Source: a virus. From it: a DNA stretch of 64,000 nt. Below, piece after piece: positions 1 to 64,000 of this stretch. The notes beneath the pieces are model-generated. The model was not told the DNA's origin and searched no databases. It was given only the letters and a program-made list of their open reading frames with translations. A program made the translations under genes and the position numbers. How positions within the stretch are numbered: the first letter of the stretch is position 1; every line of letters starts with the position of its first letter. The stretch spans positions 1 to 64,000 of IMG/VR virus record IMGVR_UViG_3300002835_000097; one strand, given 5' to 3'.

Positions 1-10
1 CCCGATTCGT

Positions 11-39
11 CGTAAAGTCTTATGCGACAAGTAGTTAGA
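11..39. repeat. Partial paired-palindrome element (second hairpin, left edge)
   Basis: The first bases match the second hairpin of the 82-nt paired element found four more times between 1.1 and 3.8 kb. The left arm CGTAAAGTCTT and loop ATGCGAC are intact, and the preceding bases resemble the end of the linker. The right arm is degenerate. The window therefore probably starts inside a fifth copy. Confidence 0.6.
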
Positions 40-52
40 TTATTATGATATT

Positions 53-60
53 GGTGTATA
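53..60 (+). promoter_or_regulatory. GGTGTATA box, candidate late promoter
   Basis: GGTGTATA lies 37 nt before the ATG of the HNH gene. The same box precedes nine other + strand starts at similar distances. It may be the single recognition element of a phage-modified polymerase. The role is inferred from position only. Confidence 0.5.
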
Positions 61-97
61 AACCATAGTCTACATTTCCATACCGGAGACGAGTACT

Positions 98-496
98 ATG
101 GCAAAATATGATCCACAAGAATATCAGCGAAATAAAGAGTCTTACAAGATTAGAAACCAAAGATACAAGAGCAAACATAGGTCTATGGTGAACCAAAAAC
201 AATCGGAATATAGATCAAAAACAAAAGATAAAATCAATCAGTATTCTAAAAGTCGTAGAAATAAAATAAGGATTCTATATGATGAATACATGAAAGATAA
301 ATCTTGCTTACATTGTGGATATGATGATTCTCGCTCTCTCGTATGGCATCATACCGACCCATCACAAAAGAAAAATGGAGTTGTTCAGTTGGTTGGTAAA
401 AAACACGGGTGGGATACTATCATGACAGAAATAAACAAATGTATATGCTTATGCCATAATTGTCATAATATATTACATAATCACCAGTCACCATAG
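98..496 (+). CDS. HNH endonuclease, zinc-binding
   Basis: The 132-residue protein has a strongly basic N-terminal half (about residues 10-58, rich in Lys, Arg and Gln) that could bind DNA, followed by an HNH nuclease core. Visible elements are CxxC at 70-73, the His pair at 84-85 and a Cys cluster at 115-122 ending in NCHNILH. The layout fits HNH enzymes in which the fold is held by zinc. Free-standing HNH genes in phages act as homing or DNA-processing nucleases. It stands alone on the + strand, has a GGTGTATA box upstream, and its 3' end overlaps the convergent acidic-protein gene by 16 nt. Target and role are unknown. Confidence 0.85.
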   Translation: MAKYDPQEYQRNKESYKIRNQRYKSKHRSMVNQKQSEYRSKTKDKINQYSKSRRNKIRILYDEYMKDKSCLHCGYDDSRSLVWHHTDPSQKKNGVVQLVGKKHGWDTIMTEINKCICLCHNCHNILHNHQSP

Positions 497-780
497 TCAT
501 CCATTGAAGGATTATAGTATTCATCTTCGGCCCAGCCTACTGACCCCATAGCGCTGTCGTGATCTCCATCCATGCTGTCATCATAGTGATCATCGTAATC
601 ATCATCGTGGTCATCATCCAACTGGCTCTCAATCTCATGATCGGCATCGGCATGATAGGCTGAACTATCCTCGCCATAGAAAGCGTCATGGTAATCGTAG
701 TTATAATCGTCAAAGTGGCTGCTCATAGTATCTTCCTCATAAGAGTTTTCGGGATCGAACAAAGGATCAGGATGACTCAT
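481..780 (-). CDS. Small Asp-rich acidic protein
   Basis: This 99-residue protein is extremely acidic and rich in Tyr and His, with Asp/His runs at about residues 55-75. It has no recognisable fold, and no function can be assigned. Very acidic small phage proteins are sometimes DNA mimics that titrate host DNA-binding proteins; that is only a suggestion here. The frame is open upstream to 846, but a sigma-70-like promoter covers that stretch and its start site would fall near 830. The ATG at 780, preceded by a GAGTAAAAAG purine tract, is therefore preferred. It is the last gene of a - strand unit and converges on the HNH gene. Confidence 0.65.
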   Translation of the reverse strand: MSHPDPLFDPENSYEEDTMSSHFDDYNYDYHDAFYGEDSSAYHADADHEIESQLDDDHDDDYDDHYDDSMDGDHDSAMGSVGWAEDEYYNPSMDDYGDW

Positions 781-836
781 CTTTTTACTCTTTTGCAATG
801 GTACAGAAACAAAGCCCAACATAGGCCACAACGAAC

Positions 837-865
837 AGCATAGCACTAAACATAGTTTTTGTCAA
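837..865 (-). promoter_or_regulatory. Sigma-70-like promoter of the acidic-protein gene
   Basis: On the - strand TTGACA (860-865) and TATGCT (837-842) are separated by 17 nt. This matches the bacterial housekeeping consensus closely and sits just upstream of the preferred start at 780. Confidence 0.65.
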
Positions 866-1071
866 GCCTCCACGATTTCGGGATAAATATCTTCGACCAG
901 AATCTCAGCCAGACCCGTAACCTCTGCCCAATCCATCGGGTGGCAGTCGGGTTCGTCAATCGGCTCTACCATAGGCTCGATGATACCCTGCTCTGCAAGG
1001 TAACTCAGTTGGCTGTTTGCTTCGTCTAAGTCGTGAAACATTTTCGAGCCCTCGTTGGTTGTGATCATCAT
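862..1071 (-). CDS. Small protein of unknown function (start uncertain)
   Basis: From the first in-frame ATG the product is 69 residues, acidic at its C-terminus (several Glu-Pro pairs, ending EIVEA). No family is recognised. The start is ambiguous. A promoter (TTGCAT-16-TATAAT) places the predicted transcription start on this ATG, which would make the mRNA leaderless. However, the frame stays open upstream, and the extra sequence, including GRYYVYNRG just before the ATG, looks like real protein. There is also a ribosome-binding-like AAGGAAAAAG immediately before an ATT codon at 1119. Farther upstream the frame runs into a repeat element and offers only a TTG at 1218. It overlaps the -35 box of the next gene. 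Confidence 0.5.
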   Translation of the reverse strand: MMITTNEGSKMFHDLDEANSQLSYLAEQGIIEPMVEPIDEPDCHPMDWAEVTGLAEILVEDIYPEIVEA

Positions 1072-1077
1072 GCCACG

Positions 1078-1105
1078 ATTATACACATAATATCGGCCAA
1101 TGCAA
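1078..1105 (-). promoter_or_regulatory. Sigma-70-like promoter, possibly for a leaderless mRNA
   Basis: TTGCAT (1100-1105) and TATAAT (1078-1083) are separated by 16 nt on the - strand. The expected start of transcription is at or next to the ATG at 1071. Confidence 0.5.
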
Positions 1106-1145
1106 GTGGAGATATGAATCTTTTTCCTTACAATGCTGCAAGTTT

Positions 1146-1227
1146 CGCAACTCGTTGACGGATAAGAGTTTACGTCAAACGCGGGCGGCGGGCCTCGTCT
1201 CAAAGTCTTATGCGGCAAGGCTTTAGG
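1146..1227. repeat. 82-nt paired-palindrome element, copy 1
   Basis: Two 29-nt imperfect hairpins (1146-1174 and 1199-1227) are joined by a 24-nt GC-rich linker. The register matches the other three complete copies exactly, with 53 nt from hairpin start to hairpin start. It lies directly after the 3' end of the gene at 1228-1560 and upstream of the promoter at 1078-1105. Confidence 0.75.
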
Positions 1228-1560
1228 TCAACCCCTCCAACCGAAGGGTGAAACTTCCTCGCCCGATGCCATAATGGCAGCATACTGGTCGGCCAACGCT
1301 GCCTTACGCTCAGCCGAACCGGGCTTGCCAACGGGTACAATCATGGTATCCTCTCCCCCATTGTAGCGAGAGTCAACCTTTTCCGCCTTAGCCTTACTAC
1401 CCTTGCGGAGAGCCTTGCGATTGAACTTGTGAATCTTTTCACTGTGAATCGGGCCATACAATCCATCGGCAAGGGACGGCTGATGCCGAGTGGCCATACC
1501 AACAAAGCACATGCGAACCTGACGCTTGGCATCTTCGATAATCTTGAACTTGGTAGCCAT
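1228..1560 (-). CDS. Small basic protein of unknown function
   Basis: The 110-residue protein is Lys/Arg-rich, especially at about residues 48-68 (RKALRKGSKAKAEK), suggesting nucleic-acid or ribosome contact; no family is recognised. The start is well supported by GAGG 9 nt before the ATG and a strong promoter immediately upstream. Its TGA stop abuts the paired-palindrome element, whose conserved TTGAC flank supplies the stop codon. It is the second gene of a two-gene - strand unit. GC content is visibly higher than in the structural genes, as in its neighbours. Confidence 0.7.
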   Translation of the reverse strand: MATKFKIIEDAKRQVRMCFVGMATRHQPSLADGLYGPIHSEKIHKFNRKALRKGSKAKAEKVDSRYNGGEDTMIVPVGKPGSAERKAALADQYAAIMASGEEVSPFGWRG

Positions 1561-1587
1561 TTTCTTTTTCCTCTTGGTGATGAACGT

Positions 1588-1616
1588 ATTTTACAGAAAC
1601 TTTTTTGTCTTGTCAA
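1588..1616 (-). promoter_or_regulatory. Strong sigma-70 promoter (class B)
   Basis: On the - strand TTGACA (1611-1616) and TAAAAT (1588-1593) have an exact 17-nt spacer that contains an A-tract and GTTTCTG. The same spacer motif occurs in the promoter at 2257-2284 and, more loosely, at 2539-2567. It drives the gene starting at 1560. Confidence 0.8.
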
Positions 1617-1631
1617 CCCCTCTAGTGGGGG

Positions 1632-1847
1632 TCATGAGACGCCCATCCAAGAGGCTTTTTCCATACAGAAGTTATAGAACATATCGTTCAGCATTTCTTC
1701 GTAGTTGCTTTCCGTGAGTCTACGCCGATCATTCGTCGCCTCGCACTCAGCAAACAGTTTACCGTCTGCCGTATACAGTAGCACCACATTGTACGTTTCG
1801 CTACCCCAAATCTGACGCAAAGCATTTTTGATTTCGTTGGATATCAT
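1632..1847 (-). CDS. Small protein of unknown function
   Basis: The 71-residue acidic protein has a central stretch reading as a beta-hairpin (YNVVLLYTADGKLFAE) and helical ends. It belongs to no family I recognise. An AGAGGAAAC-type ribosome-binding site precedes the ATG, and a TTGATC-16-TATAAT promoter lies just upstream. It is the first gene of the unit it shares with the basic protein gene. Size, composition and arrangement match typical phage early genes; the role is unknown. Confidence 0.65.
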   Translation of the reverse strand: MISNEIKNALRQIWGSETYNVVLLYTADGKLFAECEATNDRRRLTESNYEEMLNDMFYNFCMEKASWMGVS

Positions 1848-1874
1848 TTTGTTTCCTCTTTCTCTTATATCGTC

Positions 1875-1902
1875 ATTATACAGGGTATTTCTTAGAGATC
1901 AA
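1875..1902 (-). promoter_or_regulatory. Sigma-70-like promoter (class A)
   Basis: TTGATC (1897-1902) and TATAAT (1875-1880) have a 16-nt spacer on the - strand. The bases after the -10 box read GACGATATAAGAG, nearly the same as after the -10 boxes at 2753 and 3582. That defines a promoter class found at the head of each unit. Confidence 0.7.
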
Positions 1903-1933
1903 GCAAAAAGTTTCCTTAAAAGATCGCAAGGTT

Positions 1934-2015
1934 CGTAAGTCGTTATGCGACAAGACTTTGCGAAAAACCGAGCCGCCACCGCTCGACGTAAAGTCTTGCG
2001 GCTATTGAGTTTACG
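1934..2015. repeat. 82-nt paired-palindrome element, copy 2
   Basis: Hairpins lie at 1934-1962 and 1987-2015. The first is close to ideal, with AAGTCGTT against AAGACTTT-type arms around a 7-nt loop. The right arm of hairpin 1 can also pair with the left arm of hairpin 2. On the - strand the linker can form CGAGC/GCTCG followed by five T, like a weak terminator. The TAA stop of the gene at 2011-2226 lies inside the outer arm. Confidence 0.8.
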
Positions 2016-2226
2016 TTGCGTGAATGAATACCTTTTCGCTCGTGGTCTTATTTGTGATCGTCACAATCCAGTTACGACCACTACCATCCTCACGCATGAT
2101 GCCATTCACAAGGCCAGCATAAACCCTACCCTTCGGATCGATCACACTAGTATACTTACCAGCGATCATGGACGAGAAGATAGTATTGAGGCTGTTCTGT
2201 CGATTGGCGTAGGCGGTTCCGAACAT
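2011..2226 (-). CDS. Small protein of unknown function
   Basis: The 71-residue basic protein has a probable beta-rich C-terminal half (NWIVTITNKTTSEKVFIHAT). No family is recognised. The start is supported by AAGG 9 nt before the ATG and by a TTGACA-16-TAAAAT promoter. Its TAA stop is part of the paired-palindrome element that follows, so the gene and element are tightly joined. It is the last of three genes in its unit. Confidence 0.65.
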   Translation of the reverse strand: MFGTAYANRQNSLNTIFSSMIAGKYTSVIDPKGRVYAGLVNGIMREDGSGRNWIVTITNKTTSEKVFIHAT

Positions 2227-2256
2227 TTTCTTTTTCCTTGTGGTGATGATGAAGTT

Positions 2257-2284
2257 ATTTTACAGAAACTTTTTTGCTTGTCAA
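2257..2284 (-). promoter_or_regulatory. Strong sigma-70 promoter (class B)
   Basis: TTGACA (2279-2284) and TAAAAT (2257-2262) have a 16-nt spacer on the - strand. The spacer shares AAAAAAGTTTCTG with the promoter at 1588-1616, and GAGGGG also precedes both -35 boxes. Confidence 0.8.
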
Positions 2285-2290
2285 TCCCCT

Positions 2291-2512
2291 CTATCGTAGG
2301 GTAATCAAGCCATTGAAGTGCGAGAAGGTAAGAGTAAGAGTCTTGCCAGGATACTTCTGGTCGATATACGCTTGAGCGGTACTCTTGCGATTATCGGTAG
2401 CGGCAACGTGTTGCACTACCATACCATTCTCATCCGTAACCTTCCAAACTTTCTTTTCCACAATCCTAGGAAGGGTGCCGATGAAGTCGTTGATATGAGT
2501 TGCTTGTTCCAT
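2291..2512 (-). CDS. Small protein of unknown function
   Basis: The 73-residue protein has a probable alpha/beta fold. A short N-terminal helix is followed by a strand region (KVWKVTDENGMVV), a helix (TAQAYIDQKY) and a terminal strand. No known family is apparent. An AAGAAAGAGAGAAAG-like purine tract precedes the ATG, and a TTGACG-17-TAGAAT promoter lies upstream. It is the middle gene of a three-gene unit. Confidence 0.65.
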   Translation of the reverse strand: MEQATHINDFIGTLPRIVEKKVWKVTDENGMVVQHVAATDNRKSTAQAYIDQKYPGKTLTLTFSHFNGLITLR

Positions 2513-2538
2513 CTTCTTTCTCTCTTTCTTGTGATTCT

Positions 2539-2567
2539 ATTCTATCAAAACTTTTTCGTATCGTCAA
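2539..2567 (-). promoter_or_regulatory. Sigma-70-like promoter (class B)
   Basis: TTGACG (2562-2567) and TAGAAT (2539-2544) are separated by 17 nt on the - strand. The spacer has the same A-tract plus GTTT as the other class B promoters. It overlaps the end of the gene upstream by only a few bases. Confidence 0.65.
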
Positions 2568-2572
2568 CCCCC

Positions 2573-2719
2573 TCAAATGGCGAAGGTGTTCATAAACCTT
2601 TCGGCCTCATATGAACTCTTGAACGTAGCAAGCAGTTGACGGTGATATCCATTCGGATACTTCTTTTCCCGATAAACCTTATACTTACCCTTCACAACGA
2701 TCAGAACCAGATTTTCCAT
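2573..2719 (-). CDS. 48-residue basic protein of unknown function
   Basis: A short reading frame runs from an ATG at 2719 to a TGA at 2573. The product starts MENLVLIVVKGKYKVYREKK and ends RFMNTFAI; it is basic, with a strand-like start and a helical end. Evidence that it is real: a purine-rich ribosome-binding region and a TTGACT-16-TATAAT promoter at a proper distance upstream, the same base composition as its neighbours, and exact filling of the gap between the two flanking promoters. Function unknown. Confidence 0.65.
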   Translation of the reverse strand: MENLVLIVVKGKYKVYREKKYPNGYHRQLLATFKSSYEAERFMNTFAI

Positions 2720-2752
2720 TTCTTTCTCTCTTTCCTTTTCTCTTATATCGAC

Positions 2753-2780
2753 ATTATACCATCCATACTTTAGAAGTCAA
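2753..2780 (-). promoter_or_regulatory. Sigma-70-like promoter (class A)
   Basis: TTGACT (2775-2780) and TATAAT (2753-2758) have a 16-nt spacer on the - strand. It is followed by GTCGATATAAGAG, the extension shared by class A promoters. It heads the unit of three genes ending at 2011. Confidence 0.75.
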
Positions 2781-2846
2781 CAAAAATCTTTCCTTACAAT
2801 ATCGTAAGATTTCTTACAGCAAATATCATGCCAAAACTCTGCTTAT

Positions 2847-2928
2847 CTTAAGTTGTTATGCTGTAAGAGTTTGCGTCAAGCCCCTGCGCCCCGCCTCGCC
2901 GTAAAGTGTTATGTAGCAAGGATTTACG
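2847..2928. repeat. 82-nt paired-palindrome element, copy 3
   Basis: Hairpins lie at 2847-2875 and 2900-2928 with a C-rich 24-nt linker. The second pairs CGTAAA with TTTACG at its outer ends. It lies between the 3' end of the gene at 2954-3274 and the class A promoter at 2753-2780. Confidence 0.75.
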
Positions 2929-2953
2929 TCGAGTGCATACCTCTAGTGGGGGG

Positions 2954-3274
2954 TTAGCCCACCTTGAACATGAAAACCCTAGAAATCCCACATGACGATA
3001 CCCCCCAACTGGGGCAATCATACAGCCAATCGGGCAACCCCTTACAATGGGGAGGATGATAGCCGTCAACGTGTAGCGTATTATTATCATCCGGCAACCG
3101 CTGTACGATCAGGCCATGAGATTCTAGTTTGCAAATCATTTCAGAAACAGACATTATTTTTTCCTTGGGTTGCATATCATATCCAAGATTATACTTTTTT
3201 CGCAAGTATCTTACCTTATCCTTAGTAGCATTTGCGTCCATTCCAATCCGATTCAATCTTGCAAAACTATTCAT
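2954..3274 (-). CDS. Small basic protein of unknown function
   Basis: The 106-residue protein has a basic helical N-terminal half (ATKDKVRYLRKKYNLGYD) and a Cys/His/Trp-containing second half (residues about 73-97). The latter could bind a metal, but the spacing fits no finger I know. No family is assigned. AAGG precedes the ATG at good distance. No clear -35 box is seen directly upstream; a TAGAAT at 3294-3299 could be a -10 box, or the gene may be read from the promoter at 3582-3609 together with the gene before it. It ends 26 nt before a paired-palindrome element. Confidence 0.65.
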   Translation of the reverse strand: MNSFARLNRIGMDANATKDKVRYLRKKYNLGYDMQPKEKIMSVSEMICKLESHGLIVQRLPDDNNTLHVDGYHPPHCKGLPDWLYDCPSWGVSSCGISRVFMFKVG

Positions 3275-3321
3275 TTTCTTTCCTTGTGAGAGTATTCTAT
3301 ATAATCTCCTTACTGGGGAGA

Positions 3322-3540
3322 TTAGATTCCCTCTCCATCGTCAAGACCGGGAATGTAATCGATATCAGCATGAGAAACATAGTCGGCGTTGAGCCGACCA
3401 ACGTTGCCTTCCTCGTCGCGTACAGTAAGGGTATTATCGTCGTTCACCGACTCGACTCGATAAACCGGATAGTTCTCACAATCAAGCCCATATTCTTCAT
3501 CACTCTCAACCCAATCGCCAACTGAAAAACTGCCGATCAT
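3322..3540 (-). CDS. Small acidic SH3-like (KOW/Tudor-type) protein
   Basis: The 72-residue protein opens with SVGDWVESDEEYGLDCENYP and continues with a VYRVESVNDDNTLTVRDEEG stretch. This strand-turn pattern (xGDxVxS...YxVxxVxxDxxLxVxDxxG) is typical of small SH3-like barrels. It is acidic and ends DDGEGI. Such domains bind proteins or nucleic acids; the partner is unknown. An AAAAGGAAAAG ribosome-binding site precedes the ATG. It is the first gene of its unit, and its promoter has an A-tract upstream. Confidence 0.7.
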   Translation of the reverse strand: MIGSFSVGDWVESDEEYGLDCENYPVYRVESVNDDNTLTVRDEEGNVGRLNADYVSHADIDYIPGLDDGEGI

Positions 3541-3581
3541 TTTCTTTTCCTTTTCTCTTCTGTCTTACTTCTTATATCGAC

Positions 3582-3609
3582 ATTATACAGACATATCTTT
3601 AGGTTGCAA
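3582..3609 (-). promoter_or_regulatory. Sigma-70-like promoter (class A) with A-tract UP region
   Basis: TTGCAA (3604-3609) and TATAAT (3582-3587) have a 16-nt spacer on the - strand and the class A extension GTCGATATAAGAA. Upstream, at 3617-3640, the - strand carries long A runs that look like an UP element for the polymerase alpha subunits. Confidence 0.7.
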
Positions 3610-3640
3610 GCGAAATCTTTTATTTTTTTTATTTTTTTTA

Positions 3641-4081
3641 GAGAATATATTATTCTTTATTCTTTGGCATAGCATTTGCTAGGGTCATTTAACGTAAGTC
3701 CTTATCCCATAAGAGTTTAGGGCAACTTTTGCGGCCATAACTCGTCGTAAAGTCTTACGCCACAACACTTTAGGGCAAGAGGGGGTTTTTTCGTTTTATA
3801 TCAAGGGGTTTAGAAAATCGCCATACCTTGCGGGTGGTCCAAAAACAATAAGGACCATCATAACAAATTGGCCAGTTTATTAGCCATTTTCCCCTATAAT
3901 AATCTTTTATAAATCATCTTTGTGCCGATACAAGTATCAATAATGAGCCCAGTAGCATCGATTCTAAAAAAAATGGCCGGGTCATCATATCAATTGGCCA
4001 GTTTCCACCAACTAACAATCAACCCTGCACCATATTTTATTCATCTACAGATTACTTACTATATATTAGCCGAATTCCCCC
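3641..4081. other. Largely non-coding region between early units
   Basis: About 440 bases without a convincing gene. It contains the fourth paired-palindrome element, a G5T6 run near 3782 and a direct repeat AATTGGCCAGTTT at 3866-3878 and 3992-4004 (125-126 nt apart), each copy preceded by a similar CATCATA(A/T)CA sequence. A 64-codon + strand frame here lacks a ribosome-binding site and protein-like composition. Base composition drops to the AT-rich level of the structural genes. Confidence 0.5.
3693..3774. repeat. 82-nt paired-palindrome element, copy 4
   Basis: Hairpins lie at 3693-3721 and 3746-3774 with the same 53-nt register as the other copies. Its linker is less GC-rich. It sits 84 nt upstream of the -35 box of the class A promoter at 3582-3609. 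Confidence 0.75.
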
Positions 4082-4393
4082 CTAGTATCTATAAACATTA
4101 TATCCATAGAAATTAGGAGCAGTCGGAACAGGACTATAAAGGAGATAAGCTGGATAAATTACTGTCTGAACAGGTACTACCTGAGTATTTACTACTGGCT
4201 GATAAACTATTGTTGGAACATAGGTAACAGTATTCTGTTGAACATAAGACCATGATACAACTGGTTGAAACTGCCGAACAGGAGCATAAACTGGCTGAGT
4301 ATGAATATTTCTTGCTCTTGTCCATTCACAAGCATTACTACTATTTCCAATACAACAATATAAACCACAAACTAATAGCATAAAAATTTTCAT
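4082..4393 (-). CDS. Secreted Tyr/Pro/Val-rich repeat protein
   Basis: The 103-residue protein has a signal-peptide-like start (MKIFMLLVCGLYCCIGNSS) and then a low-complexity body of repeated Val-Pro-Tyr-Gln units such as VYAPV, IVYQPVV and VVPVQTVIYPAY, ending NVYRY. No Lys occurs in the body. Secreted proteins of this composition are frequent in Planctomycetes; whether that reflects the host is inference. Strict lipobox spacing is not met. AGGAG lies 8 nt before the ATG, and a TTGTTT-17-TATAAT promoter lies upstream. A cell-surface role, for example in exclusion, is possible but unproven. Confidence 0.65.
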   Translation of the reverse strand: MKIFMLLVCGLYCCIGNSSNACEWTRARNIHTQPVYAPVRQFQPVVSWSYVQQNTVTYVPTIVYQPVVNTQVVPVQTVIYPAYLLYSPVPTAPNFYGYNVYRY

Positions 4394-4433
4394 TATTAAT
4401 CTCCTAAAGGTATTTTTGACTTCATGTCACCTT

Positions 4434-4462
4434 ATTATAACGGCCAACCCCCATAAAAACAA
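4434..4462 (-). promoter_or_regulatory. Sigma-70-like promoter of the secreted-protein gene
   Basis: TTGTTT (4457-4462) and TATAAT (4434-4439) are 17 nt apart on the - strand. It directly follows the terminator of the gene upstream. Confidence 0.6.
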
Positions 4463-4494
4463 CAACGGCCACAACTAATTTCTTAGCTATGGCC
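4454..4494 (-). terminator. Intrinsic terminator after the AT-hook gene
   Basis: On the - strand GGCCA pairs with TGGCC, and an inner CTAA pairs with TTAG. The stem is followed by GTTGTTGTTTTT. It lies 33 nt after the stop of the AT-hook gene. Confidence 0.6.
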
Positions 4495-4526
4495 GCCGTT
4501 ATAATCAATTTTTAATTAAAATAACT

Positions 4527-4772
4527 TTAAGAAAGCACACTCTGCTCAACCTGAATATTCGTTGATGCTGTAGTAGCAGGCTTTGTCTTTCGTGGACGTC
4601 CTCTGCTCTTCTTTAGTGATAACTTTCTTCGCTGTCTACGAACCATGGCAGTACTAATGTTTTGTCCAGTTATTTTGCTTAGTGATGCTGCTAAACTCTC
4701 ATCACATAATACATTATGATTATTTTGAATATAGTCCAATTCTGAGGGTGCCCACTTTTTATAATTAGCCAT
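4527..4772 (-). CDS. Small DNA-binding protein with HTH-like core and AT-hook
   Basis: The 81-residue protein has a helical N-terminal part (WAPSELDYIQNNHNVLCDES followed by LAASLSKITGQ) like Myb/SANT-type helix-turn-helix domains. A basic stretch (VRRQRRKLSLKK) and a classical AT-hook core RGRPRK at 57-62 follow. It probably binds AT-rich DNA as a regulator or nucleoid-type protein. The N-terminal pattern resembles the start of the protein encoded at 5621-6436. It is transcribed divergently from the sigma-factor operon and so is well placed to control it. Confidence 0.75.
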   Translation of the reverse strand: MANYKKWAPSELDYIQNNHNVLCDESLAASLSKITGQNISTAMVRRQRRKLSLKKSRGRPRKTKPATTASTNIQVEQSVLS

Positions 4773-4797
4773 AAAATACTCCTATACTTATTAATTG

Positions 4798-4851
4798 TTG
4801 ACAATCATCCATCAAAACATATTATAATAACAGTTGACAAGTTTAGCGCAA
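4798..4851. promoter_or_regulatory. Divergent promoter region around a palindromic ATTATAAT
   Basis: ATTATAAT at 4821-4828 offers a TATAAT on both strands. Facing + there is TTGACA at 4798-4803 with a 19-nt spacer; facing - there is TTGCGC at 4846-4851 with a 19-nt spacer. Both spacers are longer than ideal, so strength may depend on an activator. It lies between the - strand AT-hook gene and the + strand operon. Confidence 0.45.
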
Positions 4852-4861
4852 GGATAAACAT

Positions 4862-5032
4862 ATGACATTTTCAAATTTAAATTCGCCCAATTTTCCAACC
4901 ATTACTGATAGCGTACTATCTATAAAAGCTTCTGGATCAGTAAATGATGAAGTTATTAATGATTTATTATTAGATAACGGAAAGAGCATAGCAGAATTAC
5001 TAAATGACCAAAAAACAACAGAACAAAGATAA
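4862..5032 (+). CDS. Small acidic protein of unknown function
   Basis: A 56-residue frame starts MTFSNLNSPNFPTITDSVLS and ends DQKTTEQR. The second half (VNDEVINDLLLDNGKSIAELLN) reads as one or two acidic amphipathic helices. AAGGA lies 9 nt before the ATG, and the divergent promoter region is just upstream. Its 3' end overlaps the sigma-factor gene by 29 nt, suggesting translational coupling and a possible regulatory role on that protein. No family is recognised. Confidence 0.6.
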   Translation: MTFSNLNSPNFPTITDSVLSIKASGSVNDEVINDLLLDNGKSIAELLNDQKTTEQR

Positions 5033-5660
5033 ATTGCCCAATGGCGTAGAAACAGAAGAATTTTTATTAGTTTTGGATAATATTACTAAAAGATTAGCTA
5101 ATAAATTCAGATTCGCCTATCATAGCATAGAAGATATGAAGCAACAAGCTGCTATTTTTGCTTTGGAAGGATTAAAAAATTATGACAAGAAAAGGCCCCT
5201 GGAAAACTTTCTTTGGACCCATGTTCGTAATAGACTATTTAATTACAAACGTAATAACTATCAAAGGCCCGACAAACCTTGTTTAACTTGTCCATTTTTT
5301 GATAAAGGTTGTAAAGTGAGCATTAATCAGTGTGAACAATATAAAAATAAAAATGATTGTGAACTATATGCAGCATGGGCAAAAAGAAATGAGGCCAAAA
5401 AGAATATTATTCAACCAGGTTATATTGAGAATAACACCTCATTAGGCCCATCTCTTCCTGCACCACTATTAGAAAACCAAGAGTTAATTAAATTTTTAGA
5501 TTCTAACATACAAAGTGATTATAGAGAAAGTTATTTAAAACTAAAACATGGAACTAAAATTAATAAGACCGAGCTTAAAAAACTCAAAGCTCATATTCAA
5601 AAAATAATGGAGGAAAACAATTGGAAAATAGAAACATTCCAAGAAAACGAGGACAACTAA
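5004..5660 (+). CDS. Sigma-70-region-2-like phage transcription factor with Cys cluster
   Basis: The 218-residue protein carries a segment typical of sigma region 2 at about residues 30-85: a helix with SIEDMKQQAAIFALEGLKNY, then DKKRPLENFLWTHVRNRLFN. The pattern resembles T4 gp55-type late sigma factors. After it comes a Cys cluster (C93, C96, C103, C110, C119) that could bind zinc. No clear region 4 for the -35 box is visible, which fits a factor reading a single promoter box. It is likely the protein that directs polymerase to the GGTGTAT(A/T) box before the structural genes; that link is inference. It overlaps the genes on both sides. Confidence 0.7.
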   Translation: MTKKQQNKDKLPNGVETEEFLLVLDNITKRLANKFRFAYHSIEDMKQQAAIFALEGLKNYDKKRPLENFLWTHVRNRLFNYKRNNYQRPDKPCLTCPFFDKGCKVSINQCEQYKNKNDCELYAAWAKRNEAKKNIIQPGYIENNTSLGPSLPAPLLENQELIKFLDSNIQSDYRESYLKLKHGTKINKTELKKLKAHIQKIMEENNWKIETFQENEDN

Positions 5661-6436
5661 GTTTAGAAGAAGAAAAATACATTCGTGATAACTATAGTTC
5701 AATACCATTACAGCAAATTGCTGATGCTCTAAACAGAAACTTAGCTCCAGTAGAAAGATACGTTAATGAGAATCAATTATCTGTGGTTAATAATTCACAA
5801 GATGATCAGATACTAAAACAAAAATTACACAGTAAAACCTTTTGGTTAGAAATACTAAGACAATTTGATAAAGAGAGCGGTGAACTAGAATATTTTGAAA
5901 GTACCTGGGTTAATTTAGTCAAACAATTTCGTGAAGATGTTTTACCCGCCGAAGAACTTCAGATTAAACAATTTATAACTATTGATATTCTGATTAATCG
6001 AAGTATGAAAGAACGAAAGCGTCATATTGCTGAAACTGAAAAATTACAAAAGCAAGTTGACAAAGAATATGAAAAAAGTGAAGATCAAAGAGACATACCG
6101 AAATTGGCTAATTTAGAAACTCAATTAAGTTTTGCTCGTAACAGTATTGCAAACTATACTAACGAATATACTAAACTTTTAAATGAACAACAAAAGATTA
6201 GCAAAGACCTTAAAGCTACTCGTGAACAGCGTATCAAAAGAATAGAAGATGGTAAAAGCAGTTGGACAGGATTAATACGCATGTTGGAAGACGAAGAAAC
6301 ACGAGAAAAAGAAGGACGTCAAATGGAGATTATCAGTTTAGCTACCGAAAAATACAAACAGCAATTAGCTGGCTATCATTCTTTTCAGGATAATACTGTA
6401 GATAAACCTCTTTTAACACCAGATACTGTGGAGTAA
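5621..6436 (+). CDS. HTH plus coiled-coil protein, probable small terminase subunit
   Basis: The 271-residue protein has an N-terminal helix-turn-helix (LSLEEEKYIRDNYSSIPLQQ, then IADALNRNLAPVERYV) and a long charged helical part (about residues 125-225) likely to form coiled coils. The order DNA-binding domain then oligomerising helices, upstream of the large terminase, is that of small terminase subunits that recognise phage DNA for packaging. The start codon is TTG, chosen because a perfect GGAGG lies 7 nt upstream. It overlaps the sigma gene by 40 nt. A structural or regulatory role is the alternative. Confidence 0.55.
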   Translation: MENRNIPRKRGQLSLEEEKYIRDNYSSIPLQQIADALNRNLAPVERYVNENQLSVVNNSQDDQILKQKLHSKTFWLEILRQFDKESGELEYFESTWVNLVKQFREDVLPAEELQIKQFITIDILINRSMKERKRHIAETEKLQKQVDKEYEKSEDQRDIPKLANLETQLSFARNSIANYTNEYTKLLNEQQKISKDLKATREQRIKRIEDGKSSWTGLIRMLEDEETREKEGRQMEIISLATEKYKQQLAGYHSFQDNTVDKPLLTPDTVE

Positions 6437-6438
6437 AT

Positions 6439-7434
6439 ATGAAAACAGCAATTGTTACGGGAATAACAGGTCAAGATGGTAGTTATTTAGCAGAAAATTT
6501 ATTAGACAAAGATTACAAAGTTATTGGATTATACAGAAGATCCAGTACCAATACCTTCAATAGAATCAAACATATAGATAATCCTAATTTTATTTTGCAA
6601 GAATATGACATTACTGATCCTAGCGGATGCATATCTTTAATATCATATATCCAACCTGATGAATTTTATAATTTGGCGGCCCAAAGTCATGTGGCCACAA
6701 GTTTCAAACAACCAACTACAACATTTGAAATTAATGCTATTGGTGTTATTAATGTTTTGGAGGCTATTCGACTATTTTCAAAACATACTAAGTTTTATCA
6801 GGCTAGTACTAGCGAAATGTTTGGGCGAAATTACTCAGTTGATAGTGATGGTAACAAATATCAAAATGAAGAAACCTCCTTATTGCCACAAAGTCCTTAT
6901 GCTGTAGCTAAGTTAGCTAGTCATCGAATGGTTCAAATATACAGAGAGGCTTATAACTTATATTGTTGTAGTGGAATACTATTTAATCATGAAAGTCCAC
7001 GACGCGGCGAAAACTTTGTAACGCGTAAGATTACCAGATATATTGGTCGATTAGTTAATAACAAACTACAGCCAGATGAGAAATTGCGATTAGGAAACAT
7101 AAAAGCAGTTAGAGACTGGGGACATGCTAAAGACTATGTTGAAGCTATGAGACTAATGCTAAATAACAATATAGCCGCAAATGATTTTGTTATTAGCACC
7201 GGACAATGCTATAGTGTTGAGCAGTTTTTGCAAATAGCTTTTGGTCTAATAAATAAAGATTGGAATAATTATGTTGTTATAGATCCTGAATTCTACAGAC
7301 CAGCCGAAGTAGATTATCTGAGAGGAAACTCTGATAAAGCTAAAAAGTTACTAGGTTGGGAGCCTAAAATACCATTCGAAGATTTAGTCAAAGATATGGT
7401 AAATCAAGATATTGAGATAACAAAGAATGATTAG
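6439..7434 (+). CDS. gmd: GDP-mannose 4,6-dehydratase
   Basis: The 331-residue protein is an extended short-chain dehydrogenase. It has a Rossmann GxxGxxG at G8-G11-G14 (TGITGQDGSYL), the family STSEMFG motif at 123-129, catalytic Y154xxxK158 in SPYAVAK, and the conserved ESPRRGENFVTRKI and LGNIKAVRDWGHAKDY segments. The enzyme converts GDP-D-mannose to GDP-4-keto-6-deoxymannose, the precursor of GDP-fucose, GDP-rhamnose and GDP-perosamine. Phage copies are thought to alter host surface sugars or supply sugars for modification. Its position between packaging genes is unusual. GGAG precedes the ATG; it overlaps the HNH gene by 8 nt. Confidence 0.93.
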   Translation: MKTAIVTGITGQDGSYLAENLLDKDYKVIGLYRRSSTNTFNRIKHIDNPNFILQEYDITDPSGCISLISYIQPDEFYNLAAQSHVATSFKQPTTTFEINAIGVINVLEAIRLFSKHTKFYQASTSEMFGRNYSVDSDGNKYQNEETSLLPQSPYAVAKLASHRMVQIYREAYNLYCCSGILFNHESPRRGENFVTRKITRYIGRLVNNKLQPDEKLRLGNIKAVRDWGHAKDYVEAMRLMLNNNIAANDFVISTGQCYSVEQFLQIAFGLINKDWNNYVVIDPEFYRPAEVDYLRGNSDKAKKLLGWEPKIPFEDLVKDMVNQDIEITKND

Positions 7435-7699
7435 AAACTTTGATGATCCTGAGTATAAAAAATGGAGAAATAAAATTTATGCAAGGGATAATCATACTTG
7501 TCAATGGCCAGGATGTTCTAATAAGAAAAAATTGAATGCTCACCATATTCGTCGTTGGGCTGATTTTCCAGGACTACGGTTCGCTGTTGATAATGGAATA
7601 ACATTGTGTAAAGATCATCATAAAGCAATTACTGGTGTAGAAACTTATTATGAGGCTGTTTTTTATAACATAGTAAAACAGAAAAATAATGACAAATAA
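7427..7699 (+). CDS. HNH endonuclease
   Basis: The 90-residue protein is almost entirely an HNH core: CQWPGC at 25-30, NAHHI with H39 and H40, the central Asn in DNGITLC (N56), and C61xxHH ending the zinc site. HNH proteins next to large terminases are needed for packaging and end formation in HK97-like phages, so a role with the terminase is plausible. It overlaps gmd at its start and the ERCC4 nuclease gene at its end. Confidence 0.88.
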   Translation: MIRNFDDPEYKKWRNKIYARDNHTCQWPGCSNKKKLNAHHIRRWADFPGLRFAVDNGITLCKDHHKAITGVETYYEAVFYNIVKQKNNDK

Positions 7700-8180
7700 T
7701 AATACTTATAATAATTTTACCATTATAATAGACACGCGCGAACAACAGCCGTGGAATTTTGAGAGTTATACAACGGCACATAAGAAACTTGATACTGGAG
7801 ATTATAGTATCGAAGGACTGGAAAGCATTCTTACCATCGAAAGAAAAAAGAGCGCTAGTGAATTTGCTACAAATATAGTGGAAAGTCGATTCAAAGATGT
7901 TATTATGCGCTTGAGTCAATTTAAATATTCATTTTTATTATTAGAATTTGACTTAGAGGACCTACTAATATATCCGATAGGCAGTACTGTTCCTAAAAAA
8001 ATGTGGGATAAAGTTAAAATTACTCCAGCTTTTTTAGTTAAAAATATACTTGAATTACAATTAAATCATAATATCAAAGTAATATTTTGTGGTAATGCAA
8101 CTAGTGCTGAAAAAATAGCTGAATTTATATTTAAAAAAATACACTATATCGAAATGGTAAAAAAAACAGATGCCCAATAA
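7689..8180 (+). CDS. ERCC4-type nuclease
   Basis: The 163-residue protein matches the ERCC4 (XPF/Mus81) nuclease fold: IIIDTREQQPW (D15, R17, E18), GDYS at 37-40, and the metal-binding ERKK at 51-54 followed by a helix ending in SRFKD. Only the nuclease domain is present, without HhH or helicase parts, as in phage forms. It probably cuts branched DNA; clearing Y and Holliday structures before packaging is one possible role, given its position directly before the large terminase, which it overlaps by 11 nt. Confidence 0.85.
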   Translation: MTNNNTYNNFTIIIDTREQQPWNFESYTTAHKKLDTGDYSIEGLESILTIERKKSASEFATNIVESRFKDVIMRLSQFKYSFLLLEFDLEDLLIYPIGSTVPKKMWDKVKITPAFLVKNILELQLNHNIKVIFCGNATSAEKIAEFIFKKIHYIEMVKKTDAQ

Positions 8181-10194
8181 TACTGATATAATATTTGACG
8201 ATGCATGGTTGGGCTTGGGTGATCTATCAGCCCTGAGTTTGCCTAATAATGTAATGATACACAGGTCTGAGAAAGATATAGAATTTCCAGATCTTCATTT
8301 GATGCGTATATTAAAAAATCCTAAATATATTGGTAGTATGGTTAAATTACTATTTAATATAGAATTACATCCTATGCAAGTTGTAATTTTACAAGAATTT
8401 TGGATACGACCATTTCCAATGTATATTGCTAGTCGTGGTTGGGGAAAATCATTCTTATTAGCTTTGTATTGTATTATAAAATGCACATTCTGTCCTGGTA
8501 CTAAAATAGTAGTTGTCGGTGCTGCCTTTCGTCAGAGTAAAATCATCTTTGAATATATGGAAACAATATGGAGAAACAGTCCTATTTTAAGAAGTATTTT
8601 TAATGGTAATGATGATGGACCACGAAGAGACGTTGACAGATGTACTATCCGATTAGGAGATAGTTGGACAATAGCTATTCCAATGGGTGACGGAAGTAAA
8701 ATCAGAGGATTAAGAGCACATATTATTATTGCTGACGAATTTGCATCTATAAGTCCAGATATTTATGAGACGGTAGTTTCTGGATTCGCTGCTGTTAGTG
8801 CTAGTCCTATTCAGAATGTTAAAGAGCAAGCAAAAAAGAAAGCTATGATAGACGCTGGTTTATGGAATGAAGAATTAGAAGTTCTTAATACTAAGATGGG
8901 AAATCAAGCAATAATTTCTGGAACGGCAGATTATGATTTTAAACACTTTGCTAGTTATTGGAAAAGATATAAAACAATTATAGAAAGCAAAGGAGATAAA
9001 TCTAAATTAGAAGATATATTTAAAGGAGAAGTTCCTGAGAATTTTAATTGGAGAGACTATAGTATCATACGTATTCCTTATGAATTAATACCAAAAGGAT
9101 TCATGGACGATAAACAAGTTAGTAGAGCTAAAGCAACTATTCATAATGGAATCTATAATATGGAATATGCTGCTTGCTTTGTTAAGGACAGTGAAGGTTT
9201 TTTTAGACGAAGTTTAATAGAAAGTTGTGTTGTATCTAATAAAGAAATTATTATTGATGGTAAAAGAATTCTTTTTGATGCGGTGGCTAAAGGAGATCCA
9301 GATAAACAATATATATATGGAATAGATCCAGCTAGTGAACAAGATAACTTTAGTATAGTTATATTAGAAGTTAATTCTACACATTCTAAAATCGTGTATT
9401 GCTGGACTACTAATAGAGCTAATTTTAAAGAACGTCAAAAAACAGGGTTAATTACGGAACATGATTTCTATGGATTCTGTGCTCGTAAAATTAGAAATTT
9501 GATGAAAACCTTTAAGCCCTTAAGGATAGGAATGGATGCTCAGGGAGGTGGTGTGGCTATTGAAGAATCATTGCACGACCCAAATAAATTAGAGGATGGA
9601 GAATTATTAATTTGGCCAACCGTAAATGATGACAAAGCTAAGGACACAGATTCTCAAGCAGGACTACACATATTAGAGCTTGTACAATTTGCTAAAGCAG
9701 ACTGGACCAGCCAAGCTAATCATGGACTTAGAAAAGATTTAGAAGACAAAACCCTATTATTTCCATCATTTGATAATTTGACTTTAGGATTAGCTATAGA
9801 AAAAGAAGGTCAAAATATACTAGAAGCAGATCTCAATCCGTTATATGATAATGTAAGTGAATGCATTTTAGAAATTGAAGAGTTGAAAAATGAATTAACA
9901 ACAATAGTTATGACACAAACAAGTAATGGACCAAATGCCAGAGACAGATGGGATACTCCAGAGACTAAATTAGGACACGGAAAAAAAGGAAGACTTAGAA
10001 AAGATAGATATAGCTCTTTAATAATAGCTAATATGTTAGCTAGACAATTAACAAAAGTGTTAAAACCAGTTGATTATGATGTTATAGGAGCTAATGCAAA
10101 AGACCAATCTAAAAATAACGGAAGTATGTATAAAGGTCCAGAATGGTTTACTTCTAATGCTAATGACGATATTTATACAGGAATTTATAGATAA
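8170..10194 (+). CDS. terL: Terminase large subunit
   Basis: The 674-residue packaging motor has an ATPase half with a Walker A-like ASRGWGKS (87-94) and Walker B HIIIADE (D189-E190), followed by SGTADYDF as probable motif C. The nuclease half has an RNase H-like core: YGIDPAS with D386 and GMDAQGGG with D456. The protein pumps DNA into the prohead through the portal and cuts it at termination. Its length is in the range of large myovirus-type terminases. The portal follows after 56 nt. Confidence 0.93.
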   Translation: MPNNTDIIFDDAWLGLGDLSALSLPNNVMIHRSEKDIEFPDLHLMRILKNPKYIGSMVKLLFNIELHPMQVVILQEFWIRPFPMYIASRGWGKSFLLALYCIIKCTFCPGTKIVVVGAAFRQSKIIFEYMETIWRNSPILRSIFNGNDDGPRRDVDRCTIRLGDSWTIAIPMGDGSKIRGLRAHIIIADEFASISPDIYETVVSGFAAVSASPIQNVKEQAKKKAMIDAGLWNEELEVLNTKMGNQAIISGTADYDFKHFASYWKRYKTIIESKGDKSKLEDIFKGEVPENFNWRDYSIIRIPYELIPKGFMDDKQVSRAKATIHNGIYNMEYAACFVKDSEGFFRRSLIESCVVSNKEIIIDGKRILFDAVAKGDPDKQYIYGIDPASEQDNFSIVILEVNSTHSKIVYCWTTNRANFKERQKTGLITEHDFYGFCARKIRNLMKTFKPLRIGMDAQGGGVAIEESLHDPNKLEDGELLIWPTVNDDKAKDTDSQAGLHILELVQFAKADWTSQANHGLRKDLEDKTLLFPSFDNLTLGLAIEKEGQNILEADLNPLYDNVSECILEIEELKNELTTIVMTQTSNGPNARDRWDTPETKLGHGKKGRLRKDRYSSLIIANMLARQLTKVLKPVDYDVIGANAKDQSKNNGSMYKGPEWFTSNANDDIYTGIYR

Positions 10195-10202
10195 AGTGTA
10201 TA
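10195..10202 (+). promoter_or_regulatory. GTGTATA box before portal gene
   Basis: AGTGTATA directly follows the terminase stop and lies 48 nt before the portal ATG. It differs from the consensus at the first base. Confidence 0.45.
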
Positions 10203-10250
10203 AACTTACCAGTAATTGTTTTACAATCCTATTACAATAGAATTAATATT

Positions 10251-12446
10251 ATGGCTAAAAAAAGAACAAAGGATGAAGTTCTCGGAACAGTACACTCTGC
10301 ACCACCAGAAGCCTATGTAACATGGGGAGATGATTTATCTAGCAAACAAGAGGCATTAAAAACAGCAGGAGCATCATTAGACGAGTTTACTTTAGTAGAA
10401 AGAGCAACTGCTGCTGGCGGAAGAAGATATAGTTTGGATTTCTCTAGTTTGGATGGTCTTACCGGTAGTCGCCCAGGATTAACAAAAGACGATTACTACA
10501 CATTTAGGCCACAAGAAGCTCCTCCTAATGAGATAAAAATGATTCTGCAAAGAGCAGAACGAATTTATCAAAGAGTTGGTTTAGTAAAAAACGTGATTGA
10601 TCTTATGGGAGATTTTGCAAGCCAAGGCATACGACTAGTGCATAGAAATAAAAGAATTGAAAGATTTTATCGAAGATGGTTCAAGAAAATAAATGGGAAA
10701 GATAGAAGTGAAAGATTTTTGAATAATCTTTATAAGAGTGGGAATGTTGTTATAGATAGAAGAACAGCTAAATTAAGCATAAAAGCCTCAGACAAACTAT
10801 ATAAGGCTCTTGGAGCCGCCGATATGCAGCTTAATGATATACCAGAATTAAATGTAGAAAAAAGAGAGGTGCCTTGGAAATATACATTTATTGATCCTAT
10901 CTGTATAGAAGTTTCAGCTGGTGCATTGTCCTCTTTCCTTACTGAAAAAACATATGAACTACAATTGCCAGCATCTCTTAGAAAGCTAATAAATAATCCT
11001 AAAACAGAAAACGAAAAAAGAGTTATAGATAGTCTACCACAACAAATAATAGAAGCTGCTAAAAACAAAAAACCATATCCTCTTGATCCTGATAAAACTC
11101 TAGTATTTCATTATAAAAAAGATGATTGGCAGGCATGGGCATATCCTATGATTTATGCCATTATGGACGATATTACAGTTGTTGAGAAACTTAAATTGGC
11201 TGATATGGCAGCCCTTGATGGTGCTATTAGTAATATTAGAATTTTTAAATTAGGAAGTTTAGAGCATAAGATTGCTCCAACTAAAGCAGCAACATCCAAG
11301 CTTGCTCAGATTCTTGGCAATAATGTTGGCGGAGGTACAATGGATTTGATTTGGGGGCCAGATATAGAGTTATTAGAAAGCAATACCAATGTTCATAATT
11401 TTCTAGGAGAAGGTAAATATATTCCTCACTTAAATGCAATATATGCTGGTTTGGGAATACCTCCTACTCTTACAGGAACATTCGGCGCCGCAGGTACCAC
11501 GAATAATTTTATTAGTTTAAAAACGTTAACTCAAAGATTACAATATGGTAGAGATCGACTTATAGAATTCTGGGAAGAAGAAATAGCAATTGTGCAAAAG
11601 GCTATGGGCTTCAAGTTTCCTGCAAAAATTGAATTTGATCGAATGGATCTTAGCAATGAAGATACTGAAAAGGCATTATTAGTACAATTAGCTGATAGAA
11701 ATCTTATTAGCGATGAATTATTACAAACAAGATTTGGTATTGATCCTGATATGGAAAAAAGTAGACTTAATAGAGAAAGTAGAGAAAGAGATAGTAATAG
11801 AATGGTTCAAAAATCTGGCCCATGGTTTGATCCTCAGTTTGAAAATTCATTGAAAAAGATTGCATTACAAACAGGAGTTGTTTCACCAAGTCAAATAGGA
11901 TTAGACTTAGATAAGAAAAAAGGAGGAGAAAAATCTGCTCTTGAAATGAAAACTCCATCAGTTCCATTTGGAGGTGGAAATAGTGGCCCAAAAACTTCTT
12001 CTTTACCAAAACAGCCAGGAGAAGGTCGCCCAAAATTATCTAAAGATAGCGAAAAAAGACAGACTAAAAAATTCTCTCCTCAAACCGGAGCTAAATTAGT
12101 ATTATGGGCATCAGGAGCACAGGAAAAAATTAGCGAAGTAATTAATCCGATTATACTAGAGTTCTTTAAAAAGAAAAATTTAAGAAGTTTAAGTAATACA
12201 GAATCTCAAAAATTAGAAGATATTAAAACTAATATATTATTAAATATTACTCCATTTTCTTCTATAGCAGATGAGTCGATTGTAAATAATTTAAATTCTT
12301 TAGAAAATAATAATGGTATATTAAATCAATACTATATATGGCTAAAAGCTTTACAGTCTGATATTGGTCGAGAATTATCTGTTGATGAGACTAAGCAGGC
12401 TAAAGCATCTTTTTATTCTATGGTGTATACTGAAATAGATAACTAA
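10251..12446 (+). CDS. Portal protein
   Basis: The 731-residue protein follows the large terminase and has portal-like segments. These include an N-terminal region with RAERIYQRVGLVKNVIDLMG, a central IPPTLTGTFGAAGTTNN stretch followed by a long helix (LKTLTQRLQYGRDRLIEFWE), and a Gly/Ser/Pro-rich linker at about 555-610. The dodecameric portal is the DNA channel of the capsid vertex and docks terminase and neck. The C-terminal 110 residues after the linker are helical and go beyond a minimal portal. Assignment rests on position, length and these segments. A GGTGTATA box for the next gene lies in its last codons. Confidence 0.85.
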   Translation: MAKKRTKDEVLGTVHSAPPEAYVTWGDDLSSKQEALKTAGASLDEFTLVERATAAGGRRYSLDFSSLDGLTGSRPGLTKDDYYTFRPQEAPPNEIKMILQRAERIYQRVGLVKNVIDLMGDFASQGIRLVHRNKRIERFYRRWFKKINGKDRSERFLNNLYKSGNVVIDRRTAKLSIKASDKLYKALGAADMQLNDIPELNVEKREVPWKYTFIDPICIEVSAGALSSFLTEKTYELQLPASLRKLINNPKTENEKRVIDSLPQQIIEAAKNKKPYPLDPDKTLVFHYKKDDWQAWAYPMIYAIMDDITVVEKLKLADMAALDGAISNIRIFKLGSLEHKIAPTKAATSKLAQILGNNVGGGTMDLIWGPDIELLESNTNVHNFLGEGKYIPHLNAIYAGLGIPPTLTGTFGAAGTTNNFISLKTLTQRLQYGRDRLIEFWEEEIAIVQKAMGFKFPAKIEFDRMDLSNEDTEKALLVQLADRNLISDELLQTRFGIDPDMEKSRLNRESRERDSNRMVQKSGPWFDPQFENSLKKIALQTGVVSPSQIGLDLDKKKGGEKSALEMKTPSVPFGGGNSGPKTSSLPKQPGEGRPKLSKDSEKRQTKKFSPQTGAKLVLWASGAQEKISEVINPIILEFFKKKNLRSLSNTESQKLEDIKTNILLNITPFSSIADESIVNNLNSLENNNGILNQYYIWLKALQSDIGRELSVDETKQAKASFYSMVYTEIDN
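12422..12429 (+). promoter_or_regulatory. GGTGTATA box before protease-scaffold gene
   Basis: It is located inside the 3' end of the portal gene, 38 nt before the ATG of the protease-scaffold gene. Confidence 0.5.
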
Positions 12447-12467
12447 CCAAAATAAAGGTTAAATAAT

Positions 12468-14015
12468 ATGAAAATATATGATCAAGAAAAAAATGACGGA
12501 TTAGAAGAAATTCTAAAAAGTTCAGCATCAATATCATATGCTTGTGTTGTTGAGCCATATGCCGGAAATAAAAAAGACTCAAAATACTTAAAAAGCATAG
12601 CATCTTTTGATGACGAAGATCTATATTATGTTCAATCTATTTTAGTATCATCTTCATGGAACAAAAATGATGATATCTTTGATAAAGTAGAAGTATGGAA
12701 TGCTAAAAATACTCCTGAACACAAACCAACAAATTTAGAACACGATGAACATAGTATTATCGGCCATATTGTTTCGAATTGGCCAATCACAGAAGACGGA
12801 ATATTAATAGATGAAAATACTCCTGTAGAAAATCTTCCAGAAAAATATCATATTTTAACAGGATCAGTTATTTATAAAGGTTTTAGTAGTGAAGATCTGA
12901 GAGAACGATCTTTAAAACTAATATCAGAGATAGAAGACGGTACAAAATATGTTAGTATGGAATGTTTTTTTAAAGGATTCGATTATGGTTTATTAAATAA
13001 GAGTACTGGAGAATATAAAATATTAGGACGTAATTCTGAAACAGCATATTTAACAAAATTTTTACGATCCTATGGTGGAATCGGTGAACATCAAGACTAT
13101 AAAATTGGTAGAGTTTTAAGAAATATAACATTTAGTGGCAAAGGATTTGTAAATAAACCAGCCAATGAAGATAGCATTATATTTTCTAAAAATCTAATAT
13201 CTCCAAATAATAATCTTATTATAAATGATAATAATAAAGAAAAAAATCAAGAAATTGTCAATTCAGGTGTATTAAATATTCAATCCAATATACAATCGGA
13301 GACTTTAATTATGAGTTCAGCTAATACAGAAATTAATACGGAAAATAAAGAAGTGCCAGTTGTTGCAGAAGTTGCAGCAGTAGAACAAGTTGAACAAACA
13401 GAAGTTGTTCAGGTTGCAGAAGTTAATGCTGCAGAATTAACATCAAAAATTGAAGAGTTAACTGTTGCCAATGAAGCACTAAAAGCTGAAATTGAACAAA
13501 TCAAATCAGAAGCAGCTAAAAAGACCGAAGAGCAAATGAAAAAAGAAGAAGAGATGATGAAGAAAGCAAAGAGTGAATTAGAAGCTGCTCTTACCACTAT
13601 CGCAGAATATGTTGCTAAAGAAGAAGCCATGATGAAGAAAGAAAAGAAAATGAAAAGAATGGCTACTTTAATTGAGGCTGGTATTGATAATGAATCAGCC
13701 GAGGCAACAGTTGACAAATTCGAAAGTTTGGATGATGAAGCTTTTCAAGCTATGACTTCTCTTTTTGCTGGCAAAATGCCACCTTGGTTAGAAAAGATCA
13801 AAAAGAAAGAAGAAGAAGAAGCTATGATGATGCGCAAAAAAGCATCAGAAGAAACTTCAGTTGAAGCAGATCCATCGGTGCTAGAAACAGCCGAAGTTGA
13901 AGCTAGTGTAAATTTGGGCGTTGGTAGCGACGATGTAGTATCTGCACTAGAAACAACTAGAGCAGCTTTGATCGAATTTGTAAGTAGTAAACTAGGTAAA
14001 AAAAACAATAAGTAA
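12468..14015 (+). CDS. Prohead protease-scaffold fusion
   Basis: The 515-residue protein has two parts. Residues 1 to about 240 resemble phage capsid-maturation proteases, with a His-rich segment EHDEHSIIGH (H92, H95, H100), a candidate nucleophile Ser in YVSMECFF (S163) and the common FVNKPANEDS end. Residues 280 to 515 are a highly charged Glu/Lys/Met coiled coil followed by a short C-terminal helix, typical of scaffolding protein. The protease would cut scaffold and capsid protein after prohead assembly. An in-frame start with its own ribosome-binding site at 13311 should also yield scaffold alone. The catalytic residue choice is tentative. Confidence 0.75.
   Translation: MKIYDQEKNDGLEEILKSSASISYACVVEPYAGNKKDSKYLKSIASFDDEDLYYVQSILVSSSWNKNDDIFDKVEVWNAKNTPEHKPTNLEHDEHSIIGHIVSNWPITEDGILIDENTPVENLPEKYHILTGSVIYKGFSSEDLRERSLKLISEIEDGTKYVSMECFFKGFDYGLLNKSTGEYKILGRNSETAYLTKFLRSYGGIGEHQDYKIGRVLRNITFSGKGFVNKPANEDSIIFSKNLISPNNNLIINDNNKEKNQEIVNSGVLNIQSNIQSETLIMSSANTEINTENKEVPVVAEVAAVEQVEQTEVVQVAEVNAAELTSKIEELTVANEALKAEIEQIKSEAAKKTEEQMKKEEEMMKKAKSELEAALTTIAEYVAKEEAMMKKEKKMKRMATLIEAGIDNESAEATVDKFESLDDEAFQAMTSLFAGKMPPWLEKIKKKEEEEAMMMRKKASEETSVEADPSVLETAEVEASVNLGVGSDDVVSALETTRAALIEFVSSKLGKKNNK
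13266..13273 (+). promoter_or_regulatory. GGTGTATT box before nested scaffold start
   Basis: The box lies within the protease-scaffold gene, 37 nt before the internal ATG at 13311. This is the same distance as at true gene starts. Confidence 0.5.
13311..14015 (+). CDS. Nested in-frame scaffolding protein
   Basis: An ATG in the frame of the protease-scaffold gene is preceded by GGAG with a 9-nt gap, a near-ideal ribosome-binding site. A GGTGTATT box lies farther upstream. The product (234 residues, starting MSSANTEINTENKE) is the Glu/Lys-rich coiled-coil scaffold without the protease part. This mirrors lambda C/Nu3, where scaffold is made from an internal start in excess over protease. Supported by sequence signals only. 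Confidence 0.65.
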   Translation: MSSANTEINTENKEVPVVAEVAAVEQVEQTEVVQVAEVNAAELTSKIEELTVANEALKAEIEQIKSEAAKKTEEQMKKEEEMMKKAKSELEAALTTIAEYVAKEEAMMKKEKKMKRMATLIEAGIDNESAEATVDKFESLDDEAFQAMTSLFAGKMPPWLEKIKKKEEEEAMMMRKKASEETSVEADPSVLETAEVEASVNLGVGSDDVVSALETTRAALIEFVSSKLGKKNNK

Positions 14016-14041
14016 TCACCAATTAATACGGAGAAATTACA

Positions 14042-14500
14042 ATGGCTCTAAAACCAGATCGTATCGAACTTTTAACTGACGTTTCATTCTTCATGGCATC
14101 AACAGCCGAGCGAGGTGGTGTTGTTAGTGTTGTAACAGCCACTAGTGGTGTTGGCGTTTCGATGGATGATGGCAATGCTGTAGTAGCATATGCTGCTGTG
14201 GCTTCTGGCGCTAAGCCAGTAGGCGTTCTATTAAATGATGTTGTTAATCTTGATCTAACAAGACAACACATCAATTGGCACAAAGACGAGACACAGGTTG
14301 GTGGCAAGGTCACCCTCCTTCGAGTAGGTCAAGTAACAACAAACATGCTAGTTGCAGGCACAACACCATCTGCTGGTGCTGATGCTTATGTTGGTGTCAG
14401 TGGTCTAATTGGAACCAGTTCAACAAATGCTGTTAAAGTTGGTCAATTCCTAAGTGCCAAAGACACCGACGGTTATGCCAAAGTATCAGTTAACCTATAA
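14042..14500 (+). CDS. Head decoration protein
   Basis: The 152-residue protein is rich in Gly, Ala, Val and Ser and beta-strand-like, with almost no helix. It starts MALKPDRIELLTDVSFFM and ends GYAKVSVNL. Small beta-rich proteins encoded between scaffold and major capsid genes are usually capsid decoration or stabilising proteins, and segments such as GAKPVGVLLND and TLLRVGQVTTNM fit that class. GGAG precedes the ATG. Codon use here and in the capsid gene is richer in C-ending codons than in neighbouring genes, as expected for highly expressed products. Confidence 0.7.
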   Translation: MALKPDRIELLTDVSFFMASTAERGGVVSVVTATSGVGVSMDDGNAVVAYAAVASGAKPVGVLLNDVVNLDLTRQHINWHKDETQVGGKVTLLRVGQVTTNMLVAGTTPSAGADAYVGVSGLIGTSSTNAVKVGQFLSAKDTDGYAKVSVNL

Positions 14501-14530
14501 TTCATTTTTTAAATAAAGGGAGAAAAACAC

Positions 14531-15550
14531 ATGTCAGCTAAAACCGAAAGATTTCAGCCAACACCAGAATTAACAGATCTTCTAATGCGTTCTGGTTCGG
14601 CTAATAGAGAGACTGCTCTTGCTGCTAATGCAGAATTTGCAAAAGCTCTTGAGCTTCCTCTTCGTAAAGGTATCCTTAGTGGCGATATTCTTGATGGTAT
14701 CTTCGAGCCAATTCAATTAGCTCAAAGTGCTACTCCAGAATTCCCACTCGATTTCTTAGCTCCAGGCACAGAAAAAGATTTCGTTGCCTATACAATCCCA
14801 AACCATGGCTACATTCCAGAACGCCATGTTGAAGGTGATTACGTCATGGTTCCAACCTATGACGTTGGTGCTAGTATCGATTATCTTCTAAAGTATGCTC
14901 GTGACGCCCGTTGGGACGTTGTTGGTCGTGCTATGGAAGTTCTCGAAGCTTCTTTTGTTAAGAAGATGAATGATGACGGTTGGCACACACTACTTGCTGC
15001 TGGCGTTGATCGTAATATCGTTGTATACGATAGCGATGCTGCTAGCAGTCAGTTCACCAAGCGTCTAGTAAGTCTCATGAAAACTGTTATGCGTCGTAAT
15101 GGCGGCGGTAACAGCACATCAAATAATAGAGGTTTACTAACTGATCTTTATGTTAGTCCAGAAGCTATGGAAGATATCCGTAATTGGGGTATTGACCAAG
15201 TTGACGAAGTTACTCGCAGAGAAATTTATACTGCTGGTGACGGCACTATCAATAGAGTATTCGGTGTTAATCTTCACGACCTTGATGAGCTTGGTGTTGG
15301 TCAACAGTATCAACTATTCTATAGTTCAGCCACAGGCGGACTAGGCGCTACCCTTCCAGGTAGTAAAACAGAAATAGTTGTTGGATTAGATCAACGTAAG
15401 AGAGATAGTTTCATAATGCCAATTCGTCAAGAAGTTCAAATCTTCGAAGACGAAACACTACATCGTCAGAAGAGAGCCGGATTCTACGGCTGGGCAGAGC
15501 TTGGCTTTGCTGTTCTTGATAATCGTAGAGTTCTAATTGGTGCTCTATAA
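14531..15550 (+). CDS. Major capsid protein (HK97 fold)
   Basis: The 339-residue protein follows the scaffold and decoration genes and precedes a strong terminator. It has a helical N-terminal arm, a probable E-loop region around PNHGYIPERHVEGDYVMVPT, a spine-helix-like segment (DARWDVVGRAMEVLEASFVK) and a C-terminal part with RDSFIMPIRQEVQIFEDE. No long propeptide is evident. GGGAG lies before the ATG. It has a more even base composition than its neighbours, consistent with very high expression. It forms the icosahedral shell. Confidence 0.88.
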   Translation: MSAKTERFQPTPELTDLLMRSGSANRETALAANAEFAKALELPLRKGILSGDILDGIFEPIQLAQSATPEFPLDFLAPGTEKDFVAYTIPNHGYIPERHVEGDYVMVPTYDVGASIDYLLKYARDARWDVVGRAMEVLEASFVKKMNDDGWHTLLAAGVDRNIVVYDSDAASSQFTKRLVSLMKTVMRRNGGGNSTSNNRGLLTDLYVSPEAMEDIRNWGIDQVDEVTRREIYTAGDGTINRVFGVNLHDLDELGVGQQYQLFYSSATGGLGATLPGSKTEIVVGLDQRKRDSFIMPIRQEVQIFEDETLHRQKRAGFYGWAELGFAVLDNRRVLIGAL

Positions 15551-15585
15551 TATCTTTATTTTAATTTATTAAAATTAGAAATATT

Positions 15586-15616
15586 AAAGGCTGGCCCAAA
15601 AGGCTGGCCTTTTTTA
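15586..15616 (+). terminator. Intrinsic terminator after capsid gene
   Basis: The 11-bp stem AAAGGCTGGCC/GGCTGGCCTTT (two G-U pairs) has loop CAAAA and is followed by a run of T. It lies 35 nt after the capsid stop and separates head genes from the adsorption locus. Confidence 0.85.
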
Positions 15617-15619
15617 TTA

Positions 15620-15627
15620 GGTGTATA
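15620..15627 (+). promoter_or_regulatory. GGTGTATA box after capsid terminator
   Basis: It follows the terminator directly and lies 42 nt before the next ATG. A TACAATGATATAAT sequence also lies in between. Confidence 0.55.
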
Positions 15628-15669
15628 AGTTTATATATTCTTTACAATGATATAATGGGGCAATAAGCT

Positions 15670-16074
15670 ATGGCAGCTAGTAAATATGATTTTGCTATAG
15701 AACAAGGCACGTCATTTAAAATTAGTCTAATTTATAAAGATGCTAATGGTATTCCAGTAAATTTAACAAATTGGTGTGCTAGATTAATATGGAAAACTAA
15801 TACTGGCCAGACTTATTCATTCAATACTACGGATCCCACAGATGGTGTATATAGTTTTAGTATAGATGGAATCAATGGTAAACTAACACTAATGTTTCCT
15901 GCTATATATACTAATAGTTTTAATTTTACATCAGCTAAATATGATTTGGAATTACAAAGTCCTGATGATTTATATGCTGGTGGAGGTAAATATACTACCA
16001 GAATATTATTTGGAACTATTAGCATAGTTAAACGATTTAGTCAGTCTAATGATGCTTTGGAGTGCTCTGTATGA
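15670..16074 (+). CDS. Baseplate/fibre adaptor-like beta-sandwich protein
   Basis: The 134-residue protein begins MAASKYDFAIEQGTSFKISL and is beta-rich throughout. It is clearly paralogous to the N-terminal domain of the protein encoded at 29909-30868: both share Y-x-F-x-IEQG-x-x-F, PVNL, a YDL(E/D) strand and a (L/V)xGTI(S/N)I(V/I)KR end. Such domains occur at the N-termini of baseplate upper proteins and fibres and probably anchor receptor-binding parts to the virion. The exact role is unknown. Its stop overlaps the next start (ATGA). Confidence 0.6.
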   Translation: MAASKYDFAIEQGTSFKISLIYKDANGIPVNLTNWCARLIWKTNTGQTYSFNTTDPTDGVYSFSIDGINGKLTLMFPAIYTNSFNFTSAKYDLELQSPDDLYAGGGKYTTRILFGTISIVKRFSQSNDALECSV

Positions 16075-16421
16075 GCAATTATATAATTGAAATCACAGAA
16101 CCCATTAATCATATAATTGAAATTGAGACTATGTTTTTGGATACTGTTACAGACAGTATAGAAGTTGAAAGATATGACTCTTTTAATTTGGAAATTGTAA
16201 ATACTGAAAAAATTCTTTGGAGTGATTTACCAGATAATATTCCATTTAGTAAAATAAGTGGAACATTAGATGTTAATAGAATTGATGGTTTGGATCAGTA
16301 TATAACTGAATTTTTAGGAGATAATGCTAGTGTTCATGTTGACGATCTTCTTTGGGGTATTAATAATGTTGGATTGAGTGGGTATTTAGATCAGTATCAG
16401 TTTGATTGCGGAATACCATAA
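16071..16421 (+). CDS. Virion-associated protein of unknown function
   Basis: The 116-residue acidic protein starts MSNYIIEITEPINHIIEIET and ends YQFDCGIP. The first half has short alternating strands; the second half contains FSKISGTLDVNRIDGLDQYI, like the 'SGTLDVNRI' linkers of phage fibres. The ATG overlaps the previous stop, so the two are translationally coupled. It probably belongs to the fibre complex. A slightly longer start at 16062 lacks a ribosome-binding site. Confidence 0.55.
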   Translation: MSNYIIEITEPINHIIEIETMFLDTVTDSIEVERYDSFNLEIVNTEKILWSDLPDNIPFSKISGTLDVNRIDGLDQYITEFLGDNASVHVDDLLWGINNVGLSGYLDQYQFDCGIP

Positions 16422-16447
16422 CAAAACATAATCTGGAGTAATACATA

Positions 16448-18913
16448 ATGGCTGCTAATACTAGAATTCAACTTCGTAGAGGTTTATCAACCGATTGGTT
16501 ATCTAATACTCGTTTGGCTCCAGGTGAAATAGGTTTTGAAATAGATACTGGTAAATTTAAGATTGGTAGAACAGGATTAGGAGCAAATATTGGAAGCGAA
16601 TGGGGAACTTTACCATATGCTGGTGGAAGCGCATTAATATCTCAAACTGGTATAGGATTTAAATTTGATAGTAGTAATAATGCTTATACATTATATAGTT
16701 ATATTACTGGAATTAGCGGTGGACAAGATGGTATAACCTTTCAGACTCTTCCTCTTAGCGGACTATTAAATGATACTAGTGTTAGTGGTACATATTATAC
16801 TATAGGTCTTAGTACAAAATTAGAAAATTTTCATGATTTATCTACTAGTGGCATTGTAGTTCAAACTGGTAATAATGGATTTGTTACTAGAAGTGTATCT
16901 GGTCTAAATAATAATATTAGTATTACTAACGGTAACGGAGTATCTGGCAATCCAGTTATTGGTTTAAATCCTTCTATTACTGGAATAACATCTATTACTG
17001 GTGTTGATAATTTCAGGATAGCAGCTAATAGTGGTATTACTATTGATGCTGGGAATGGTGTTGTTGGTGTTGATGATCTTAGTGTTAGCGGAACTTTATA
17101 CGTTGGACAAAATATAGACATAAGTCTCAGCGCTACTGTAACAGCAAGAGGTCCAATAGTATACTCTGGTAATCCCACGATTTATAGTGGTAATGTATAT
17201 TTTAGTCAAACTCCTTATGTTGGTCCAACAGGAGGAACTTTAGGGACTAATCTATTCCCTGTTAGTTTAAGTGGTCATAATCATGTATATAGCGATATCA
17301 CAAATTTTTGTAGTGGTGTAGCAAGTTGTGTTGATACTGCTCTTACTGTTAGCACAGGACTAAGAGCAGACTTTAGTAGTAATACTCTACAACTTGCTTT
17401 GTCTGGTCAAGCAGCCACATTACATTCTTTTACAGGTAGCGGATTAATGGTTCGCACAAGTGGACCAGATAATAATGGAGCATTTGCTGCTAGATCAATA
17501 ACTCAAGGATCAAATATAAATGTTACGAATGGAAATGGTATTAATGATAATCCTAGAGTAGCATTAGCTTCTTCTATTACCGGATTAACAACAGTTAGTG
17601 GAACTAATGTATATACTACAAATATATACTCGACAGATGGTCAAAACACATTAAATATTTATGCTCCAACAGTTAATGTTACTGGCAATATGATAGTTGC
17701 TAATCTAACTGTTACTGGTGTCACAACAACTGTAAATAGTACAACAATAACCGTTCAAGACCCTGTATTAACTCTAGGAGGAACAGGAGTTATATCAGGA
17801 GCAGATAATTTAGATAGAGGGTTGCAGTTAAGATACTGGGACGGAGCTGCTGCTGCTACTGGTTTTATGGGTTGGAATAACCAAAGTAGTGAGTTCATAT
17901 TCTTAAGTTCTACTACTGGAACTATTGTTGGTAACGATTATGGTGCCGGAACATTCGGACGAGTTAAAGTTGGTTCACTGGTAAGCAATGGCAATGTTAG
18001 CGGTACAAATTTGTATGCTACTAATCAGACAGCGCATAGGGTTGCTGTATTTGATGCTAATAGTATGTTATTCAGTACTGGTATAGCAACTAGCGAACTC
18101 ACTCATTTAACAGGCGTAAGCAGTAGCATTCAGGATCAGTTAAATAGTAAAGCAGCTTCTGGTGTTTCATTAACAGCAGGAAATGGTTTAACTGGTGGCG
18201 GATCACTAAGTGGTAACTTGTCATTCAATGTTGGGGCCGGAGATGGTATAGGTGTTTCCGCTGATCTTGTTAATGTTGACAGTACAGTAGTAAGAACTAC
18301 CGGAAATCAATCAATTGGAGGTATAAAGACCTTCACAACCGCACCAATCTTTAGTGGTGGTTATACATCTTCTGGAACTATTAATTTACAAGTAGCAGCA
18401 ACAGCATCTGGTACTAGTTATTTTCCAGTATTCATTAGTGATCCAACAGCAGCTTCTCAACAGTTAGTTAGTAGAACTTTAGCCCAAATGAGAACAGATT
18501 TGGGAACATCACTTAATACTGGTAATACACTAGTCTTGAGAGATACTAATGGTAACTTTGGTGCTGGTAGTATTACTGGAACATTAGTAGGAAATGCTAG
18601 TACAGCAACTAATGCAACCAGTGCTAGTGGAATTTATATAAGTGGAGTTACTTCTACAGATACTCTTGTTTCTATAGTTTTAGTTGCTGATCAATCATCG
18701 TCTTCTCAGCTTCCATTTATTGATAGTGGTTTACAGTATAATGCTAATGATGATATTTTAATACTAAAGAATATCAGTGGTACACTTAATATTCCATTTA
18801 ATGGATATACTTCTCCATCTTATTCTTCAACCTCTATTAGTGGTATAATACCAATGAATGGAATTAGTGGAACATATTTACATAACTTTATTATAGATGG
18901 CGGCACTCCATAA
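16448..18913 (+). CDS. Tail fibre with Mtd-like N-terminal domain
   Basis: The 821-residue protein opens with TRIQLRRGLSTDWLSNTRLA and then APGEIGFEIDTGKFKIG, the virion-binding module seen in many fibres (major tropism determinant N-terminal type). The body is Gly/Ser/Thr/Asn-rich beta repeat, with a TTTVNSTTITVQDPVLTLGG module followed by DRGLQLRYWDG and GFMGWNNQ that also occurs in the next gene. The C-terminus (ISGTYLHNFIIDGGTP) resembles those of other proteins here. It should form a trimeric fibre that contacts the host. GGAG precedes the ATG. Confidence 0.8.
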   Translation: MAANTRIQLRRGLSTDWLSNTRLAPGEIGFEIDTGKFKIGRTGLGANIGSEWGTLPYAGGSALISQTGIGFKFDSSNNAYTLYSYITGISGGQDGITFQTLPLSGLLNDTSVSGTYYTIGLSTKLENFHDLSTSGIVVQTGNNGFVTRSVSGLNNNISITNGNGVSGNPVIGLNPSITGITSITGVDNFRIAANSGITIDAGNGVVGVDDLSVSGTLYVGQNIDISLSATVTARGPIVYSGNPTIYSGNVYFSQTPYVGPTGGTLGTNLFPVSLSGHNHVYSDITNFCSGVASCVDTALTVSTGLRADFSSNTLQLALSGQAATLHSFTGSGLMVRTSGPDNNGAFAARSITQGSNINVTNGNGINDNPRVALASSITGLTTVSGTNVYTTNIYSTDGQNTLNIYAPTVNVTGNMIVANLTVTGVTTTVNSTTITVQDPVLTLGGTGVISGADNLDRGLQLRYWDGAAAATGFMGWNNQSSEFIFLSSTTGTIVGNDYGAGTFGRVKVGSLVSNGNVSGTNLYATNQTAHRVAVFDANSMLFSTGIATSELTHLTGVSSSIQDQLNSKAASGVSLTAGNGLTGGGSLSGNLSFNVGAGDGIGVSADLVNVDSTVVRTTGNQSIGGIKTFTTAPIFSGGYTSSGTINLQVAATASGTSYFPVFISDPTAASQQLVSRTLAQMRTDLGTSLNTGNTLVLRDTNGNFGAGSITGTLVGNASTATNATSASGIYISGVTSTDTLVSIVLVADQSSSSQLPFIDSGLQYNANDDILILKNISGTLNIPFNGYTSPSYSSTSISGIIPMNGISGTYLHNFIIDGGTP

Positions 18914-18987
18914 GCTGGACAAAGTTAATATAATCAATATTATAGTATTAGATTCTATAATAGGATAACTCATAATATGGTTAAAAT

Positions 18988-21933
18988 ATGCCAAGACAAA
19001 ATAATATACAATTTAGAAAAGGCACATATAATCAGTGGGATGCTCAAAGTTCCACGGTTTTAGGTAGTGGTGAACCAGGATTTGTAACTGATTTTAATAA
19101 ACTAAAAATTGGTGATGGTAGTACTCAGTGGAGTGATCTTAGCGCTATTAATGATGCTTTGACAACTCTTGTTTATAATGGAACTGCTAGTACTATTCCC
19201 AAGATGAGTGTTGTTTATATTAATGGCGCTCAAGGAGATATGCCTAGTATTAGATTATCTATTGCTAGTGGCGAAATGACTAGTAGTAAAACATATGGTA
19301 TAACAACAAATACTATATCGGCTGGCGGAACAGGTATGGTGGTTGTTGACGGAGCCCTTAAGAATTTAAATACCAGCCCAGCATTTGATGGAGCAACTCC
19401 AGGAACCACTTTATGGCTTAGTCCCACAGTTTCTGGCGGTATAACCACGATCAAACCTTCTGCTCCAAATCATATGGTTAGTGTTGGTAATCTTATTAGG
19501 ATTCATAATCAGCAAGGAATTATTAATGTTAAAGTTCAAAATGGATTTGAACTAGAAGAATTACATAACGTAGCACTTAGTGGAGTATCAGGTGGTCAGT
19601 TTTTATATTACAACTCATCATCTGGACTGTGGCAACCAAATAGTACTATTTATGGTAGCGGAAATAATATTGGGATAGGAACAGCCTCTCCATCTACTTC
19701 TTTACATGTTGTTGGAAGTGGAATCGTATCAGGTGATATGACTATTGGAGGAAACTTAATAGTTAATGGTACCACAACTACAGTTAATGTTGATACCGTC
19801 ACAATTGAGGATCCTATTATTACTTTAGGATTAAGTAGTGGAAATGTTGTTCCTAATTTAACGCATGATAGAGGATTAGCATTAGTAAGAGGAACTGGTC
19901 TTACAGCTTTTATGGGTTGGGATACTAGCGCATCTCAATTCGTGATGCTGAGTAGTGGTATTGCCGGGGTTAACAGCGGAACATATACAGCAGGAACTTA
20001 TGGAGATTTACAACTTAATAAACTTAATAGTACTGAAATTAATGTTAATGAATTAATATCGATTATATCATCTGGTATTTCATTTTCAAATTTTATTAAA
20101 TTTAATGATAGTAGTACTGCAAGTGGTCCATCATTAGGGTCTGTTAGTAATGGAACTAGGCTATTATTGAATGAAAATAATACCGATGGTCATAATGCTA
20201 TTGGCATACAATATGCTGGCATTAATGGCACTTGGTTTAGTGTTCCTAGTGGTGGCACATTCACATTTTACAACGGAACAGCTCCACAGCTTACAATAAA
20301 TAGTACATCATTAAATTATGGTAGTTTGACAGCTAGTCCGAACGGTAGTATAACGAGTGCTTCATGGGATGCCTCGACAATAGCAGTCAATAAAGGAGGA
20401 ACAGGGCGAACCAGCTATAGTAATGGTCAGCTGTTAATAGGAAGTGGTACTAGTCTTGTTGCTAATACATTAACTGCCGGTACTGGTATTAGCATAACTA
20501 ATGGTAGCGGTACCATAACAATTAATACTAGTGGACTACAAACTAGGTTAAGTGATCCTGTAACAGGTACCGGAACAAATGGAAAAATACCAAAATGGAG
20601 TTCAACTAGCACACTAAACGATAGCATACTATCTGAAGCTTCGACCATTATTAACATTGCTGGATCTTTTAATAGCACTATTGATAATACTTATTTAAGT
20701 TTTGATGCTAATGCCAGAAGAATAGGAATGACTAAGAAGGGTGGGTTTACTGGCAAATTTACTTATGGTTCTGGCAGTTCATTTGCTATAGCTCAATCTA
20801 ATAGTGGTACTATAGAAGCAACTAATACTTTTACTGATCGATTAGTTATAAATAGTATTGGAAATGTTGGAGTTGGAACTGATACTCCACAAAGTAAAGT
20901 TCATATAACTGATACAAATAATTTAAATACAATAATAGAATATACTAATACTACTGCTGGATTTGCTAGTGGTGTTAGGCCATTAAAACTATTATTAACA
21001 GCATCTAATGGAGTTGCAGTTGGTGCTGGTGTCGGCATTGATTTTGTTACAAAAAGTTCCAGTACAGAATATACTGGAGCAAGAATCATTAGTAATAGAA
21101 CAGACACTAGCAGTAATCATGCTCTAACATTTTGGGCTGGTGGTGGAACAACCTCATTGTCTGAGTACATGAGAATATCTTCTAACGGAAATGTCGGAAT
21201 AGGAACAACAACCCCAGCAGAACTATTAACAGTATATGGAGATAGCAAATATTTATATCTTCAAGCTCAAAATAATAGTGGGTCTGCTGGTATAAAGTTT
21301 GGGAATACTTCCGCTAGACAGCAAATGTATATTGAGGGCACATCAAATGATCTTGTTGTAGATTCTATGAATGGTGTAATAACAGAATCTATCAGAATAG
21401 GATATAATACCGGAGCAGTTACTATTAACGAAAGTGGTTCTGATCTTGATTTTAGGGTCGAGGGTGATACTGATACTAATCTAGTTTTTGTTGATGCTAG
21501 TACTGATAGAGTTGGAATAGGAACCTCTAGTCCTGGATATAAGCTTCAAGTTAACGGTAGTTTTGCTGCTAGTACCAAGAGTTTCCGAATACATCATCCT
21601 TCTAAAAAAGATCATTCTTTAGAATATGGTTCACTAGAAAGTCCGTATCACGGAGTAAGATTAACAGGTCGAGGAACTGTGATTAAAGGCGTTGGGATGG
21701 TATCTCTGCCATCTTATTTAAAAGATTTGATCCACGATGATGATACTTTAAATATTCAAATTACTAATATTAAACATAGTAAAACTATTTATATTGATAA
21801 GATTGATTTAAAGAATGACCAGTTTATCGTTAAGGTTGATCGAGCTAAAAGTTTAGGAGAACTACAATTCTTCTGGACATTAAGTGGAGTACGAAAGGAT
21901 GTTGATCATCTAGTTGTCGAAAAGGAGAACTAA
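18988..21933 (+). CDS. Tail fibre with Mtd-like N-terminus and GNVGIGT repeats
   Basis: The 981-residue protein has an N-terminal module (NNIQFRKGTYNQWD..., GEPGFVTDFNKLKIGDGSTQ) that anchors it like its neighbour. The middle has the shared VNGTTTTVNVDTVTIEDPII module and repeated GNVG(I/V)GT(x)TP units typical of fibre shafts. The last 110 residues differ: they start SFRIHHPSKKDHSLEYGSLE and end SGVRKDVDHLVVEKEN, a C-terminal domain seen in other fibre proteins that may act in trimerisation. Residues around 480-540 are nearly identical to part of the fibre at 24916-28188. It is a probable receptor-binding protein. Confidence 0.8.
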   Translation: MPRQNNIQFRKGTYNQWDAQSSTVLGSGEPGFVTDFNKLKIGDGSTQWSDLSAINDALTTLVYNGTASTIPKMSVVYINGAQGDMPSIRLSIASGEMTSSKTYGITTNTISAGGTGMVVVDGALKNLNTSPAFDGATPGTTLWLSPTVSGGITTIKPSAPNHMVSVGNLIRIHNQQGIINVKVQNGFELEELHNVALSGVSGGQFLYYNSSSGLWQPNSTIYGSGNNIGIGTASPSTSLHVVGSGIVSGDMTIGGNLIVNGTTTTVNVDTVTIEDPIITLGLSSGNVVPNLTHDRGLALVRGTGLTAFMGWDTSASQFVMLSSGIAGVNSGTYTAGTYGDLQLNKLNSTEINVNELISIISSGISFSNFIKFNDSSTASGPSLGSVSNGTRLLLNENNTDGHNAIGIQYAGINGTWFSVPSGGTFTFYNGTAPQLTINSTSLNYGSLTASPNGSITSASWDASTIAVNKGGTGRTSYSNGQLLIGSGTSLVANTLTAGTGISITNGSGTITINTSGLQTRLSDPVTGTGTNGKIPKWSSTSTLNDSILSEASTIINIAGSFNSTIDNTYLSFDANARRIGMTKKGGFTGKFTYGSGSSFAIAQSNSGTIEATNTFTDRLVINSIGNVGVGTDTPQSKVHITDTNNLNTIIEYTNTTAGFASGVRPLKLLLTASNGVAVGAGVGIDFVTKSSSTEYTGARIISNRTDTSSNHALTFWAGGGTTSLSEYMRISSNGNVGIGTTTPAELLTVYGDSKYLYLQAQNNSGSAGIKFGNTSARQQMYIEGTSNDLVVDSMNGVITESIRIGYNTGAVTINESGSDLDFRVEGDTDTNLVFVDASTDRVGIGTSSPGYKLQVNGSFAASTKSFRIHHPSKKDHSLEYGSLESPYHGVRLTGRGTVIKGVGMVSLPSYLKDLIHDDDTLNIQITNIKHSKTIYIDKIDLKNDQFIVKVDRAKSLGELQFFWTLSGVRKDVDHLVVEKEN

Positions 21934-21934
21934 G

Positions 21935-22633
21935 ATGAGCGTATATGGAGGGCCTGATATAGTTACTGATGGACTCGTTTTTGATATGGATTTTGGTAGC
22001 TCAAAATGCTATACAGGTTCTGGAACAGCATGTAACGATATTAGTACTTCTAATCTTAGTGGAGAACTAGTTAATAGTCCTCCATATAGTAGTTCTACGA
22101 ATAATAAGTTTTTTAGTTTTAATAGCACAACTAATAGTAGACTTATTAGAATACCCAATAGTACTATTTTAGACACTCAAACACCATCAGTTGAAGTTTG
22201 GATAAGAACAAATGAAACAACACAAAGCGGTTTTTGGTTTGAAAAAGGAACTGTTAATAGTCAATATAGTTTATTTCAAGAATCAAATACTATATATTGG
22301 AGACAAAATTTTGGTACATTTAATCAATTAATTACAACAACTACTGCTGCCGCTGGAATCAATACATCTAGTTGGTTTCAAGTTGTTGGTACTTTCATAA
22401 CAGGAAGTAGAAAATTATATGTTAATGGAATATTAAAAAATAGTGACTCTCAAACAGGAACTATTGCTACAAACAATGGAGGTATGAGTATAGGAGTTTA
22501 TGGAGGATATGCTGGTAGTAGAGGCTATTATTATAACGGAGATATTGCTATAGTACGAGTATATAATAAAGCTCTTTCAGCTAGTGAAGTATTAACTAAT
22601 TATAACTCTCTTAAAGGAAGGTTTGGACTATAA
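21935..22633 (+). CDS. LamG (concanavalin A-like) domain protein
   Basis: The 232-residue protein starts MSVYGGPDIVTDGLVFDMDF and shows the LamG pattern: SVEVWIRTNETT, SSWFQVVGTFITGSRKLYVN and a terminal IAIVRVYNKALSASEV. Such beta-jelly-roll domains bind carbohydrates, so it probably contributes to adsorption. It is paralogous to the gene at 24185-24880, which shares the start and end. The ATG at 21935 has AAGGAG 8 nt upstream and is preferred to one at 21914 inside the previous gene. The stop overlaps the next ATG. Confidence 0.8.
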   Translation: MSVYGGPDIVTDGLVFDMDFGSSKCYTGSGTACNDISTSNLSGELVNSPPYSSSTNNKFFSFNSTTNSRLIRIPNSTILDTQTPSVEVWIRTNETTQSGFWFEKGTVNSQYSLFQESNTIYWRQNFGTFNQLITTTTAAAGINTSSWFQVVGTFITGSRKLYVNGILKNSDSQTGTIATNNGGMSIGVYGGYAGSRGYYYNGDIAIVRVYNKALSASEVLTNYNSLKGRFGL

Positions 22634-24009
22634 TGGCTACTCATTATGGAAATATGAAGGCGACTTTTTATAGAGATTTTACAACTCAACAAAGCCTTAA
22701 TCCGTCTACTGGGGCTATTGGCGGCCCAATAGTATTCACCAGATCGACTTCGGGTACATACATTGGAAGTGATGGATATATTAAAACAGCAGCAGTTAAT
22801 GAACCCAGATTTACATATGAATATGATAGTGGAGGAGTACTACAATACAGAGGATTGTATATTGATTCTCAAAGAACATCATATAATTATTTTAACTATA
22901 GTGAAGATTTTTCTCAAGCAGTTTGGACGAAAACAAATTCTAGCATAAGTTCCACATCTACTTTATCTCCTGATGGCATTACTAATGGGTCTAAAATTAG
23001 TTTGGTATCATCTGGAGGAAATATTAATTACGCTTTAACTTCTGCTGGTAATGCTAGCACATCTCTTAAAAGACAGTTAACAGTTAGCATAATAGCCAAA
23101 GCGTCAGAATGCCAGCACTTAAATATTAAAATTGATAACGGAACCACTACCGTTGATTGTTATTATAATTTATCAACAGGAGCTTTAGGAAACAATACTA
23201 ATGGCTTGGGAGCACACTACCCGTCAGGAGTTAATCAAAATGGACTACAATTTATATATAAACATATTTGCAATATGGGTAATGGATGGTATAGATGTAT
23301 TTTAAGCGTTGAAGATAGCATCACAGTTAGTTCTGCCAATTATACTATTAGTTTTATTCCATCGTCATCAGCATCCTCTATCAGCTTGACTAATAATAAT
23401 GATGGAATATTAATATGGGGAGCTATGGTTGATACCATACTAATCAGTTTTAACTATCATTATTGTTTTGCTAATTATATCAAAACTACTGGAAGTTCAG
23501 CTTCTTGTGGCACTGAAACTTGTTATGTTTCGAATAGTAATGCAACAGAAAATAATTTATTGGAGGGATACAGTGCAGATTCTTGCTCAATATATGCTGA
23601 GTTCACAACTCCTTATTTTTTTATATCCACAATAGTAGGCACTATAATTTCTCTTGGAGCAACATCCAAATACAATGCTGGCAATAGTGCTAGTATGAGA
23701 ATTAATACCAGCGCAGGACTTGCCGCTTACGTCACATACTTATATAGGCCGCCAGCACAAAGTGCGTTTGACTTTAATGCTGGTGGACCGGTTGTTGTTT
23801 CTTCAACCAATAATAAAATGATTATTACTAATAGACAATATGCTCCAATTATGTCTGCTATGAACGGGACCACAGGAACATCTGCTACTAACTTAGTTCC
23901 TCAAAAATTTAATACTTTCTATTTGGGTGGAGTTGCTTGTTATAAAAAATTATTTTACGTTCCAACATACTTTAATTCTAACCAATTAATAAGATTAACC
24001 ACGCTATGA
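22633..24009 (+). CDS. Putative receptor-binding protein (carbohydrate-binding-like)
   Basis: The 458-residue protein has a first half with a pattern frequent in phage tip proteins: FTRSTSGTYIGSDGYIKTAA, NEPRFTYEYDSGG, GLYIDSQRTSYNYFNYSEDF, then W and SPDGITNGSKI. This region typically precedes jelly-roll, sugar-binding domains. The second half (about residues 300-450) is another beta-rich domain with a Cys pair near CGTETCYV. It is coupled at both ends to neighbouring genes by overlapping stop and start codons, so it probably works with the flanking LamG proteins. Confidence 0.65.
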   Translation: MATHYGNMKATFYRDFTTQQSLNPSTGAIGGPIVFTRSTSGTYIGSDGYIKTAAVNEPRFTYEYDSGGVLQYRGLYIDSQRTSYNYFNYSEDFSQAVWTKTNSSISSTSTLSPDGITNGSKISLVSSGGNINYALTSAGNASTSLKRQLTVSIIAKASECQHLNIKIDNGTTTVDCYYNLSTGALGNNTNGLGAHYPSGVNQNGLQFIYKHICNMGNGWYRCILSVEDSITVSSANYTISFIPSSSASSISLTNNNDGILIWGAMVDTILISFNYHYCFANYIKTTGSSASCGTETCYVSNSNATENNLLEGYSADSCSIYAEFTTPYFFISTIVGTIISLGATSKYNAGNSASMRINTSAGLAAYVTYLYRPPAQSAFDFNAGGPVVVSSTNNKMIITNRQYAPIMSAMNGTTGTSATNLVPQKFNTFYLGGVACYKKLFYVPTYFNSNQLIRLTTL

Positions 24010-24188
24010 AAACTTTTGAAATCAATTGCATAATAGCAGATAAAGAAAATCCATCAGTTGAAAATGAAGATGTGATAGAGATTATTTTATATACAACAAT
24101 AATAGCAGAATCCTTAGAAGCTGCTATAGAAAAGATAAAATCTTTATATAATATAAAAACTATTATAGACATACAGGAAATAATATGA
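24006..24188 (+). CDS. Small protein within the adsorption operon
   Basis: A 60-residue protein, MKTFEINCIIADKENPSVEN onward, with a strand-helix-strand pattern; the helix is about residues 36-48 (SLEAAIEKIKSLYN). Both ends overlap neighbours through ATGA junctions, which strongly supports it being translated. No family is recognised; a chaperone or small adaptor for fibre assembly is possible. Confidence 0.6.
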   Translation: MKTFEINCIIADKENPSVENEDVIEIILYTTIIAESLEAAIEKIKSLYNIKTIIDIQEII

Positions 24189-24880
24189 GTTATTCTAATG
24201 GTCCAAGAATAGTTACAGATGGATTAGTTTTGTATCTTGATGCTGGTAACAGTAAGAGTTATCCGGGGACTGGTACTGTTTGGAATGATTTAAGTGGAAA
24301 TAATAATAATGGAACGCTAGTTAACGGACCAACATTTAGTAGCGCGAATAAAGGGTCTATTGTTTTTGATGGAGTGAACGATGGTTGTAATATCAATAAT
24401 AATTCATTTATAAATCCAACTAATGCAATAACTTTTGGTGCAATAGTAAATTTGTCTGGTTATGGAAGTAATTATGCTCCAATAATTTTTAAGCAAAATA
24501 ATTATACCAGTTTGTACGAGCAATATGCTTTATATTTGACCAATTCTTCTGTTGGTGCAGCTGTTACTGGAGTTGATAGATCTCAAAAAATTGTTTCTAT
24601 AAATCAAGATCTTAGAAATCAATATTTACATTTGGTTGGAACTTGTGATACAGAGACTAATCTTTTATCCTTTTATTTAAATGGATCTCTAATACAGAGC
24701 GTAGCATTCACTAGTACCTTTGATATTTCCACACAAAATCTAAGAATAGGATATATGGATTCTAATTATCTTGGTTTTAGTTTGGGAAAAATTTTTATAA
24801 CTTATATTTATAATCGAGCATTATCACCAACAGAAATACTTCAAAACTACAACGCAACCAAAGGCCGATTTAACCTATAG
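24185..24880 (+). CDS. LamG (concanavalin A-like) domain protein
   Basis: The 231-residue protein has the standard phage LamG signature: GPRIVTDGLVLYLDAGNSKS, YPGTGTVWNDLSGNNNNGTL, SIVFDGVNDG and a terminal FITYIYNRALSPTEILQNYN. It probably binds surface glycans. It is paralogous to the protein at 21935-22633, keeping the more typical form of the signature. The first codon overlaps the previous stop; the TAG stop forms part of the next GGTGTATA box. Confidence 0.85.
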   Translation: MSYSNGPRIVTDGLVLYLDAGNSKSYPGTGTVWNDLSGNNNNGTLVNGPTFSSANKGSIVFDGVNDGCNINNNSFINPTNAITFGAIVNLSGYGSNYAPIIFKQNNYTSLYEQYALYLTNSSVGAAVTGVDRSQKIVSINQDLRNQYLHLVGTCDTETNLLSFYLNGSLIQSVAFTSTFDISTQNLRIGYMDSNYLGFSLGKIFITYIYNRALSPTEILQNYNATKGRFNL

Positions 24881-24887
24881 GTGTATA
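24880..24887 (+). promoter_or_regulatory. GGTGTATA box before repeat-fibre gene
   Basis: It overlaps the stop codon of the LamG gene and lies 28 nt before the next ATG. Confidence 0.55.
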
Positions 24888-24915
24888 CTAATATAGAAAA
24901 CCATGGAGAAAATAC

Positions 24916-27900
24916 ATGCCAGATATTATTATAACGCCAAGTAGCGGAATCATAGACTTCTTTCCGGTTTCAACAAGAGTTGGCCGAATTGAGGGATCGG
25001 GTAATACTATCAATATAATTAATCCTTCTGGCTTTATTGCGGTCAGTGGTAGTGGTCTGTCCATTAACACATCTTCTCCAAATGCCACATTTCATGCGTA
25101 CTCTGCTACTTCTGGTGCGACACTCTTAAATATTGAGGGGACCAACGGTAGCTTATTTAGCGTTATAGACAATCTGAGTGGAACGCTCATGAGTGTTAAT
25201 AATAATGCGGGACTTCCGGTATTTGAAGTTTTTAGTGATGACCGAGTAGTTGCTGGTCGTTTTGGTCAGAATGATTTTATTATGACTAGCGGTGGAAATG
25301 TTGGAATCGGAACTGGCGTTCCATCTAGTAAGTTTCATGTTGTAGGAATTAGCACTTTTAATGGTGATGTATCTTCAACAGGTTCGTTTATAGCAGGCTC
25401 TGGTAGTGCGACCAATCCATCTTTTGAATTTATTGAAGATGTTGATACTGGTATGTTCAGTCCTGCTAGTAATGTGATTGGTTTTGCTACTAGCGGAGTT
25501 GAGAGATTACGAGTAGATAGTGTTGGTAATATTGGTATAGGAACAGTTAGTCCAACCAGCAGATTACAAGTTAGTGGATTAATAACAGCTAACAGTGGAA
25601 ATTTTACTAATTCTTTACAGGTGAATGGTACTGGAGTTTGGCATAGTGGTAATTTTGATAGTAGTAATATTGTTAGAACTACTGGAACTCAAACTATTAG
25701 TGGAGTTAAAACATTTTCTGAGGGTTTAAAGGTAGTTGGTAATGATGCTGGTATTCCGATAGAACTGGGAGTGTCTCAGGATGCTATTGTTTTATTTGGT
25801 AAAACTAGTAATGGTTTGGGTATAGGTAGTAATTCTTTTAATTTTAGTGACTCTTCTACTAATGTTATAGATTCTAGAGAATTATTAATAGGTCTAAATG
25901 CTAATGACCCAATTCTGACTATTAGTCGTGGATTGTTATTTGCCGGTAATAGCGGTGTGGGGGTAATAAATTACTATGATAATGGAGCTGCTGTTAGTGC
26001 TAATAGATTGATATTTGATGTGACTCCAGCAACCACCCTTGCTTCTGCTAATACCACATTGCGTACCACAACAGAAGATGGAAATAATATAGTAGTAAAT
26101 CTGCCAAATACTAGCGGAACATTAGCATTATTAACAAGTATAAATACTTCTCAAATTACTGGAACTTTACCAGTTAATAAGGGCGGTACAAATATAACTT
26201 CTTATAGTAATGGACAATTACTAATTGGTAGCGGAACAAGTTTAGTTGCTAATACTTTGTCTGCTGGTACTGGAATAGCTATAACTAATGGCAGTGGGAC
26301 CATAACAATCAATACTAGTGGACTTCAAACTATTTTAACTAATCCTGTTACTGGTACTGGTACTGGAGCTTCAACATCAGGATACTTACCACGATGGAAT
26401 AGTACTAGTGGATTAAGTAATAGCATTATTTATCAAAGTGGTAATAATATTGGTATTGGAACATCAACTCCAAGCGGACAACTACATGTTATCGGCAGTG
26501 GAATATTTAGCAGCGGCATAATCGCTAGCAACATAAGCGTTACTGATAACATGATATCTGCCACCAATACCAATGGTAATCTAATAATAAAACCAAATGC
26601 TAGCGGAGCATTACAGGCAGATGATGCTGGAAACTCAAGAGGCATATATAGTGTAGACTTACAAAGAAGCAGAGTTTCTGTTTCTGGAGTAGCTCATGGT
26701 AGTTATAGTGTTATAGGAGGTGGGTCAAACAATAATGCTATGGGTCCACTATGTACTATTGGAGGAGGAAGCAACAATACTGCTGGCGGTGATTATTATC
26801 CAGGAAATTGCTCAACAATTGGAGGAGGAGAAAATAATATTGCTGTTGGGGAAAAGTCAACAGTGGGTGGAGGAAGCAGTAATAGTGCTGGTGGTAACTA
26901 TTCTATAGTTGGTGGAGGACAGAGTAACAGTGCTGGTGCTCCGCATTCTACAGTTGGTGGAGGAATTGGTAATAGTGCTATCGCTAATAAGTCAACAATT
27001 AGTGGTGGAAGTTATAACAGTAGTAGTGGTGAATACTCTATAGTTGGTGGAGGAAGAAGTAATAGTGCTGCTGGGTACATATCCGCAGTTTGTGGAGGAA
27101 ATAGTAACAGTGCTTCTGGTAGTCTTTCTACAGTTTGTGGAGGAGATGATAATACTGCTGGTGCGGACGCCTCTACTATAGCTGGTGGAAAAACTAATAC
27201 CATAAGTGCTTTTGCGAACTATTCAACTATAGCAGGAGGACAATATAACTATACTGGAAGTTCATATTCTAGTTTCTATGGTCTGTATGCATTTGTTGGA
27301 GGAGGCTATAGTAATGCTATCTATAGTAGCTATTCAACCATCGGAGGAGGAGAAAATAACACTATTGGAAGTGATACCTATAGTGATAGTTTGTTCACAA
27401 AAAGTGTTATTGGAGGAGGATCAAATAATACTTGTGATGGTGTTGCTGCCACAGTTGGTGGAGGAATATCAAATACCGCTAGTGGATACCATTGTACAGT
27501 TGCAGGAGGATTTTCTAATAGCGCTAGTTCATACGAGTCAACAATTGGTGGAGGAAATTCTAATAGTGCGACCGCTACTGGTAGCACGGTCGGTGGTGGA
27601 AGATACAATACAGCCAGTGGAAATAGTGACTCTGTAGTGTGCGGAGGCTCAAACAATCTTGCTAGTGGTCCAGGATCTACTATTGCTGGAGGATTATCAA
27701 ATACCGCAAGTGGTTATGCTAGTGCTGTTGTTGGTGGTATAGATGCTTTGGCTAGCAGTCGAGGCGAAATAAGTCATGCTACTGGAAAATTTGCTGATGA
27801 TGGAGATGCTCAACACAGTATATTTGTACTAAGAACCAAAACAACGAATAATACGGCTACAGAAATGGGTCTTGACGGAGCTTCTGTACGATTAACAATA

Positions 27901-28188
27901 AATAGCGGTCAAATATTATCAGGAACAATTAATATAATAGGATCTCGTAGTGATGGTTCAGCAGTGGCTCGATATCTTAGACAATTTACTATAAAAAATG
28001 TTGGTGGAACAACCAGTTTAGTTGGATCTATAATAACACTAGGAACAGACGAGGCTGCTGGAACAAGTATCAGTATCACTGCTGACAATACAAATGACTT
28101 TTTAAGTATTAAAGTTACAGGAATAAGTAGTCAAACATGGAGATGGGTTGCTGTTGTTGATTGCATCAAAACAAAATATGGAACATGA
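24916..28188 (+). CDS. Tail fibre with YadA-head-type repeats
   Basis: The 1,090-residue protein has an N-terminal part with GNVGIGT-type shaft repeats, a module (about 425-490) nearly identical to the fibre at 18988-21933, and then about 22 tandem repeats at about residues 593-950. Each repeat is about 14 residues or more of the form T(I/V)GGG-x-x-N-x-A-x-G. These match the left-handed parallel beta-roll repeats of the YadA/trimeric autotransporter head (Hep_Hag). A globular C-terminal domain follows (NNTATEMGLDG to the end). It is a trimeric adhesin-like fibre. Late promoter box 28 nt upstream of the ATG. Confidence 0.85.
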   Translation: MPDIIITPSSGIIDFFPVSTRVGRIEGSGNTINIINPSGFIAVSGSGLSINTSSPNATFHAYSATSGATLLNIEGTNGSLFSVIDNLSGTLMSVNNNAGLPVFEVFSDDRVVAGRFGQNDFIMTSGGNVGIGTGVPSSKFHVVGISTFNGDVSSTGSFIAGSGSATNPSFEFIEDVDTGMFSPASNVIGFATSGVERLRVDSVGNIGIGTVSPTSRLQVSGLITANSGNFTNSLQVNGTGVWHSGNFDSSNIVRTTGTQTISGVKTFSEGLKVVGNDAGIPIELGVSQDAIVLFGKTSNGLGIGSNSFNFSDSSTNVIDSRELLIGLNANDPILTISRGLLFAGNSGVGVINYYDNGAAVSANRLIFDVTPATTLASANTTLRTTTEDGNNIVVNLPNTSGTLALLTSINTSQITGTLPVNKGGTNITSYSNGQLLIGSGTSLVANTLSAGTGIAITNGSGTITINTSGLQTILTNPVTGTGTGASTSGYLPRWNSTSGLSNSIIYQSGNNIGIGTSTPSGQLHVIGSGIFSSGIIASNISVTDNMISATNTNGNLIIKPNASGALQADDAGNSRGIYSVDLQRSRVSVSGVAHGSYSVIGGGSNNNAMGPLCTIGGGSNNTAGGDYYPGNCSTIGGGENNIAVGEKSTVGGGSSNSAGGNYSIVGGGQSNSAGAPHSTVGGGIGNSAIANKSTISGGSYNSSSGEYSIVGGGRSNSAAGYISAVCGGNSNSASGSLSTVCGGDDNTAGADASTIAGGKTNTISAFANYSTIAGGQYNYTGSSYSSFYGLYAFVGGGYSNAIYSSYSTIGGGENNTIGSDTYSDSLFTKSVIGGGSNNTCDGVAATVGGGISNTASGYHCTVAGGFSNSASSYESTIGGGNSNSATATGSTVGGGRYNTASGNSDSVVCGGSNNLASGPGSTIAGGLSNTASGYASAVVGGIDALASSRGEISHATGKFADDGDAQHSIFVLRTKTTNNTATEMGLDGASVRLTINSGQILSGTINIIGSRSDGSAVARYLRQFTIKNVGGTTSLVGSIITLGTDEAAGTSISITADNTNDFLSIKVTGISSQTWRWVAVVDCIKTKYGT

Positions 28189-28190
28189 TA

Positions 28191-28991
28191 ATGAAAAATT
28201 TTATTTTTATTAGTGGTCTTCCTCGTTCTGGAAGCACACTTCTTTGTAATATATTAGCACAAAACGATAATTTATTTGTTAGTAAAGCTACTAGTGGATG
28301 TCATGATATATTATTTAATATACGAAATCAATGGGATAATTTAATCGAACATAAAGCAGAAGGAATTGATAAAAATCAATTAAAAAGAGTTCTACAGAGT
28401 GTGCTTAATAGCTATCATTCTACAGATAAAAATTTTATAGTAGATAAGGGTAGGGGCTGGCTAAGTTTGATAGAGATGGCCGAATTTATATTAGGATATA
28501 CTCCAAAGATCATAGTTCCTGTGCGAGATATGAAAGAAATTTTTAGTAGTTTTGAAAAACTATGGAGAAATAGTACAGGTTCTACTCAATGGCATTTTGA
28601 AAAAGAGGATTATTTTAAAAGTCAAACTATTGAAGGAAGATGTGATATTTTAGCTCATCAAAGCCAAGTTGTCGGATTAGCATACAATCGTGTTAAAGAT
28701 GCTATAAATAGAGGATATAAAAATAAATTATTTTTTGTTGAATTTGATGATTTAACACAAAAACCTAATGAAACCCTAAAACAAATATATAATTATTTGG
28801 AATTTCCAAACTTTCAACACGATTTTAATAATGTACAACAATATACTAAAGAAGACGATGATGGTGTTCATAGAATACCTGGTTTACATACGATAAGATC
28901 AGAAGTTAAATCTGTATACAAAGACAGTTTAGATATTTTAGGTAAAGAATTAGTAAATAAATATAGTAATCTAGAAATATGGAGAAATTAA
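28191..28991 (+). CDS. Sulfotransferase family protein
   Basis: The 266-residue protein has the N-terminal PAPS-binding loop ISGLPRSGSTLLC (residues 7-19) and a second motif IIVPVRDMKEIFSSF followed by a helix, as in the Sulfotransfer families. Such enzymes transfer sulfate from PAPS to sugars or proteins. Lying between fibre and neck genes, it could sulfate a virion glycan or alter the host surface; the substrate is unknown. ATG 28191 is chosen because the frame from 28161 would start inside the preceding gene, and 28191 is 2 nt after that stop. Confidence 0.85.
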   Translation: MKNFIFISGLPRSGSTLLCNILAQNDNLFVSKATSGCHDILFNIRNQWDNLIEHKAEGIDKNQLKRVLQSVLNSYHSTDKNFIVDKGRGWLSLIEMAEFILGYTPKIIVPVRDMKEIFSSFEKLWRNSTGSTQWHFEKEDYFKSQTIEGRCDILAHQSQVVGLAYNRVKDAINRGYKNKLFFVEFDDLTQKPNETLKQIYNYLEFPNFQHDFNNVQQYTKEDDDGVHRIPGLHTIRSEVKSVYKDSLDILGKELVNKYSNLEIWRN

Positions 28992-28992
28992 T

Positions 28993-29328
28993 ATGAGCAT
29001 ACTAGATAATATCGGAGAGAATTCTATCTCAAACCAAGTTGCTAATAGAATTAAAAATCAAACCAGACAAACTTTTCAAAATATGGTTAATGCTTTTAAT
29101 GAAGGATCAAAAATCTTTTGGCAAAATCCTCGTGGACTAACACCAACACAAATAGCAGAGGCTCTAGGAACAGATGCTAGGGAAGTATTTGAATTACACT
29201 ATGCATTGGGACTATTAATTAATAGTATAAAACCAGAGAGTATACAAGAAGGTTGGGCCGCTATTGGCCAATTTACAATGAATGAAGATGGAACAGTAAC
29301 TGTGATTTCTACCAGTGGCAATCCATAA
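28993..29328 (+). CDS. Virion-associated helical protein of unknown function
   Basis: The 111-residue protein has helical segments (VANRIKNQTRQTFQNMVNAF) and a central PRGLTPTQIAEALGTDAREV part that looks like a short helix-turn-helix, followed by a helix and a C-terminal strand pair. Proteins with this GLTP-Q-ALGTDA pattern recur in structural regions of environmental phages without a known role. It starts 1 nt after the sulfotransferase stop. A connector to the fibres or neck is a guess. Confidence 0.55.
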   Translation: MSILDNIGENSISNQVANRIKNQTRQTFQNMVNAFNEGSKIFWQNPRGLTPTQIAEALGTDAREVFELHYALGLLINSIKPESIQEGWAAIGQFTMNEDGTVTVISTSGNP

Positions 29329-29338
29329 TAAATGTATG

Positions 29339-29346
29339 GGTGTATA
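29339..29346 (+). promoter_or_regulatory. GGTGTATA box before neck genes
   Basis: It lies 40 nt before the ATG of the neck-adaptor-like gene, in a 58-nt intergenic gap. Confidence 0.55.
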
Positions 29347-29386
29347 CTATTATATACAGCATATACTCTAATAAAAAGGCCGTATT

Positions 29387-29896
29387 ATGTCATGGGATGC
29401 TGAAATACCAATAATAGTCAGAACACTAATTAACGATCTTGGTGATCAACCAACATATAGTGACGATAGAATAAAACAAATTATAGCCGTTGCTGCTAAA
29501 TATGTTCAATTTGATGTTGTTCTTGACCATTCTTACAATGTAGATGTGATAGAAGGTAACATTAGTCCTGATCCAACTGATCATAATGATGAAATTTTTA
29601 TTAGCTTAGTTTCTCTTAAAGCTGCTTGTATTATTGATCAAAGTGTTCTAAGAACAAAGGCCGCTTTAGAGGGTATAAGAGCATCACTTGGGTCGGCAAC
29701 ATTGACAGTAAAAGGAAGTTTGGAAGGATTCATAAAGATACTAGAAAAAGGACCATGTGCATCATATGATGAATTGACTTCTCACTGGGATGTCAGTCAG
29801 GCTACTGCCATTAGAGCAATTCTTAGTCCGTTTGTTGGTAATAAATTTGACCCACGATCACTATTCTCTGATAACAGAGGAAGAGATTTATATTAA
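29387..29896 (+). CDS. Head-tail connector (adaptor-like) protein
   Basis: The 169-residue mostly helical protein starts MSWDAEIPIIVRTLINDLGD and has YSDDRIKQIIAVAAKYVQFD and FISLVSLKAACIIDQSVL helices. This resembles neck adaptor proteins (gp6-like/head completion) that bind below the portal: an N-terminal helix with 'YSDDRI' and a helix bundle. The location, at the start of the neck gene run, agrees. The C-terminal tail is basic/acidic and probably extended. Assignment rests on pattern and position. Confidence 0.6.
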   Translation: MSWDAEIPIIVRTLINDLGDQPTYSDDRIKQIIAVAAKYVQFDVVLDHSYNVDVIEGNISPDPTDHNDEIFISLVSLKAACIIDQSVLRTKAALEGIRASLGSATLTVKGSLEGFIKILEKGPCASYDELTSHWDVSQATAIRAILSPFVGNKFDPRSLFSDNRGRDLY

Positions 29897-29908
29897 TAAG
29901 GAAGTTTT

Positions 29909-30868
29909 ATGGCAGCAGTAAATTACAATTTTCCTATAGAACAAGGTAGTGATTTTGAAGTTAATTTTCAATATAATGACTCTAATGGTCAGCCAGTAAA
30001 TCTCGGAGATAGTAATACATCTTGCGTTGTTATGCAAATTATTCCAAATTCTGGTGACTCTTTTGGATTTTCTACTAAAAAAATTGGTAACACATCGTTA
30101 TTTTCTAACGACAAAGGATTAATAACATTAAAAATTAGTAATGCTTTAACACAAAGTTTTCAATTTGATAATGCTATTTATGATCTTGATGTTCTTATTG
30201 GAGACAAAATAACTAGATTGGTCTATGGTACTATTAATATAATTAAAAGACAAACACCATTTCCTAATTGTATTCTTAGTACCCCCTCAACAAACGGTAA
30301 CGATACCCCATCAACAACTCCAGTTCCGTCAGAATCTTTAACAGAATTCCAAAATTTATGTTTAGATACAGATTGCTTGAATCTAGATATTTATTCCACA
30401 GCATATCAAGGATCAGGATTAATAATAAACGATTTATCAATATCAAATAGTAATATAACGACCACAAATACTAATAATATAGAAAATATAGAAGTTGTTA
30501 TAAATAATCTAAATCATACATCTCCACAAGATTTACAAATATTTTTAGCTCCACCGTCCGGTAATAAGATACTATTATCTGCAAATCATAAAATGCCAAA
30601 AACTAATTTTAATTTTATGTTTTCTAATAAAGCACTACCAACATCTTATGTATATAATATTAATAATGGATCATATTGTAATATATACGACAAAACTGAC
30701 ATAGTTAAATATTCTAATGAAACTTTATCATCAAATTTTGGATATCTTATTGGACACAGCATAACCGGAGTATGGTCATTATTAATCAAAGACACCGATC
30801 CGGATGCATCTCCTGTAGGATCAGGTTATATGGATGGATGGAAACTAGTAGTAACTTATCAGCCCTAA
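29909..30868 (+). CDS. Adaptor-like beta-domain fused to a proprotein-convertase P-domain
   Basis: Residues 1 to about 120 (starting AAVNYNFPIEQGSDFEVNFQ) are paralogous to the protein at 15670-16074. A Pro/Ser/Thr linker at about 125-145 leads to a C-terminal domain (about 150-318) matching the P-domain of subtilisin-like convertases: NIEVVINNLNHTSPQDLQIF, LAPPSGNKILL, then GVWSLLIKDTDPDASP and YMDGWKLVV. P-domains are beta-jelly rolls that stabilise proteases or mediate surface binding. No protease is attached here, so a binding role on the virion is likely. Confidence 0.7.
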   Translation: MAAVNYNFPIEQGSDFEVNFQYNDSNGQPVNLGDSNTSCVVMQIIPNSGDSFGFSTKKIGNTSLFSNDKGLITLKISNALTQSFQFDNAIYDLDVLIGDKITRLVYGTINIIKRQTPFPNCILSTPSTNGNDTPSTTPVPSESLTEFQNLCLDTDCLNLDIYSTAYQGSGLIINDLSISNSNITTTNTNNIENIEVVINNLNHTSPQDLQIFLAPPSGNKILLSANHKMPKTNFNFMFSNKALPTSYVYNINNGSYCNIYDKTDIVKYSNETLSSNFGYLIGHSITGVWSLLIKDTDPDASPVGSGYMDGWKLVVTYQP

Positions 30869-30904
30869 CTCAAATAATAAACCAGAAGGGTGGCAAGTAT
30901 ATTA

Positions 30905-32968
30905 ATGACTCAATTTCATAATGTAAGATCTATTACTCAAAAAGATAAAATTTCTTCATTAGAAGATAATTTAAAATCATTCTTAGATTGGTCTTTTTTG
31001 AATATAGGTGGTTTTGTTAATGTGCCAAATCCTTCTCCAGCAATATCCGGAACATCTGGATTTCATGTTCTTAAACTAGCACCAGATCCAACAGTAGTAG
31101 GAAGCAGATTATGGCAGTCTATCCGTAAAGATTGGGTATATGAGTCAGGAGTAAACTATAACAGTACGGCCCCGTCAGTATTTTCTGGATTATATCTAAA
31201 TAATATTTTTCTACCGGCGCCAACAGGAAGCGGAGGATACGGATACTCTGTTAACTATCCTCTTGGACAAATAAAATTTAATAATGCAGTATCATCATCT
31301 AGTTCTGTTATTGCTAGCTATTCTTATAGATATATACAAACATATAAAGCTAGCGATTCTATTTGGTGGAAAGAAGTACAAAAAGAGACATACAGTCCCT
31401 CAAATTATAAAGCAAATGGAGACTATGCTATAACCTCTATTCATAGAGTTCAATTGCCAGCAATAATTTTAGAATTAGCTCCCAGCACCAAACTCAAACC
31501 GTATGAATTAGGTACTACAGAAAATATTTGGACTCAAGAAATATTTCTTCATATTTTTGCACAATCTGCTACTCAACGAAATACTATAATAGATATATTA
31601 ATAGCACAAAAAGATAAAGTTCTTCATCTATATGATTCTGACGCTGTTGCAAAAACACTTTCTTTTGGACTAGATAAATATGGGGCAATCAATCCTAATG
31701 GTAAAAATTATCCACAATTAGTAGATGAATTTCAATATAATTATTTTACTATTATTAATACTTCATTAGGTGAATTAAATACACTTAGTAGCACTTTATA
31801 TAATGGAATAGTAAGATGGTCTATAGAGATATTGCCTTACCACAAGACACAAACAACACCAACTCCAACTTCTACTATTGTAACGGGCACAACTCCGCTT
31901 GTCACGCCCACTGTGACTTCTACTCCAGCACTGGGTGTTAGTCCTACACCAACATCTACTAAAGCACCAAGTGCTAGTCCCACAGTAACGCCTACTAAAA
32001 CACCAACTGCAACTTCTACTCTCCCTATGAGCGTTAGTCCTACGCCAACACCCACTAAGACACAAACTGTTACTCCTACTACAACTCTAATTAATATTGT
32101 AAATAATTTTATAGCAATTGCAGATAATTCTAATGTAACAGCGTTAAGTAGTAATAATGGGTCCTCATGGTCACTTAATAATCTAACAGCCACCAGATCA
32201 TGGAAAGATGTAGCTTATGGAGCCTCTAAATTTATTGCTTGTGCATATGGTAGTTCAGATTACGAATATTCGACAAATGGTATAACATGGACTAGCTCAA
32301 ATTTTAATGTAACAAATGTTAATAATCAATGGACATGTATAACTTATGCCAATAATAAATTTATTATATTAGCAAACTCCTCTGCCAATGGAATAATATC
32401 AACAGATGGTATAAATTGGACAAAGTTTACATTGCCGTTTCAAATTTATATTGGTGGACCAAATGCCCCATCAGCGTCCAGTTGGAACGGCTGTGCATAC
32501 GGTAATGGTATTTTTGTAGCAATGAATTATAATTCGTCAACCATTGCAACATCCACTGATGGCATAACATGGACACAAAGATCTTTACCAATCACAAATA
32601 ACTGGAACGATATTATTTATGGAGATAAATTCGCTATAGTTGCTTCACAAACTGATAAAATAGCATACAGCACAAATGGCATATCATGGACAACAGCTGA
32701 TCTTCCCGAATCTGCAGGATGGAAATCTATAGCATATGGTAATAACACTTATGTTGCTATAGGATATAATTTAGCTAATATTATAGTATCTAATGACCTA
32801 ATAAATTGGACTAGTAATATAGTATTAAATGGACCATGGAATAAAATTATTTACAAAAATAATACTTTTATTATTATAGGAAGTACCACCACAGTATTAA
32901 CATCAACGAATGGAATAAACTGGACTCAAAGATCAATAGATAATTATAATTGGATTAATCTTACATAA
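30905..32968 (+). CDS. Neck/tail protein with Pro/Thr linker and beta-propeller
   Basis: The 687-residue protein has three parts. Residues 1 to about 315 form a structural domain with SLEDNLKSFLDWSFLNIGGF and IFLHIFAQSATQRNTIIDIL. Residues about 317-395 are a repetitive Pro/Thr/Ser linker (SPTPTPTKT-type). Residues about 398-687 hold six or seven repeats containing DGI(T/N)WT, each with W(K/N)(D/S)IAYG and (K/N)(F/Y)(I/V)A, as in Ycf48-like or BNR-type beta-propellers. It is a virion part with an exposed ligand-binding propeller. A GTG at 30890 is possible, but its purine tract touches the codon, so the ATG is preferred. Confidence 0.65.
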   Translation: MTQFHNVRSITQKDKISSLEDNLKSFLDWSFLNIGGFVNVPNPSPAISGTSGFHVLKLAPDPTVVGSRLWQSIRKDWVYESGVNYNSTAPSVFSGLYLNNIFLPAPTGSGGYGYSVNYPLGQIKFNNAVSSSSSVIASYSYRYIQTYKASDSIWWKEVQKETYSPSNYKANGDYAITSIHRVQLPAIILELAPSTKLKPYELGTTENIWTQEIFLHIFAQSATQRNTIIDILIAQKDKVLHLYDSDAVAKTLSFGLDKYGAINPNGKNYPQLVDEFQYNYFTIINTSLGELNTLSSTLYNGIVRWSIEILPYHKTQTTPTPTSTIVTGTTPLVTPTVTSTPALGVSPTPTSTKAPSASPTVTPTKTPTATSTLPMSVSPTPTPTKTQTVTPTTTLINIVNNFIAIADNSNVTALSSNNGSSWSLNNLTATRSWKDVAYGASKFIACAYGSSDYEYSTNGITWTSSNFNVTNVNNQWTCITYANNKFIILANSSANGIISTDGINWTKFTLPFQIYIGGPNAPSASSWNGCAYGNGIFVAMNYNSSTIATSTDGITWTQRSLPITNNWNDIIYGDKFAIVASQTDKIAYSTNGISWTTADLPESAGWKSIAYGNNTYVAIGYNLANIIVSNDLINWTSNIVLNGPWNKIIYKNNTFIIIGSTTTVLTSTNGINWTQRSIDNYNWINLT

Positions 32969-32984
32969 TTAAAGGGAAAAATAA

Positions 32985-33215
32985 ATGAATTTAACTTATT
33001 CAATAGATAGTAATAATTTTTCTGTTAAAATATATTCTGACGATAGACCAGAACCAATTATATATCAGCCAGATTGGCCAAATGGGACAGCATGGTCATC
33101 GGCAGCAGAAGCAGAATCATGGGCTCAGTTGTGCATACAAGCAATAATTGATGAGAATGCCCCGTATGCTCCAGCCGGTCCAGGATTAGCAGGAGAACCT
33201 AAAAAGTTATCATAA
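32985..33215 (+). CDS. Small conserved-type virion protein of unknown function
   Basis: The 76-residue protein has the pattern QPDWPNGTAWSSAAEAESWA followed by a helix and ENAPYAPAGPG. This Trp-containing motif recurs in small proteins of phage tail regions, but its function is not known to me. AAAGGGAAA precedes the ATG. It lies in the neck gene run, with the next start 2 nt after its stop. Confidence 0.6.
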   Translation: MNLTYSIDSNNFSVKIYSDDRPEPIIYQPDWPNGTAWSSAAEAESWAQLCIQAIIDENAPYAPAGPGLAGEPKKLS

Positions 33216-33217
33216 TA

Positions 33218-33412
33218 ATGAATATAACATTACAAACTAATATTACAAAAGTTGCACTAGAAATTTATCAAAAAGATTTATCTGTAAATCTTATAGACTT
33301 AATTAATAAAACCATTTATATATCTAATACTAGTACAACATTGTATGGACTAGTTATTGAATCGTTAATAGATATTAAAGACACAACATCCTCAGATATA
33401 ATTTATATATAA
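33218..33412 (+). CDS. Small protein of unknown function
   Basis: A 64-residue protein, MNITLQTNITKVALEIYQKD onward, with mixed helix and strand and a Ser/Thr-rich centre. It is tightly packed between neighbours (2 nt before and 1 nt after), which supports translation. No family is recognised. Confidence 0.5.
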   Translation: MNITLQTNITKVALEIYQKDLSVNLIDLINKTIYISNTSTTLYGLVIESLIDIKDTTSSDIIYI

Positions 33413-33413
33413 A

Positions 33414-33935
33414 ATGAATAATTTATTTGGTAAAGAATTTAAAAACCTGTATAAAGATGCTATAAATATATTACTGGATAGCAGTGGCCTAACTGTGCCA
33501 TGTACTTTGAGATACACAGGAATTAATAGCCCAATATATTGCAATAATTGTATTTTTGATAGCATATCACAATTATCTACTAATAAATATAACGGCACAG
33601 GACCAGTATCATTTACAGAAGGAACTATTTGTCCTGTTTGCATGGGAATGGGAATGATGCAATCTAATATTGGTACAGAAGTTGTCTACCTTGCTTGTAT
33701 TTTTGATAGCAAACATTGGATAAATTGGTCATCAAAAACATTGAATATACCTGACTCAATGGTTCAAACAATATGTAAAATTGAATTATTGCCAAAATTA
33801 AGAAATGCTACAGAATTAGTTGTAGATAATAGTATTAATAAATATGGTAATTTTGTATATGAAAGACATGGAGATCCTGAACTTGCGGGATTAGGAGACA
33901 ATGCTTATATAATTTGTATGTGGAAAAGAAAATGA
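33414..33935 (+). CDS. Neck-region protein with zinc-ribbon-like Cys pairs
   Basis: The 173-residue protein contains two Cys pairs, CNNC (about residues 43-46) and CPVCMGMG (about 74-81). The second is like the CxxCxGxG knuckles of DnaJ. Together they could hold one zinc ion. The rest is beta-rich and ends NAYIICMWKRK. Its place between adaptor and completion genes suggests a head-tail joining part; no exact family is recognised. It overlaps the next gene by ATGA. Confidence 0.55.
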   Translation: MNNLFGKEFKNLYKDAINILLDSSGLTVPCTLRYTGINSPIYCNNCIFDSISQLSTNKYNGTGPVSFTEGTICPVCMGMGMMQSNIGTEVVYLACIFDSKHWINWSSKTLNIPDSMVQTICKIELLPKLRNATELVVDNSINKYGNFVYERHGDPELAGLGDNAYIICMWKRK

Positions 33936-34576
33936 AAATATCTTTAACTTTACTAGAAACAGATAGTAAAATTAAAGACTTGATACTTATTGAAATTAAA
34001 AAAGTTATTGATAATGCTATAAATAAATCAATTAAAATTATTTCTAATGAAATTAAATTTTTGATAGCAGAAGCACTAAGATCTCAACCAGAATATTCTT
34101 CTTTAATGGCAGGAACATTAAAAGCAGAGTTTGGAATATCAAATCCAGGATCAATACCTCTAGTAATAGATGCATTAATAGATACCTTAGATGTTAAAAA
34201 TTCAAATACAAAAATATCTTCAAATGGTATAATAGGTGGTTTTACTATAACTATGATGAAATCCGATGATATGAACGGCGTTATATCAGCAAATATAGCT
34301 ACTGTTTCAGATGAAAATAAAGGATATGTGCTTCCTTGGTTAGAATGGTTATTATATGGAGGAAATGAAATAATAGTACAAAATTATGAAGTTGTTTATG
34401 GTAATTTCTCATATTCTAGATCTGGCATGGCAATTATGAAACCTTCTAGCGGAGCATGGAAAGTACCATCGGAATTTGCAGGAACAGAGGATAATAATTG
34501 GACTACTAGAGCTATTAATAGTGTAGAAGATAATATATATAAAATTATACAAAAAAATATAGAACAATATTTATAA
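33932..34576 (+). CDS. Probable neck/tail completion protein
   Basis: The 214-residue protein has an N-terminal helical half (IEIKKVIDNAINKSIKIISN) and a conserved-looking middle LRSQPEYSSLMAGTLKAEFG, followed by a beta part and a C-terminal VPSEFAGTEDNNWTTRAINS with a final helix. The layout and position fit head-tail joining or tail completion proteins of large phages. The ATG at 33932 overlaps the preceding stop and is preferred to an upstream ATG at 33914. Confidence 0.55.
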   Translation: MKISLTLLETDSKIKDLILIEIKKVIDNAINKSIKIISNEIKFLIAEALRSQPEYSSLMAGTLKAEFGISNPGSIPLVIDALIDTLDVKNSNTKISSNGIIGGFTITMMKSDDMNGVISANIATVSDENKGYVLPWLEWLLYGGNEIIVQNYEVVYGNFSYSRSGMAIMKPSSGAWKVPSEFAGTEDNNWTTRAINSVEDNIYKIIQKNIEQYL

Positions 34577-34585
34577 GGAATATTT

Positions 34586-35338
34586 ATGGTAAATACAAAA
34601 TGTTGTGAATGTATGTTTGCTAGTCCAGTAGAAGATTCGAATACATTAAAAGGATGTTCAAAAGATATTATATCTAAAATTATGAATATTAAAGAAATAT
34701 CTATTGATGAGAATGGATATAATCATATTCAAAATTATGCTTGTAGATATGGATTTTCTCAAAATATATATAACCAATATAAAGAAAATTTTATAGATGG
34801 ATCTTTAGAACAAATGATAAATACTAATACTTTAATTAGACTATATTTAATAATTGATTGTTCTGATCCTTCTATTGATTTTGATAATATTATTGCCAAA
34901 CTATCCAACTTAGATATTCCGCCAGTTGCAATATCTTTTATGTTCAGATCAAGGTCATTTAGGCCATTTTTACCTGAAAAACACAATGATCTTTGCAACT
35001 CCTTACTGAAAAACTGTAAGTGGAAAGCTCATAATTTTTTATATGATATAGTAATAGATGATGCTATTAGTCATGTCTTATCTACCAATGCTAAAATGAA
35101 TAACAGTTATTATTTTTTGGTGTATGATGGTAGTAGAATTGATCAATTAAATACAGATATAATAAATATTAATGATAATGTTATATTATATCAAAAACCC
35201 ATGATAGCCATGATTGAAAGCCAAGACGCTTTACATAAATTTTTTATGAGTTTTGATAATTATGCAGTTTCCAAAGAAATCTCACATAGCTTATTAGAGT
35301 CAATAAAGAAAGAACAAAACAATATAATTTATTACTAA
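34586..35338 (+). CDS. Protein of unknown function with N-terminal Cys motif
   Basis: The 250-residue protein starts MVNTKCCECMFASPVEDS with further Cys at about residues 29 and 53 (CSKD, ACRYG), possibly a small metal site or iron-sulfur-like cluster. The following part alternates strands and helices (LIRLYLIIDCSD, SYYFLVYDGSRI), a Rossmann-like pattern that vaguely resembles GT-A glycosyltransferases, but no DxD in the right context can be shown. It lies immediately before the tail tube genes. Function open. Confidence 0.5.
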   Translation: MVNTKCCECMFASPVEDSNTLKGCSKDIISKIMNIKEISIDENGYNHIQNYACRYGFSQNIYNQYKENFIDGSLEQMINTNTLIRLYLIIDCSDPSIDFDNIIAKLSNLDIPPVAISFMFRSRSFRPFLPEKHNDLCNSLLKNCKWKAHNFLYDIVIDDAISHVLSTNAKMNNSYYFLVYDGSRIDQLNTDIININDNVILYQKPMIAMIESQDALHKFFMSFDNYAVSKEISHSLLESIKKEQNNIIYY

Positions 35339-35344
35339 GTATTT

Positions 35345-35352
35345 GGTGTATT
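35345..35352 (+). promoter_or_regulatory. GGTGTATT box before tail tube genes
   Basis: It lies 36 nt before the first of the three tube-like genes. Confidence 0.55.
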
Positions 35353-35388
35353 CTATAAAATATACATCCTATTTCGCGGGAGTTTACA

Positions 35389-36603
35389 ATGCCGAACAAC
35401 AGAATTTATTATGCTTCTCAGGTTGCTCAGTTAAGACCATGTAATGATACTGGATCCAGCGTAACAAGCTATTGGTATAATCCTCTAGGTGTTCAAAGCG
35501 TTGGTATGACAACAAATTTTAACCGAGAACAAACTTTTCAACTAGGAACAGTAGAAATATATGATAATGTTGAAACCGTTCCAGAAGTTGAAGTAACTAT
35601 CAACAAAATAATAGATAGTACTAGTCCTTTATATTTAATGGCAATGGGCGGTGGCGGCGGGATAGGAGATGCCATAAATGCTAGTTTAGTCTCATTATCA
35701 AATAATAGAGTTCATTTTCGTTTAGGAATTTATGAAGATAACAAACAATTCACAGAAGATGCAGCAGCTTCATATGTTGTATGCACAGGAATGTATTTGT
35801 CTAGTTTTAATTATACATTGCCAGTAGAAGGAAATGCTACTGAAGAAATTACACTTGTAGGAAATCACAAAAGATGGAATTATAATTATCCTGGAATAAA
35901 CACTGGAGCACCTTCAGTTGGTGATACATTTACTCAAGGAAAAGTAGCGAATGGAGTAAGACCATCAAGTAGTAGTGGAATTTTACGTAGACAATATTTT
36001 AATATTCAACAATCAACACTTCCTGTTGGAACAGGTGGCATTGGTGGTCCAACATACTCCAAATTACCTCATATTCAAAATATTACCATGAGTTCTAATC
36101 TTGGAAGAGAAAGTATCAATCAATTAGGTAAATTTAGTCCATATTGTAGATATGCAACATTTCCTATTGAAGTTACTAGCGAATTTGAAATTATTGCAGA
36201 AGATGGCGATGGTTTAGATTTCAAAGACTTTAGTGGTGATAGTTTTTGCGGAACATCTAAAACTAATTTAGCATACAAAACTATTAGATTAGCCATTTGT
36301 GACTTTGACCATACTAATGGTAGTAATTCTATGGTTTTTGATCTTGGGTCAAAAAATACATTAACTGCAGTTAATTATGCTGGCGGCGATACTGGTGGTG
36401 GAAATGCCACAGTAACATATAGTTTTAGAAATTTCAATGACTTTAAAATAGATGCTAGTGGTACGTATGCTAAGGGAGTTACTATCAATGACGATGATAA
36501 TGCTGTTAATGTTCAACAAATAAATAATCCCACAGTGTCGGCCACCACACCAGCATCAACTTCCACATTAGAATCAAATACTGGAGATATTTATAATGGG
36601 TAA
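35389..36603 (+). CDS. Tail tube-like protein, paralogue 1
   Basis: The 404-residue protein is the first of three tandem paralogues. Shared marks are an RI(Y/F)Y(A/G) start, a (P/L)GVQSVG strand, QLG(T/A)(V/I)(E/D)IY, PEVEVTINK, LY(L/S)(M/L), a Cys-x-x-Met-Tyr-Leu strand, DGNATE(E/Q), an R-R-Q segment, a TFP(I/V)EVTSEFE strand, and a C-terminal VNYAGGDTGGGNATVTYSF. The beta-rich fold and location before chaperones and tape measure point to major tail (tube) protein. It is overlapped by the next gene by 8 nt. Confidence 0.7.
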   Translation: MPNNRIYYASQVAQLRPCNDTGSSVTSYWYNPLGVQSVGMTTNFNREQTFQLGTVEIYDNVETVPEVEVTINKIIDSTSPLYLMAMGGGGGIGDAINASLVSLSNNRVHFRLGIYEDNKQFTEDAAASYVVCTGMYLSSFNYTLPVEGNATEEITLVGNHKRWNYNYPGINTGAPSVGDTFTQGKVANGVRPSSSSGILRRQYFNIQQSTLPVGTGGIGGPTYSKLPHIQNITMSSNLGRESINQLGKFSPYCRYATFPIEVTSEFEIIAEDGDGLDFKDFSGDSFCGTSKTNLAYKTIRLAICDFDHTNGSNSMVFDLGSKNTLTAVNYAGGDTGGGNATVTYSFRNFNDFKIDASGTYAKGVTINDDDNAVNVQQINNPTVSATTPASTSTLESNTGDIYNG

Positions 36604-37822
36604 TCTTAATAAAAGAATTTTTTATGCTACACAAAGTATTAATCTTCAACCAGTATCTACTGGAAATGCCGTCCCTATAAATTATAGAGACCCAAGTCAT
36701 TATGTTACTTATGGTCGATGGATTCAACCACTAGGTTTACAAAGTGCTGGTATAAGTACAACATTTAATAATGAACCAGTTTCTCAACTTGGAACATTAT
36801 CTATTTATACTCAAGTAGAAACATCTCCAGAAGTTGAAGTAACATTATCTAAATTAGTAGATGGAACAGCTCCTTTATATTCTTTATGCACAGCATGGAC
36901 CAATGGAACCGCTGTTGTATCTAAAAATAAAGATATTACTGAAATATCAACAAATATGGTTAATGCTAGATTTGCTGTTGCTAAAGATACTAGTTCTAAA
37001 GCTAGTGGAACACTTAGTCATCATACTTTATGCTCTGGTATGTATTTGAATAGTGTGTCTTTCACTTTCCCTGTTGATGGAAATGCTACTGAGCAAGTAA
37101 CATTAGCCGGTAGTAGAAAAACATGGGGTGGTTCAGTTACTGTTCCTAATGGGGCTGCTGCTGAGGCTCTTGGAGACTTAGCAAGTCTTGTTGTTAGAAG
37201 ACAGCATGTTGCAATAACTGGGGCTCTTGCTACGCTAAGCACAGTCAGAGATGAAAATGATAAAATTACAACTTTTCCTGCCTTTACTATGCTACCAACT
37301 GGAATACTAGTTCCATATAAGCGAGAAATTAACGGAGGAGAAGATACTCCTAAAGTACAAAATATAACAGTTAGTGCTTCTCTTAATAGAGAAAATATTA
37401 ATGAATTAGGATTCTTTGGTCCATATTACAAATATACCACATTTCCTATTGAAGTGACCAGTGAATTTGAATTGGTATCAGTATCTGGTGATTTTATCAA
37501 TGCTAATGATTTTATGGCTTATGACAATGAAGATAACCCCATCAGTTCTGCAACATGCGCAACAGATTATAGCAATACTCCTAATGAAGAAATTGTTATT
37601 AAAGTTTGTGGAGCAACAAATGCTGATGCTTTATATCTAGATCTTGGAACAAAGAATAGATTAACCTCAGTTAATTATACAGGAGGAGATACTGGTGGTG
37701 GTAATGCTACTGTTACATATAGCTATCAAACATTCAACAAGTTCAATGTTATTCCTGAGGGCTCTTATGCTAAATATCTTAGCCATAATGGATCAGCCTA
37801 TGCCTCTGGTACATTAACCTAA
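36596..37822 (+). CDS. Tail tube-like protein, paralogue 2
   Basis: The 408-residue protein keeps the shared scaffold (LGLQSAGISTTFNN, PEVEVTLSKLVDG, FPVDGNATEQVTLAGSRKTW, TFPIEVTSEFELVS, VNYTGGDTGGGNATVTYSYQ). It differs by insertions after the first 20 residues and near residues 190-240. It may be a second tube component, a tail terminator-like ring or a decorated variant. Coupled to paralogue 1 by overlap. Confidence 0.7.
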   Translation: MGNLNKRIFYATQSINLQPVSTGNAVPINYRDPSHYVTYGRWIQPLGLQSAGISTTFNNEPVSQLGTLSIYTQVETSPEVEVTLSKLVDGTAPLYSLCTAWTNGTAVVSKNKDITEISTNMVNARFAVAKDTSSKASGTLSHHTLCSGMYLNSVSFTFPVDGNATEQVTLAGSRKTWGGSVTVPNGAAAEALGDLASLVVRRQHVAITGALATLSTVRDENDKITTFPAFTMLPTGILVPYKREINGGEDTPKVQNITVSASLNRENINELGFFGPYYKYTTFPIEVTSEFELVSVSGDFINANDFMAYDNEDNPISSATCATDYSNTPNEEIVIKVCGATNADALYLDLGTKNRLTSVNYTGGDTGGGNATVTYSYQTFNKFNVIPEGSYAKYLSHNGSAYASGTLT

Positions 37823-37847
37823 ACATCAATTAAATAGGAGTTTTTAA

Positions 37848-38960
37848 ATGGGTAATAATAATAGAATTTTTTACGGCTCACAGATAGCTCAATTAAAACC
37901 ATCAACAACCGGAAATAAGTATGGTTCATGGTATCAGCCCCAAGGTGTTCAGAGTGTTGGATTCAATAATACACTATCTACTGAGCAGGCGTTTCAATTA
38001 GGTGCTATAGATATTTATGCTATTAGTGAGAATACTCCTGAAGTTGAAGTTACTATTAATAAGGCTCTAGACGGTACATGTCCTTTATATTTAATGGCCA
38101 TGGGTGGCGAAACTGGAATCGAAGGAGCTAATACTAGCAGCTTCACAGATTCAAATCAACTTAAAAATAAAGGTTTTGCTGGATTAGCATTTAATACTGT
38201 AGACTTTAGATTAGGAATATATAGTGATATTAAATCTACAGTTAATGGTACCACAACTGACTGGGTTGAATGTACTCCTATGTATTTATCTAGTTTAAAC
38301 TATACTTTCCCAGTGGATGGAAATGCTACTGAAGAAATCACTTTAGTTGGAAATAATAAAAAATGGGCTAAAAATAGTGGCGGTACTATGGGAGATATGA
38401 CAGCTGCCACAATAAATAAAACAGCTAATAAATTAGCTCGTAGACAGTATATAAATATTAGCGAATCAGTCTTACCAACAGGATTTAATGGAGTATTTAA
38501 AAGCGGCGGTTTGCCAACTGGTGTTGATGTTGATTTATACTTACAGAATATAACAATAAGTGCTAATCTTGGTCGTGAGCAAATTAACGAGCTTGGTCAG
38601 TTAGCTCCATACTATAGATATGCAACCTTTCCTGTTGAAGTTACTAGTGAATTTGAAATTATTGGTCAGGTCGGCGATTATATTACCGCAAATGACTTTA
38701 TATTTAGTAGTGGCTGTGGTGTTAACTATAATAATCTAACAGAATTTCCTATTAGATTAAAGATTTGTGGTAGTGGTGATCCTAGTAGCAATAATAATAG
38801 TTTACAATTCTATTTAGGTTCTGGTAATAAACTAACATCTGTTAATTATGCTGGTGGTGACACTGGTGGTGGAAATCTTACTATTACTTATGGTTTTAGA
38901 AACTATAATGATTTTTATGTTAGAGCCACCGGCAGTTATGCTGATGTGCCAACAGTATAA
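37848..38960 (+). CDS. Tail tube-like protein, paralogue 3
   Basis: The 370-residue protein is the shortest of the three; it resembles paralogue 1 more than 2 in LYLMAMGG and YPLYL-type strands (QGVQSVGFNNTLSTEQAFQL, PEVEVTINKALDG, VNYAGGDTGGGNLTITYGF). A GGAG ribosome-binding site precedes the ATG. Together the three could form a mixed tube or distinct tube, cap and distal-ring parts; proteomics would be needed to tell. Confidence 0.7.
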   Translation: MGNNNRIFYGSQIAQLKPSTTGNKYGSWYQPQGVQSVGFNNTLSTEQAFQLGAIDIYAISENTPEVEVTINKALDGTCPLYLMAMGGETGIEGANTSSFTDSNQLKNKGFAGLAFNTVDFRLGIYSDIKSTVNGTTTDWVECTPMYLSSLNYTFPVDGNATEEITLVGNNKKWAKNSGGTMGDMTAATINKTANKLARRQYINISESVLPTGFNGVFKSGGLPTGVDVDLYLQNITISANLGREQINELGQLAPYYRYATFPVEVTSEFEIIGQVGDYITANDFIFSSGCGVNYNNLTEFPIRLKICGSGDPSSNNNSLQFYLGSGNKLTSVNYAGGDTGGGNLTITYGFRNYNDFYVRATGSYADVPTV

Positions 38961-39009
38961 TAAAAATATATTTAATTAGGAATTTATAGAACAAGGATTT
39001 AGGATTAAA

Positions 39010-39171
39010 ATGGATGAATTATTTCAGATAATAGGAAAATTGTATACCGATATGTATCATGCTCAAAAGTTTTTAGAAAATCTCCAGGAACAAATAAAAA
39101 TTAAGGATGGAGAAATCTTAGCACTTAAAAGTAAATTAGTAAACAGTCCTAAGGATAATATGGAAAAATAG
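39010..39171 (+). CDS. Small coiled-coil-like protein
   Basis: A 53-residue frame (starting MDELFQIIGKLYTDMYHAQK, ending SPKDNMEK) sits in an otherwise empty gap between the tube genes and the chaperone-like genes. Its heptad-like pattern (FLENLQEQIKIKDGEILALK) suggests one coiled coil. It has an AAGGATT purine tract 8-10 nt before the ATG. A small assembly helper is plausible; unknown otherwise. Confidence 0.55.
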   Translation: MDELFQIIGKLYTDMYHAQKFLENLQEQIKIKDGEILALKSKLVNSPKDNMEK

Positions 39172-39180
39172 TATAATGAT

Positions 39181-40194
39181 ATGGTGCAAGAATTAGAGAG
39201 GGATATATATAGAATATTGTCTGGGAAATTACTATTTTCTTATAATAAAAAAAAATATGTATTGACATTTCCTAAACCAATATTAAAATATAAAGCTAAT
39301 TTAATTTATGAATCTATTATTAATGATGAAAAGTATAATGAGTGGATCAGATTGGAAAATTTAGATAAATATATGCAATATATGGGGGTGTGGGAACCTG
39401 GGATGTCAGCATTTATGAAAAAATCAGAACAAGAAATAGATAATCTTAAAGTATCATTATATAATAATAGACTTAATGCAAAACTAACAAATAGAACAAA
39501 ATTACAATTAAATAATTTAAGAGCCAAACTAGGTCAGTTAAATGGAATCAAACAAACATACTATATGCAAACACTAGAGGGATATGCTGAAAGTATAAAA
39601 AATGAATTCATAATGGTTAATACCATTTACCATAATGGTAAAAAAGCTTTTGATAAATTTAAATCATTAAAAAATTCATTAAATAAATTTACTAATATTG
39701 TATCAGAAATAGACAAGCACGGACTTTCTGTATCAGACTATAGAAGAATTGCTAAATCTGATTTATGGAGATCTTTGTGGAATGTTGGAAAAACTAATAT
39801 ATTTAAAAATGCAGTATCAGAATGGACAGAAGAACAATTAACTATAGTCAGTTATAGTATGATGTATGACAGTGTATATGAGCATCCAGAAAAACCTACA
39901 GATAATGTTATCAATGATGATGATATGCTTGATGGATGGATGATAATACAACGTAGGGCAATAGAAAAATCAAAGAAACAAGATGAGATGTTAAAAACAA
40001 ATAATAAATTGGGTAAAGCACAAGAAGTATTTATTTTTACAGATTCTGATGAGGGTATCCAAGAAGTTATGTCAATGAATTCTGATGAAGCAATTATGGA
40101 TATTGCTCACAGAGAACATGTAATTAATAAATATCAACATATAGAACATACAGAATTACCAGATATTCAAAAAGAGACTAAAAATAGGAATTAA
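39181..40194 (+). CDS. Helical protein upstream of tape measure, possible assembly factor
   Basis: The 337-residue protein is mostly helical and charged: long helices at about 75-130 (EQEIDNLKVSLYNNRLNAKL) and 140-190, Trp-rich segments near 195-225 (SDLWRSLWNVGK, SEWTEEQL), and an acidic C-terminus. Position between tube and tape-measure genes is where tail assembly chaperones are encoded. No family signature is recognised. It is separated from the next gene by 3 nt. Confidence 0.5.
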   Translation: MVQELERDIYRILSGKLLFSYNKKKYVLTFPKPILKYKANLIYESIINDEKYNEWIRLENLDKYMQYMGVWEPGMSAFMKKSEQEIDNLKVSLYNNRLNAKLTNRTKLQLNNLRAKLGQLNGIKQTYYMQTLEGYAESIKNEFIMVNTIYHNGKKAFDKFKSLKNSLNKFTNIVSEIDKHGLSVSDYRRIAKSDLWRSLWNVGKTNIFKNAVSEWTEEQLTIVSYSMMYDSVYEHPEKPTDNVINDDDMLDGWMIIQRRAIEKSKKQDEMLKTNNKLGKAQEVFIFTDSDEGIQEVMSMNSDEAIMDIAHREHVINKYQHIEHTELPDIQKETKNRN

Positions 40195-40197
40195 TTT

Positions 40198-40491
40198 ATG
40201 GATTATCAACAACAACTAATTACTGAAATCGAAACACGATTAAAAACAACTATGATAGGTTCATTAGCAAGATTCGAACAATCTTTTGGTCATTTGTGGG
40301 AAGAACCGGGACCAGATCAGCAAGAATACATAGATCTTTGGGAGTATACTAGAAATTCTATTTTAAATAATGGAAATAAACAAATAAGATTAGCATTGGA
40401 GACTCTATCATCTGTGGTATATAGATCGTATAAAACTAAACAAACATATAATTTTAATAATAAGGAACTAGGAGATAAATATGAAAACTAA
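40198..40491 (+). CDS. Small helical protein, possible tail assembly chaperone
   Basis: The 97-residue helical protein has an internal FGHLWEEPGPDQQEYIDLWE stretch. It overlaps the next gene by 11 nt in another frame, as chaperone pairs often do, though no slippery sequence for programmed frameshifting is evident. Assigned by position and size. Confidence 0.5.
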   Translation: MDYQQQLITEIETRLKTTMIGSLARFEQSFGHLWEEPGPDQQEYIDLWEYTRNSILNNGNKQIRLALETLSSVVYRSYKTKQTYNFNNKELGDKYEN

Positions 40492-41389
40492 AAATTTTAA
40501 GGTTACTATAGACGGTACAGAAAAAGAATTTGTTGTCAAGACACCATCATTAAATGATCAAAGAGAAGCACAAAAAGTGTATAATCAAGCTTTCACTGAT
40601 GCTATAAAAAGCAAAAGTGTTGTAAGAGCAAAGTTAGACGATCTTTTAGAAGATCAAGGTTTATGGAATGATGAGAAACAGGCTAAATTCACCACTTTAC
40701 AAAAAGAACTTTTAGACGGTGAAAAAAGACTAGCAAAGGGTGGATTTAGTTTAAATGAAGCCAAAGACCTAGCTATTAAAATGAAGGGCATTAGAGATGA
40801 GATACGAGATCTAATTAGTGTTAGAACTAGTTTAGATAATCATAGTGCCGAAGGTCAAGCTGATAATGCCAGGTTTAATTATTTGGTTAGTGTTTGTGTG
40901 GTGTATAATGATACTAAACAACCATACTTTAATAATATGGAAGATTATCTTAATAGGTCAACCGATCAGGTTGGTTTGTTAGGAGCGCAAAATTTGGCTA
41001 ATATGTTATATGGATTGGATAATGACTATGAAAGCAATCTGCCAGAAAACAAATTCTTAAAGAAATTTAAATTTGTTGACGATAAATTGCGACTTGTTGA
41101 TAAAAAAGGTAGGCTCGTTGATGCTGAAGGTAGACTAGTAGATGAAAGTGGTAGATTCATAGATGAAGAAGGGAATTTTGTTGATAAATATGGTAACAAG
41201 GTAAATTCTGATGGAGATTATCTGGTTGACCCTCAGCCGTTCCTTGATGATAATGGAAATCCAATTATTTTAGAAGAAGACAAAAAAGATGAACCAACAG
41301 CAGTACAAACAGAGACAGCAAAAGAACCCCCAGTTTCTGAACCACCAAAAAGCACTGTTGCAGAATCTACGGAGCCTGTTAGTTCATAA
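40481..41389 (+). CDS. Possible tail assembly chaperone with 7-residue tandem repeats
   Basis: The 302-residue protein has a helical domain (residues 1 to about 190) starting MKTKNFKVTIDGTEKEFVVK, then about six or seven tandem repeats of G-R-L-V-D-x-x (about 197-250; GRLVDAE, GRLVDES, GRFIDEE, GNFVDKY), and a Glu/Pro/Thr-rich tail. The first part is like tail chaperones that bind the tape measure during tube assembly. The repeats look like a short beta-solenoid or flexible ruler. A terminator follows its stop. Confidence 0.55.
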   Translation: MKTKNFKVTIDGTEKEFVVKTPSLNDQREAQKVYNQAFTDAIKSKSVVRAKLDDLLEDQGLWNDEKQAKFTTLQKELLDGEKRLAKGGFSLNEAKDLAIKMKGIRDEIRDLISVRTSLDNHSAEGQADNARFNYLVSVCVVYNDTKQPYFNNMEDYLNRSTDQVGLLGAQNLANMLYGLDNDYESNLPENKFLKKFKFVDDKLRLVDKKGRLVDAEGRLVDESGRFIDEEGNFVDKYGNKVNSDGDYLVDPQPFLDDNGNPIILEEDKKDEPTAVQTETAKEPPVSEPPKSTVAESTEPVSS

Positions 41390-41419
41390 TAAGATTAATA
41401 ATAATATTAATTTAATAGG

Positions 41420-41464
41420 TATTCCTAACCATGAGTTTAACCTTGTGGTTGGGAATATTTTTTT
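41420..41464 (+). terminator. Intrinsic terminator before tape measure gene
   Basis: TATTCCTAACCA pairs with TGGTTGGGAATA (one G-U pair) around a 14-nt loop and is followed by seven T. It isolates the tape measure gene from the tube and chaperone genes, so that gene needs its own promoter; no GGTGTAT(A/T) box is seen there. Confidence 0.85.
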
Positions 41465-41493
41465 GGATCGTTAATTCTTTATAGGATAATATT

Positions 41494-44400
41494 ATGGCAA
41501 CTTTTAATCTAACAGCACAGTTGAATCTTAAAGGTCCAACAAACGTTAAGCAAATAGCTGCTCAAATTAAAAAAGATCTTGGCGCTCTTAATGCAAATGT
41601 ACAATTTAAACTTGATCCGGCAGCATCAAAAAATGTTGCAGCATTATCGTCTTCTTTAAAAGTTTTGAATGCTAATTTTGCCTCAACTGTCAAATCAGCC
41701 AATGCTGCCACATCAGCAATAAAGGCTTTTGGTAATAGCGTAAATTCTGTTAAAATTAACAATGTCCCTCAACAAATTAATCAAACTTCATCAGCAATTG
41801 CTAAATTAAATAAAGTATCCTCATCAACATCTGGAGGATTGCAAAATGCCGCAACAGAGATGCAGGAATTCGGCAAGCAAGCTGGTTTAGCAGTTAGAAG
41901 ATTCGTTGCATTTAGTGCTGTTACAAGTGTTATATATGGAGTAACAAATAGTATAAATAATGGTATACAGGCTTTTATTGATTATGATAAAGAGCTTGTA
42001 AAATTACAACAGGTTACTGGAGAATCTGCTGCCGGATTATCCAAACTACAATCTCAAATTAGTAATTTAGCTGTAGAATTTGGTGTTAGTTCTAAAGAGC
42101 TAACTCAAGTAGCATCAACATTAGCTCAGGCTGGTTTAAGTGCCAGAGAAACTGAGAAAGCTTTAAAAGCCTTAGCACTTAGTAGTTTAGCTCCGTCATT
42201 TGATAATATGAATGAGACTGTGGAAGGTAGTATTGCTATAATGAGACAGTTTGGTATTAGTGCTGCTGATTTGGAGGCATCATTAGGTGCGGTTAATACC
42301 GTGGCAGCAAGGTTCGCAGTAGAATCTAGTGACATCATTACCGCCGTGCAAAGAACAGGTAGCGTATTCGCTACTGCGAGTAAAGGGGTAAGCGAAGGAA
42401 AAGACGCTTTAAATGAATTTATTTCGGTATTTACCAGTGTTAGAGCAACTACCCGTGAAAGCGCTGAAACTATTGCTACTGGATTACGAACAATATTTAC
42501 TCGTATCCAAAGAGGAACAACGATAGACGCCCTAAAAGAGTTTGGTGTTAACTTAACAGATGCTGAGGGTAAGTTCGTTGGAGCGTATAAGGCTGTCGAA
42601 TTGTTAAGTAAAGGATTAGGTAAAATAGACCCTAGAAGTTTGGACTTTTCAAGAATAGTTGAAGAACTTGGTGGATTTAGACAAATTGGTAAAGTTATTC
42701 CATTAATTCAACAATTTAGTGTGGCTCAACAGGCGTTAAAAGTTGCTCAACAAGGACAAGGTTCGCTAGCTAAAGATGCAGCAACAGCACAATTAAGTTT
42801 AGCTAATCAAATAAGTAAAGTTCGTGAAGAATTTTTCTCACTATTTCGTGAAATAGGTCAATCCAAAGGATTTCAAAGTTTAATCAGAGGAGCGTTGTCT
42901 CTAACTAGTGGTTTGATAAAAGTAGCAGATGCTGTTAAAGGAATTCTACCAGCATTAGCAGTACTTGCAGCATTTAAGGGATTTAAAGCATTAACAGAAT
43001 TTACTACAGGATTTGCCACAGGAGTTAAAAGAGGACCAGATGGTAAAGCTAATGGCGGAGTTATAAGAAAATTCGCACGAGGTGGTGTTGTTCCTGGTAC
43101 TGGTAGTGGAGATACTGTACCAGCAATGTTAGAGCCAGGAGAATTTGTTATACGTAAAAAAGCTGTTGAAACTATTGGTACTGATAGTCTTCATAGTATG
43201 AATAAGTATGGAAGTGGTGGAAGTATACGAGCAGGAAAATCAAATAGAAGAAAAAGATTTGGGGGTGGAGGTAAACTATATGACGATATTGATGTTCAAG
43301 AATATTCTAAGTCTAACAAGCAGTATGCTGGTAGGCTCAAAGCTTATGATGCAGATAGTATAAATTTATTGGTTGATCCAACACAAACACTAGTTAATAA
43401 ACGTTTTAAAAAACTAACTGGCGATTTAATTTATCCTAGTGAAAAAGGTAAATTTAAAGTCACATCCAGACTTGAAGGAATAGATGCTTTTGAAATTAAA
43501 GCATCAAAAAAAGAAAGAGAAGAGTATGCTAGTCAAGGAGGAAAAGGTCCGGCATATGCTAGTAATAGAGAGAAAGGCAAAAGAGCCAAAGATATAACTA
43601 TAGATTTTATAAGTGGACTTGGTAAAGAAAAATTAGCTAAAATTTTTATCGACGCTAATAAAGTAGATTACTATGGCAGACCAATGGCGGAAATTGGTGC
43701 TCTTAATAAAAAATTAGTAGGAGAGAATGTTGCAAAATATAGTGGAACTAAAAAAGGTCAAGACATTATTCAAGCAGATAAACTAGCAAATAGACTAGAG
43801 ATAATGAAGAAAAATTCAGGATTCGGCAATACTAATAAGTCATCATGGGATAGGGTTATTAAAGATGATTATATGTTTAACTATATGCCAGCAGGATCTA
43901 AGGATAGGTTTAACAGTTCAGGGAATATAATACAAGACGACTCCCGGCCATTAAAAACTATCTCTGATATTGGTTTTATTAAGAAAATGACAGAGACTAA
44001 AGGATTGGCTAAGTTCATGGTTGGAGGAAAAGTAGAAAGAAAAATTGGAGTAGTTGATACGGACGTACTAAGAGATGAGGCTAATGCGGCGATAGTTAGG
44101 CCAGCAATGGAAAAGCTTGGAATAACTGATGTTAGTGACTATACAACAAAACTTGGAGAATTGGCAGGCAATGCTAGAAAAAGTGGATCGCTATCTAGGT
44201 TTAGAGCTATTGCTGGAGCTGCTGGAAGTGGAAAAAGCAGTTTAGCAACCGGAAAGGGAGCTAATGATGATGCTACTTTAAGAAAAACAATTCGCTCTCA
44301 AATATTAACGCCTGAAGATATAGACAAAGTTAATGAAGTTATAGTATTAACATCGACAGCTAGTCAGACTAAATTAGATGCTTATTTAAAAGATGTTGAT

Positions 44401-47400
44401 AGAGCATATGTATTAAGCTCTAATAGCAGAGAGGAACAAGATAGAGTTAGGTCAAATAGAGAGAGCAGAGACATTACAGGAGAAGGATTGTATGGTCGTA
44501 AACCAGGAACCACAAGAGCAGCTGATATTGATTTTGGTCTGGAAGAAACCATATTACGAGATGAACTTGGCAAAAGAGCCACAGTATTAGGAAGAAAAAA
44601 AGATAGTTTCGGTTTAAGACGTAAAAGAGAAAGCGAACTACCAGAAATAGTTCAGGCTGGTGGATTTTATATGGGTGGTTTTGCCCCACCAACAAGAGGC
44701 CATAGAGGAGCTTTAGATACTTTATTAGAAAACATGTTAGCAAAGAACCCAAACTCTTCTTTAGAAGATATTCTTGTTAGTGTTGCTCCTGACCTTCCAA
44801 TGATTGTTGATAAAGAAGGCATAGACCACGCTGCACGATATGGTATTTTCCCATCAGACATAAGAACCTTATTTAGCCAAATGAATTTTGGAAATGCTAT
44901 GATTAGCACTCAAAGCCAGACGGGTGGTGGTTTACCAAAATTTATGGAAGTTACTGATGCTGGAGATAGAAGAAAATTCGCCAGATTAAAAGGAGCCATG
45001 GCAATAACTTCTGGTAAAGACGATAAAACATTGGGCAAATACCAAAGAGCAGGAATAGACGTTACAGATATTCCTAGAATAGAAGATATTAGTGCTACTG
45101 CAGTTAGAGACGCATTATTTAATGGTGACGATAAAACACTTACTAGTTTAATGAATCCTGATATAGCATCAATATTAATGGGCAATAGAGCACAATTACG
45201 TAATCGTAGCACTATGGTTCCTATGCTCATCGAAGAAATACAAAAGTTTGTTGATCAAGATAAAGTACGATCCAATGCTGAGGTTACAGAAATATTATCA
45301 AATGCTCCTGGTGGTCCATATGGTAATGTTAGTGCTGATCTAAAGAAAAATTATCCAGAAATAGCTGAGCAAGTTAAGCAGATAAGAGACAAAAGAGATA
45401 GAGTATCTAAAGGAGCATTCGGCTATAGAGCATTTAATATAATAAGCGCCCTATCTGCCAAATATCCAGAAACTTATGGGTTAGACCCATCAAGAAAATC
45501 CGCCGTATCTGCGCAACCATCAGACATAACCAGAGAGGCCATAGCAGCACAAATTTCAGAACAGATGGCTGGTGAGTTTGGTGGAGTTCCAACAGCTATG
45601 CCTTCTGGACTAGAAGAGGCAATACTAAAAAATGTAGAAAAAGCCACCCAGGTCAAAAAGTCTTCTGGAATATTACCAACACAAGGATCAGAGATTCTAA
45701 AAAGATTTGGAACTCAAAGATTACCAAATGATCCAAGTTTTGGCCCATTCTCAGGAAAAACAGTAAGAGATACAGCCGAAGGAGGAAAATTAAAATACTG
45801 GAATTCTGCTTTTAGACCAGAAACAAAAGAAGATAAGCTCGCTTACTATATTGCAACAAGAGACTATCTAATAGACAAATTTAATGAATCACAAGGAATT
45901 CAAAAGGCTACAGCTCTAGAAGATACAACTAATGCTGTGTTATCTTCCAAACAATTAGGATTAGTTGGATTAAATCCGCTAGGATATACTGGATTATTGG
46001 GTCCAGAGACTTGGAATCTTGGAGTCGATCCGTCTGGCCAAGAAAGATCAATAGACGCTTCAATAGTACAAAGAGGACTACCAACAGAATTCCAAAACGT
46101 TATTGATTATCTTAGTGGACAAACAGCAGAAATAGTACAAGGAGCATCAAAGCTTCTTGGTATTACTCCTAAAGAATTAACTAAAAAACAAAGAGAAACA
46201 TTAGGACAAGGAAATATTGAGGGTGCTTTACTAGAACAAATTTTTGGATCAGCAGATGCCACAATATTAGACGATGCATTAAGAACAAGACCAATTGACT
46301 TTCCAATGGGTATCGGACCTAAAGCAGCAAAAATATTTGGTATCGATCCTGATATTCCAACAGAAGTTAAAAGAACAATAGATAGTAATAGTAGAGGTAA
46401 AGCTGTTGAAGAATTTCAAAAATATTTTAGACAACAATACGGCATTCCTGATCCAGAAAAAGTAACAGCTTTTGCTGACGGCGGAGAAGTATATACTCCA
46501 CAACAACTAGTCTCATTAGCCAAATACAGAACAGGACCATTTCCTGGTGGTGGAACTGATAGCGAATTTATAAATAGATATTTAGAAGATAATGATTCTT
46601 TCATGGAATATCTTAAAACTTTCCATGCTGATCCTCCAAAGGCGTATGATGCCACAAAGAATGCTGCAAAAGATTTATTGGAAATGTTTACTAGCCAAGA
46701 ATCAATGAGTGGCTCAAAGCGTTCTGGTAAATTATATTCCACTGTTGCTGGTGGTAAATTAAAAACCATTTTAACTCAAATTAATAATCCTTTAAACTCT
46801 AATAAAGATATTTCTGATGCTATTGGTAAAAACTTTAATTTAAATGGCTCATTATTATCAACTAGTGAATCCCCGGATACAGCTAGTGTATTTCAGCCAG
46901 AAAATGGTTCTAGTGCAATGTTGAGTATCATTAGAAATAAAAATATTCCATCTATTGATGTTGATAAGGCAATATTTGATACCTCCACAGAAGAAGATAT
47001 TATAAAAGCATTATCAAAATATATAGACCCTGTCTCTGGAAAAAGCGGAGCAGATTTTCTAAGCAGAAGTCGATCAGCAACACGAATAGAAAAAGAATTC
47101 ATTCTCCCACAAACTTCAAAATTTAGAATAGATGATATTGATAGAATATTTAGTAAAGATCAAGAAGATAAATTATTAGGTGGAAATATTCGTCATATAG
47201 AAGGAATGAAAGTTCAGCAGTTTAAAGATGGAGGAATGGCATTTGGTAAAGAAAATGAATTTGAAAAAATAAGACAAAAAATATTAAATCAATATCCAGA
47301 TATTAATTTTAGAATTTCCAGACGAAAGAATGGTTTTGGATACAATATATTAGGCGGACTAAAACAAGAAAGTAGTAACATTGGTAATTATGCAGAATTT

Positions 47401-50400
47401 AAGCAAGCTGGTAATCTTTCTAAAATACAAGAAGTTGCCGATAATATGGCATCCTCTCTGCTATATGAATATGGTCCAAATATAGATCCGTCTCTTCTAA
47501 AGAAGATGCAGAATAAAAGAAAATTTGCAAATGGTGGGTCTGCGCAGGATACTGTACCAGCATTATTAACTCCTGGTGAATTTGTTGTTAATAAAAAAGC
47601 AGCAGAAAAAATAGGATATGGCAAGTTAGAAAAATTAAATAAAGCAGATAAAATACAAGGATACAATAAAGGAGGAATTGTAGGAGGAGTACAAAGATTT
47701 GCTTTAGGTGGAGGTGTAGATGGCTTTCTTTCTGGATTACAAAGCATAGCAAGTAATTTAGGAAGAACACAAAATATTACTAATAATCGCCCAAATTCAA
47801 TAGATACTAGTACAATAGCTGTAGACCCATCTATTCTGCAAGATACAAAAGCATTTGTGGACACTCTTTATGATGCCGGAGACGGCATGAAGTATTTAAA
47901 TCGTTTATTAAATGAAAATAAACAATTATCTATACAAGCAGTATTAGAAGCTGGTAATAAAGATCTAGAAAGATTAAAAATTAGTGGAGCATCTATTGAT
48001 AAAATTATAGAAGCTGAAAAGGCATTGTCTAATATTAGAAATAAAGGACTTATTGATGTTACTAATCGTCAATTTTTAGAGTCTGGATTTAAAGAAAGTT
48101 CAGTTGGTAAAAAATTAGGATCAGGAGCTACGCAACAAAAAATATTATCTTTAGCAGAAAAAGAAGAGCGACGATTAATAGATAAAAGAAAAAAGGCTAT
48201 AGAAGCTGATATAGTATCATCATCCAAACAACCAATATCTCCATCAGACTTAGCTGATCAGGTCGCCCAAGCTATATCTTCTGAATTAAATGATATTAAA
48301 ACGCAAGCATTTTCTAGAGCTACAGCAGCGGCTACAGGAACAAAAACTTCTACTGGCATAAAAGGGAATATAACAGAAAGTGAATTAAAAAATCTAAATA
48401 TAACTGGAAATGATATTCAAAAATATATTTCTGATTCTATGAGAGATAGAAAAACTCTCAGACAAATGGATCAGCAGTTAATAGCTATGAGAATGGAAGA
48501 GTATAAGAATGCTGGAACTGTTAGAGGTATTAGCGTTGCTTCTGCAGAGGAAGCTAAAAAATTAGCACAGGAAGAAGTTAGCAAACGAAGAGAAGCTATA
48601 AATGATCTGGCAAAAATGAGAGGAGAACGAGGTGTTGGAGCTGCTGGATTAATGGATACTAGAAATAGTCCTATTAATCGAGCATTTAGAGAAAGATACT
48701 TTACTGGAGATCTAGGAAAAAGTATGCAGAGAGGATTGGGCGACATTGGATTAGCGGCAGGATTAGTTGCTGGACAAGGAGACAACATAGCATCAGCATT
48801 ATTTGATACTAAAACCGATAAAGGCAAAATACAAGCGGCAGATACAGGCGCAAGAATCGATAAAGCAGCAACAACACTGTCTGTTGGTCTAACAACATCA
48901 GCACAATTAGCTGCTATAAATCCTATGTTAGGAGCTGCTGCTGCTATAGGCACAGCACTGTATGCTGGCGCTGATGCTGTATATGATTTCTCAGGCACTG
49001 CCAAAAAAGCAGCTCAAGAAATGGCAAGAGCTTTATTAAATGATAAATTATCTGCTGCTAGTGATAATCTATCAAATGCTTTGGAAAAATTAAGCAGAGA
49101 TGCTAATAACGTTGAACTTAGAGCAAAAACAGCATCAACCATTAAAAGCTTAACAGATACTGCCCTGGAAAGCACAGCAGATACAGGAATAACAGGAAAG
49201 AATAAAGCAGAGACGGAGCGTAATTGGTCAGATTTTGGCAGAGGAATATTGTTGGCCATTGGAGAAATTGGAGTTGGTATGAATCCATTCTACCAAGACA
49301 TGGACCCTGTAACGCTTGCAAAATCCAAACAAGGCTCTTATGGCATGGAAGAAGCAAGAGTTGATGCTCAAAAAGAAGCAGAAAATTTTCAAAAAATAGC
49401 TAATGCTGGATATACCGATCTAGAAAGGCTATATGCAAAAGGATTCACTAATGATCAAATTATGGATCCTACTAATGAAGCTGGAAATATAGTTAGAGAA
49501 TCTATAAAAGGCATGATTCTAGCTGATTCTGAAAAACGAGCTTTATATATGGCTGCCGGACCACAAGGTAAAGAAGCTATTGCTGGTACAGCAGCGCAAC
49601 AAGCATTTTTAGCTAATGATGAATTAGCAAAAGCTTCTCAAGAAGCTGCAAAATTAGCAAGAGCTATGGAAATTGCTGATAAAGCAGGACGAAGATTAGC
49701 AGCAAGTTTTGATAAAATAGCAGATATAGTAAATGAATCTGTTAATAGAATATCATTTGAGTCTGATGCTAGAGTAGAAGCGGCAAACCAATATGCATCA
49801 TCATTACGTGGAGAGTCCAGAGGTTCTGGTCCAAAACTAAGAGAAAGAAATATTTTAGAAAATCCCAATGCATATTCTGAAGCAGAATTTACTGCAGCAC
49901 TACAAAGTGCCACAGCAGGATTAAGTGACGGACTTAGAAAACAACTGATTGGCGGTGCTCAATTACAACAAAACATACCAAAAAATATAACAAAAAGCAT
50001 AGCAACTGTTTTAGACAAGAGCGCCGGCTCAGGAGTAGATGAACTTAAAAAAGCAGCAGTTGATACTGCTAAAAATGAAATAGAAAATAATGCTAATTTA
50101 TCTAGACAACAAAAAGATGAATTAAAACAAATAGCTACGGCCAGGATAGAAACTATAGCTAAAAAAGCTAAAGATAACAATGCCGATAATACTACGCAAG
50201 TATCAGAATTTAGAAAAGAACTAGAAGAAGGTACTAGTGTTTTAGGTGATTTTGGTAAAAAATTATTAGATTCTATAAAAGGTCTATCATCATTCAAAGA
50301 AGGAGCATTAGATAAATTTGCTAAGGGCTTGAATGAAGCTAGCAAAGCAGCTAAAGAATCTCAAAACTATTTTAGAAGATCAAGAGAAATCTCTAACGAA

Positions 50401-53400
50401 GGCAATATGAACCTAAGAGAAGTCTTGAGTGGATACGGTGAAACATATGATGAACAATTTAATAGAATTATGGGTGATGTTGGTGGTTTAGCAGGAGGTG
50501 AAACAACTGTTCAGGGAATTAAAAATAGACAAATAATGCTTGCTGAGCAAAGAGATACTCTACAGAATCAACAAAATACCCTTACAGATAAAGACGCTTT
50601 GCGTAACAATGTTGAACAGCTTAATAAATTAGATGATCAATTAAGAGATAATAGAGAAGCATTAGATATGCTTGCTAATAGTACAGAATTAGTAGATAAA
50701 GCTTTCAACAACTTGCAAAATACTGCAGAATTACAGAATAATCGACAAAATTTTGTTAATCAATTATTAACTAATACGCCAGAAGAAGCAGATAAACTTA
50801 ATCAAAGTTTTATTAGATTACAACGAAATCTTTCTGGAGGACTCAATAGTGCATATAATCAAAGAGACGCTAGAAAAGCATTTAATGAAACATTATTTAA
50901 GACCGGAAATGTAAGAGAAGCAACTCGCGCCGGAAATACTGTTCTTGCTAATCAAAGAAAAGAAACACTATCATTGATGCAGGATCCCGGATTCAGAGCT
51001 GCTCAAGAATTACAGATAAGAAATCAATATGCTCAGAACCGAGGAAGACCAGGAGTAGATGCTGATCAAGCAGTAGCAGAATATTTTCAAAAACAGCAAT
51101 TACAAGTAACCAAACAAATGGCGATAGAAAGTGGAATGATAAATAATCCACTTGTTCAACAGTCATTGGCTGTCCTAGAGGATCGCAAAGCAGATCCTGC
51201 TATGCAACAGGCTGCTGAAAGATATTTAGAAGCTGTTGGATTAAGAGCCGATGCTACAAAAGCACAAGGAGAACTGGCTTTATTAGAATCACAATCCATA
51301 CTAAAAAATTCTAATGATAATTTACGTATTAGTATTGATGATTTAAGAGCAAGCATCGAAGGAAATCTGAATAATGCTAATATAGGTATGGACGCTGCTG
51401 GTAACAGAATAGTTAATCCTGGGGTGGCTGTTCCTGCTCCTGCTGCGGCCAGATCATCTGGAGGATTAATATATGCTAGTAGTGGAAAGCTTATTGATTT
51501 TAAGCCTAAAGGTACCGACACTGTTCCTGCCATGTTAAGTCCTGGCGAATTTGTTATCAATTCTAAGTCTACACAAAAACATTTACCATTATTGAAAGCT
51601 ATTAATAGTGGAAATTATAGTAAGGGTGGAGTGGTTTATTTACAAAAGGGTGGTAAAGCAGGAACTAATATTGACGAAGATATAGATCTAAATAAAGATG
51701 GAACAATTACAGATGAAGAACGACAGATTTATCAACGTCGAAAAGAATTATATCTAACAAGATCATTTGGACAAATGGATTATAGACAAGCATATTTTAC
51801 TAGACCATTCGGATATAGTAAAGGAGGGCCAGTAAATTATTTAGCCAATGGTGGCGAAGTACAAAAAAGAAAAGAAGAAAGAATAGATGCTCAAAAAGAA
51901 TCATGGATGATGTCAGAAGCAGCCGGAAGAAGACCTGATGAGGTAGTTTCTAGAACATCATCTAGTTGGGCAGAATCTCAGGTAGGTAGTAATAAATGGC
52001 AAAGTATGACAGAAGAACAAAGACAATCAGAAACTAAAAAATATGAACCAGAATTTCAAAACAGATGGGATAATTATAATAATAGACAGAATGACGCACA
52101 ACTCAGAAGTGCTAACGATGCAGGATATGGCAGTATAAAGGAGGATCCTAACTCTGGTATTGTTGGGGTTAATTTTTATAATGAAGAAAAGAAAAGAGCT
52201 AAAGAAAGATTTGAAAAAGCTAGTGCGGCTGAAGCTGAAACGGAAGCATCAAATAATCAAATGACTCAAAGCTCTATGGAGCAACCAGCTCCAGTAGCAG
52301 TTCCTCTACCCGATATGACAAAAATACCTTGGGGCAGAGGAGCGGCAATAAAGATTGGACCAACACAAGAAACTATCAATGAGAGAAAAAAAATTAAATC
52401 TGAAGAGTCACGAAGACGATCATTATGGCTTAAAGGAAGCAAAGGAATAAGCTCAGAAGAAGAAACAGAATATGCAACTTTAAAATCTAATCAAATAAAA
52501 AGAGAGGTAGGCCCGTATACTGTAGAAAAAGATCGTAATATTTCTTCTTTAGTAAATAGTGCCTATCGTAAAGGTGCTCAGTCTAATGAGATAACATCAG
52601 AAGAAAGATCAGCCCTAAAAGAGTTAGGCTCTGATCCTAGAAATAGAGGAAGTTTACGAGCCCTATCATTTAGTGCTGCGTTGCCTCCAATAACTAGTAA
52701 CGGAGGAAAACCCGACCCTATTGATCCAGCAACTGTCGCTAGAATAAATCAGAGTGCAAGACCTGACATAGCCGATCCTGCAGTCTCTTCAGGTGTTCAA
52801 ACAGGAAATCCTTCAGAAGGAATGGTTAATCGTACAGCTAATAATAGAGCTTATGAGGCTAATCAGGCTAAAAAGAGAAAAATGGCTGGATTAGCATTAG
52901 GATTGTCAACAGAGGCTGATCAAGAAACAGCAGACCTTTTGGAACAAATACTTTTTGGTGGACCTATAGAGAGACCTATAGAGAATAATCCAGCAAGAGA
53001 AAAAAGACAAGCAGCTTTAACTACAAATATTATAAACCAAGCCTTAAATAAAAAAACACCAGATTATTCCATAGCCACCCCAACATCTGGTGATCAAACC
53101 ACTAAAACTGAACGACTAACCAAAGAATTTATTGGATCTTCAGCAAGCAGACGAGCATTTAATGCAGTTGCTAATAATGGCGGAACATTAGCAGAAGCCA
53201 ATGCAGCAGCTAAAAATGCCATACAATCACAGGCTGAAAGATCAAAAAGCATAGTGGAAAAAAGAAAAGACGAAGGTAAAAAAGTAATAGACTATTATGA
53301 ACAAAGACTAAATGAAGCCAGAGCAGACAACGACGGAGATGGACGACCAGACTTTTCAAACGAAGAAATAGACAAGAGAAAAAGAGAAAGAGATAGCGCA

Positions 53401-56346
53401 AGAGTTAATTTTTCTGGTAACATGAATCCTATTGGTCGTCAGCCAGAATCATATTACTCATCTAGAAAAAATGCTGAAAGATGGGGAGCTAAACAATATA
53501 CTAGTGCTGAGGACTACTTTGCTGCTCAAGGAGCAAGACAAGATTATCTTGACAGACAAGCAAGAATAAGAAAAGAAAATGAGGCATCTGCTGAAGGATT
53601 TAAGGCAGGGGTTTCCCATGTTGTTAATATGACGGAACCACAATATGCTGCGGCATTTAGATCCACATATGGAGATACAGCAGCCGATGCTCTTGGTAGA
53701 GCTACTAGAATGGATCCATCAGTAGGGCGTAATAATGAAAATACAAGAATAAAAGACGAAGAGAAAAAAACACGAGAAACATTCGATAGGGCTAAAAATT
53801 ATGAGGGGCCACTAGGAAATGCTGCTTATGTTGGAGATACTTTAACACAAGCTATTGTTGGAGCATTACCACAAGATCGTGCTCGTAATGATAGTCAAGA
53901 CATGAAAGACATTAATGCTCGTCGTGATGCTTATAGAGAAAGAGAAAAACTAGCTGGAAATAAAGATTTTAGTTTTGAAAATAGTAGTAATTCTTTTTAT
54001 AGAGGTCTTGGAACTACAGGCAGATACATTGGAGATCTTACTGCAGTAGCTACTAGTCCCTTTAGAATTATTGGCGGAGGTGGGGGAGCATTGTTGGGTG
54101 GGGCATCATTAGGCATTGCAGAAACTCAAAAGGTGCTTGGTTATGACGATACTATGGCTAGAGCTTTTGGCGATAAGGCATTAAGTCAAGCGTCTGATTC
54201 TGTTGGTGCTGGTATTTCAGATATTAATAGACTAGCTGAACAAACAGGCAGATTAGCCACCTATGCCGGTATTCCTTTTGGATTAGAAGCAGATCCTTTA
54301 CTTAAAAATAATTCAGCAGGAATGATATTCGACGAAAGAAATGTTTCTGAAGCTGGACCTTTAGGGCCCGTAGTTAGGGCCGCTAATGTGATTAGAGATG
54401 TTACTGCTGATTCGGTTATGCCATTACCAATTCCTGGAGCTGGTAAAGTTAGAAGCGTTGCTGGCAGATTGGATGATATGGACAAAGCTGCAGAAAAAGC
54501 CTATAAAGTTTCGCAAAGAGCCTACGAAGCAGCACAAAGATCATCCATAGCCAGTGCCACAGAATCTACTATTCCTAAAATGATCCAAAATTATGTAGAA
54601 AAATTGCCAATACCTTCAGAGGCTACAGGTTCTATAGGGTCCATGGGACGGTTAAGCAGAGGGGAAGCTTTATCTAGATCATTAAAAGATTTGAGAGAAG
54701 TAAAAGTGCCGTCATTACGCAGTGACCCTATGGATATGTCTAAACTTGGTAAATCAGCAAAACAATCACAACCAATATTAGATCCTTTACAAGAAGCTGC
54801 CAAATCAGCTGCTAAGCCCAGAATTACGGCAGCAGAATATACAAAACGTGCAGAAGAAGCAAGATCTGCTGCCAGAGCCAGCAAGCCAAGAGTTACTGCT
54901 GAAGAATTTATGGCCAGAACAAAACCAGATGCAACAACATTACCAATCAAACGACCACTTCCAGAAGTTATAGATGTTACTGATACCAAAACACTAAGAC
55001 AAGTTCAAGAGAATTTAGCTAGTGATTTGGCTGATTATGCTACTCCAGCAAAAAGAGATCAGTTCTTGTCAGAATTTGTTGAAAAGTCTACACCGCAATC
55101 GGTATCTGTTGATCCTAAAGCACTAGCTGAGGCCAAAAAGAAAGTTGCTAAGACCATAGGTCCGGTAAAAGCCCCAGACGGCATGGTTACTTCAGGTAAC
55201 AAAATGATATTTAAGGACGCTAAGACAAAAACATCAGTAGTACAGCATGAATTAGCCCACTCTTTTCAAACTAAAACTGCTGGAATGAAGGGTGATCCTT
55301 TTGGAGGTAAAAAAATACAGCTATCAGGACTAATGAAGGAAATCGAGTCATTTGTTGATGATCCGAAGGGATTAGTTGCTATAACAGGAGGCAAAGGATA
55401 TTCTGCAAGTCAAATCAAAAAAGCCCCATATGAACTACTAAGCACCTTGATGCAACATATGGAAAAGGTAAAGGGTAATAAAAGAGCAGAAAATATTTTA
55501 AAAAAATTAATGAAATTCCATGGATATAGTAAGGGAGGATTAGTATATGCTAATAATGGAGCTTTTATTAATGCTAACAATGGAACTACAGATGATACTC
55601 CTGCAATGTTAACTAAAGGAGAATTTGTAATAAATAGACAAGCTACTAAAAAACATATGCCACTTCTCAATGCTATTAATAGTGGTCATTTAAATAGAGG
55701 CGGAATTGTTAATTATTTGGCCAATGGAGGTATAGTCGGTCCACAATATCTTGCTGCTGGTGGTCGATCAATGGCTAGTATATCAAATTCTAATATATTA
55801 CCAGAACTATTAAATAAATTATCAAATACTGGCATGAATTCTTCTGGTGGAGCCTCACAACTAGCACCTCTTTCTAATGTTGTACAGACACTTAAACAAA
55901 CCGCATCCTCTGCCGGTGGTGTATCTAATAATGTTAGTATAGATACGGCTAATATATCATCATCCATACAGGATGCTGTTACAAATGCTATTGGTCAATT
56001 TAATGAATATACAGAGCAAATTGGGGCTAATTTTACTGAACAGTTTGGTGCTGCACAAAAAAGTTTGTCATCATCTATCAACACATTCCAAACAGCCACC
56101 GCTCAATTTGGAGAACATGCAAATGCTATACCAACGTCATTATCTGCTAATGTTACGCAAACAACATCACTTCACCATATTGGTTTAGAATCTATAAAAG
56201 GTAATATGGAAAAAAATATATACGACAATACTTCTGTTAGTTCAAAAAATATTGCCCAAGACACCGTCATGCAATATGATAAAACTGTTTTTGAAGGAGG
56301 CATGAATAGTGCCGCTAAACCAAGTATTATGGGACGACCATCATAA
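41494..56346 (+). CDS. Giant tape measure protein with embedded enzyme-like domains
   Basis: The 4,950-residue protein sets tail length and is expelled with DNA. Visible parts in order: TP901-type tape measure domain (about 130-455); hydrophobic stretch (about 483-503); anchor motifs of the form DT(V)PA-x-L-x-(P/K)GEFVI near 527-562, 2010-2041, 3336-3380 and 4694-4738; SNase-like domain (about 600-755; D621, R659, D664, E667, R729); P-loop GAAGSGKS (908-915); nucleotidyltransferase (T1067-x-G-H1070 and ISATAVR 1199-1205); ADP-ribosyltransferase-like domain (STS 1789-1791, E1866-x-E1868, no clear Arg); a second hydrophobic stretch (about 2465-2500); long helices (about 2650-3300); EF-hand-like loops (3398-3409 and from 3945); and metallopeptidase-like HELAH (4585-4589) with E4647. 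AGGA precedes the ATG. Enzyme activity is inferred from motifs. Confidence 0.92.
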   Translation: MATFNLTAQLNLKGPTNVKQIAAQIKKDLGALNANVQFKLDPAASKNVAALSSSLKVLNANFASTVKSANAATSAIKAFGNSVNSVKINNVPQQINQTSSAIAKLNKVSSSTSGGLQNAATEMQEFGKQAGLAVRRFVAFSAVTSVIYGVTNSINNGIQAFIDYDKELVKLQQVTGESAAGLSKLQSQISNLAVEFGVSSKELTQVASTLAQAGLSARETEKALKALALSSLAPSFDNMNETVEGSIAIMRQFGISAADLEASLGAVNTVAARFAVESSDIITAVQRTGSVFATASKGVSEGKDALNEFISVFTSVRATTRESAETIATGLRTIFTRIQRGTTIDALKEFGVNLTDAEGKFVGAYKAVELLSKGLGKIDPRSLDFSRIVEELGGFRQIGKVIPLIQQFSVAQQALKVAQQGQGSLAKDAATAQLSLANQISKVREEFFSLFREIGQSKGFQSLIRGALSLTSGLIKVADAVKGILPALAVLAAFKGFKALTEFTTGFATGVKRGPDGKANGGVIRKFARGGVVPGTGSGDTVPAMLEPGEFVIRKKAVETIGTDSLHSMNKYGSGGSIRAGKSNRRKRFGGGGKLYDDIDVQEYSKSNKQYAGRLKAYDADSINLLVDPTQTLVNKRFKKLTGDLIYPSEKGKFKVTSRLEGIDAFEIKASKKEREEYASQGGKGPAYASNREKGKRAKDITIDFISGLGKEKLAKIFIDANKVDYYGRPMAEIGALNKKLVGENVAKYSGTKKGQDIIQADKLANRLEIMKKNSGFGNTNKSSWDRVIKDDYMFNYMPAGSKDRFNSSGNIIQDDSRPLKTISDIGFIKKMTETKGLAKFMVGGKVERKIGVVDTDVLRDEANAAIVRPAMEKLGITDVSDYTTKLGELAGNARKSGSLSRFRAIAGAAGSGKSSLATGKGANDDATLRKTIRSQILTPEDIDKVNEVIVLTSTASQTKLDAYLKDVDRAYVLSSNSREEQDRVRSNRESRDITGEGLYGRKPGTTRAADIDFGLEETILRDELGKRATVLGRKKDSFGLRRKRESELPEIVQAGGFYMGGFAPPTRGHRGALDTLLENMLAKNPNSSLEDILVSVAPDLPMIVDKEGIDHAARYGIFPSDIRTLFSQMNFGNAMISTQSQTGGGLPKFMEVTDAGDRRKFARLKGAMAITSGKDDKTLGKYQRAGIDVTDIPRIEDISATAVRDALFNGDDKTLTSLMNPDIASILMGNRAQLRNRSTMVPMLIEEIQKFVDQDKVRSNAEVTEILSNAPGGPYGNVSADLKKNYPEIAEQVKQIRDKRDRVSKGAFGYRAFNIISALSAKYPETYGLDPSRKSAVSAQPSDITREAIAAQISEQMAGEFGGVPTAMPSGLEEAILKNVEKATQVKKSSGILPTQGSEILKRFGTQRLPNDPSFGPFSGKTVRDTAEGGKLKYWNSAFRPETKEDKLAYYIATRDYLIDKFNESQGIQKATALEDTTNAVLSSKQLGLVGLNPLGYTGLLGPETWNLGVDPSGQERSIDASIVQRGLPTEFQNVIDYLSGQTAEIVQGASKLLGITPKELTKKQRETLGQGNIEGALLEQIFGSADATILDDALRTRPIDFPMGIGPKAAKIFGIDPDIPTEVKRTIDSNSRGKAVEEFQKYFRQQYGIPDPEKVTAFADGGEVYTPQQLVSLAKYRTGPFPGGGTDSEFINRYLEDNDSFMEYLKTFHADPPKAYDATKNAAKDLLEMFTSQESMSGSKRSGKLYSTVAGGKLKTILTQINNPLNSNKDISDAIGKNFNLNGSLLSTSESPDTASVFQPENGSSAMLSIIRNKNIPSIDVDKAIFDTSTEEDIIKALSKYIDPVSGKSGADFLSRSRSATRIEKEFILPQTSKFRIDDIDRIFSKDQEDKLLGGNIRHIEGMKVQQFKDGGMAFGKENEFEKIRQKILNQYPDINFRISRRKNGFGYNILGGLKQESSNIGNYAEFKQAGNLSKIQEVADNMASSLLYEYGPNIDPSLLKKMQNKRKFANGGSAQDTVPALLTPGEFVVNKKAAEKIGYGKLEKLNKADKIQGYNKGGIVGGVQRFALGGGVDGFLSGLQSIASNLGRTQNITNNRPNSIDTSTIAVDPSILQDTKAFVDTLYDAGDGMKYLNRLLNENKQLSIQAVLEAGNKDLERLKISGASIDKIIEAEKALSNIRNKGLIDVTNRQFLESGFKESSVGKKLGSGATQQKILSLAEKEERRLIDKRKKAIEADIVSSSKQPISPSDLADQVAQAISSELNDIKTQAFSRATAAATGTKTSTGIKGNITESELKNLNITGNDIQKYISDSMRDRKTLRQMDQQLIAMRMEEYKNAGTVRGISVASAEEAKKLAQEEVSKRREAINDLAKMRGERGVGAAGLMDTRNSPINRAFRERYFTGDLGKSMQRGLGDIGLAAGLVAGQGDNIASALFDTKTDKGKIQAADTGARIDKAATTLSVGLTTSAQLAAINPMLGAAAAIGTALYAGADAVYDFSGTAKKAAQEMARALLNDKLSAASDNLSNALEKLSRDANNVELRAKTASTIKSLTDTALESTADTGITGKNKAETERNWSDFGRGILLAIGEIGVGMNPFYQDMDPVTLAKSKQGSYGMEEARVDAQKEAENFQKIANAGYTDLERLYAKGFTNDQIMDPTNEAGNIVRESIKGMILADSEKRALYMAAGPQGKEAIAGTAAQQAFLANDELAKASQEAAKLARAMEIADKAGRRLAASFDKIADIVNESVNRISFESDARVEAANQYASSLRGESRGSGPKLRERNILENPNAYSEAEFTAALQSATAGLSDGLRKQLIGGAQLQQNIPKNITKSIATVLDKSAGSGVDELKKAAVDTAKNEIENNANLSRQQKDELKQIATARIETIAKKAKDNNADNTTQVSEFRKELEEGTSVLGDFGKKLLDSIKGLSSFKEGALDKFAKGLNEASKAAKESQNYFRRSREISNEGNMNLREVLSGYGETYDEQFNRIMGDVGGLAGGETTVQGIKNRQIMLAEQRDTLQNQQNTLTDKDALRNNVEQLNKLDDQLRDNREALDMLANSTELVDKAFNNLQNTAELQNNRQNFVNQLLTNTPEEADKLNQSFIRLQRNLSGGLNSAYNQRDARKAFNETLFKTGNVREATRAGNTVLANQRKETLSLMQDPGFRAAQELQIRNQYAQNRGRPGVDADQAVAEYFQKQQLQVTKQMAIESGMINNPLVQQSLAVLEDRKADPAMQQAAERYLEAVGLRADATKAQGELALLESQSILKNSNDNLRISIDDLRASIEGNLNNANIGMDAAGNRIVNPGVAVPAPAAARSSGGLIYASSGKLIDFKPKGTDTVPAMLSPGEFVINSKSTQKHLPLLKAINSGNYSKGGVVYLQKGGKAGTNIDEDIDLNKDGTITDEERQIYQRRKELYLTRSFGQMDYRQAYFTRPFGYSKGGPVNYLANGGEVQKRKEERIDAQKESWMMSEAAGRRPDEVVSRTSSSWAESQVGSNKWQSMTEEQRQSETKKYEPEFQNRWDNYNNRQNDAQLRSANDAGYGSIKEDPNSGIVGVNFYNEEKKRAKERFEKASAAEAETEASNNQMTQSSMEQPAPVAVPLPDMTKIPWGRGAAIKIGPTQETINERKKIKSEESRRRSLWLKGSKGISSEEETEYATLKSNQIKREVGPYTVEKDRNISSLVNSAYRKGAQSNEITSEERSALKELGSDPRNRGSLRALSFSAALPPITSNGGKPDPIDPATVARINQSARPDIADPAVSSGVQTGNPSEGMVNRTANNRAYEANQAKKRKMAGLALGLSTEADQETADLLEQILFGGPIERPIENNPAREKRQAALTTNIINQALNKKTPDYSIATPTSGDQTTKTERLTKEFIGSSASRRAFNAVANNGGTLAEANAAAKNAIQSQAERSKSIVEKRKDEGKKVIDYYEQRLNEARADNDGDGRPDFSNEEIDKRKRERDSARVNFSGNMNPIGRQPESYYSSRKNAERWGAKQYTSAEDYFAAQGARQDYLDRQARIRKENEASAEGFKAGVSHVVNMTEPQYAAAFRSTYGDTAADALGRATRMDPSVGRNNENTRIKDEEKKTRETFDRAKNYEGPLGNAAYVGDTLTQAIVGALPQDRARNDSQDMKDINARRDAYREREKLAGNKDFSFENSSNSFYRGLGTTGRYIGDLTAVATSPFRIIGGGGGALLGGASLGIAETQKVLGYDDTMARAFGDKALSQASDSVGAGISDINRLAEQTGRLATYAGIPFGLEADPLLKNNSAGMIFDERNVSEAGPLGPVVRAANVIRDVTADSVMPLPIPGAGKVRSVAGRLDDMDKAAEKAYKVSQRAYEAAQRSSIASATESTIPKMIQNYVEKLPIPSEATGSIGSMGRLSRGEALSRSLKDLREVKVPSLRSDPMDMSKLGKSAKQSQPILDPLQEAAKSAAKPRITAAEYTKRAEEARSAARASKPRVTAEEFMARTKPDATTLPIKRPLPEVIDVTDTKTLRQVQENLASDLADYATPAKRDQFLSEFVEKSTPQSVSVDPKALAEAKKKVAKTIGPVKAPDGMVTSGNKMIFKDAKTKTSVVQHELAHSFQTKTAGMKGDPFGGKKIQLSGLMKEIESFVDDPKGLVAITGGKGYSASQIKKAPYELLSTLMQHMEKVKGNKRAENILKKLMKFHGYSKGGLVYANNGAFINANNGTTDDTPAMLTKGEFVINRQATKKHMPLLNAINSGHLNRGGIVNYLANGGIVGPQYLAAGGRSMASISNSNILPELLNKLSNTGMNSSGGASQLAPLSNVVQTLKQTASSAGGVSNNVSIDTANISSSIQDAVTNAIGQFNEYTEQIGANFTEQFGAAQKSLSSSINTFQTATAQFGEHANAIPTSLSANVTQTTSLHHIGLESIKGNMEKNIYDNTSVSSKNIAQDTVMQYDKTVFEGGMNSAAKPSIMGRPS

Positions 56347-56380
56347 AAATATTTTGTATATTTCATAAGGTATAAATTAA

Positions 56381-59300
56381 ATGATAAATAATAAACTAAT
56401 AAAAGTATTTGATAATGTTGGATTTTCATTTACGATAGAAAATGATCATTTTAAAATTTTATCAAAACTTAAAAATTATAATTCATTAAATTCTACTCAT
56501 GTTGGTTTTTATATACCTTATATAGCAAGAAATATATCTTATCAATATTTTGAAACTGGTGTTGGAGAAATAGTATTTGATGGCGCTGGTAATATCTCCG
56601 TTAAAAGAAACTCTATTTCATCATCTTCTAATGAAAATAAATCAGTTTTCTTTCCAGATTCTGGTAATGAATTTTATGTTTTTGCTAATCAAAGTTATTT
56701 TGATACACTATTAAATAATGTTATTATATTAGATCGTAGCTCAATATTAGATAATATAAGTGCTATATATTTAGTAGATACTTCTAATGGAGACATATCT
56801 CTAACATTACCAAGTCCATCTAAAAAAGATATTTTTCTAGAATTTAAAGTAATACAATCATCTAATGCTTTAACTATTAGAGATTATAACGATAGAGTAT
56901 TAACTGTTCTTGTGGGTAGCAATAATTATATCAGACTGGTTTCTACTGGCGAGGATTGGGTAGTACTAAACAAAATATCAGAGTCTGCTAATATACAGTC
57001 ATTATCTGAAAATGATTCAGTATCAATGTTATCTAATCCTGTAGGCTCTAACTATTCTTTACAATATAAATATGATGATACAACTTTTGGATCCTCACAA
57101 GCGTACTGGTATTCTACTGCTAGTGGACAAGCTCTATTATTGGGTGCTGATAACCTCAATGATGCGAACTCGGTTCTTGCGACATCAGGAACAAATAATT
57201 TTCTATTTAATAAAAACAATGCAGCTAATGATTTTATAGTTTATGGTAGTGGTACAGATAATAGAAATTTATTTTTCTCGTATGATGGTAAATTAGGTAT
57301 TAATATGCCATCAGGAGTAAAGCCATCAACATTATTACACATAGTTAATAATCTATGTCAAAATTGTCAAGAAGGTATTAGATTAGAAAATAGGGCCTCG
57401 ACTTATCCTACAAATATTACTTTATATTATAAACCATCAACTAATATTCCAGCTAATACTATAGTCTCAAGACTACAATTATCAGCATCTAATTCTTCTG
57501 GCATCCAAACAAACTATGGAAAAATAGAAGCTAGAGCAGTAAGTTCATCTCATGGATCCGAAAGAGGCGCGATTGATTTGATAGTTGTATCAGGAAGTAC
57601 AGGGGTAAAAACACTCAATACTAGTGTTGAAAATACTATTTTAGGATATCCAAACACTAAAATTACTATTAATAATAATGGAAATATGATACTGTCTAAT
57701 GGGTCAAACCAGATAGAGGTCGGATCCTCATCAACCACAGTATCATCTGAAACAGTAACAATAACTGGTATTTCATATTTAAATACAATTAATTCTCAAA
57801 ATATAACTTCTCCAAATATTTATGTTAGCAGTTTATCTCAAAGTGGATTGTTAACAATGTCTAATGGTAAAATTGCTAATAGTCAGATAACAATTAATAG
57901 CAATGGGTCTTTAAATTTACCTATTCCCTCAAACAGAATACTCAGTACAACATCCAATGGCTTGGTAACTGGTATTTATAATACAGATGATTATTTCTTA
58001 ACGCAAAAAGATATAACATGGAATAAATATTCTCCAAAATCAGCTACAGTATGTTTAAGACAAGTTATATTAGTAAATCCAATTAGTTCAAATGAGTTTT
58101 CTGTTGATGATCAAATACTAATTAGTTTATCGGGCACTAATTATTATAGAAATATAGATACAATAACACTAAATGGTGGTAATCAAATTACAGAAATGTT
58201 ATTAGATACAGCCGTTCCTTTTGGTGATACTAACGATATTACTATACAGTCTATTACCAAGGGTGGATATTTAAGTCTTTTTAGATACGCAGACAATGAA
58301 ACTTCCGACTCAACATCTCATATTTTGAGCATTAGACCCAATTTCAGTACAGTATTTAATACATCCAAAAAAGATACAAATTTTGAAATCTATGGATTGA
58401 ATAATAGTCCAGCTTTATTTGTACAAGCTAGTGGTTCAAGTGTAGGAATCAATACATCAAACTTATTCACTATACCATCTGGGCAAAATGTAATTTTTCA
58501 ACAACCCAGTAACATTCCAGCAAGTTTAACAGTTAGTGGCTGGCTGTATTCAGATAATATTATGGTTGGATCAGCAAGCTCTGATGTTCCCGCGCTAGTC
58601 AGTCCAGGCATAATAGAATCAAGTGGAATAAGAGCCAAAAAAGTACAGTACATAAGTCTTGAACAAATAGATATTTCGGGAAATGTAATATCATCATCAA
58701 CTTCTTCAATAATAAACAATAAAGTTGTAACTACTTTTGATCAGGGTATCAGAGCCTATGCTAATACTGGTGACCCAGGTTTATATTTGTATCCCAAAAT
58801 TAATAATGCATTGAGTGGAAATGCTTATGGTGGAGTTTCTTTTACTACATTTTTAGACAGAGCCAAGTCAACTGCATCAGGATGGTCTTATGATAGAAAA
58901 TCTAAAACCACTATTAATACTGATACTCCATATATTTTAGGTTCATTAGCAACTGGAACATACGAAGCTAATGGTATAACAGTAACAGGATATGGTTATT
59001 TATATTCAGATTTAACCGTAAATGGTATTGCTTACGCATCCGAAATAGTATCTGAAGATATATATTTAAGACCAGCTCCAAGTACAAATAATACTGGTAA
59101 ATATATAGCAAATGCATTTTTAACTTTAGATCGTAATGGCAAAATAGTTTCACAAATTCCAACAGCCAATTACACAACTCCAACTGCTCCTCAAAATCTA
59201 TCAGCAACACAAGGCAACGGTATTGGTAATGGTGAGGTTTCTTTATCTTGGACAGCTCCTCAAAGTAATGGCGGCACTTCAATACTAGCTTATATACTAG

Positions 59301-59899
59301 AATTTTCTTTGGATTCTGGTTCAACATGGACAAGATTGCCTGTGGGTAATTATACTTTAAACAGGGCACTAAGTAATTCTACTCATTGTTCAATTTTAGG
59401 ATTATCTTCTTTAAACACTTATCGTTTTAGGGTCGCTGCTCAAAATAATGTTGGAATTGGATCTTTTTCACAGAATTCTTCAGCAATAACCCCAGCGTCC
59501 TCTGCTCCAAAGGCCGTAAATAACATAACGTATACTAGAACCTTTAATGATAATAATACATCAAGCATTGCATTAAGTTGGTCTGCAAGCGATGCTGGAG
59601 GATCTGCAATTATAGGTTATACTATTCAAGAGTCAACAGATAAGGGGTTAACATGGCAGGATTACAATAATACATCTAATTTAATAGATGATACCTCAGA
59701 AACCATATATGGAACAAGTTCTAGTTTAGATTATTATTATAGAGTTTCTGCTTGGAATAATTATAATAGTTTAAATAATCAAAGTGCATTTGCTTACTCC
59801 TATGTTTCTGGAACAAATCCTGGAGCGCCATTTGACACAATAGATAGTAGTTTTTCTAATTGGGACTTTGGTATGGTATTATTTACAGGAGTGTGTTAA
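56381..59899 (+). CDS. Tail fibre/tip protein with two fibronectin type III domains
   Basis: The 1,172-residue protein follows the tape measure. Its first 200 residues form a distinct domain (KVFDNVGFSFTIENDHFKIL onward). The middle is Ser/Asn/Gly-rich beta fibre with modules like those in the other fibres. Two FN3 domains lie near 933-1033 (TAPQNLSATQ..., VSLSWTAPQSNGGTSILAYI, YRFRVAAQNNVGIGSFS) and 1040-1155 (SIALSWSASDAGGSAIIGYT). FN3 domains in tail proteins may bind carbohydrates or serve as spacers. It is a distal tail or central fibre. The stop overlaps the next ATG. Confidence 0.75.
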   Translation: MINNKLIKVFDNVGFSFTIENDHFKILSKLKNYNSLNSTHVGFYIPYIARNISYQYFETGVGEIVFDGAGNISVKRNSISSSSNENKSVFFPDSGNEFYVFANQSYFDTLLNNVIILDRSSILDNISAIYLVDTSNGDISLTLPSPSKKDIFLEFKVIQSSNALTIRDYNDRVLTVLVGSNNYIRLVSTGEDWVVLNKISESANIQSLSENDSVSMLSNPVGSNYSLQYKYDDTTFGSSQAYWYSTASGQALLLGADNLNDANSVLATSGTNNFLFNKNNAANDFIVYGSGTDNRNLFFSYDGKLGINMPSGVKPSTLLHIVNNLCQNCQEGIRLENRASTYPTNITLYYKPSTNIPANTIVSRLQLSASNSSGIQTNYGKIEARAVSSSHGSERGAIDLIVVSGSTGVKTLNTSVENTILGYPNTKITINNNGNMILSNGSNQIEVGSSSTTVSSETVTITGISYLNTINSQNITSPNIYVSSLSQSGLLTMSNGKIANSQITINSNGSLNLPIPSNRILSTTSNGLVTGIYNTDDYFLTQKDITWNKYSPKSATVCLRQVILVNPISSNEFSVDDQILISLSGTNYYRNIDTITLNGGNQITEMLLDTAVPFGDTNDITIQSITKGGYLSLFRYADNETSDSTSHILSIRPNFSTVFNTSKKDTNFEIYGLNNSPALFVQASGSSVGINTSNLFTIPSGQNVIFQQPSNIPASLTVSGWLYSDNIMVGSASSDVPALVSPGIIESSGIRAKKVQYISLEQIDISGNVISSSTSSIINNKVVTTFDQGIRAYANTGDPGLYLYPKINNALSGNAYGGVSFTTFLDRAKSTASGWSYDRKSKTTINTDTPYILGSLATGTYEANGITVTGYGYLYSDLTVNGIAYASEIVSEDIYLRPAPSTNNTGKYIANAFLTLDRNGKIVSQIPTANYTTPTAPQNLSATQGNGIGNGEVSLSWTAPQSNGGTSILAYILEFSLDSGSTWTRLPVGNYTLNRALSNSTHCSILGLSSLNTYRFRVAAQNNVGIGSFSQNSSAITPASSAPKAVNNITYTRTFNDNNTSSIALSWSASDAGGSAIIGYTIQESTDKGLTWQDYNNTSNLIDDTSETIYGTSSSLDYYYRVSAWNNYNSLNNQSAFAYSYVSGTNPGAPFDTIDSSFSNWDFGMVLFTGVC

Positions 59900-60429
59900 T
59901 GAAAATTTTATTAAAAAGAGATGAAACAAGCCTAGGGTTCCCTGGCCCAGATCAGGTGAGCATTGGTGAATTAGTCATGAATAGTAAAACTGGTAAATTA
60001 TATTCCAAACTTACTGACGGATCAATAATAGAATGGTCTGGTAAAATTGTTTGTCCTAGTAACACTCTATCAACAGATGCTAGATTATATTATAAATCTT
60101 CGCTAGTAAGTACAAATTTAATTAGTAACTTTTGCAGCACTGGTGATGCTCTGGAATTTGAAGTTCTACCCATAATAAACGATTTTACTGATTACTCTTT
60201 TGAATTTGTAGAACTAACGAATAATTCTTCTGTTGGTAATATAGCTATATCTGAACCTGTTTATAGTACATATACAGATAATGGAATAACTCAATCAAAG
60301 GTTTCTGTTCGTGTTACTTTATCTATACCGAATCCACAACAATCAACTAGTATTTTCAAGTTTTCAGTATCAAGAACAGATATTAGTCAAAAAATTATTG
60401 AAAAACTAATAACAATACAGTGCGTGTAA
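59899..60429 (+). CDS. Virion protein with short Mtd-like N-terminal module
   Basis: The 176-residue protein starts MKILLKRDETSLGFPGPDQV followed by SIGELVMNSKTGKLYSKLTD. This is a variant of the R-x-G-x-x-x-GE(L/I)-x-x-x-x-x-TGK(L/F)(Y/K) module that anchors fibres. The rest is a single beta-sandwich-like domain with VSVRVTLSIPNPQQSTSIFK. ATG 59899 overlaps the preceding stop and is preferred to an upstream frame start inside that gene. Probably a small fibre-base component. Confidence 0.6.
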   Translation: MKILLKRDETSLGFPGPDQVSIGELVMNSKTGKLYSKLTDGSIIEWSGKIVCPSNTLSTDARLYYKSSLVSTNLISNFCSTGDALEFEVLPIINDFTDYSFEFVELTNNSSVGNIAISEPVYSTYTDNGITQSKVSVRVTLSIPNPQQSTSIFKFSVSRTDISQKIIEKLITIQCV

Positions 60430-60433
60430 TACT

Positions 60434-61327
60434 ATGATTAACGAATTCAATACTAATATAAATAATTTAGAAAATGGTATTATATTAACTTTTCCGTCTC
60501 CAAGCTCTTTGAGTTTACATCAAGAATATATTTGCTATTTTAGCACTACTAATATTATACCAGATAATGTTTTAACAGATATTACTTTTGCTCCTTCTTC
60601 TTACGCAATAAGCGGGTCAAATAATAGTCCCATTACAGCAATAGCAAAAGGAAAATTGTCTCATAAGATATATACAAAAATTTTAATTAGATTACAAATA
60701 AAAGATATCTCTAATGTTATTGTTCATATAGACTATATCTTGGTTAATTGTTCTCCTGTCAATACATCTTTCTCTATTAATGGAAAGATTTTAGCTGAAA
60801 CTCCTGCTAATTATGGTCCTAATGGCGGCAGATTATTCGTCATGTCAGAAGCTAATCAATTAGCTCCATCATTAGTAACAGAGGGTGATGTTTTAACTAA
60901 TCCATTAATACCAGAAACTCTTAGAGTAAAAATAGGAAAAAATATAGATCCTTTTACGTTTGAGCTGAATGCAGCTCCTATAGCAGGACTAATTGAATCT
61001 TCTATTAATAATCCTAAATTAAATAAAAGTGAATATTCTGGAAGTTTTACAATAACAAAGTCAGAGTGTGTAGGAATTAATTTACATGAATATCCTAAAT
61101 ATACTATTTTAGACCAATCTAATAATTGGACATATTCAATAAATAATAAAATATTAGCCCAATTTATTCCAGACGATGCAGAAGAAAGTTATGACTCTGT
61201 GATCATGCTACCATTAAAAGATTTTTCTCTTTTGGATGATACTCAGCCACAGAGTATACCGTTTATTTCGTCGGTCATTATTGGAGGAACAGTTGGCCAC
61301 ACGTTTACTCCTGTCACAAATATATAA
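60434..61327 (+). CDS. Beta-rich virion protein of unknown function
   Basis: The 297-residue protein has two beta-rich parts separated near residue 115 by the segment GKILAETPANYGPNGGRLFV. It has few charged residues and many Asn, Ser, Ile and Pro, the composition of fibre-associated proteins here. No family is recognised. A gap with a GGTGTATA box follows it. Confidence 0.5.
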   Translation: MINEFNTNINNLENGIILTFPSPSSLSLHQEYICYFSTTNIIPDNVLTDITFAPSSYAISGSNNSPITAIAKGKLSHKIYTKILIRLQIKDISNVIVHIDYILVNCSPVNTSFSINGKILAETPANYGPNGGRLFVMSEANQLAPSLVTEGDVLTNPLIPETLRVKIGKNIDPFTFELNAAPIAGLIESSINNPKLNKSEYSGSFTITKSECVGINLHEYPKYTILDQSNNWTYSINNKILAQFIPDDAEESYDSVIMLPLKDFSLLDDTQPQSIPFISSVIIGGTVGHTFTPVTNI

Positions 61328-61328
61328 G

Positions 61329-61336
61329 GGTGTATA
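61329..61336 (+). promoter_or_regulatory. GGTGTATA box
   Basis: It lies directly after the preceding stop and 43 nt before the next ATG. Confidence 0.55.
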
Positions 61337-61379
61337 TCTCATTACAGCCATATAAACTTCATTATTAAAAGAGTCTATT

Positions 61380-62366
61380 ATGATAATAAATAGTCCATTA
61401 TGTATAACACACTATGCTGGACAAACTCCATTAAATTTAACCGGTCAATCAGCAAATTTGACGCCGGATCAATTAATAGATTTTAACAAATTATTACAAT
61501 CTGTTAGTACTATATATGCAAGTCAAAATCCTCCCAACGGAGCAGTTCCAACTTTCTGGACAAAACCTTTGGCAGTTGAGAATGGAGTAAAAATATATCA
61601 ACCAGACTCGAATTCTACGCTAGTGTCATTACAGCCTAGACAGTCTTACTATTTTATAATGAGAGAATCTGCACAATTACCAATAAATATCCCAGCAGCC
61701 GGAGGTCCATTAGAAGGATTTATAGATGATATACAGAATTTACCATCTATTAAAATAATAACTTCAACAGTGCCTGTTTCTAATTTAACAGCAATGTCCT
61801 ATCCGTCTGCTTCTATAACATCTCCAGAAAATAATCCAGTTGTTGTTCCTCCTGTTGTTGAAGGATCCGAAGGAAACACCAATAATGAGACAATGGGCAC
61901 CCAAGCCATTATACCTAATTCATTTAATGCGACTAATAATACTTATAGTTTTAATATAGCCGTTACTGGATTACAATCTTATAAAAACTACACCTATAGT
62001 GTTGATGTTATTGATGCTGAATGGCCAACCTATTTTGTTGGAAAACCTTCTGGCACATTAACTACTGGTAAAAATACATTAGACACAATAGAAGATATAT
62101 CATCTGTAACTAACCGATTAGTATTTTGTGCATCTGGCGCCTGTGATTCTTATCCAGAAATATTGAATCCATATACAACACCTGATTATCCTATTCTTTG
62201 GCGATCCAGTATCGACTATAGAGTAATTATTAGAGCATCACTTAAATGTGATGATTGCCTAAATGATAATACTGTATATAGCGATTATATAATATTAAAA
62301 TACGCCACCTCTAACCTTAACACGACACCATCTTTGCCTAATATTAGTTTCAAAATAACAGAATAA
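61380..62366 (+). CDS. Virion protein with one Cys-containing NWP-type module
   Basis: The 328-residue protein starts MIINSPLCITHYAGQTPLNL. Residues 1 to about 170 are a separate domain with LTPDQLIDFNKLLQSVSTIY. The C-terminal part carries one copy of a module also found in the next two genes: YKNYTYSVDVIDAEWPTYFV, then PSGTLTTG, then VFCASGACDS and a final Cys pair CDDC. The module looks like a beta-sandwich closed by disulfides or a metal. Role unknown; probably tail surface. Confidence 0.55.
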   Translation: MIINSPLCITHYAGQTPLNLTGQSANLTPDQLIDFNKLLQSVSTIYASQNPPNGAVPTFWTKPLAVENGVKIYQPDSNSTLVSLQPRQSYYFIMRESAQLPINIPAAGGPLEGFIDDIQNLPSIKIITSTVPVSNLTAMSYPSASITSPENNPVVVPPVVEGSEGNTNNETMGTQAIIPNSFNATNNTYSFNIAVTGLQSYKNYTYSVDVIDAEWPTYFVGKPSGTLTTGKNTLDTIEDISSVTNRLVFCASGACDSYPEILNPYTTPDYPILWRSSIDYRVIIRASLKCDDCLNDNTVYSDYIILKYATSNLNTTPSLPNISFKITE

Positions 62367-62391
62367 TTGATCAAATTTAACAATCTAATAT

Positions 62392-62399
62392 GGTGTATT
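62392..62399 (+). promoter_or_regulatory. GGTGTATT box
   Basis: It lies 34 nt before the ATG of the next gene in a 67-nt gap. Confidence 0.5.
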
Positions 62400-62433
62400 A
62401 ACCATTGATTACCATATGTTTTGAGGTATTATA

Positions 62434-63258
62434 ATGCCAAATCCAAAAGACGTTACTGTAACATTGACCAATTTAACTCCAAATGAAAAGTATAACTATA
62501 CTTTCAAAAGCATAAGTTCTAATTGGCCCATAACTATAACTCCTATTAGTGGAATATTTTCTTCAACTAGTACTAGTGGGACCATATCTGCTTCCGCTTA
62601 TTTTTGTCCAACTAAAACCAGTTGTGATGAAAATTATGAGGGATATCTTCCATGCACAGAACATTTTTGTACAGTAGGGGACGATTATTTTAGTAATATA
62701 GCTATTGATTTTAATCTAGTAAGAGATCCAACGAAAATTTATCAAAGTTCTGCATTTAAATTAAGCTCCAATTATAGTCTACCAAAAGCCGAGATAACAG
62801 CCTCCCAAACATTATTGACTACGAACGATGAAACAAATTTGAGTATTAAATTTATTAATCTTACTCCACAAAAAACTTATCAATATTCTATATATTCTTT
62901 AGATGCTAATTGGCCATTCGTTGTTTCTTCACCAACAGGATATTTTCATTCTGGTAGCGGTGGAACTCCAGCAAATCCAGTAGTATTAAATATAGATGCT
63001 GGATTCTGCCAGAATTCAGGAGTTTGTTATAATGGTAGATATGGAGTTTTAAATTATTCAATTAATAATCATCCAAAATTGCATTGGTATAATCCTGAAG
63101 TTACTATTAGATTATCGTATTCCGATACAGAGTATTCCGATATTGTACATGACAGTAATATAGCTAAATTTTATTGTTCTGATTGCATAGCAATTCAAGA
63201 GAGTCAAGCAACTAAAAGTGTAAATATATCACTCAGCACACCATCAAATTGTACTTAA
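62434..63258 (+). CDS. Protein with two Cys-containing NWP modules
   Basis: The 274-residue protein is almost entirely two copies of one module: LTPNEKYNYTFKSISSNWPI ... PISGIFSS ... YFCPTKTSC, and LTPQKTYQYSIYSLDANWPF ... SPTGYFHS ... GFCQNSGVC. The second copy ends in a CSDC pair. Each copy is about 120-130 residues and strand-rich. No known family is identified; immunoglobulin-like sandwiches are one possibility. The first copy has extra Cys near CTEHFC. Confidence 0.55.
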   Translation: MPNPKDVTVTLTNLTPNEKYNYTFKSISSNWPITITPISGIFSSTSTSGTISASAYFCPTKTSCDENYEGYLPCTEHFCTVGDDYFSNIAIDFNLVRDPTKIYQSSAFKLSSNYSLPKAEITASQTLLTTNDETNLSIKFINLTPQKTYQYSIYSLDANWPFVVSSPTGYFHSGSGGTPANPVVLNIDAGFCQNSGVCYNGRYGVLNYSINNHPKLHWYNPEVTIRLSYSDTEYSDIVHDSNIAKFYCSDCIAIQESQATKSVNISLSTPSNCT

Positions 63259-63277
63259 TAAAAATAAAGAGGAAATA

Positions 63278-64000
63278 ATGTCAACTATCCAAGCAATAAA
63301 TGTTAAAGTAAGTGGATTTGATCCTGCTACAAAATATAATTTTATTTTTAAGAATAATGGTGGAAACTGGCCTGTAAGAATATCTCCATTGTCTGGTGTG
63401 TTTTTCCCCGACAGTGTTAAATCATATGTTTATTTTTGTTCGAATTCTGGAGAATGTCCAGAATCTGACCCTAATGTATTTTATAATGTTCCAGAAAATA
63501 GTCTTACCGCACCTGGTTTAGATCTAGATAATAAAAGTTTATATACTATTTTAGATTTAGAAATTAGAGATAATGATTCTGATGAACTTCTATATACTCA
63601 TCCGTGCATAGTGCAGTGTGATCAATGTATTCCATCATCATTATCTTTATCTTTTAATAATGGAGATGGCGACCTATCATTAACAAGCACTGATGGAAAT
63701 TCAAAAACATTTAATGTTAAATGTGAAGGTTTAATACCAAATCAAGAATATACTTATGTTTTGAATGGAGGAGGAGGTAATTGGCCTTTAAAAGTAACGC
63801 CCAGATCAGGAATCATTACCACCTCATCTTCTGATTTTACCGTTAATGGACTACTATCTTTTTGTCCATCAACAGGAGCTTGTCCAAGCACAGATCCGTC
63901 TATAATTAATTATCAGAATATACAAAATAGAAGATTTACTGAAGATCCTTATTCTATTATAGATGTATCGTTAACTCCAAATGATAGTACATTTCAAAAT
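63278..64000 (+). CDS. Protein with two Cys-containing NWP modules (runs off the window)
   Basis: An open frame starts at an ATG preceded by AGAGGAAAT and continues without a stop to the end of the window (241 codons visible). It holds two more copies of the module: FDPATKYNFIFKNNGGNWPV ... PLSGVFFP ... YFCSNSGECP with CDQC at the end, and LIPNQEYTYVLNGGGGNWPL ... PRSGIITT ... SFCPSTGACPSTDP. The true C-terminus lies beyond the window. Confidence 0.6.
   Translation, partial: MSTIQAINVKVSGFDPATKYNFIFKNNGGNWPVRISPLSGVFFPDSVKSYVYFCSNSGECPESDPNVFYNVPENSLTAPGLDLDNKSLYTILDLEIRDNDSDELLYTHPCIVQCDQCIPSSLSLSFNNGDGDLSLTSTDGNSKTFNVKCEGLIPNQEYTYVLNGGGGNWPLKVTPRSGIITTSSSDFTVNGLLSFCPSTGACPSTDPSIINYQNIQNRRFTEDPYSIIDVSLTPNDSTFQN

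What the first reader, a model, noticed from the sequence alone, without database searches (positions are those of the whole stretch)
1146..3774. Family of exact 82-nt paired-palindrome elements that bound transcription units
Four elements (1146-1227, 1934-2015, 2847-2928, 3693-3774) share a fixed plan: 29-nt palindrome, 24-nt linker usually rich in GC, 29-nt palindrome. Hairpin starts are exactly 53 nt apart in all four, and a fifth copy enters at the left edge. Two copies touch the stop codon of the preceding - strand gene or supply it, and every copy precedes a promoter. Arms of the two hairpins can pair within or between hairpins. The fixed length argues for a structural or protein-binding constraint. 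It resembles BIME/REP elements, but I know of no described phage family of this kind.
Basis: seen in the sequence. Interest (0 to 1): 0.85.

Follow-up and report, generated by a model that had tools for sequence, protein, structure and literature searches.

The report
Swappable paired-palindrome sites upstream of phage promoters
A family of uncultured giant phages places the same 82-base double palindrome in front of about 15-20 gene clusters, lined up with each promoter on the DNA helix, and relatives have replaced every copy with an unrelated double palindrome, so it looks like a phage-wide control switch rather than an RNA hairpin or a mobile cassette.

Summary
In detail: four 82-nt elements (29+24+29, half-sites 53 nt apart) plus the right half of a fifth; none elsewhere in the 88-kb record. 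Pattern scans find over 500 such elements in IMG/VR contigs, almost all at exactly 53 nt, in one 15-21-element array per jumbo-phage genome, at the same locus in five phages compared. Bacterial genomes hold almost none. The structural reading fails: compensatory base changes equal shuffles. A recombination-cassette reading, which I first favoured, also fails: gene order is colinear between phages and no tyrosine or serine recombinase was found. Two results point to a protein-bound upstream regulatory site. (1) The sigma70 -10 box lies in helical phase downstream of the element (40-41, 50-52, 61-63, 72-75 nt; period about 10.75 bp), replicated in new loci. (2) Relatives with homologous array genes carry an unrelated 44-nt element (CTGCCAAAATGGCAG-N14-CTGCCAAAATGGCAG) upstream of orthologous promoters; the types never co-occur (0/29, 0/49 records). 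Best explanation: multi-copy upstream sites for a trans-acting DNA-binding regulator, probably an activator. The protein, and whether phage- or host-encoded, is unknown. Similar palindrome pairs occur beside a Y1/RAYT transposase gene in a planctomycete-group genome, so host REP/BIME ancestry is possible.

The parts
11..39 (+). right half-site of a fifth type I element cut by the contig edge
   Evidence: PWM hit 23.8 bits; full element in G212:150284-150365
1146..1227 (+). type I paired-palindrome element 1 (half-sites 1146-1174 and 1199-1227); sense of the units is the - strand
   Evidence: score 92
1078..1106 (-). promoter downstream (in sense) of element 1: TATAAT at 1083-1078, -35-like TTGCAT region; -10 offset 62 nt
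1934..2015 (+). type I element 2 (half-sites 1934-1962, 1987-2015); supplies the stop codon of gene 2011-2226(-)
1875..1902 (-). promoter of gene 1632-1847(-), -10 offset 53 nt from element 2; orthologous promoters in L320 and L314 carry type II elements instead
2847..2928 (+). type I element 3 (half-sites 2847-2875, 2900-2928)
2753..2780 (-). promoter downstream of element 3 (TTGACT-16-TATAAT), -10 offset 88 nt
3693..3774 (+). type I element 4, first element of the array in the sense direction (half-sites 3693-3721, 3746-3774)
3582..3609 (-). promoter downstream of element 4 (TTGCAA-16-TATAAT), -10 offset 105 nt
2819..2833 (-). sigma54-like motif TGGCATGATATTTGC (GG-N10-GC), sense orientation, between element 3 and its promoter
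   Evidence: sequence read; motif statistics
3665..3679 (+). the same motif in antisense orientation (GCAAATGCTATGCCA on the - strand), between element 4 and its promoter
   Evidence: sequence read; motif statistics
4527..4772 (-). 81-aa conserved helix-turn-helix-like protein with a GRPRK AT-hook-like tail at the array border; one candidate regulator, unproven
   Evidence: alignment A2; weak Pfam hits only; present in type I and type II phages
5621..6436 (+). conserved array-border gene (query A3) used to find relatives

Best explanation
Each 82-nt element is a double-stranded DNA platform, upstream of a strong sigma70-type promoter, for a trans-acting sequence-specific DNA-binding protein. 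Shown: two 29-bp inverted-repeat sites per element, a fixed 53-bp spacing (5.05 helical turns at 10.5 bp), one orientation relative to transcription, helical phasing with the downstream -10 box, no base-pair covariation, restriction to one array of 15-21 transcription units per phage genome, and mutually exclusive replacement by an unrelated paired palindrome in relatives. Inferred: a dimer (or pair of dimers) binds each palindrome and contacts RNA polymerase from centres at about -67, -78 or -89, as class I activators or Fis at rRNA promoters do; the array is a single regulon of small, probably early genes; the protein and its site type change together. An activating role is my guess at about 60:40 over repression or looping. 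Whether the binder is phage- or host-encoded is open. The stop-codon contact follows from compact packing: the element edge (TTGACGTAA) carries in-frame stops.
For: Helical phasing of -10 boxes at 40-41, 50-52, 61-63 and 72-75 nt (172 non-redundant promoters; Rayleigh nR2 about 45 near a 10.75-bp period). It is replicated in new loci (47 promoters, peak nR2 11.5 against a jitter-null 99% of 7.8), together with UP-element-like A/T tracts in the promoter logo. No covariation. One array per genome at a conserved locus, zero copies elsewhere. Orientation 179 same against 16 opposite between neighbours. Type II swap in colinear homologous arrays, with an orthologous promoter alignment. Mutual exclusion 0/29 and 0/49. 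The inner-arm ACT subclass is all-or-none per genome. Last elements of arrays precede a promoter rather than closing a unit.
Against: No cognate regulator was found: no DNA-binding gene is present in all type I and absent from all type II genomes. Type II spacing (29 bp = 2.76 turns) is not an integral number of turns, and its promoter phasing is weak. Promoters are already near consensus, so an activator is not obviously needed. Promoters were called by consensus match, not mapped.
Confidence: 0.7

Rival explanations
1. Operators for a phage repressor (immunity or early-shutoff regulon, possibly a tyrosine-recombinase-fold repressor like MrpR of SPbeta): same DNA-binding platform, opposite sign.
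For: Multi-copy operators in front of many promoters in one phage are known (SPBRE/MrpR, PMC10516654; stoperators, PMC6550527). Site types that differ between relatives and track genomes mirror heteroimmune operators. At array ends extra palindromes lie at the promoter. The 11-7-11 arm plan of the half-sites is like a tyrosine-recombinase core site (inference).
Against: Most sites lie about 67-142 bp upstream of the predicted start, not over the promoter. No integrase found, so there is no sign of lysogeny. No repressor gene identified.
Confidence: 0.25
2. Integron-like recombination sites (attC-like) bounding mobile gene cassettes.
For: Gene-element-gene layout, stop codons at the element edge, two core-site-like repeats, higher GC of the array (0.40-0.44 against 0.33). 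attC clusters without an integrase are known in phages (PMC9892861).
Against: Array genes are colinear between phages (median Kendall tau 0.89). PF00589 is absent from all 49 virus records and PF00239 from 21. No GTTRRRY/RYYYAAC boxes at the ends. Sequence is conserved and length fixed, unlike attC. Breakpoints between related copies are diffuse. Phasing with promoters is unexplained.
Confidence: 0.04
3. RNA-level element (terminator, processing or 3'-end protecting hairpins).
For: Elements sit at gene ends; type II halves are perfect 6-bp hairpins; folding is below shuffles (z -1.8 and -4.0).
Against: Both strands fold equally. No covariation. Helical phasing with the promoter is irrelevant to RNA. 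Type II elements are not tied to stop codons. The elements themselves do not end in a T run.
Confidence: 0.06
4. Copies of host REP/BIME elements (RAYT-mobilised) that spread passively in the phage array.
For: Planctomycete-group genome G163 has similar palindrome pairs (about 60-nt spacing), one next to a Y1_Tnp gene; half-site-rich G062 also holds Y1_Tnp genes.
Against: No PF01797 in 21 phage records. Single orientation, fixed spacing, syntenic units and replacement by type II are not passive spread. May still be the evolutionary origin.
Confidence: 0.08

Closest known systems
SPBRE / MrpR of Bacillus prophage SPbeta (PMC10516654)
   Same: Repeated element in front of many phage promoters in one genome, bound by one phage master regulator.
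   Different: SPbeta is temperate with a known repressor of tyrosine-recombinase fold; here each element is two palindromes at fixed 53-bp spacing, helically phased, in one contiguous array; no binder known and no PF00589 hit.
Cluster A mycobacteriophage stoperators (PMC6550527, PMC9283540)
   Same: Many sites per genome, one orientation relative to transcription; consensus varies between relatives together with the repressor.
   Different: Stoperators are short asymmetric sites, mostly not promoter-associated, spread over the genome; these are 82- or 44-nt paired palindromes upstream of promoters in one region.
Cluster K ESAS (PMC3203893)
   Same: Imperfect inverted-repeat pairs upstream of a subset of phage genes; function unknown.
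   Different: 17-bp repeats with variable spacer next to start codons; no fixed spacing, no type swapping.
Class I activator / Fis sites of rRNA promoters (general knowledge)
   Same: Palindromic sites upstream of UP element and -35, active only in helical phase.
   Different: No protein identified; two rigidly spaced sites repeated at 15-21 promoters of a phage.
REP/BIME elements and RAYT REPtrons
   Same: Paired palindromes with a GC-rich spacer; similar pairs lie by a Y1_Tnp gene in a planctomycete-group genome.
   Different: No RAYT in the phages; single orientation, fixed plan, promoter-phased.
Integron attC / CALIN in phages (PMC9892861)
   Same: Array of small genes each ending at a repeated site with two core-like repeats.
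   Different: No attC boxes, colinear gene order, fixed sequence and length, no recombinase.

Membership tests
REP/BIME (RAYT-associated) | associated Y1/RAYT transposase in the genome carrying the repeats | tested here: not met
   PF01797 0 of 21 phage records; present only in the host-like genomes G163 and G062
REP/BIME (RAYT-associated) | dispersed extragenic palindromes, both orientations, variable spacing | tested here: not met
   one array, 179 same vs 16 opposite orientation, 53-nt spacing
Integron attC / CALIN | R'/R'' boxes GTTRRRY / RYYYAAC | tested here: not met
   read from the consensus of 207 unique elements; no dedicated attC model was run
Integron attC / CALIN | structure conserved over sequence (compensatory pairing) | tested here: not met
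   at shuffle level
Integron attC / CALIN | shuffled cassettes and an integrase | tested here: not met
   median tau 0.89; PF00589 0 of 49 virus records
Upstream activator-type promoter element | position relative to promoter restricted to one helical face | tested here: met
Upstream activator-type promoter element | a protein that binds the site and changes transcription | not testable with these tools
   no binder identified
Multi-site phage operator regulon (stoperator/SPBRE type) | many sites per genome with a genome-specific consensus | tested here: met
Multi-site phage operator regulon (stoperator/SPBRE type) | cognate repressor encoded by the phage | tested here: inconclusive
   presence/absence screen found none; an allelic or host protein is possible

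The most novel reading that the evidence does not exclude
A jumbo-phage family keeps a colinear regulon of about 15-20 small-gene operons under one trans-acting factor through rigid paired-palindrome upstream platforms. Whole genomes switch the platform type (82-nt type I to 44-nt type II) at orthologous promoters, with the sites perhaps domesticated from host REP/BIME repeats and read by a host or phage protein of a kind not yet described.
Probability: 0.35. Interest if true: 0.78.

Novelty: new variant of a known kind. Interest (0 to 1): 0.62.

Why it matters
It would give the first regulatory code for a large, uncultured jumbo-phage family that probably infects Planctomycetes, let its regulon be read from sequence, and offer a natural experiment in how a whole set of 15-20 binding sites is replaced at once when a regulator changes specificity.

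Tried and rejected
Integron/attC cassette model: favoured early from layout and an apparent covariation block. Rejected when that block proved to be two lineage classes, gene order proved colinear, and PF00589/PF00239 were absent. RNA hairpin/terminator: rejected. Breakpoint mapping between homologous units gave diffuse positions. Rfam and tRNA scans of the window found nothing. The presence/absence screen for a type-specific regulator found none. Search for host copies: the exact pair pattern gave 26 stretches in 257 Gb, most of them chance or short phage-like contigs in MAGs. Model R1 found convincing copies in only one or two of 149 planctomycete-group genomes, apart from one phage-like contig. 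No type II pairs there.

Full report
What is there. The window is the first 64 kb of an 88,057-bp virus record. Four 82-nt elements lie at 1146, 1934, 2847 and 3693 with half-sites exactly 53 nt apart, and the right half of a fifth enters at 11-39. Nothing else in the 88 kb scores above shuffles. A near-identical longer phage, G212, holds the rest of the array: at least 17 elements between 136748 and 154100, among them all but the second of the window's copies at the same spacing. The window therefore shows only the end of the array.

How widespread. A full-element model over the fetched loci found 515 elements, while shuffled sequence never reached even -26 bits against a threshold of 22. Neighbouring elements share orientation 179 to 16. 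In 257 Gb of bacterial and archaeal genomes the pair pattern gave only 26 stretches; those with several high-scoring copies are short, low-GC MAG contigs that look like phage. The four other phages first examined (G013, G014, G021, G042) each carry a single array of 15-21 elements over 17-21 kb, GC 0.40-0.44 against about 0.33 elsewhere. All five belong to one family with syntenic terminase, portal and capsid genes (capsid 86-91% identical to the window's), without a close cultured relative. The array lies next to the same conserved genes. A search with one border gene found 379 relatives; in 36 of 50 loci with at least 5 kb upstream, elements are present and always on the same side (263 upstream, 0 downstream). 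In a further six the array lies farther away.

What it is not. Compensatory changes are absent: on 30 diverse copies both the between-half and within-half folds pair exactly as often as column shuffles. An early mutual-information signal between inner arms came from two sequence classes that are all-or-none per genome. Sense and antisense fold equally. The cassette idea fails because array genes are colinear between phages at about 60% aa identity (median Kendall tau 0.89), PF00589 is absent from all 49 virus records and PF00239 from 21.

What it does. Genes point away from the border genes and end at elements. Downstream of each element, in the sense of transcription, lies a promoter with TTGACA-like and TATAAT boxes preceded by UP-element-like A/T tracts. 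The -10 box falls at 40-41, 50-52, 61-63 or 72-75 nt after the element, a 10-11-bp rhythm (172 non-redundant promoters; Rayleigh nR2 about 45 at 10.75 bp). The rhythm recurs in loci fetched later (47 promoters, peak 11.5 against a jitter-null 99% of 7.8). In the window two copies fit the short classes (53, 62 nt) and two have longer spacing (88, 105 nt). If TATAAT starts at -12, the nearer palindrome is centred near -67, -78 or -89. A protein bound to the DNA is the simplest explanation for such phasing.

The swap. Some family members lack the 82-nt element. In G207 (224 kb), L314 and L312 the homologous array genes are punctuated by an unrelated element, CTGCCAAAATGGCAG-N14-CTGCCAAAATGGCAG, with GC-rich linker and half-sites exactly 29 nt apart; 206 such pairs were found in type II loci. 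The promoter of the window gene 1632-1847 aligns with its orthologues in L320 and L314 from the -35 region onward while the elements differ completely. The two types never occur in the same record (0 of 29, 0 of 49). Replacement of every copy at once is what a change of cognate binding protein would leave behind.

What remains open. No gene is shared by all type I and missing from all type II genomes apart from one 97-aa array protein whose domains were not examined, so the binder is either an allelic phage protein or a host protein. Host evidence: a DUF1559 pilin-like gene in G014 (PF07596), a family expanded in Planctomycetes (general knowledge), and a subtilase in G013 with an N-terminus I associate with Planctomycetes. 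In a planctomycete-group genome, G163, similar palindrome pairs with about 60-nt spacing occur, one beside a Y1/RAYT transposase gene. The phage sites may therefore descend from host REP/BIME repeats, but the phages carry no such transposase. Activator versus repressor cannot be decided from sequence; upstream position and UP elements favour activation, operator-type swapping and the closest known phage systems (MrpR/SPBRE, stoperators) favour repression.

Noticed in passing
L320, L314, L312 and 75 IMG/VR stretches: A second, unrelated paired palindrome (15+14+15 nt, CTGCCAAAATGGCAG twice) replaces the 82-nt element in homologous arrays; its 3-nt centre is AAA on the sense strand in about 80% of copies.
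   Followed up: yes
window 2819-2833 and 3665-3679; arrays of G013, G014, G021, G042 and type II phages: A sigma54-like motif TTTGGCAYGATATTTGC (GG-N10-GC) occurs in both orientations between element and promoter, 29 times inside arrays and once outside in five genomes.
   Followed up: partly
G014:21488, G042:74270, G021:137112, G013:77257: The last element of each array is followed by a promoter (TAGACA-N17-TACAAT or TATACT) with an extra single palindrome just downstream or overlapping it, e.g. CGTAAGTGGTGTGCTGGTAAGGACTTACG.
   Followed up: no
L506 (G163:C550) 6683-6774 and 6928-7668: Planctomycete-group chromosome: palindrome pair with about 60-nt spacing directly next to a Y1_Tnp (RAYT-like) gene.
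   Followed up: partly
L143 1600-1681 (BPJU01000007.1, Pirellulaceae KatS3mg110): A good 82-nt type I element (score 52) in a bacterial chromosome, about 100 nt beyond the end of a CRISPR-like repeat array.
   Followed up: no
L508 6906-7004 (G166): Three related palindromic half-sites in the dnaA-dnaN intergenic region.
   Followed up: no
G014 43352-44461; G013 95415-96626: DUF1559 pilin-like gene and a subtilase at the array border, pointing to planctomycete hosts.
   Followed up: partly
L110 array gene of 147 aa, family in 15 phage arrays: Weak match to the ribosomal protein L7/L12 C-terminal domain (PF00542, E 9e-6).
   Followed up: no
window 41494-56346: A single 4,950-aa open reading frame in the structural region, with relatives in the other phages.
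   Followed up: no

What the first reader, a model, noticed from the sequence alone, without database searches (positions are those of the whole stretch)
41494..56346. Tape measure protein that looks like a multi-enzyme polyprotein
One uninterrupted 4,950-codon frame combines a normal tape-measure N-terminus and four PGEFVI-type anchors with at least five segments resembling independent enzymes or binding domains (SNase, P-loop, nucleotidyltransferase, ADP-ribosyltransferase, metallopeptidase). Single lytic or peptidase domains in tape measures are known; such a collection would be unusual. Because tape measures leave the tail ahead of DNA, the domains could be delivered into the host as injected effectors. 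By the usual scaling of about 1.5 angstrom per residue, the full length would predict a tail near 0.7 micrometre, or shorter if these domains do not contribute.
Basis: partly seen in the sequence, partly recalled or inferred. Interest (0 to 1): 0.92.

Follow-up and report, generated by a model that had tools for sequence, protein, structure and literature searches.

The report
Tape measure protein carrying enzyme cassettes
A giant protein that should run the length of a bacterial virus's tail carries a set of swappable enzyme-like modules, possibly a toolkit that enters the cell together with the viral DNA.

Summary
Observation confirmed; interpretation partly supported. The 4,950-codon frame is real, and related phage contigs hold tape-measure frames up to 7,577 codons. 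It has an ordinary tape-measure N-terminus, four PGEFV anchors and several enzyme-like modules. Best supported in the window: a HIGH-type nucleotidyltransferase (Z 13.5 to NadM, 12.8 to PPAT). SNase is clear in relatives' tape measures (3 of 39 records over the Pfam cut-off) and probable in the window. ART is clear in two relatives; the window copy is sub-threshold and lacks the usual Arg. Metallopeptidase: motif only. P-loop: conserved, unassigned.

New: the modules are exchangeable cassettes. Homologous DNA blocks end at short FAxGG linkers (40 of 89 ends within 10 residues, 4.7 expected; held-out pairs 19 of 45, 2.5 expected). Twenty-one tape measures with the kinase-NTase cassette show 21 cassette strings. 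Window and L007 share 99-100% identical enzymes behind N-termini 84% identical.

I read it as a polyvalent tape measure whose enzymes probably enter the host with the DNA. Delivery, cleavage, activity and host are untested.

The parts
41494..43053 (+). Tape-measure N-terminal core (residues 1-520), including PhageMin_Tail 188-380
   Evidence: PF10145 1.1e-21, PHROG tape-measure families; cluster 0, in 40 of 40 tape measures mapped
43072..43263 (+). Anchor 1 with linker FARGG (residues 527-590, PGEFV motif at 543)
   Evidence: identity to L007 rises here from 64-83% to 94-100%
43267..44019 (+). SNase-like cassette (residues 592-842; nuclease core ~592-765)
   Evidence: six invariant columns D,D,R,D,E,R in 9 sequences; window group vs Pfam-positive group hhalign prob 84, E 7.1e-6; PF00565 over cut-off in tape-measure frames of 3 of 39 related records; window group alone finds no nuclease in PDB
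44020..46476 (+). Kinase-like / nucleotidyltransferase / 1487-1661 cassette (residues 843-1661)
   Evidence: cluster 2, in 21 of 40 tape measures
44215..44238 (+). P-loop GAAGSGKS (residues 908-915)
   Evidence: G, A, G, G, K invariant in 10 aligned sequences; domain type unresolved
44653..45219 (+). HIGH-superfamily nucleotidyltransferase (residues 1054-1242; TRGH 1067-1070, ISATAVR 1199-1205)
   Evidence: AF2 model matches NadM Z 13.5 and PPAT Z 12.8; PF01467 sub-threshold in tape-measure frames of 11 of 21 records, not in the window's
45952..46491 (+). Widespread domain 1487-1666: E...DFPxGLG...PT(D/E)xKRT; PD-(D/E)XK-like motif pattern, fold unresolved
   Evidence: alignment of 21 members; no credible sequence or fold match in PDB
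46477..47226 (+). ADP-ribosyltransferase-like cassette (residues 1662-1911; core 1735-1905)
   Evidence: PF03496 over cut-off in tape-measure frames of L060 and L071; window copy 13.7 of 23.4 bits; SxS and ExE kept, usual Arg position Ser/Ala in 7 of 7; phrog_3895 for L071 and L064
47227..47481 (+). Small alpha-beta domain (residues 1912-1996)
   Evidence: confidently predicted in AF2 model; cluster 17, 4 members; fold matches only weak, Z at most 5.8
47524..47721 (+). Anchor 2 (residues 2011-2076)
   Evidence: DNA match to L018 restarts at residue 2019
47704..51450 (+). Central tape core (residues 2071-3319)
   Evidence: cluster 1, in 30 of 40 members; follows the kinase-NTase cassette in 18 of 18 members that have both
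51451..51663 (+). Anchor 3 (residues 3320-3390)
   Evidence: a DNA match to L018 ends at 3375
55051..55563 (+). Zincin-like metallopeptidase (residues 4520-4690; HELAH 4585-4589, candidate third ligand E4647)
   Evidence: HExxH...E(L/F)(L/F)(S/T)T shared with L008 and L030; dN/dS 0.185 vs L008; no Pfam match
55525..55764 (+). Anchor 4 (residues 4678-4757)
55756..56343 (+). C-terminal segment (residues 4755-4950)
   Evidence: cluster 12, 4 members

Best explanation
It is the tape measure protein of a long-tailed phage that doubles as a carrier for exchangeable enzyme cassettes, a 'polyvalent tape measure'. Between the N-terminal tape-measure core and the central tape core sits an array of cassettes, in the window an SNase-like domain, a P-loop plus nucleotidyltransferase plus the 1487-1666 domain, and an ART-like domain; a zincin-like domain sits further on. 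Cassettes are bounded by short FAxGG linkers or longer PGEFV anchors. Shown: the architecture, the shuffling across the family, conserved catalytic-type residues in SNase and NTase, purifying selection. Inferred: the protein is stored in the tail tube, leaves with the DNA, the enzyme part enters the cell, and a zincin may release the domains. Likely first tasks, also inferred: nucleic-acid cleavage (SNase) and NAD or nucleotide chemistry (NTase with P-loop partner, ART).
For: Tape-measure N-terminus (45 of 46 records). NTase. SNase. ART. HExxH-plus-Glu modules in many members. The kinase-NTase module was found in 28 viral loci, near-duplicates included; in 27 the same frame holds tape-measure N-terminus, the 28th is cut by the contig end. 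dN/dS of modules 0.04-0.19. Identity jump at anchor 1. Linkers mark block ends, also in pairs not used to define the linker. 21 of 21 tape measures with the kinase-NTase cassette have different cassette strings; the zincin cassette lies before it in 5 and after it in 6. Polyvalent-protein precedent, with a metallopeptidase thought to release the parts (PMC5512222, section 33).
Against: No experimental evidence of ejection, cleavage or activity. The window's own SNase group finds no nuclease in PDB by itself and the profile of the Pfam-positive relatives finds it only at E 0.04. The ART lacks the usual Arg in all seven sequences aligned. The 1487-1666 domain lacks the would-be Lys in 7 of 21 sequences and has no fold match. 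The zincins and the P-loop domain have no assigned family. Folded enzymes may not fit a tail tube unless unfolded. Virion association and host are unknown.
Confidence: 0.57

Rival explanations
1. The enzymes act outside the cytoplasm or before infection: they are cut off the tape measure during assembly, or work in the tail or the cell envelope, and never enter the host cytoplasm.
For: Known single-enzyme tape measures carry wall-cutting domains (PMC1796659, search listing with start of abstract only; YomI annotated as transglycosylase). A zincin-like domain is present.
Against: Usual substrates of SNase, NTase and ART folds (nucleic acid, nucleotides, NAD) are mostly cytoplasmic; the whole-protein Pfam scan recognised no peptidoglycan-cutting family.
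Confidence: 0.23
2. The domains are decayed or recruited as inert spacers that lengthen the tail and diversify by recombination, without enzyme activity.
For: ART Arg position is Ser/Ala in 7 of 7; the 1487-1666 domain lacks the Lys in 7 of 21; the window's SNase is divergent; complete frames range from 2,060 codons (L043) to 7,577.
Against: SNase keeps six catalytic-type residues across 19-58% identity; NTase keeps TxGH and ISxTxxR; purifying selection.
Confidence: 0.14
3. The frame is an assembly or translation artefact joining separate genes.
For: None found.
Against: Frames of 4,000 codons or more in 27 of 46 records, three of them cut by contig ends; the same modules share one frame across many contigs.
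Confidence: 0.01

Closest known systems
Phage polyvalent proteins (Iyer et al. 2017, PMC5512222)
   Same: Several unrelated activities, including ART and zincin peptidase, in one large phage protein thought to be injected with DNA (abstract; section 33)
   Different: The main text held here does not contain 'tape measure'. Here the chassis is the tape measure and the cassettes sit between repeated linkers
Tape measure proteins with wall-cutting domains: SPbeta YomI, mycobacteriophage TM4
   Same: Tape measure with an enzyme in the chain; SPbeta-type tape measures are the top named matches of the N-terminal core (about 23-26% identity)
   Different: One kind of activity, against the wall; here nucleotidyltransferase, SNase-like, P-loop, ART-like and zincin-like modules together
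NadM / NadR (NMN adenylyltransferases)
   Same: HIGH fold, NadM best structural match; NadR also joins a HIGH nucleotidyltransferase to a P-loop kinase (PMC9503650, passages)
   Different: P-loop part precedes the NTase; TxGH rather than HxGH; PPAT ties in Z; substrate unknown
Staphylococcal nuclease family (PF00565)
   Same: Catalytic-type residues; relatives' copies pass the cut-off
   Different: Embedded in a tape measure; the window copy alone is below Pfam and PDB-profile detection
ADPrib_exo_Tox / R-S-E ART family (PF03496)
   Same: SxS and ExE motifs; two relatives' copies pass the cut-off
   Different: Usual first Arg is Ser or Ala in all seven sequences aligned

Membership tests
Phage tape measure protein | Conserved tape-measure N-terminal domain | tested here: met
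   PF10145 1.1e-21; PHROG tape-measure families up to 7e-26
Phage tape measure protein | Length sets tail length | not testable with these tools
   No virion images; no Phage_sheath_1 match in 23 records, only a hint of a non-contractile tail
Polyvalent proteins | Two or more disparate catalytic domains in one polypeptide | tested here: met
   HIGH NTase in the window, SNase-like and ART-like; also SNase with NTase in L018's frame and ART with NTase in L071's frame
Polyvalent proteins | Zincin-like peptidase domain | tested here: inconclusive
   HExxH plus conserved downstream Glu; no Pfam match over cut-off (best SprT-like E 0.078 in L012) and no PDB profile match
Polyvalent proteins | Delivered into the host with the DNA | not testable with these tools
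   Inference from tape-measure biology
Staphylococcal nuclease (PF00565) | Catalytic Asp/Asp/Arg/Asp/Glu/Arg set | tested here: met
   D,D,R,D,E,R are the only invariant columns of 9 sequences incl. the window (MAFFT); residue roles recalled from knowledge
Staphylococcal nuclease (PF00565) | Profile match of the window's own copy | tested here: inconclusive
   No Pfam match alone, none in PDB; hhalign to a relatives' group prob 84, E 7.1e-6; that group's profile finds the window at E 0.04
HIGH-superfamily nucleotidyltransferase | (H/T)xGH and ISxTxxR motifs on the HIGH fold | tested here: met
   Motifs invariant in 10 aligned sequences; Z 11.7-13.5 over 136-159 residues in the 50 rows shown
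NadR (NMN adenylyltransferase plus ribosylnicotinamide kinase) | NMNAT followed by a P-loop kinase | tested here: inconclusive
   Both parts present, opposite order; P-loop part unassigned
R-S-E ADP-ribosyltransferase (PF03496) | STS and ExE motifs | tested here: met
   ExE in 7 of 7; STS in 5 of 7 incl. the window, SVS and SSS in two
R-S-E ADP-ribosyltransferase (PF03496) | First-strand Arg | tested here: not met
   Ser or Ala in 7 of 7; hence called ART-like, activity open
PD-(D/E)XK nuclease | Glu, Asp and (D/E)xK on the restriction-endonuclease fold | tested here: inconclusive
   Motif pattern present in most of 21 sequences, Lys missing in 7; no fold match
Zeta toxin kinase (PF06414) | Match to family profile | tested here: inconclusive
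   Foldseek rank 5, prob 0.98, E 3.9e-3; a BFVD protein named zeta-toxin-domain at rank 7; no PF06414 match inside a tape-measure frame among 40 records

The most novel reading that the evidence does not exclude
A family of aquatic phages uses the tape measure as an evolvable effector carrier: enzyme cassettes are traded between phages at built-in FAxGG linkers and PGEFV anchors, much as polymorphic toxins trade tips, and the tail delivers a ready-made kit (nuclease, NAD/nucleotide enzymes, ART, peptidase) that acts before any phage gene is expressed, possibly against NAD-depleting or nucleic-acid-based defence.
Probability: 0.43. Interest if true: 0.9.

Novelty: new variant of a known kind. 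Interest (0 to 1): 0.8.

Why it matters
Tape measures are normally read as rulers with at most a wall-cutting domain. A family in which the ruler also carries exchangeable nucleotide- and nucleic-acid-type enzymes would give phages a way to act in the host before transcription, would help explain why these tape measures reach 5,000-7,500 residues, and makes the open question of what else leaves the tail with the DNA testable domain by domain.

Tried and rejected
Whole-protein Pfam and PHROG searches gave the tape-measure core plus chance-level rows, and PDB gave nothing. Segment-wise Pfam on the window was sub-threshold (ADPrib_exo_Tox 0.0077, HIGH_NTase1_ass 0.068, no SNase). Pfam on 29 sequences of up to 1,681 residues (the window and 28 relatives) gave HIGH_NTase1_ass in 5 (best 4.9e-4), SNase in 2 (best 1.9e-5) and nine families in one member each. 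Four modules (kinase-NTase, SNase, 1487-type, ART; the zincin was not tried) had no tblastn match in named phages at E 0.01. The kinase-NTase profile in PDB hit UPF0348 (3gmi) at 0.0019 on the ISxT stretch and UvrA P-loops. PDB profiles A1 and A13 returned ubiquitin repeats first, rejected as repeat-summed noise; A3, A4, A5, A11, A12 found nothing credible. AF2 of 1487-1990 failed over the ART (pLDDT under 50 at model 172-429).

So the window's SNase is called probable, not certain, and I lowered the best explanation from 0.60 to 0.57 and the novel case from 0.45 to 0.43.

Zeta toxin and AAA_33 for the P-loop domain: no match over cut-off in the frames. HAD phosphatase, suggested by an FIDDDxxNI motif in some relatives: no Pfam support in the pieces scanned, left as a lead. 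The YHGS-type ART-like module: DUF3990 at 0.069, phrog_4700 (unknown function) at 0.0016, nothing in PDB. L015's SNase piece alone: no Pfam match. MP-profile hits in L016, L019, L042 were judged drift on reading them. A first clustering chained through anchors and was redone with anchors masked. Block ends at PGEFV anchors alone: 16 of 122 (random mean 6.7%, highest 17.2%), collapsed 15 of 94 (random mean 6.6%, highest 14.9%), so modest. L039, L010, L018 aligned poorly with the window's zincin and are not used. L056's ART motif match did not align and was left out.

Prior description was sought in the open-licence PMC library only; in what I saw (listings; passages of PMC5512222, PMC12619734, PMC7824862, PMC9503650; abstract, outline and section 33 of PMC5512222) none describes a multi-enzyme tape measure.

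Full report
What is there. Window 41494-56346 (+) is one ATG-started frame of 4,950 codons. Residues 188-380 match PhageMin_Tail at 1.1e-21 and the first 500 residues or so match five PHROG tape-measure families. The window is part of an 88,057-base virus record. Upstream lie a terminase large subunit, a portal protein and a weak major-head match. The top named matches of the N-terminal core are tape measures of SPbeta-type Bacillus phages, at about 23-26% identity. No tail-sheath profile was found in 23 records of the family, which hints at, but does not show, a non-contractile tail.

A family of giant tape measures. A pattern-based scan with the N-terminal core gave 39 viral loci. Of 46 records examined (44 virus records, 2 metagenome bins), 45 carry the tape-measure profile; 27 have frames of 4,000 codons or more, three of them cut by contig ends, the longest 7,577 codons. 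The frame is therefore not a local assembly accident. One 100%-identical contig (L006) may be the same virus, and several other contigs are near-duplicates of each other.

Nucleotidyltransferase and P-loop. Ten sequences, down to 40% identity to the window's, keep the P-loop glycines and lysine, TxGH and ISxTxxR. An AlphaFold2 model of 838-1262 (mean pLDDT 72.8) matches NadM at Z 13.5 (rmsd 3.7, 159 residues) and phosphopantetheine adenylyltransferase at Z 12.8; these are tied within 1, so the substrate is open. PF01467 matches at the NTase place in tape-measure frames of 11 of 21 records, nine of them over nearly the whole model, all below the cut-off (best 20.0 of 21 bits), none in the window's own record. 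The best viral structure matches are cytidyltransferase-like proteins. The P-loop half has only a weak zeta-toxin fold match and no family match over cut-off. The pairing resembles NadR, which joins an NMN adenylyltransferase to a P-loop kinase (passages of PMC9503650), but in the other order.

SNase. The Pfam SNase model passes its cut-off inside the tape-measure frames of three of 39 records, L009, L018 and L021; L056's copy matches a PHROG endonuclease family at 5.9e-5. Nine sequences (the window and eight at 19-58% identity to it) have D, D, R, D, E, R as their only invariant columns, the staphylococcal nuclease catalytic set as I recall it, and their joint profile hits staphylococcal nuclease over most of its length at 6.2e-12. 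That score leans on the Pfam-positive rows. Tested apart, the window's group (window, L007, L008) finds no nuclease in PDB, and the profile of L018, L056, L009, L021 and L072 finds the window at the expected place only at E 0.04 among 43 proteins; profile against profile gives probability 84 and E 7.1e-6 with the R-D-E and GR stretches aligned. With the same position behind anchor 1, I call the window's SNase probable and the family's clear.

ART. PF03496 passes its cut-off in tape-measure frames of L060 and L071 (4.2e-8, 5.2e-8) and is below it in L064, L065, the window (13.7 of 23.4 bits) and L007; 18 of 24 records have no match at E 0.05; of 14 control genomes one rings, none over the cut-off. 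L071 and L064 match phrog_3895, ADP-ribosyltransferase exoenzyme, at 1.5e-4 and 6.9e-4. The window's domain aligns with these: ExE in 7 of 7, STS in 5 of 7. All seven have Ser or Ala where R-S-E transferases usually have Arg, so activity is uncertain. A different ART-like module, 'HG(S/T)...GFY', sits in seven relatives, on motif evidence only.

Metallopeptidase. HELAH at 4585 with a glutamate in ELLST at 4647, shared with L008 and L030. Another zincin-like module, YHE(L/M)(T/G)HQL...EEFLTT, occurs in twelve relatives with HExxH and the downstream Glu. No Pfam match over cut-off and no PDB profile match supports these, so they are motif-level.

The iterated profile of 1487-1666 matched 37 frames, duplicates included; among frames over 700 residues it was absent from L033, L034, L039 and L043. 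Its pattern, Glu, then DFPxGLG, then PT(D/E)xKRT, looks like PD-(D/E)XK, but the Lys is missing in 7 of 21 aligned sequences, and neither sequence nor fold searches matched credibly. I leave it unresolved.

More than decoration. Motif composites occur in 0 of 2,000 shuffles, except the bare P-loop (138 of 2,000). dN/dS between the window and relatives is 0.08-0.14 in the N-terminal core, 0.13 SNase (L008), 0.04-0.16 kinase-NTase, 0.10 for 1487-1660, 0.09 ART, 0.19 zincin, against 0.32 in an approximately matched part of the central tape. Several dS values exceed 1 and are unreliable, and the window-L007 SNase pair has no amino-acid difference.

Cassettes. Between the window and L007, nucleotide identity in 60-codon blocks is 64-83% up to residue 540, 94-100% from 541 to about 1380 except one block at 84%, 87-92% to about 1620, then lower. 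So 99-100% identical SNase and kinase-NTase proteins sit behind N-termini that are 84% identical. Between the window and L018, matches include 1-594, 1387-1654 and 2019-3375, with breaks near anchors 1, 2 and 3 apart from the middle block. Across 43 tape measures, linkers of the form [FYLM][AMKSEVRN]xGG number 614 where shuffles give 118, and 40 of 89 collapsed ends of homologous DNA blocks fall within 10 residues of one (random mean 4.7, highest of 2,000 draws 12). I wrote that motif after seeing block ends in the window, L007, L008, L010, L011 and L018; in pairs without these six, 19 of 45 ends fall within 10 residues (random mean 2.5, highest 8). Alignments naturally stop where modules stop, so this shows cassette borders, not that linkers drive recombination. 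Ends at the longer anchors alone are enriched only about twofold.

With anchors masked, 40 tape measures (three bin-derived ones left out) break into an N-terminal core (40 of 40), a central core (30 of 40) and a changing set between them: the kinase-NTase cassette in 21, a zincin in 11, and ART, SNase and many unassigned ones; 115 of 159 clusters are singletons. The 21 kinase-NTase members show 21 different cassette strings, unlabelled singletons counted alike and three incomplete frames included; in 18 of 18 that also have the central core the cassette precedes it (strings copied by hand). The zincin cassette precedes the kinase-NTase in five members and follows it in six; L018's copy, merged into one segment, also precedes it.

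Twenty-eight viral loci hold the kinase-NTase module, near-duplicates included; in 27 the frame also holds tape-measure N-terminus, in the last the contig ends first. A genome scan with the N-terminal core gave seven contigs in metagenome bins of different phyla, four under 6 kb; they do not fix the host.

How it most likely works. Tape measures fill the tail tube and are thought to help lead the DNA through the envelope (established biology; review passage). The cassettes lie nearer the N-terminus than the central core does. If, as I recall for siphophages, the C-terminus sits at the tip, the enzyme array would be among the last parts to leave and closest to the DNA. The zincin could release the modules, as proposed for polyvalent proteins (PMC5512222 section 33). 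These steps are inferred.

Comparison. It works like a polyvalent protein and is built on a tape measure. The 2017 polyvalent-protein paper's main text does not contain the term tape measure, nor does the NAD/ADP-ribose virus survey, and nine searches of the open-licence library showed me no description of multi-enzyme tape measures; most subscription papers and all bioRxiv preprints are outside that library. I rate it a new variant of a known kind.

Noticed in passing
window 5004-5657: Sigma-factor-like protein (phrog_1740, 5.8e-6), upstream of the terminase gene.
   Followed up: no
window 6439-7431: Nucleotide-sugar epimerase (phrog_540, 8.9e-75).
   Followed up: no
L018's record G013, contig position 24058-24366: A free-standing 151-codon CTP_transf_like nucleotidyltransferase over the Pfam cut-off, apart from the one in the tape measure.
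   Followed up: no
records of L012, L013, L024, L060, L065, L078: Free-standing frames of about 300 codons with weak, sub-threshold zeta-toxin profile matches, outside the tape measure.
   Followed up: no
L009, L012, L015, L020, L021, L023, L024, L036 and others, just upstream of or at the start of the 1487-type domain: A motif like FIDDDxxNI, reminiscent of HAD phosphatases; no Pfam support in the pieces scanned.
   Followed up: partly
window 18988-21930 and 24916-28185: Two long proteins with tail-fibre profile matches (phrog_31660 and others), encoded before the tape measure.
   Followed up: no
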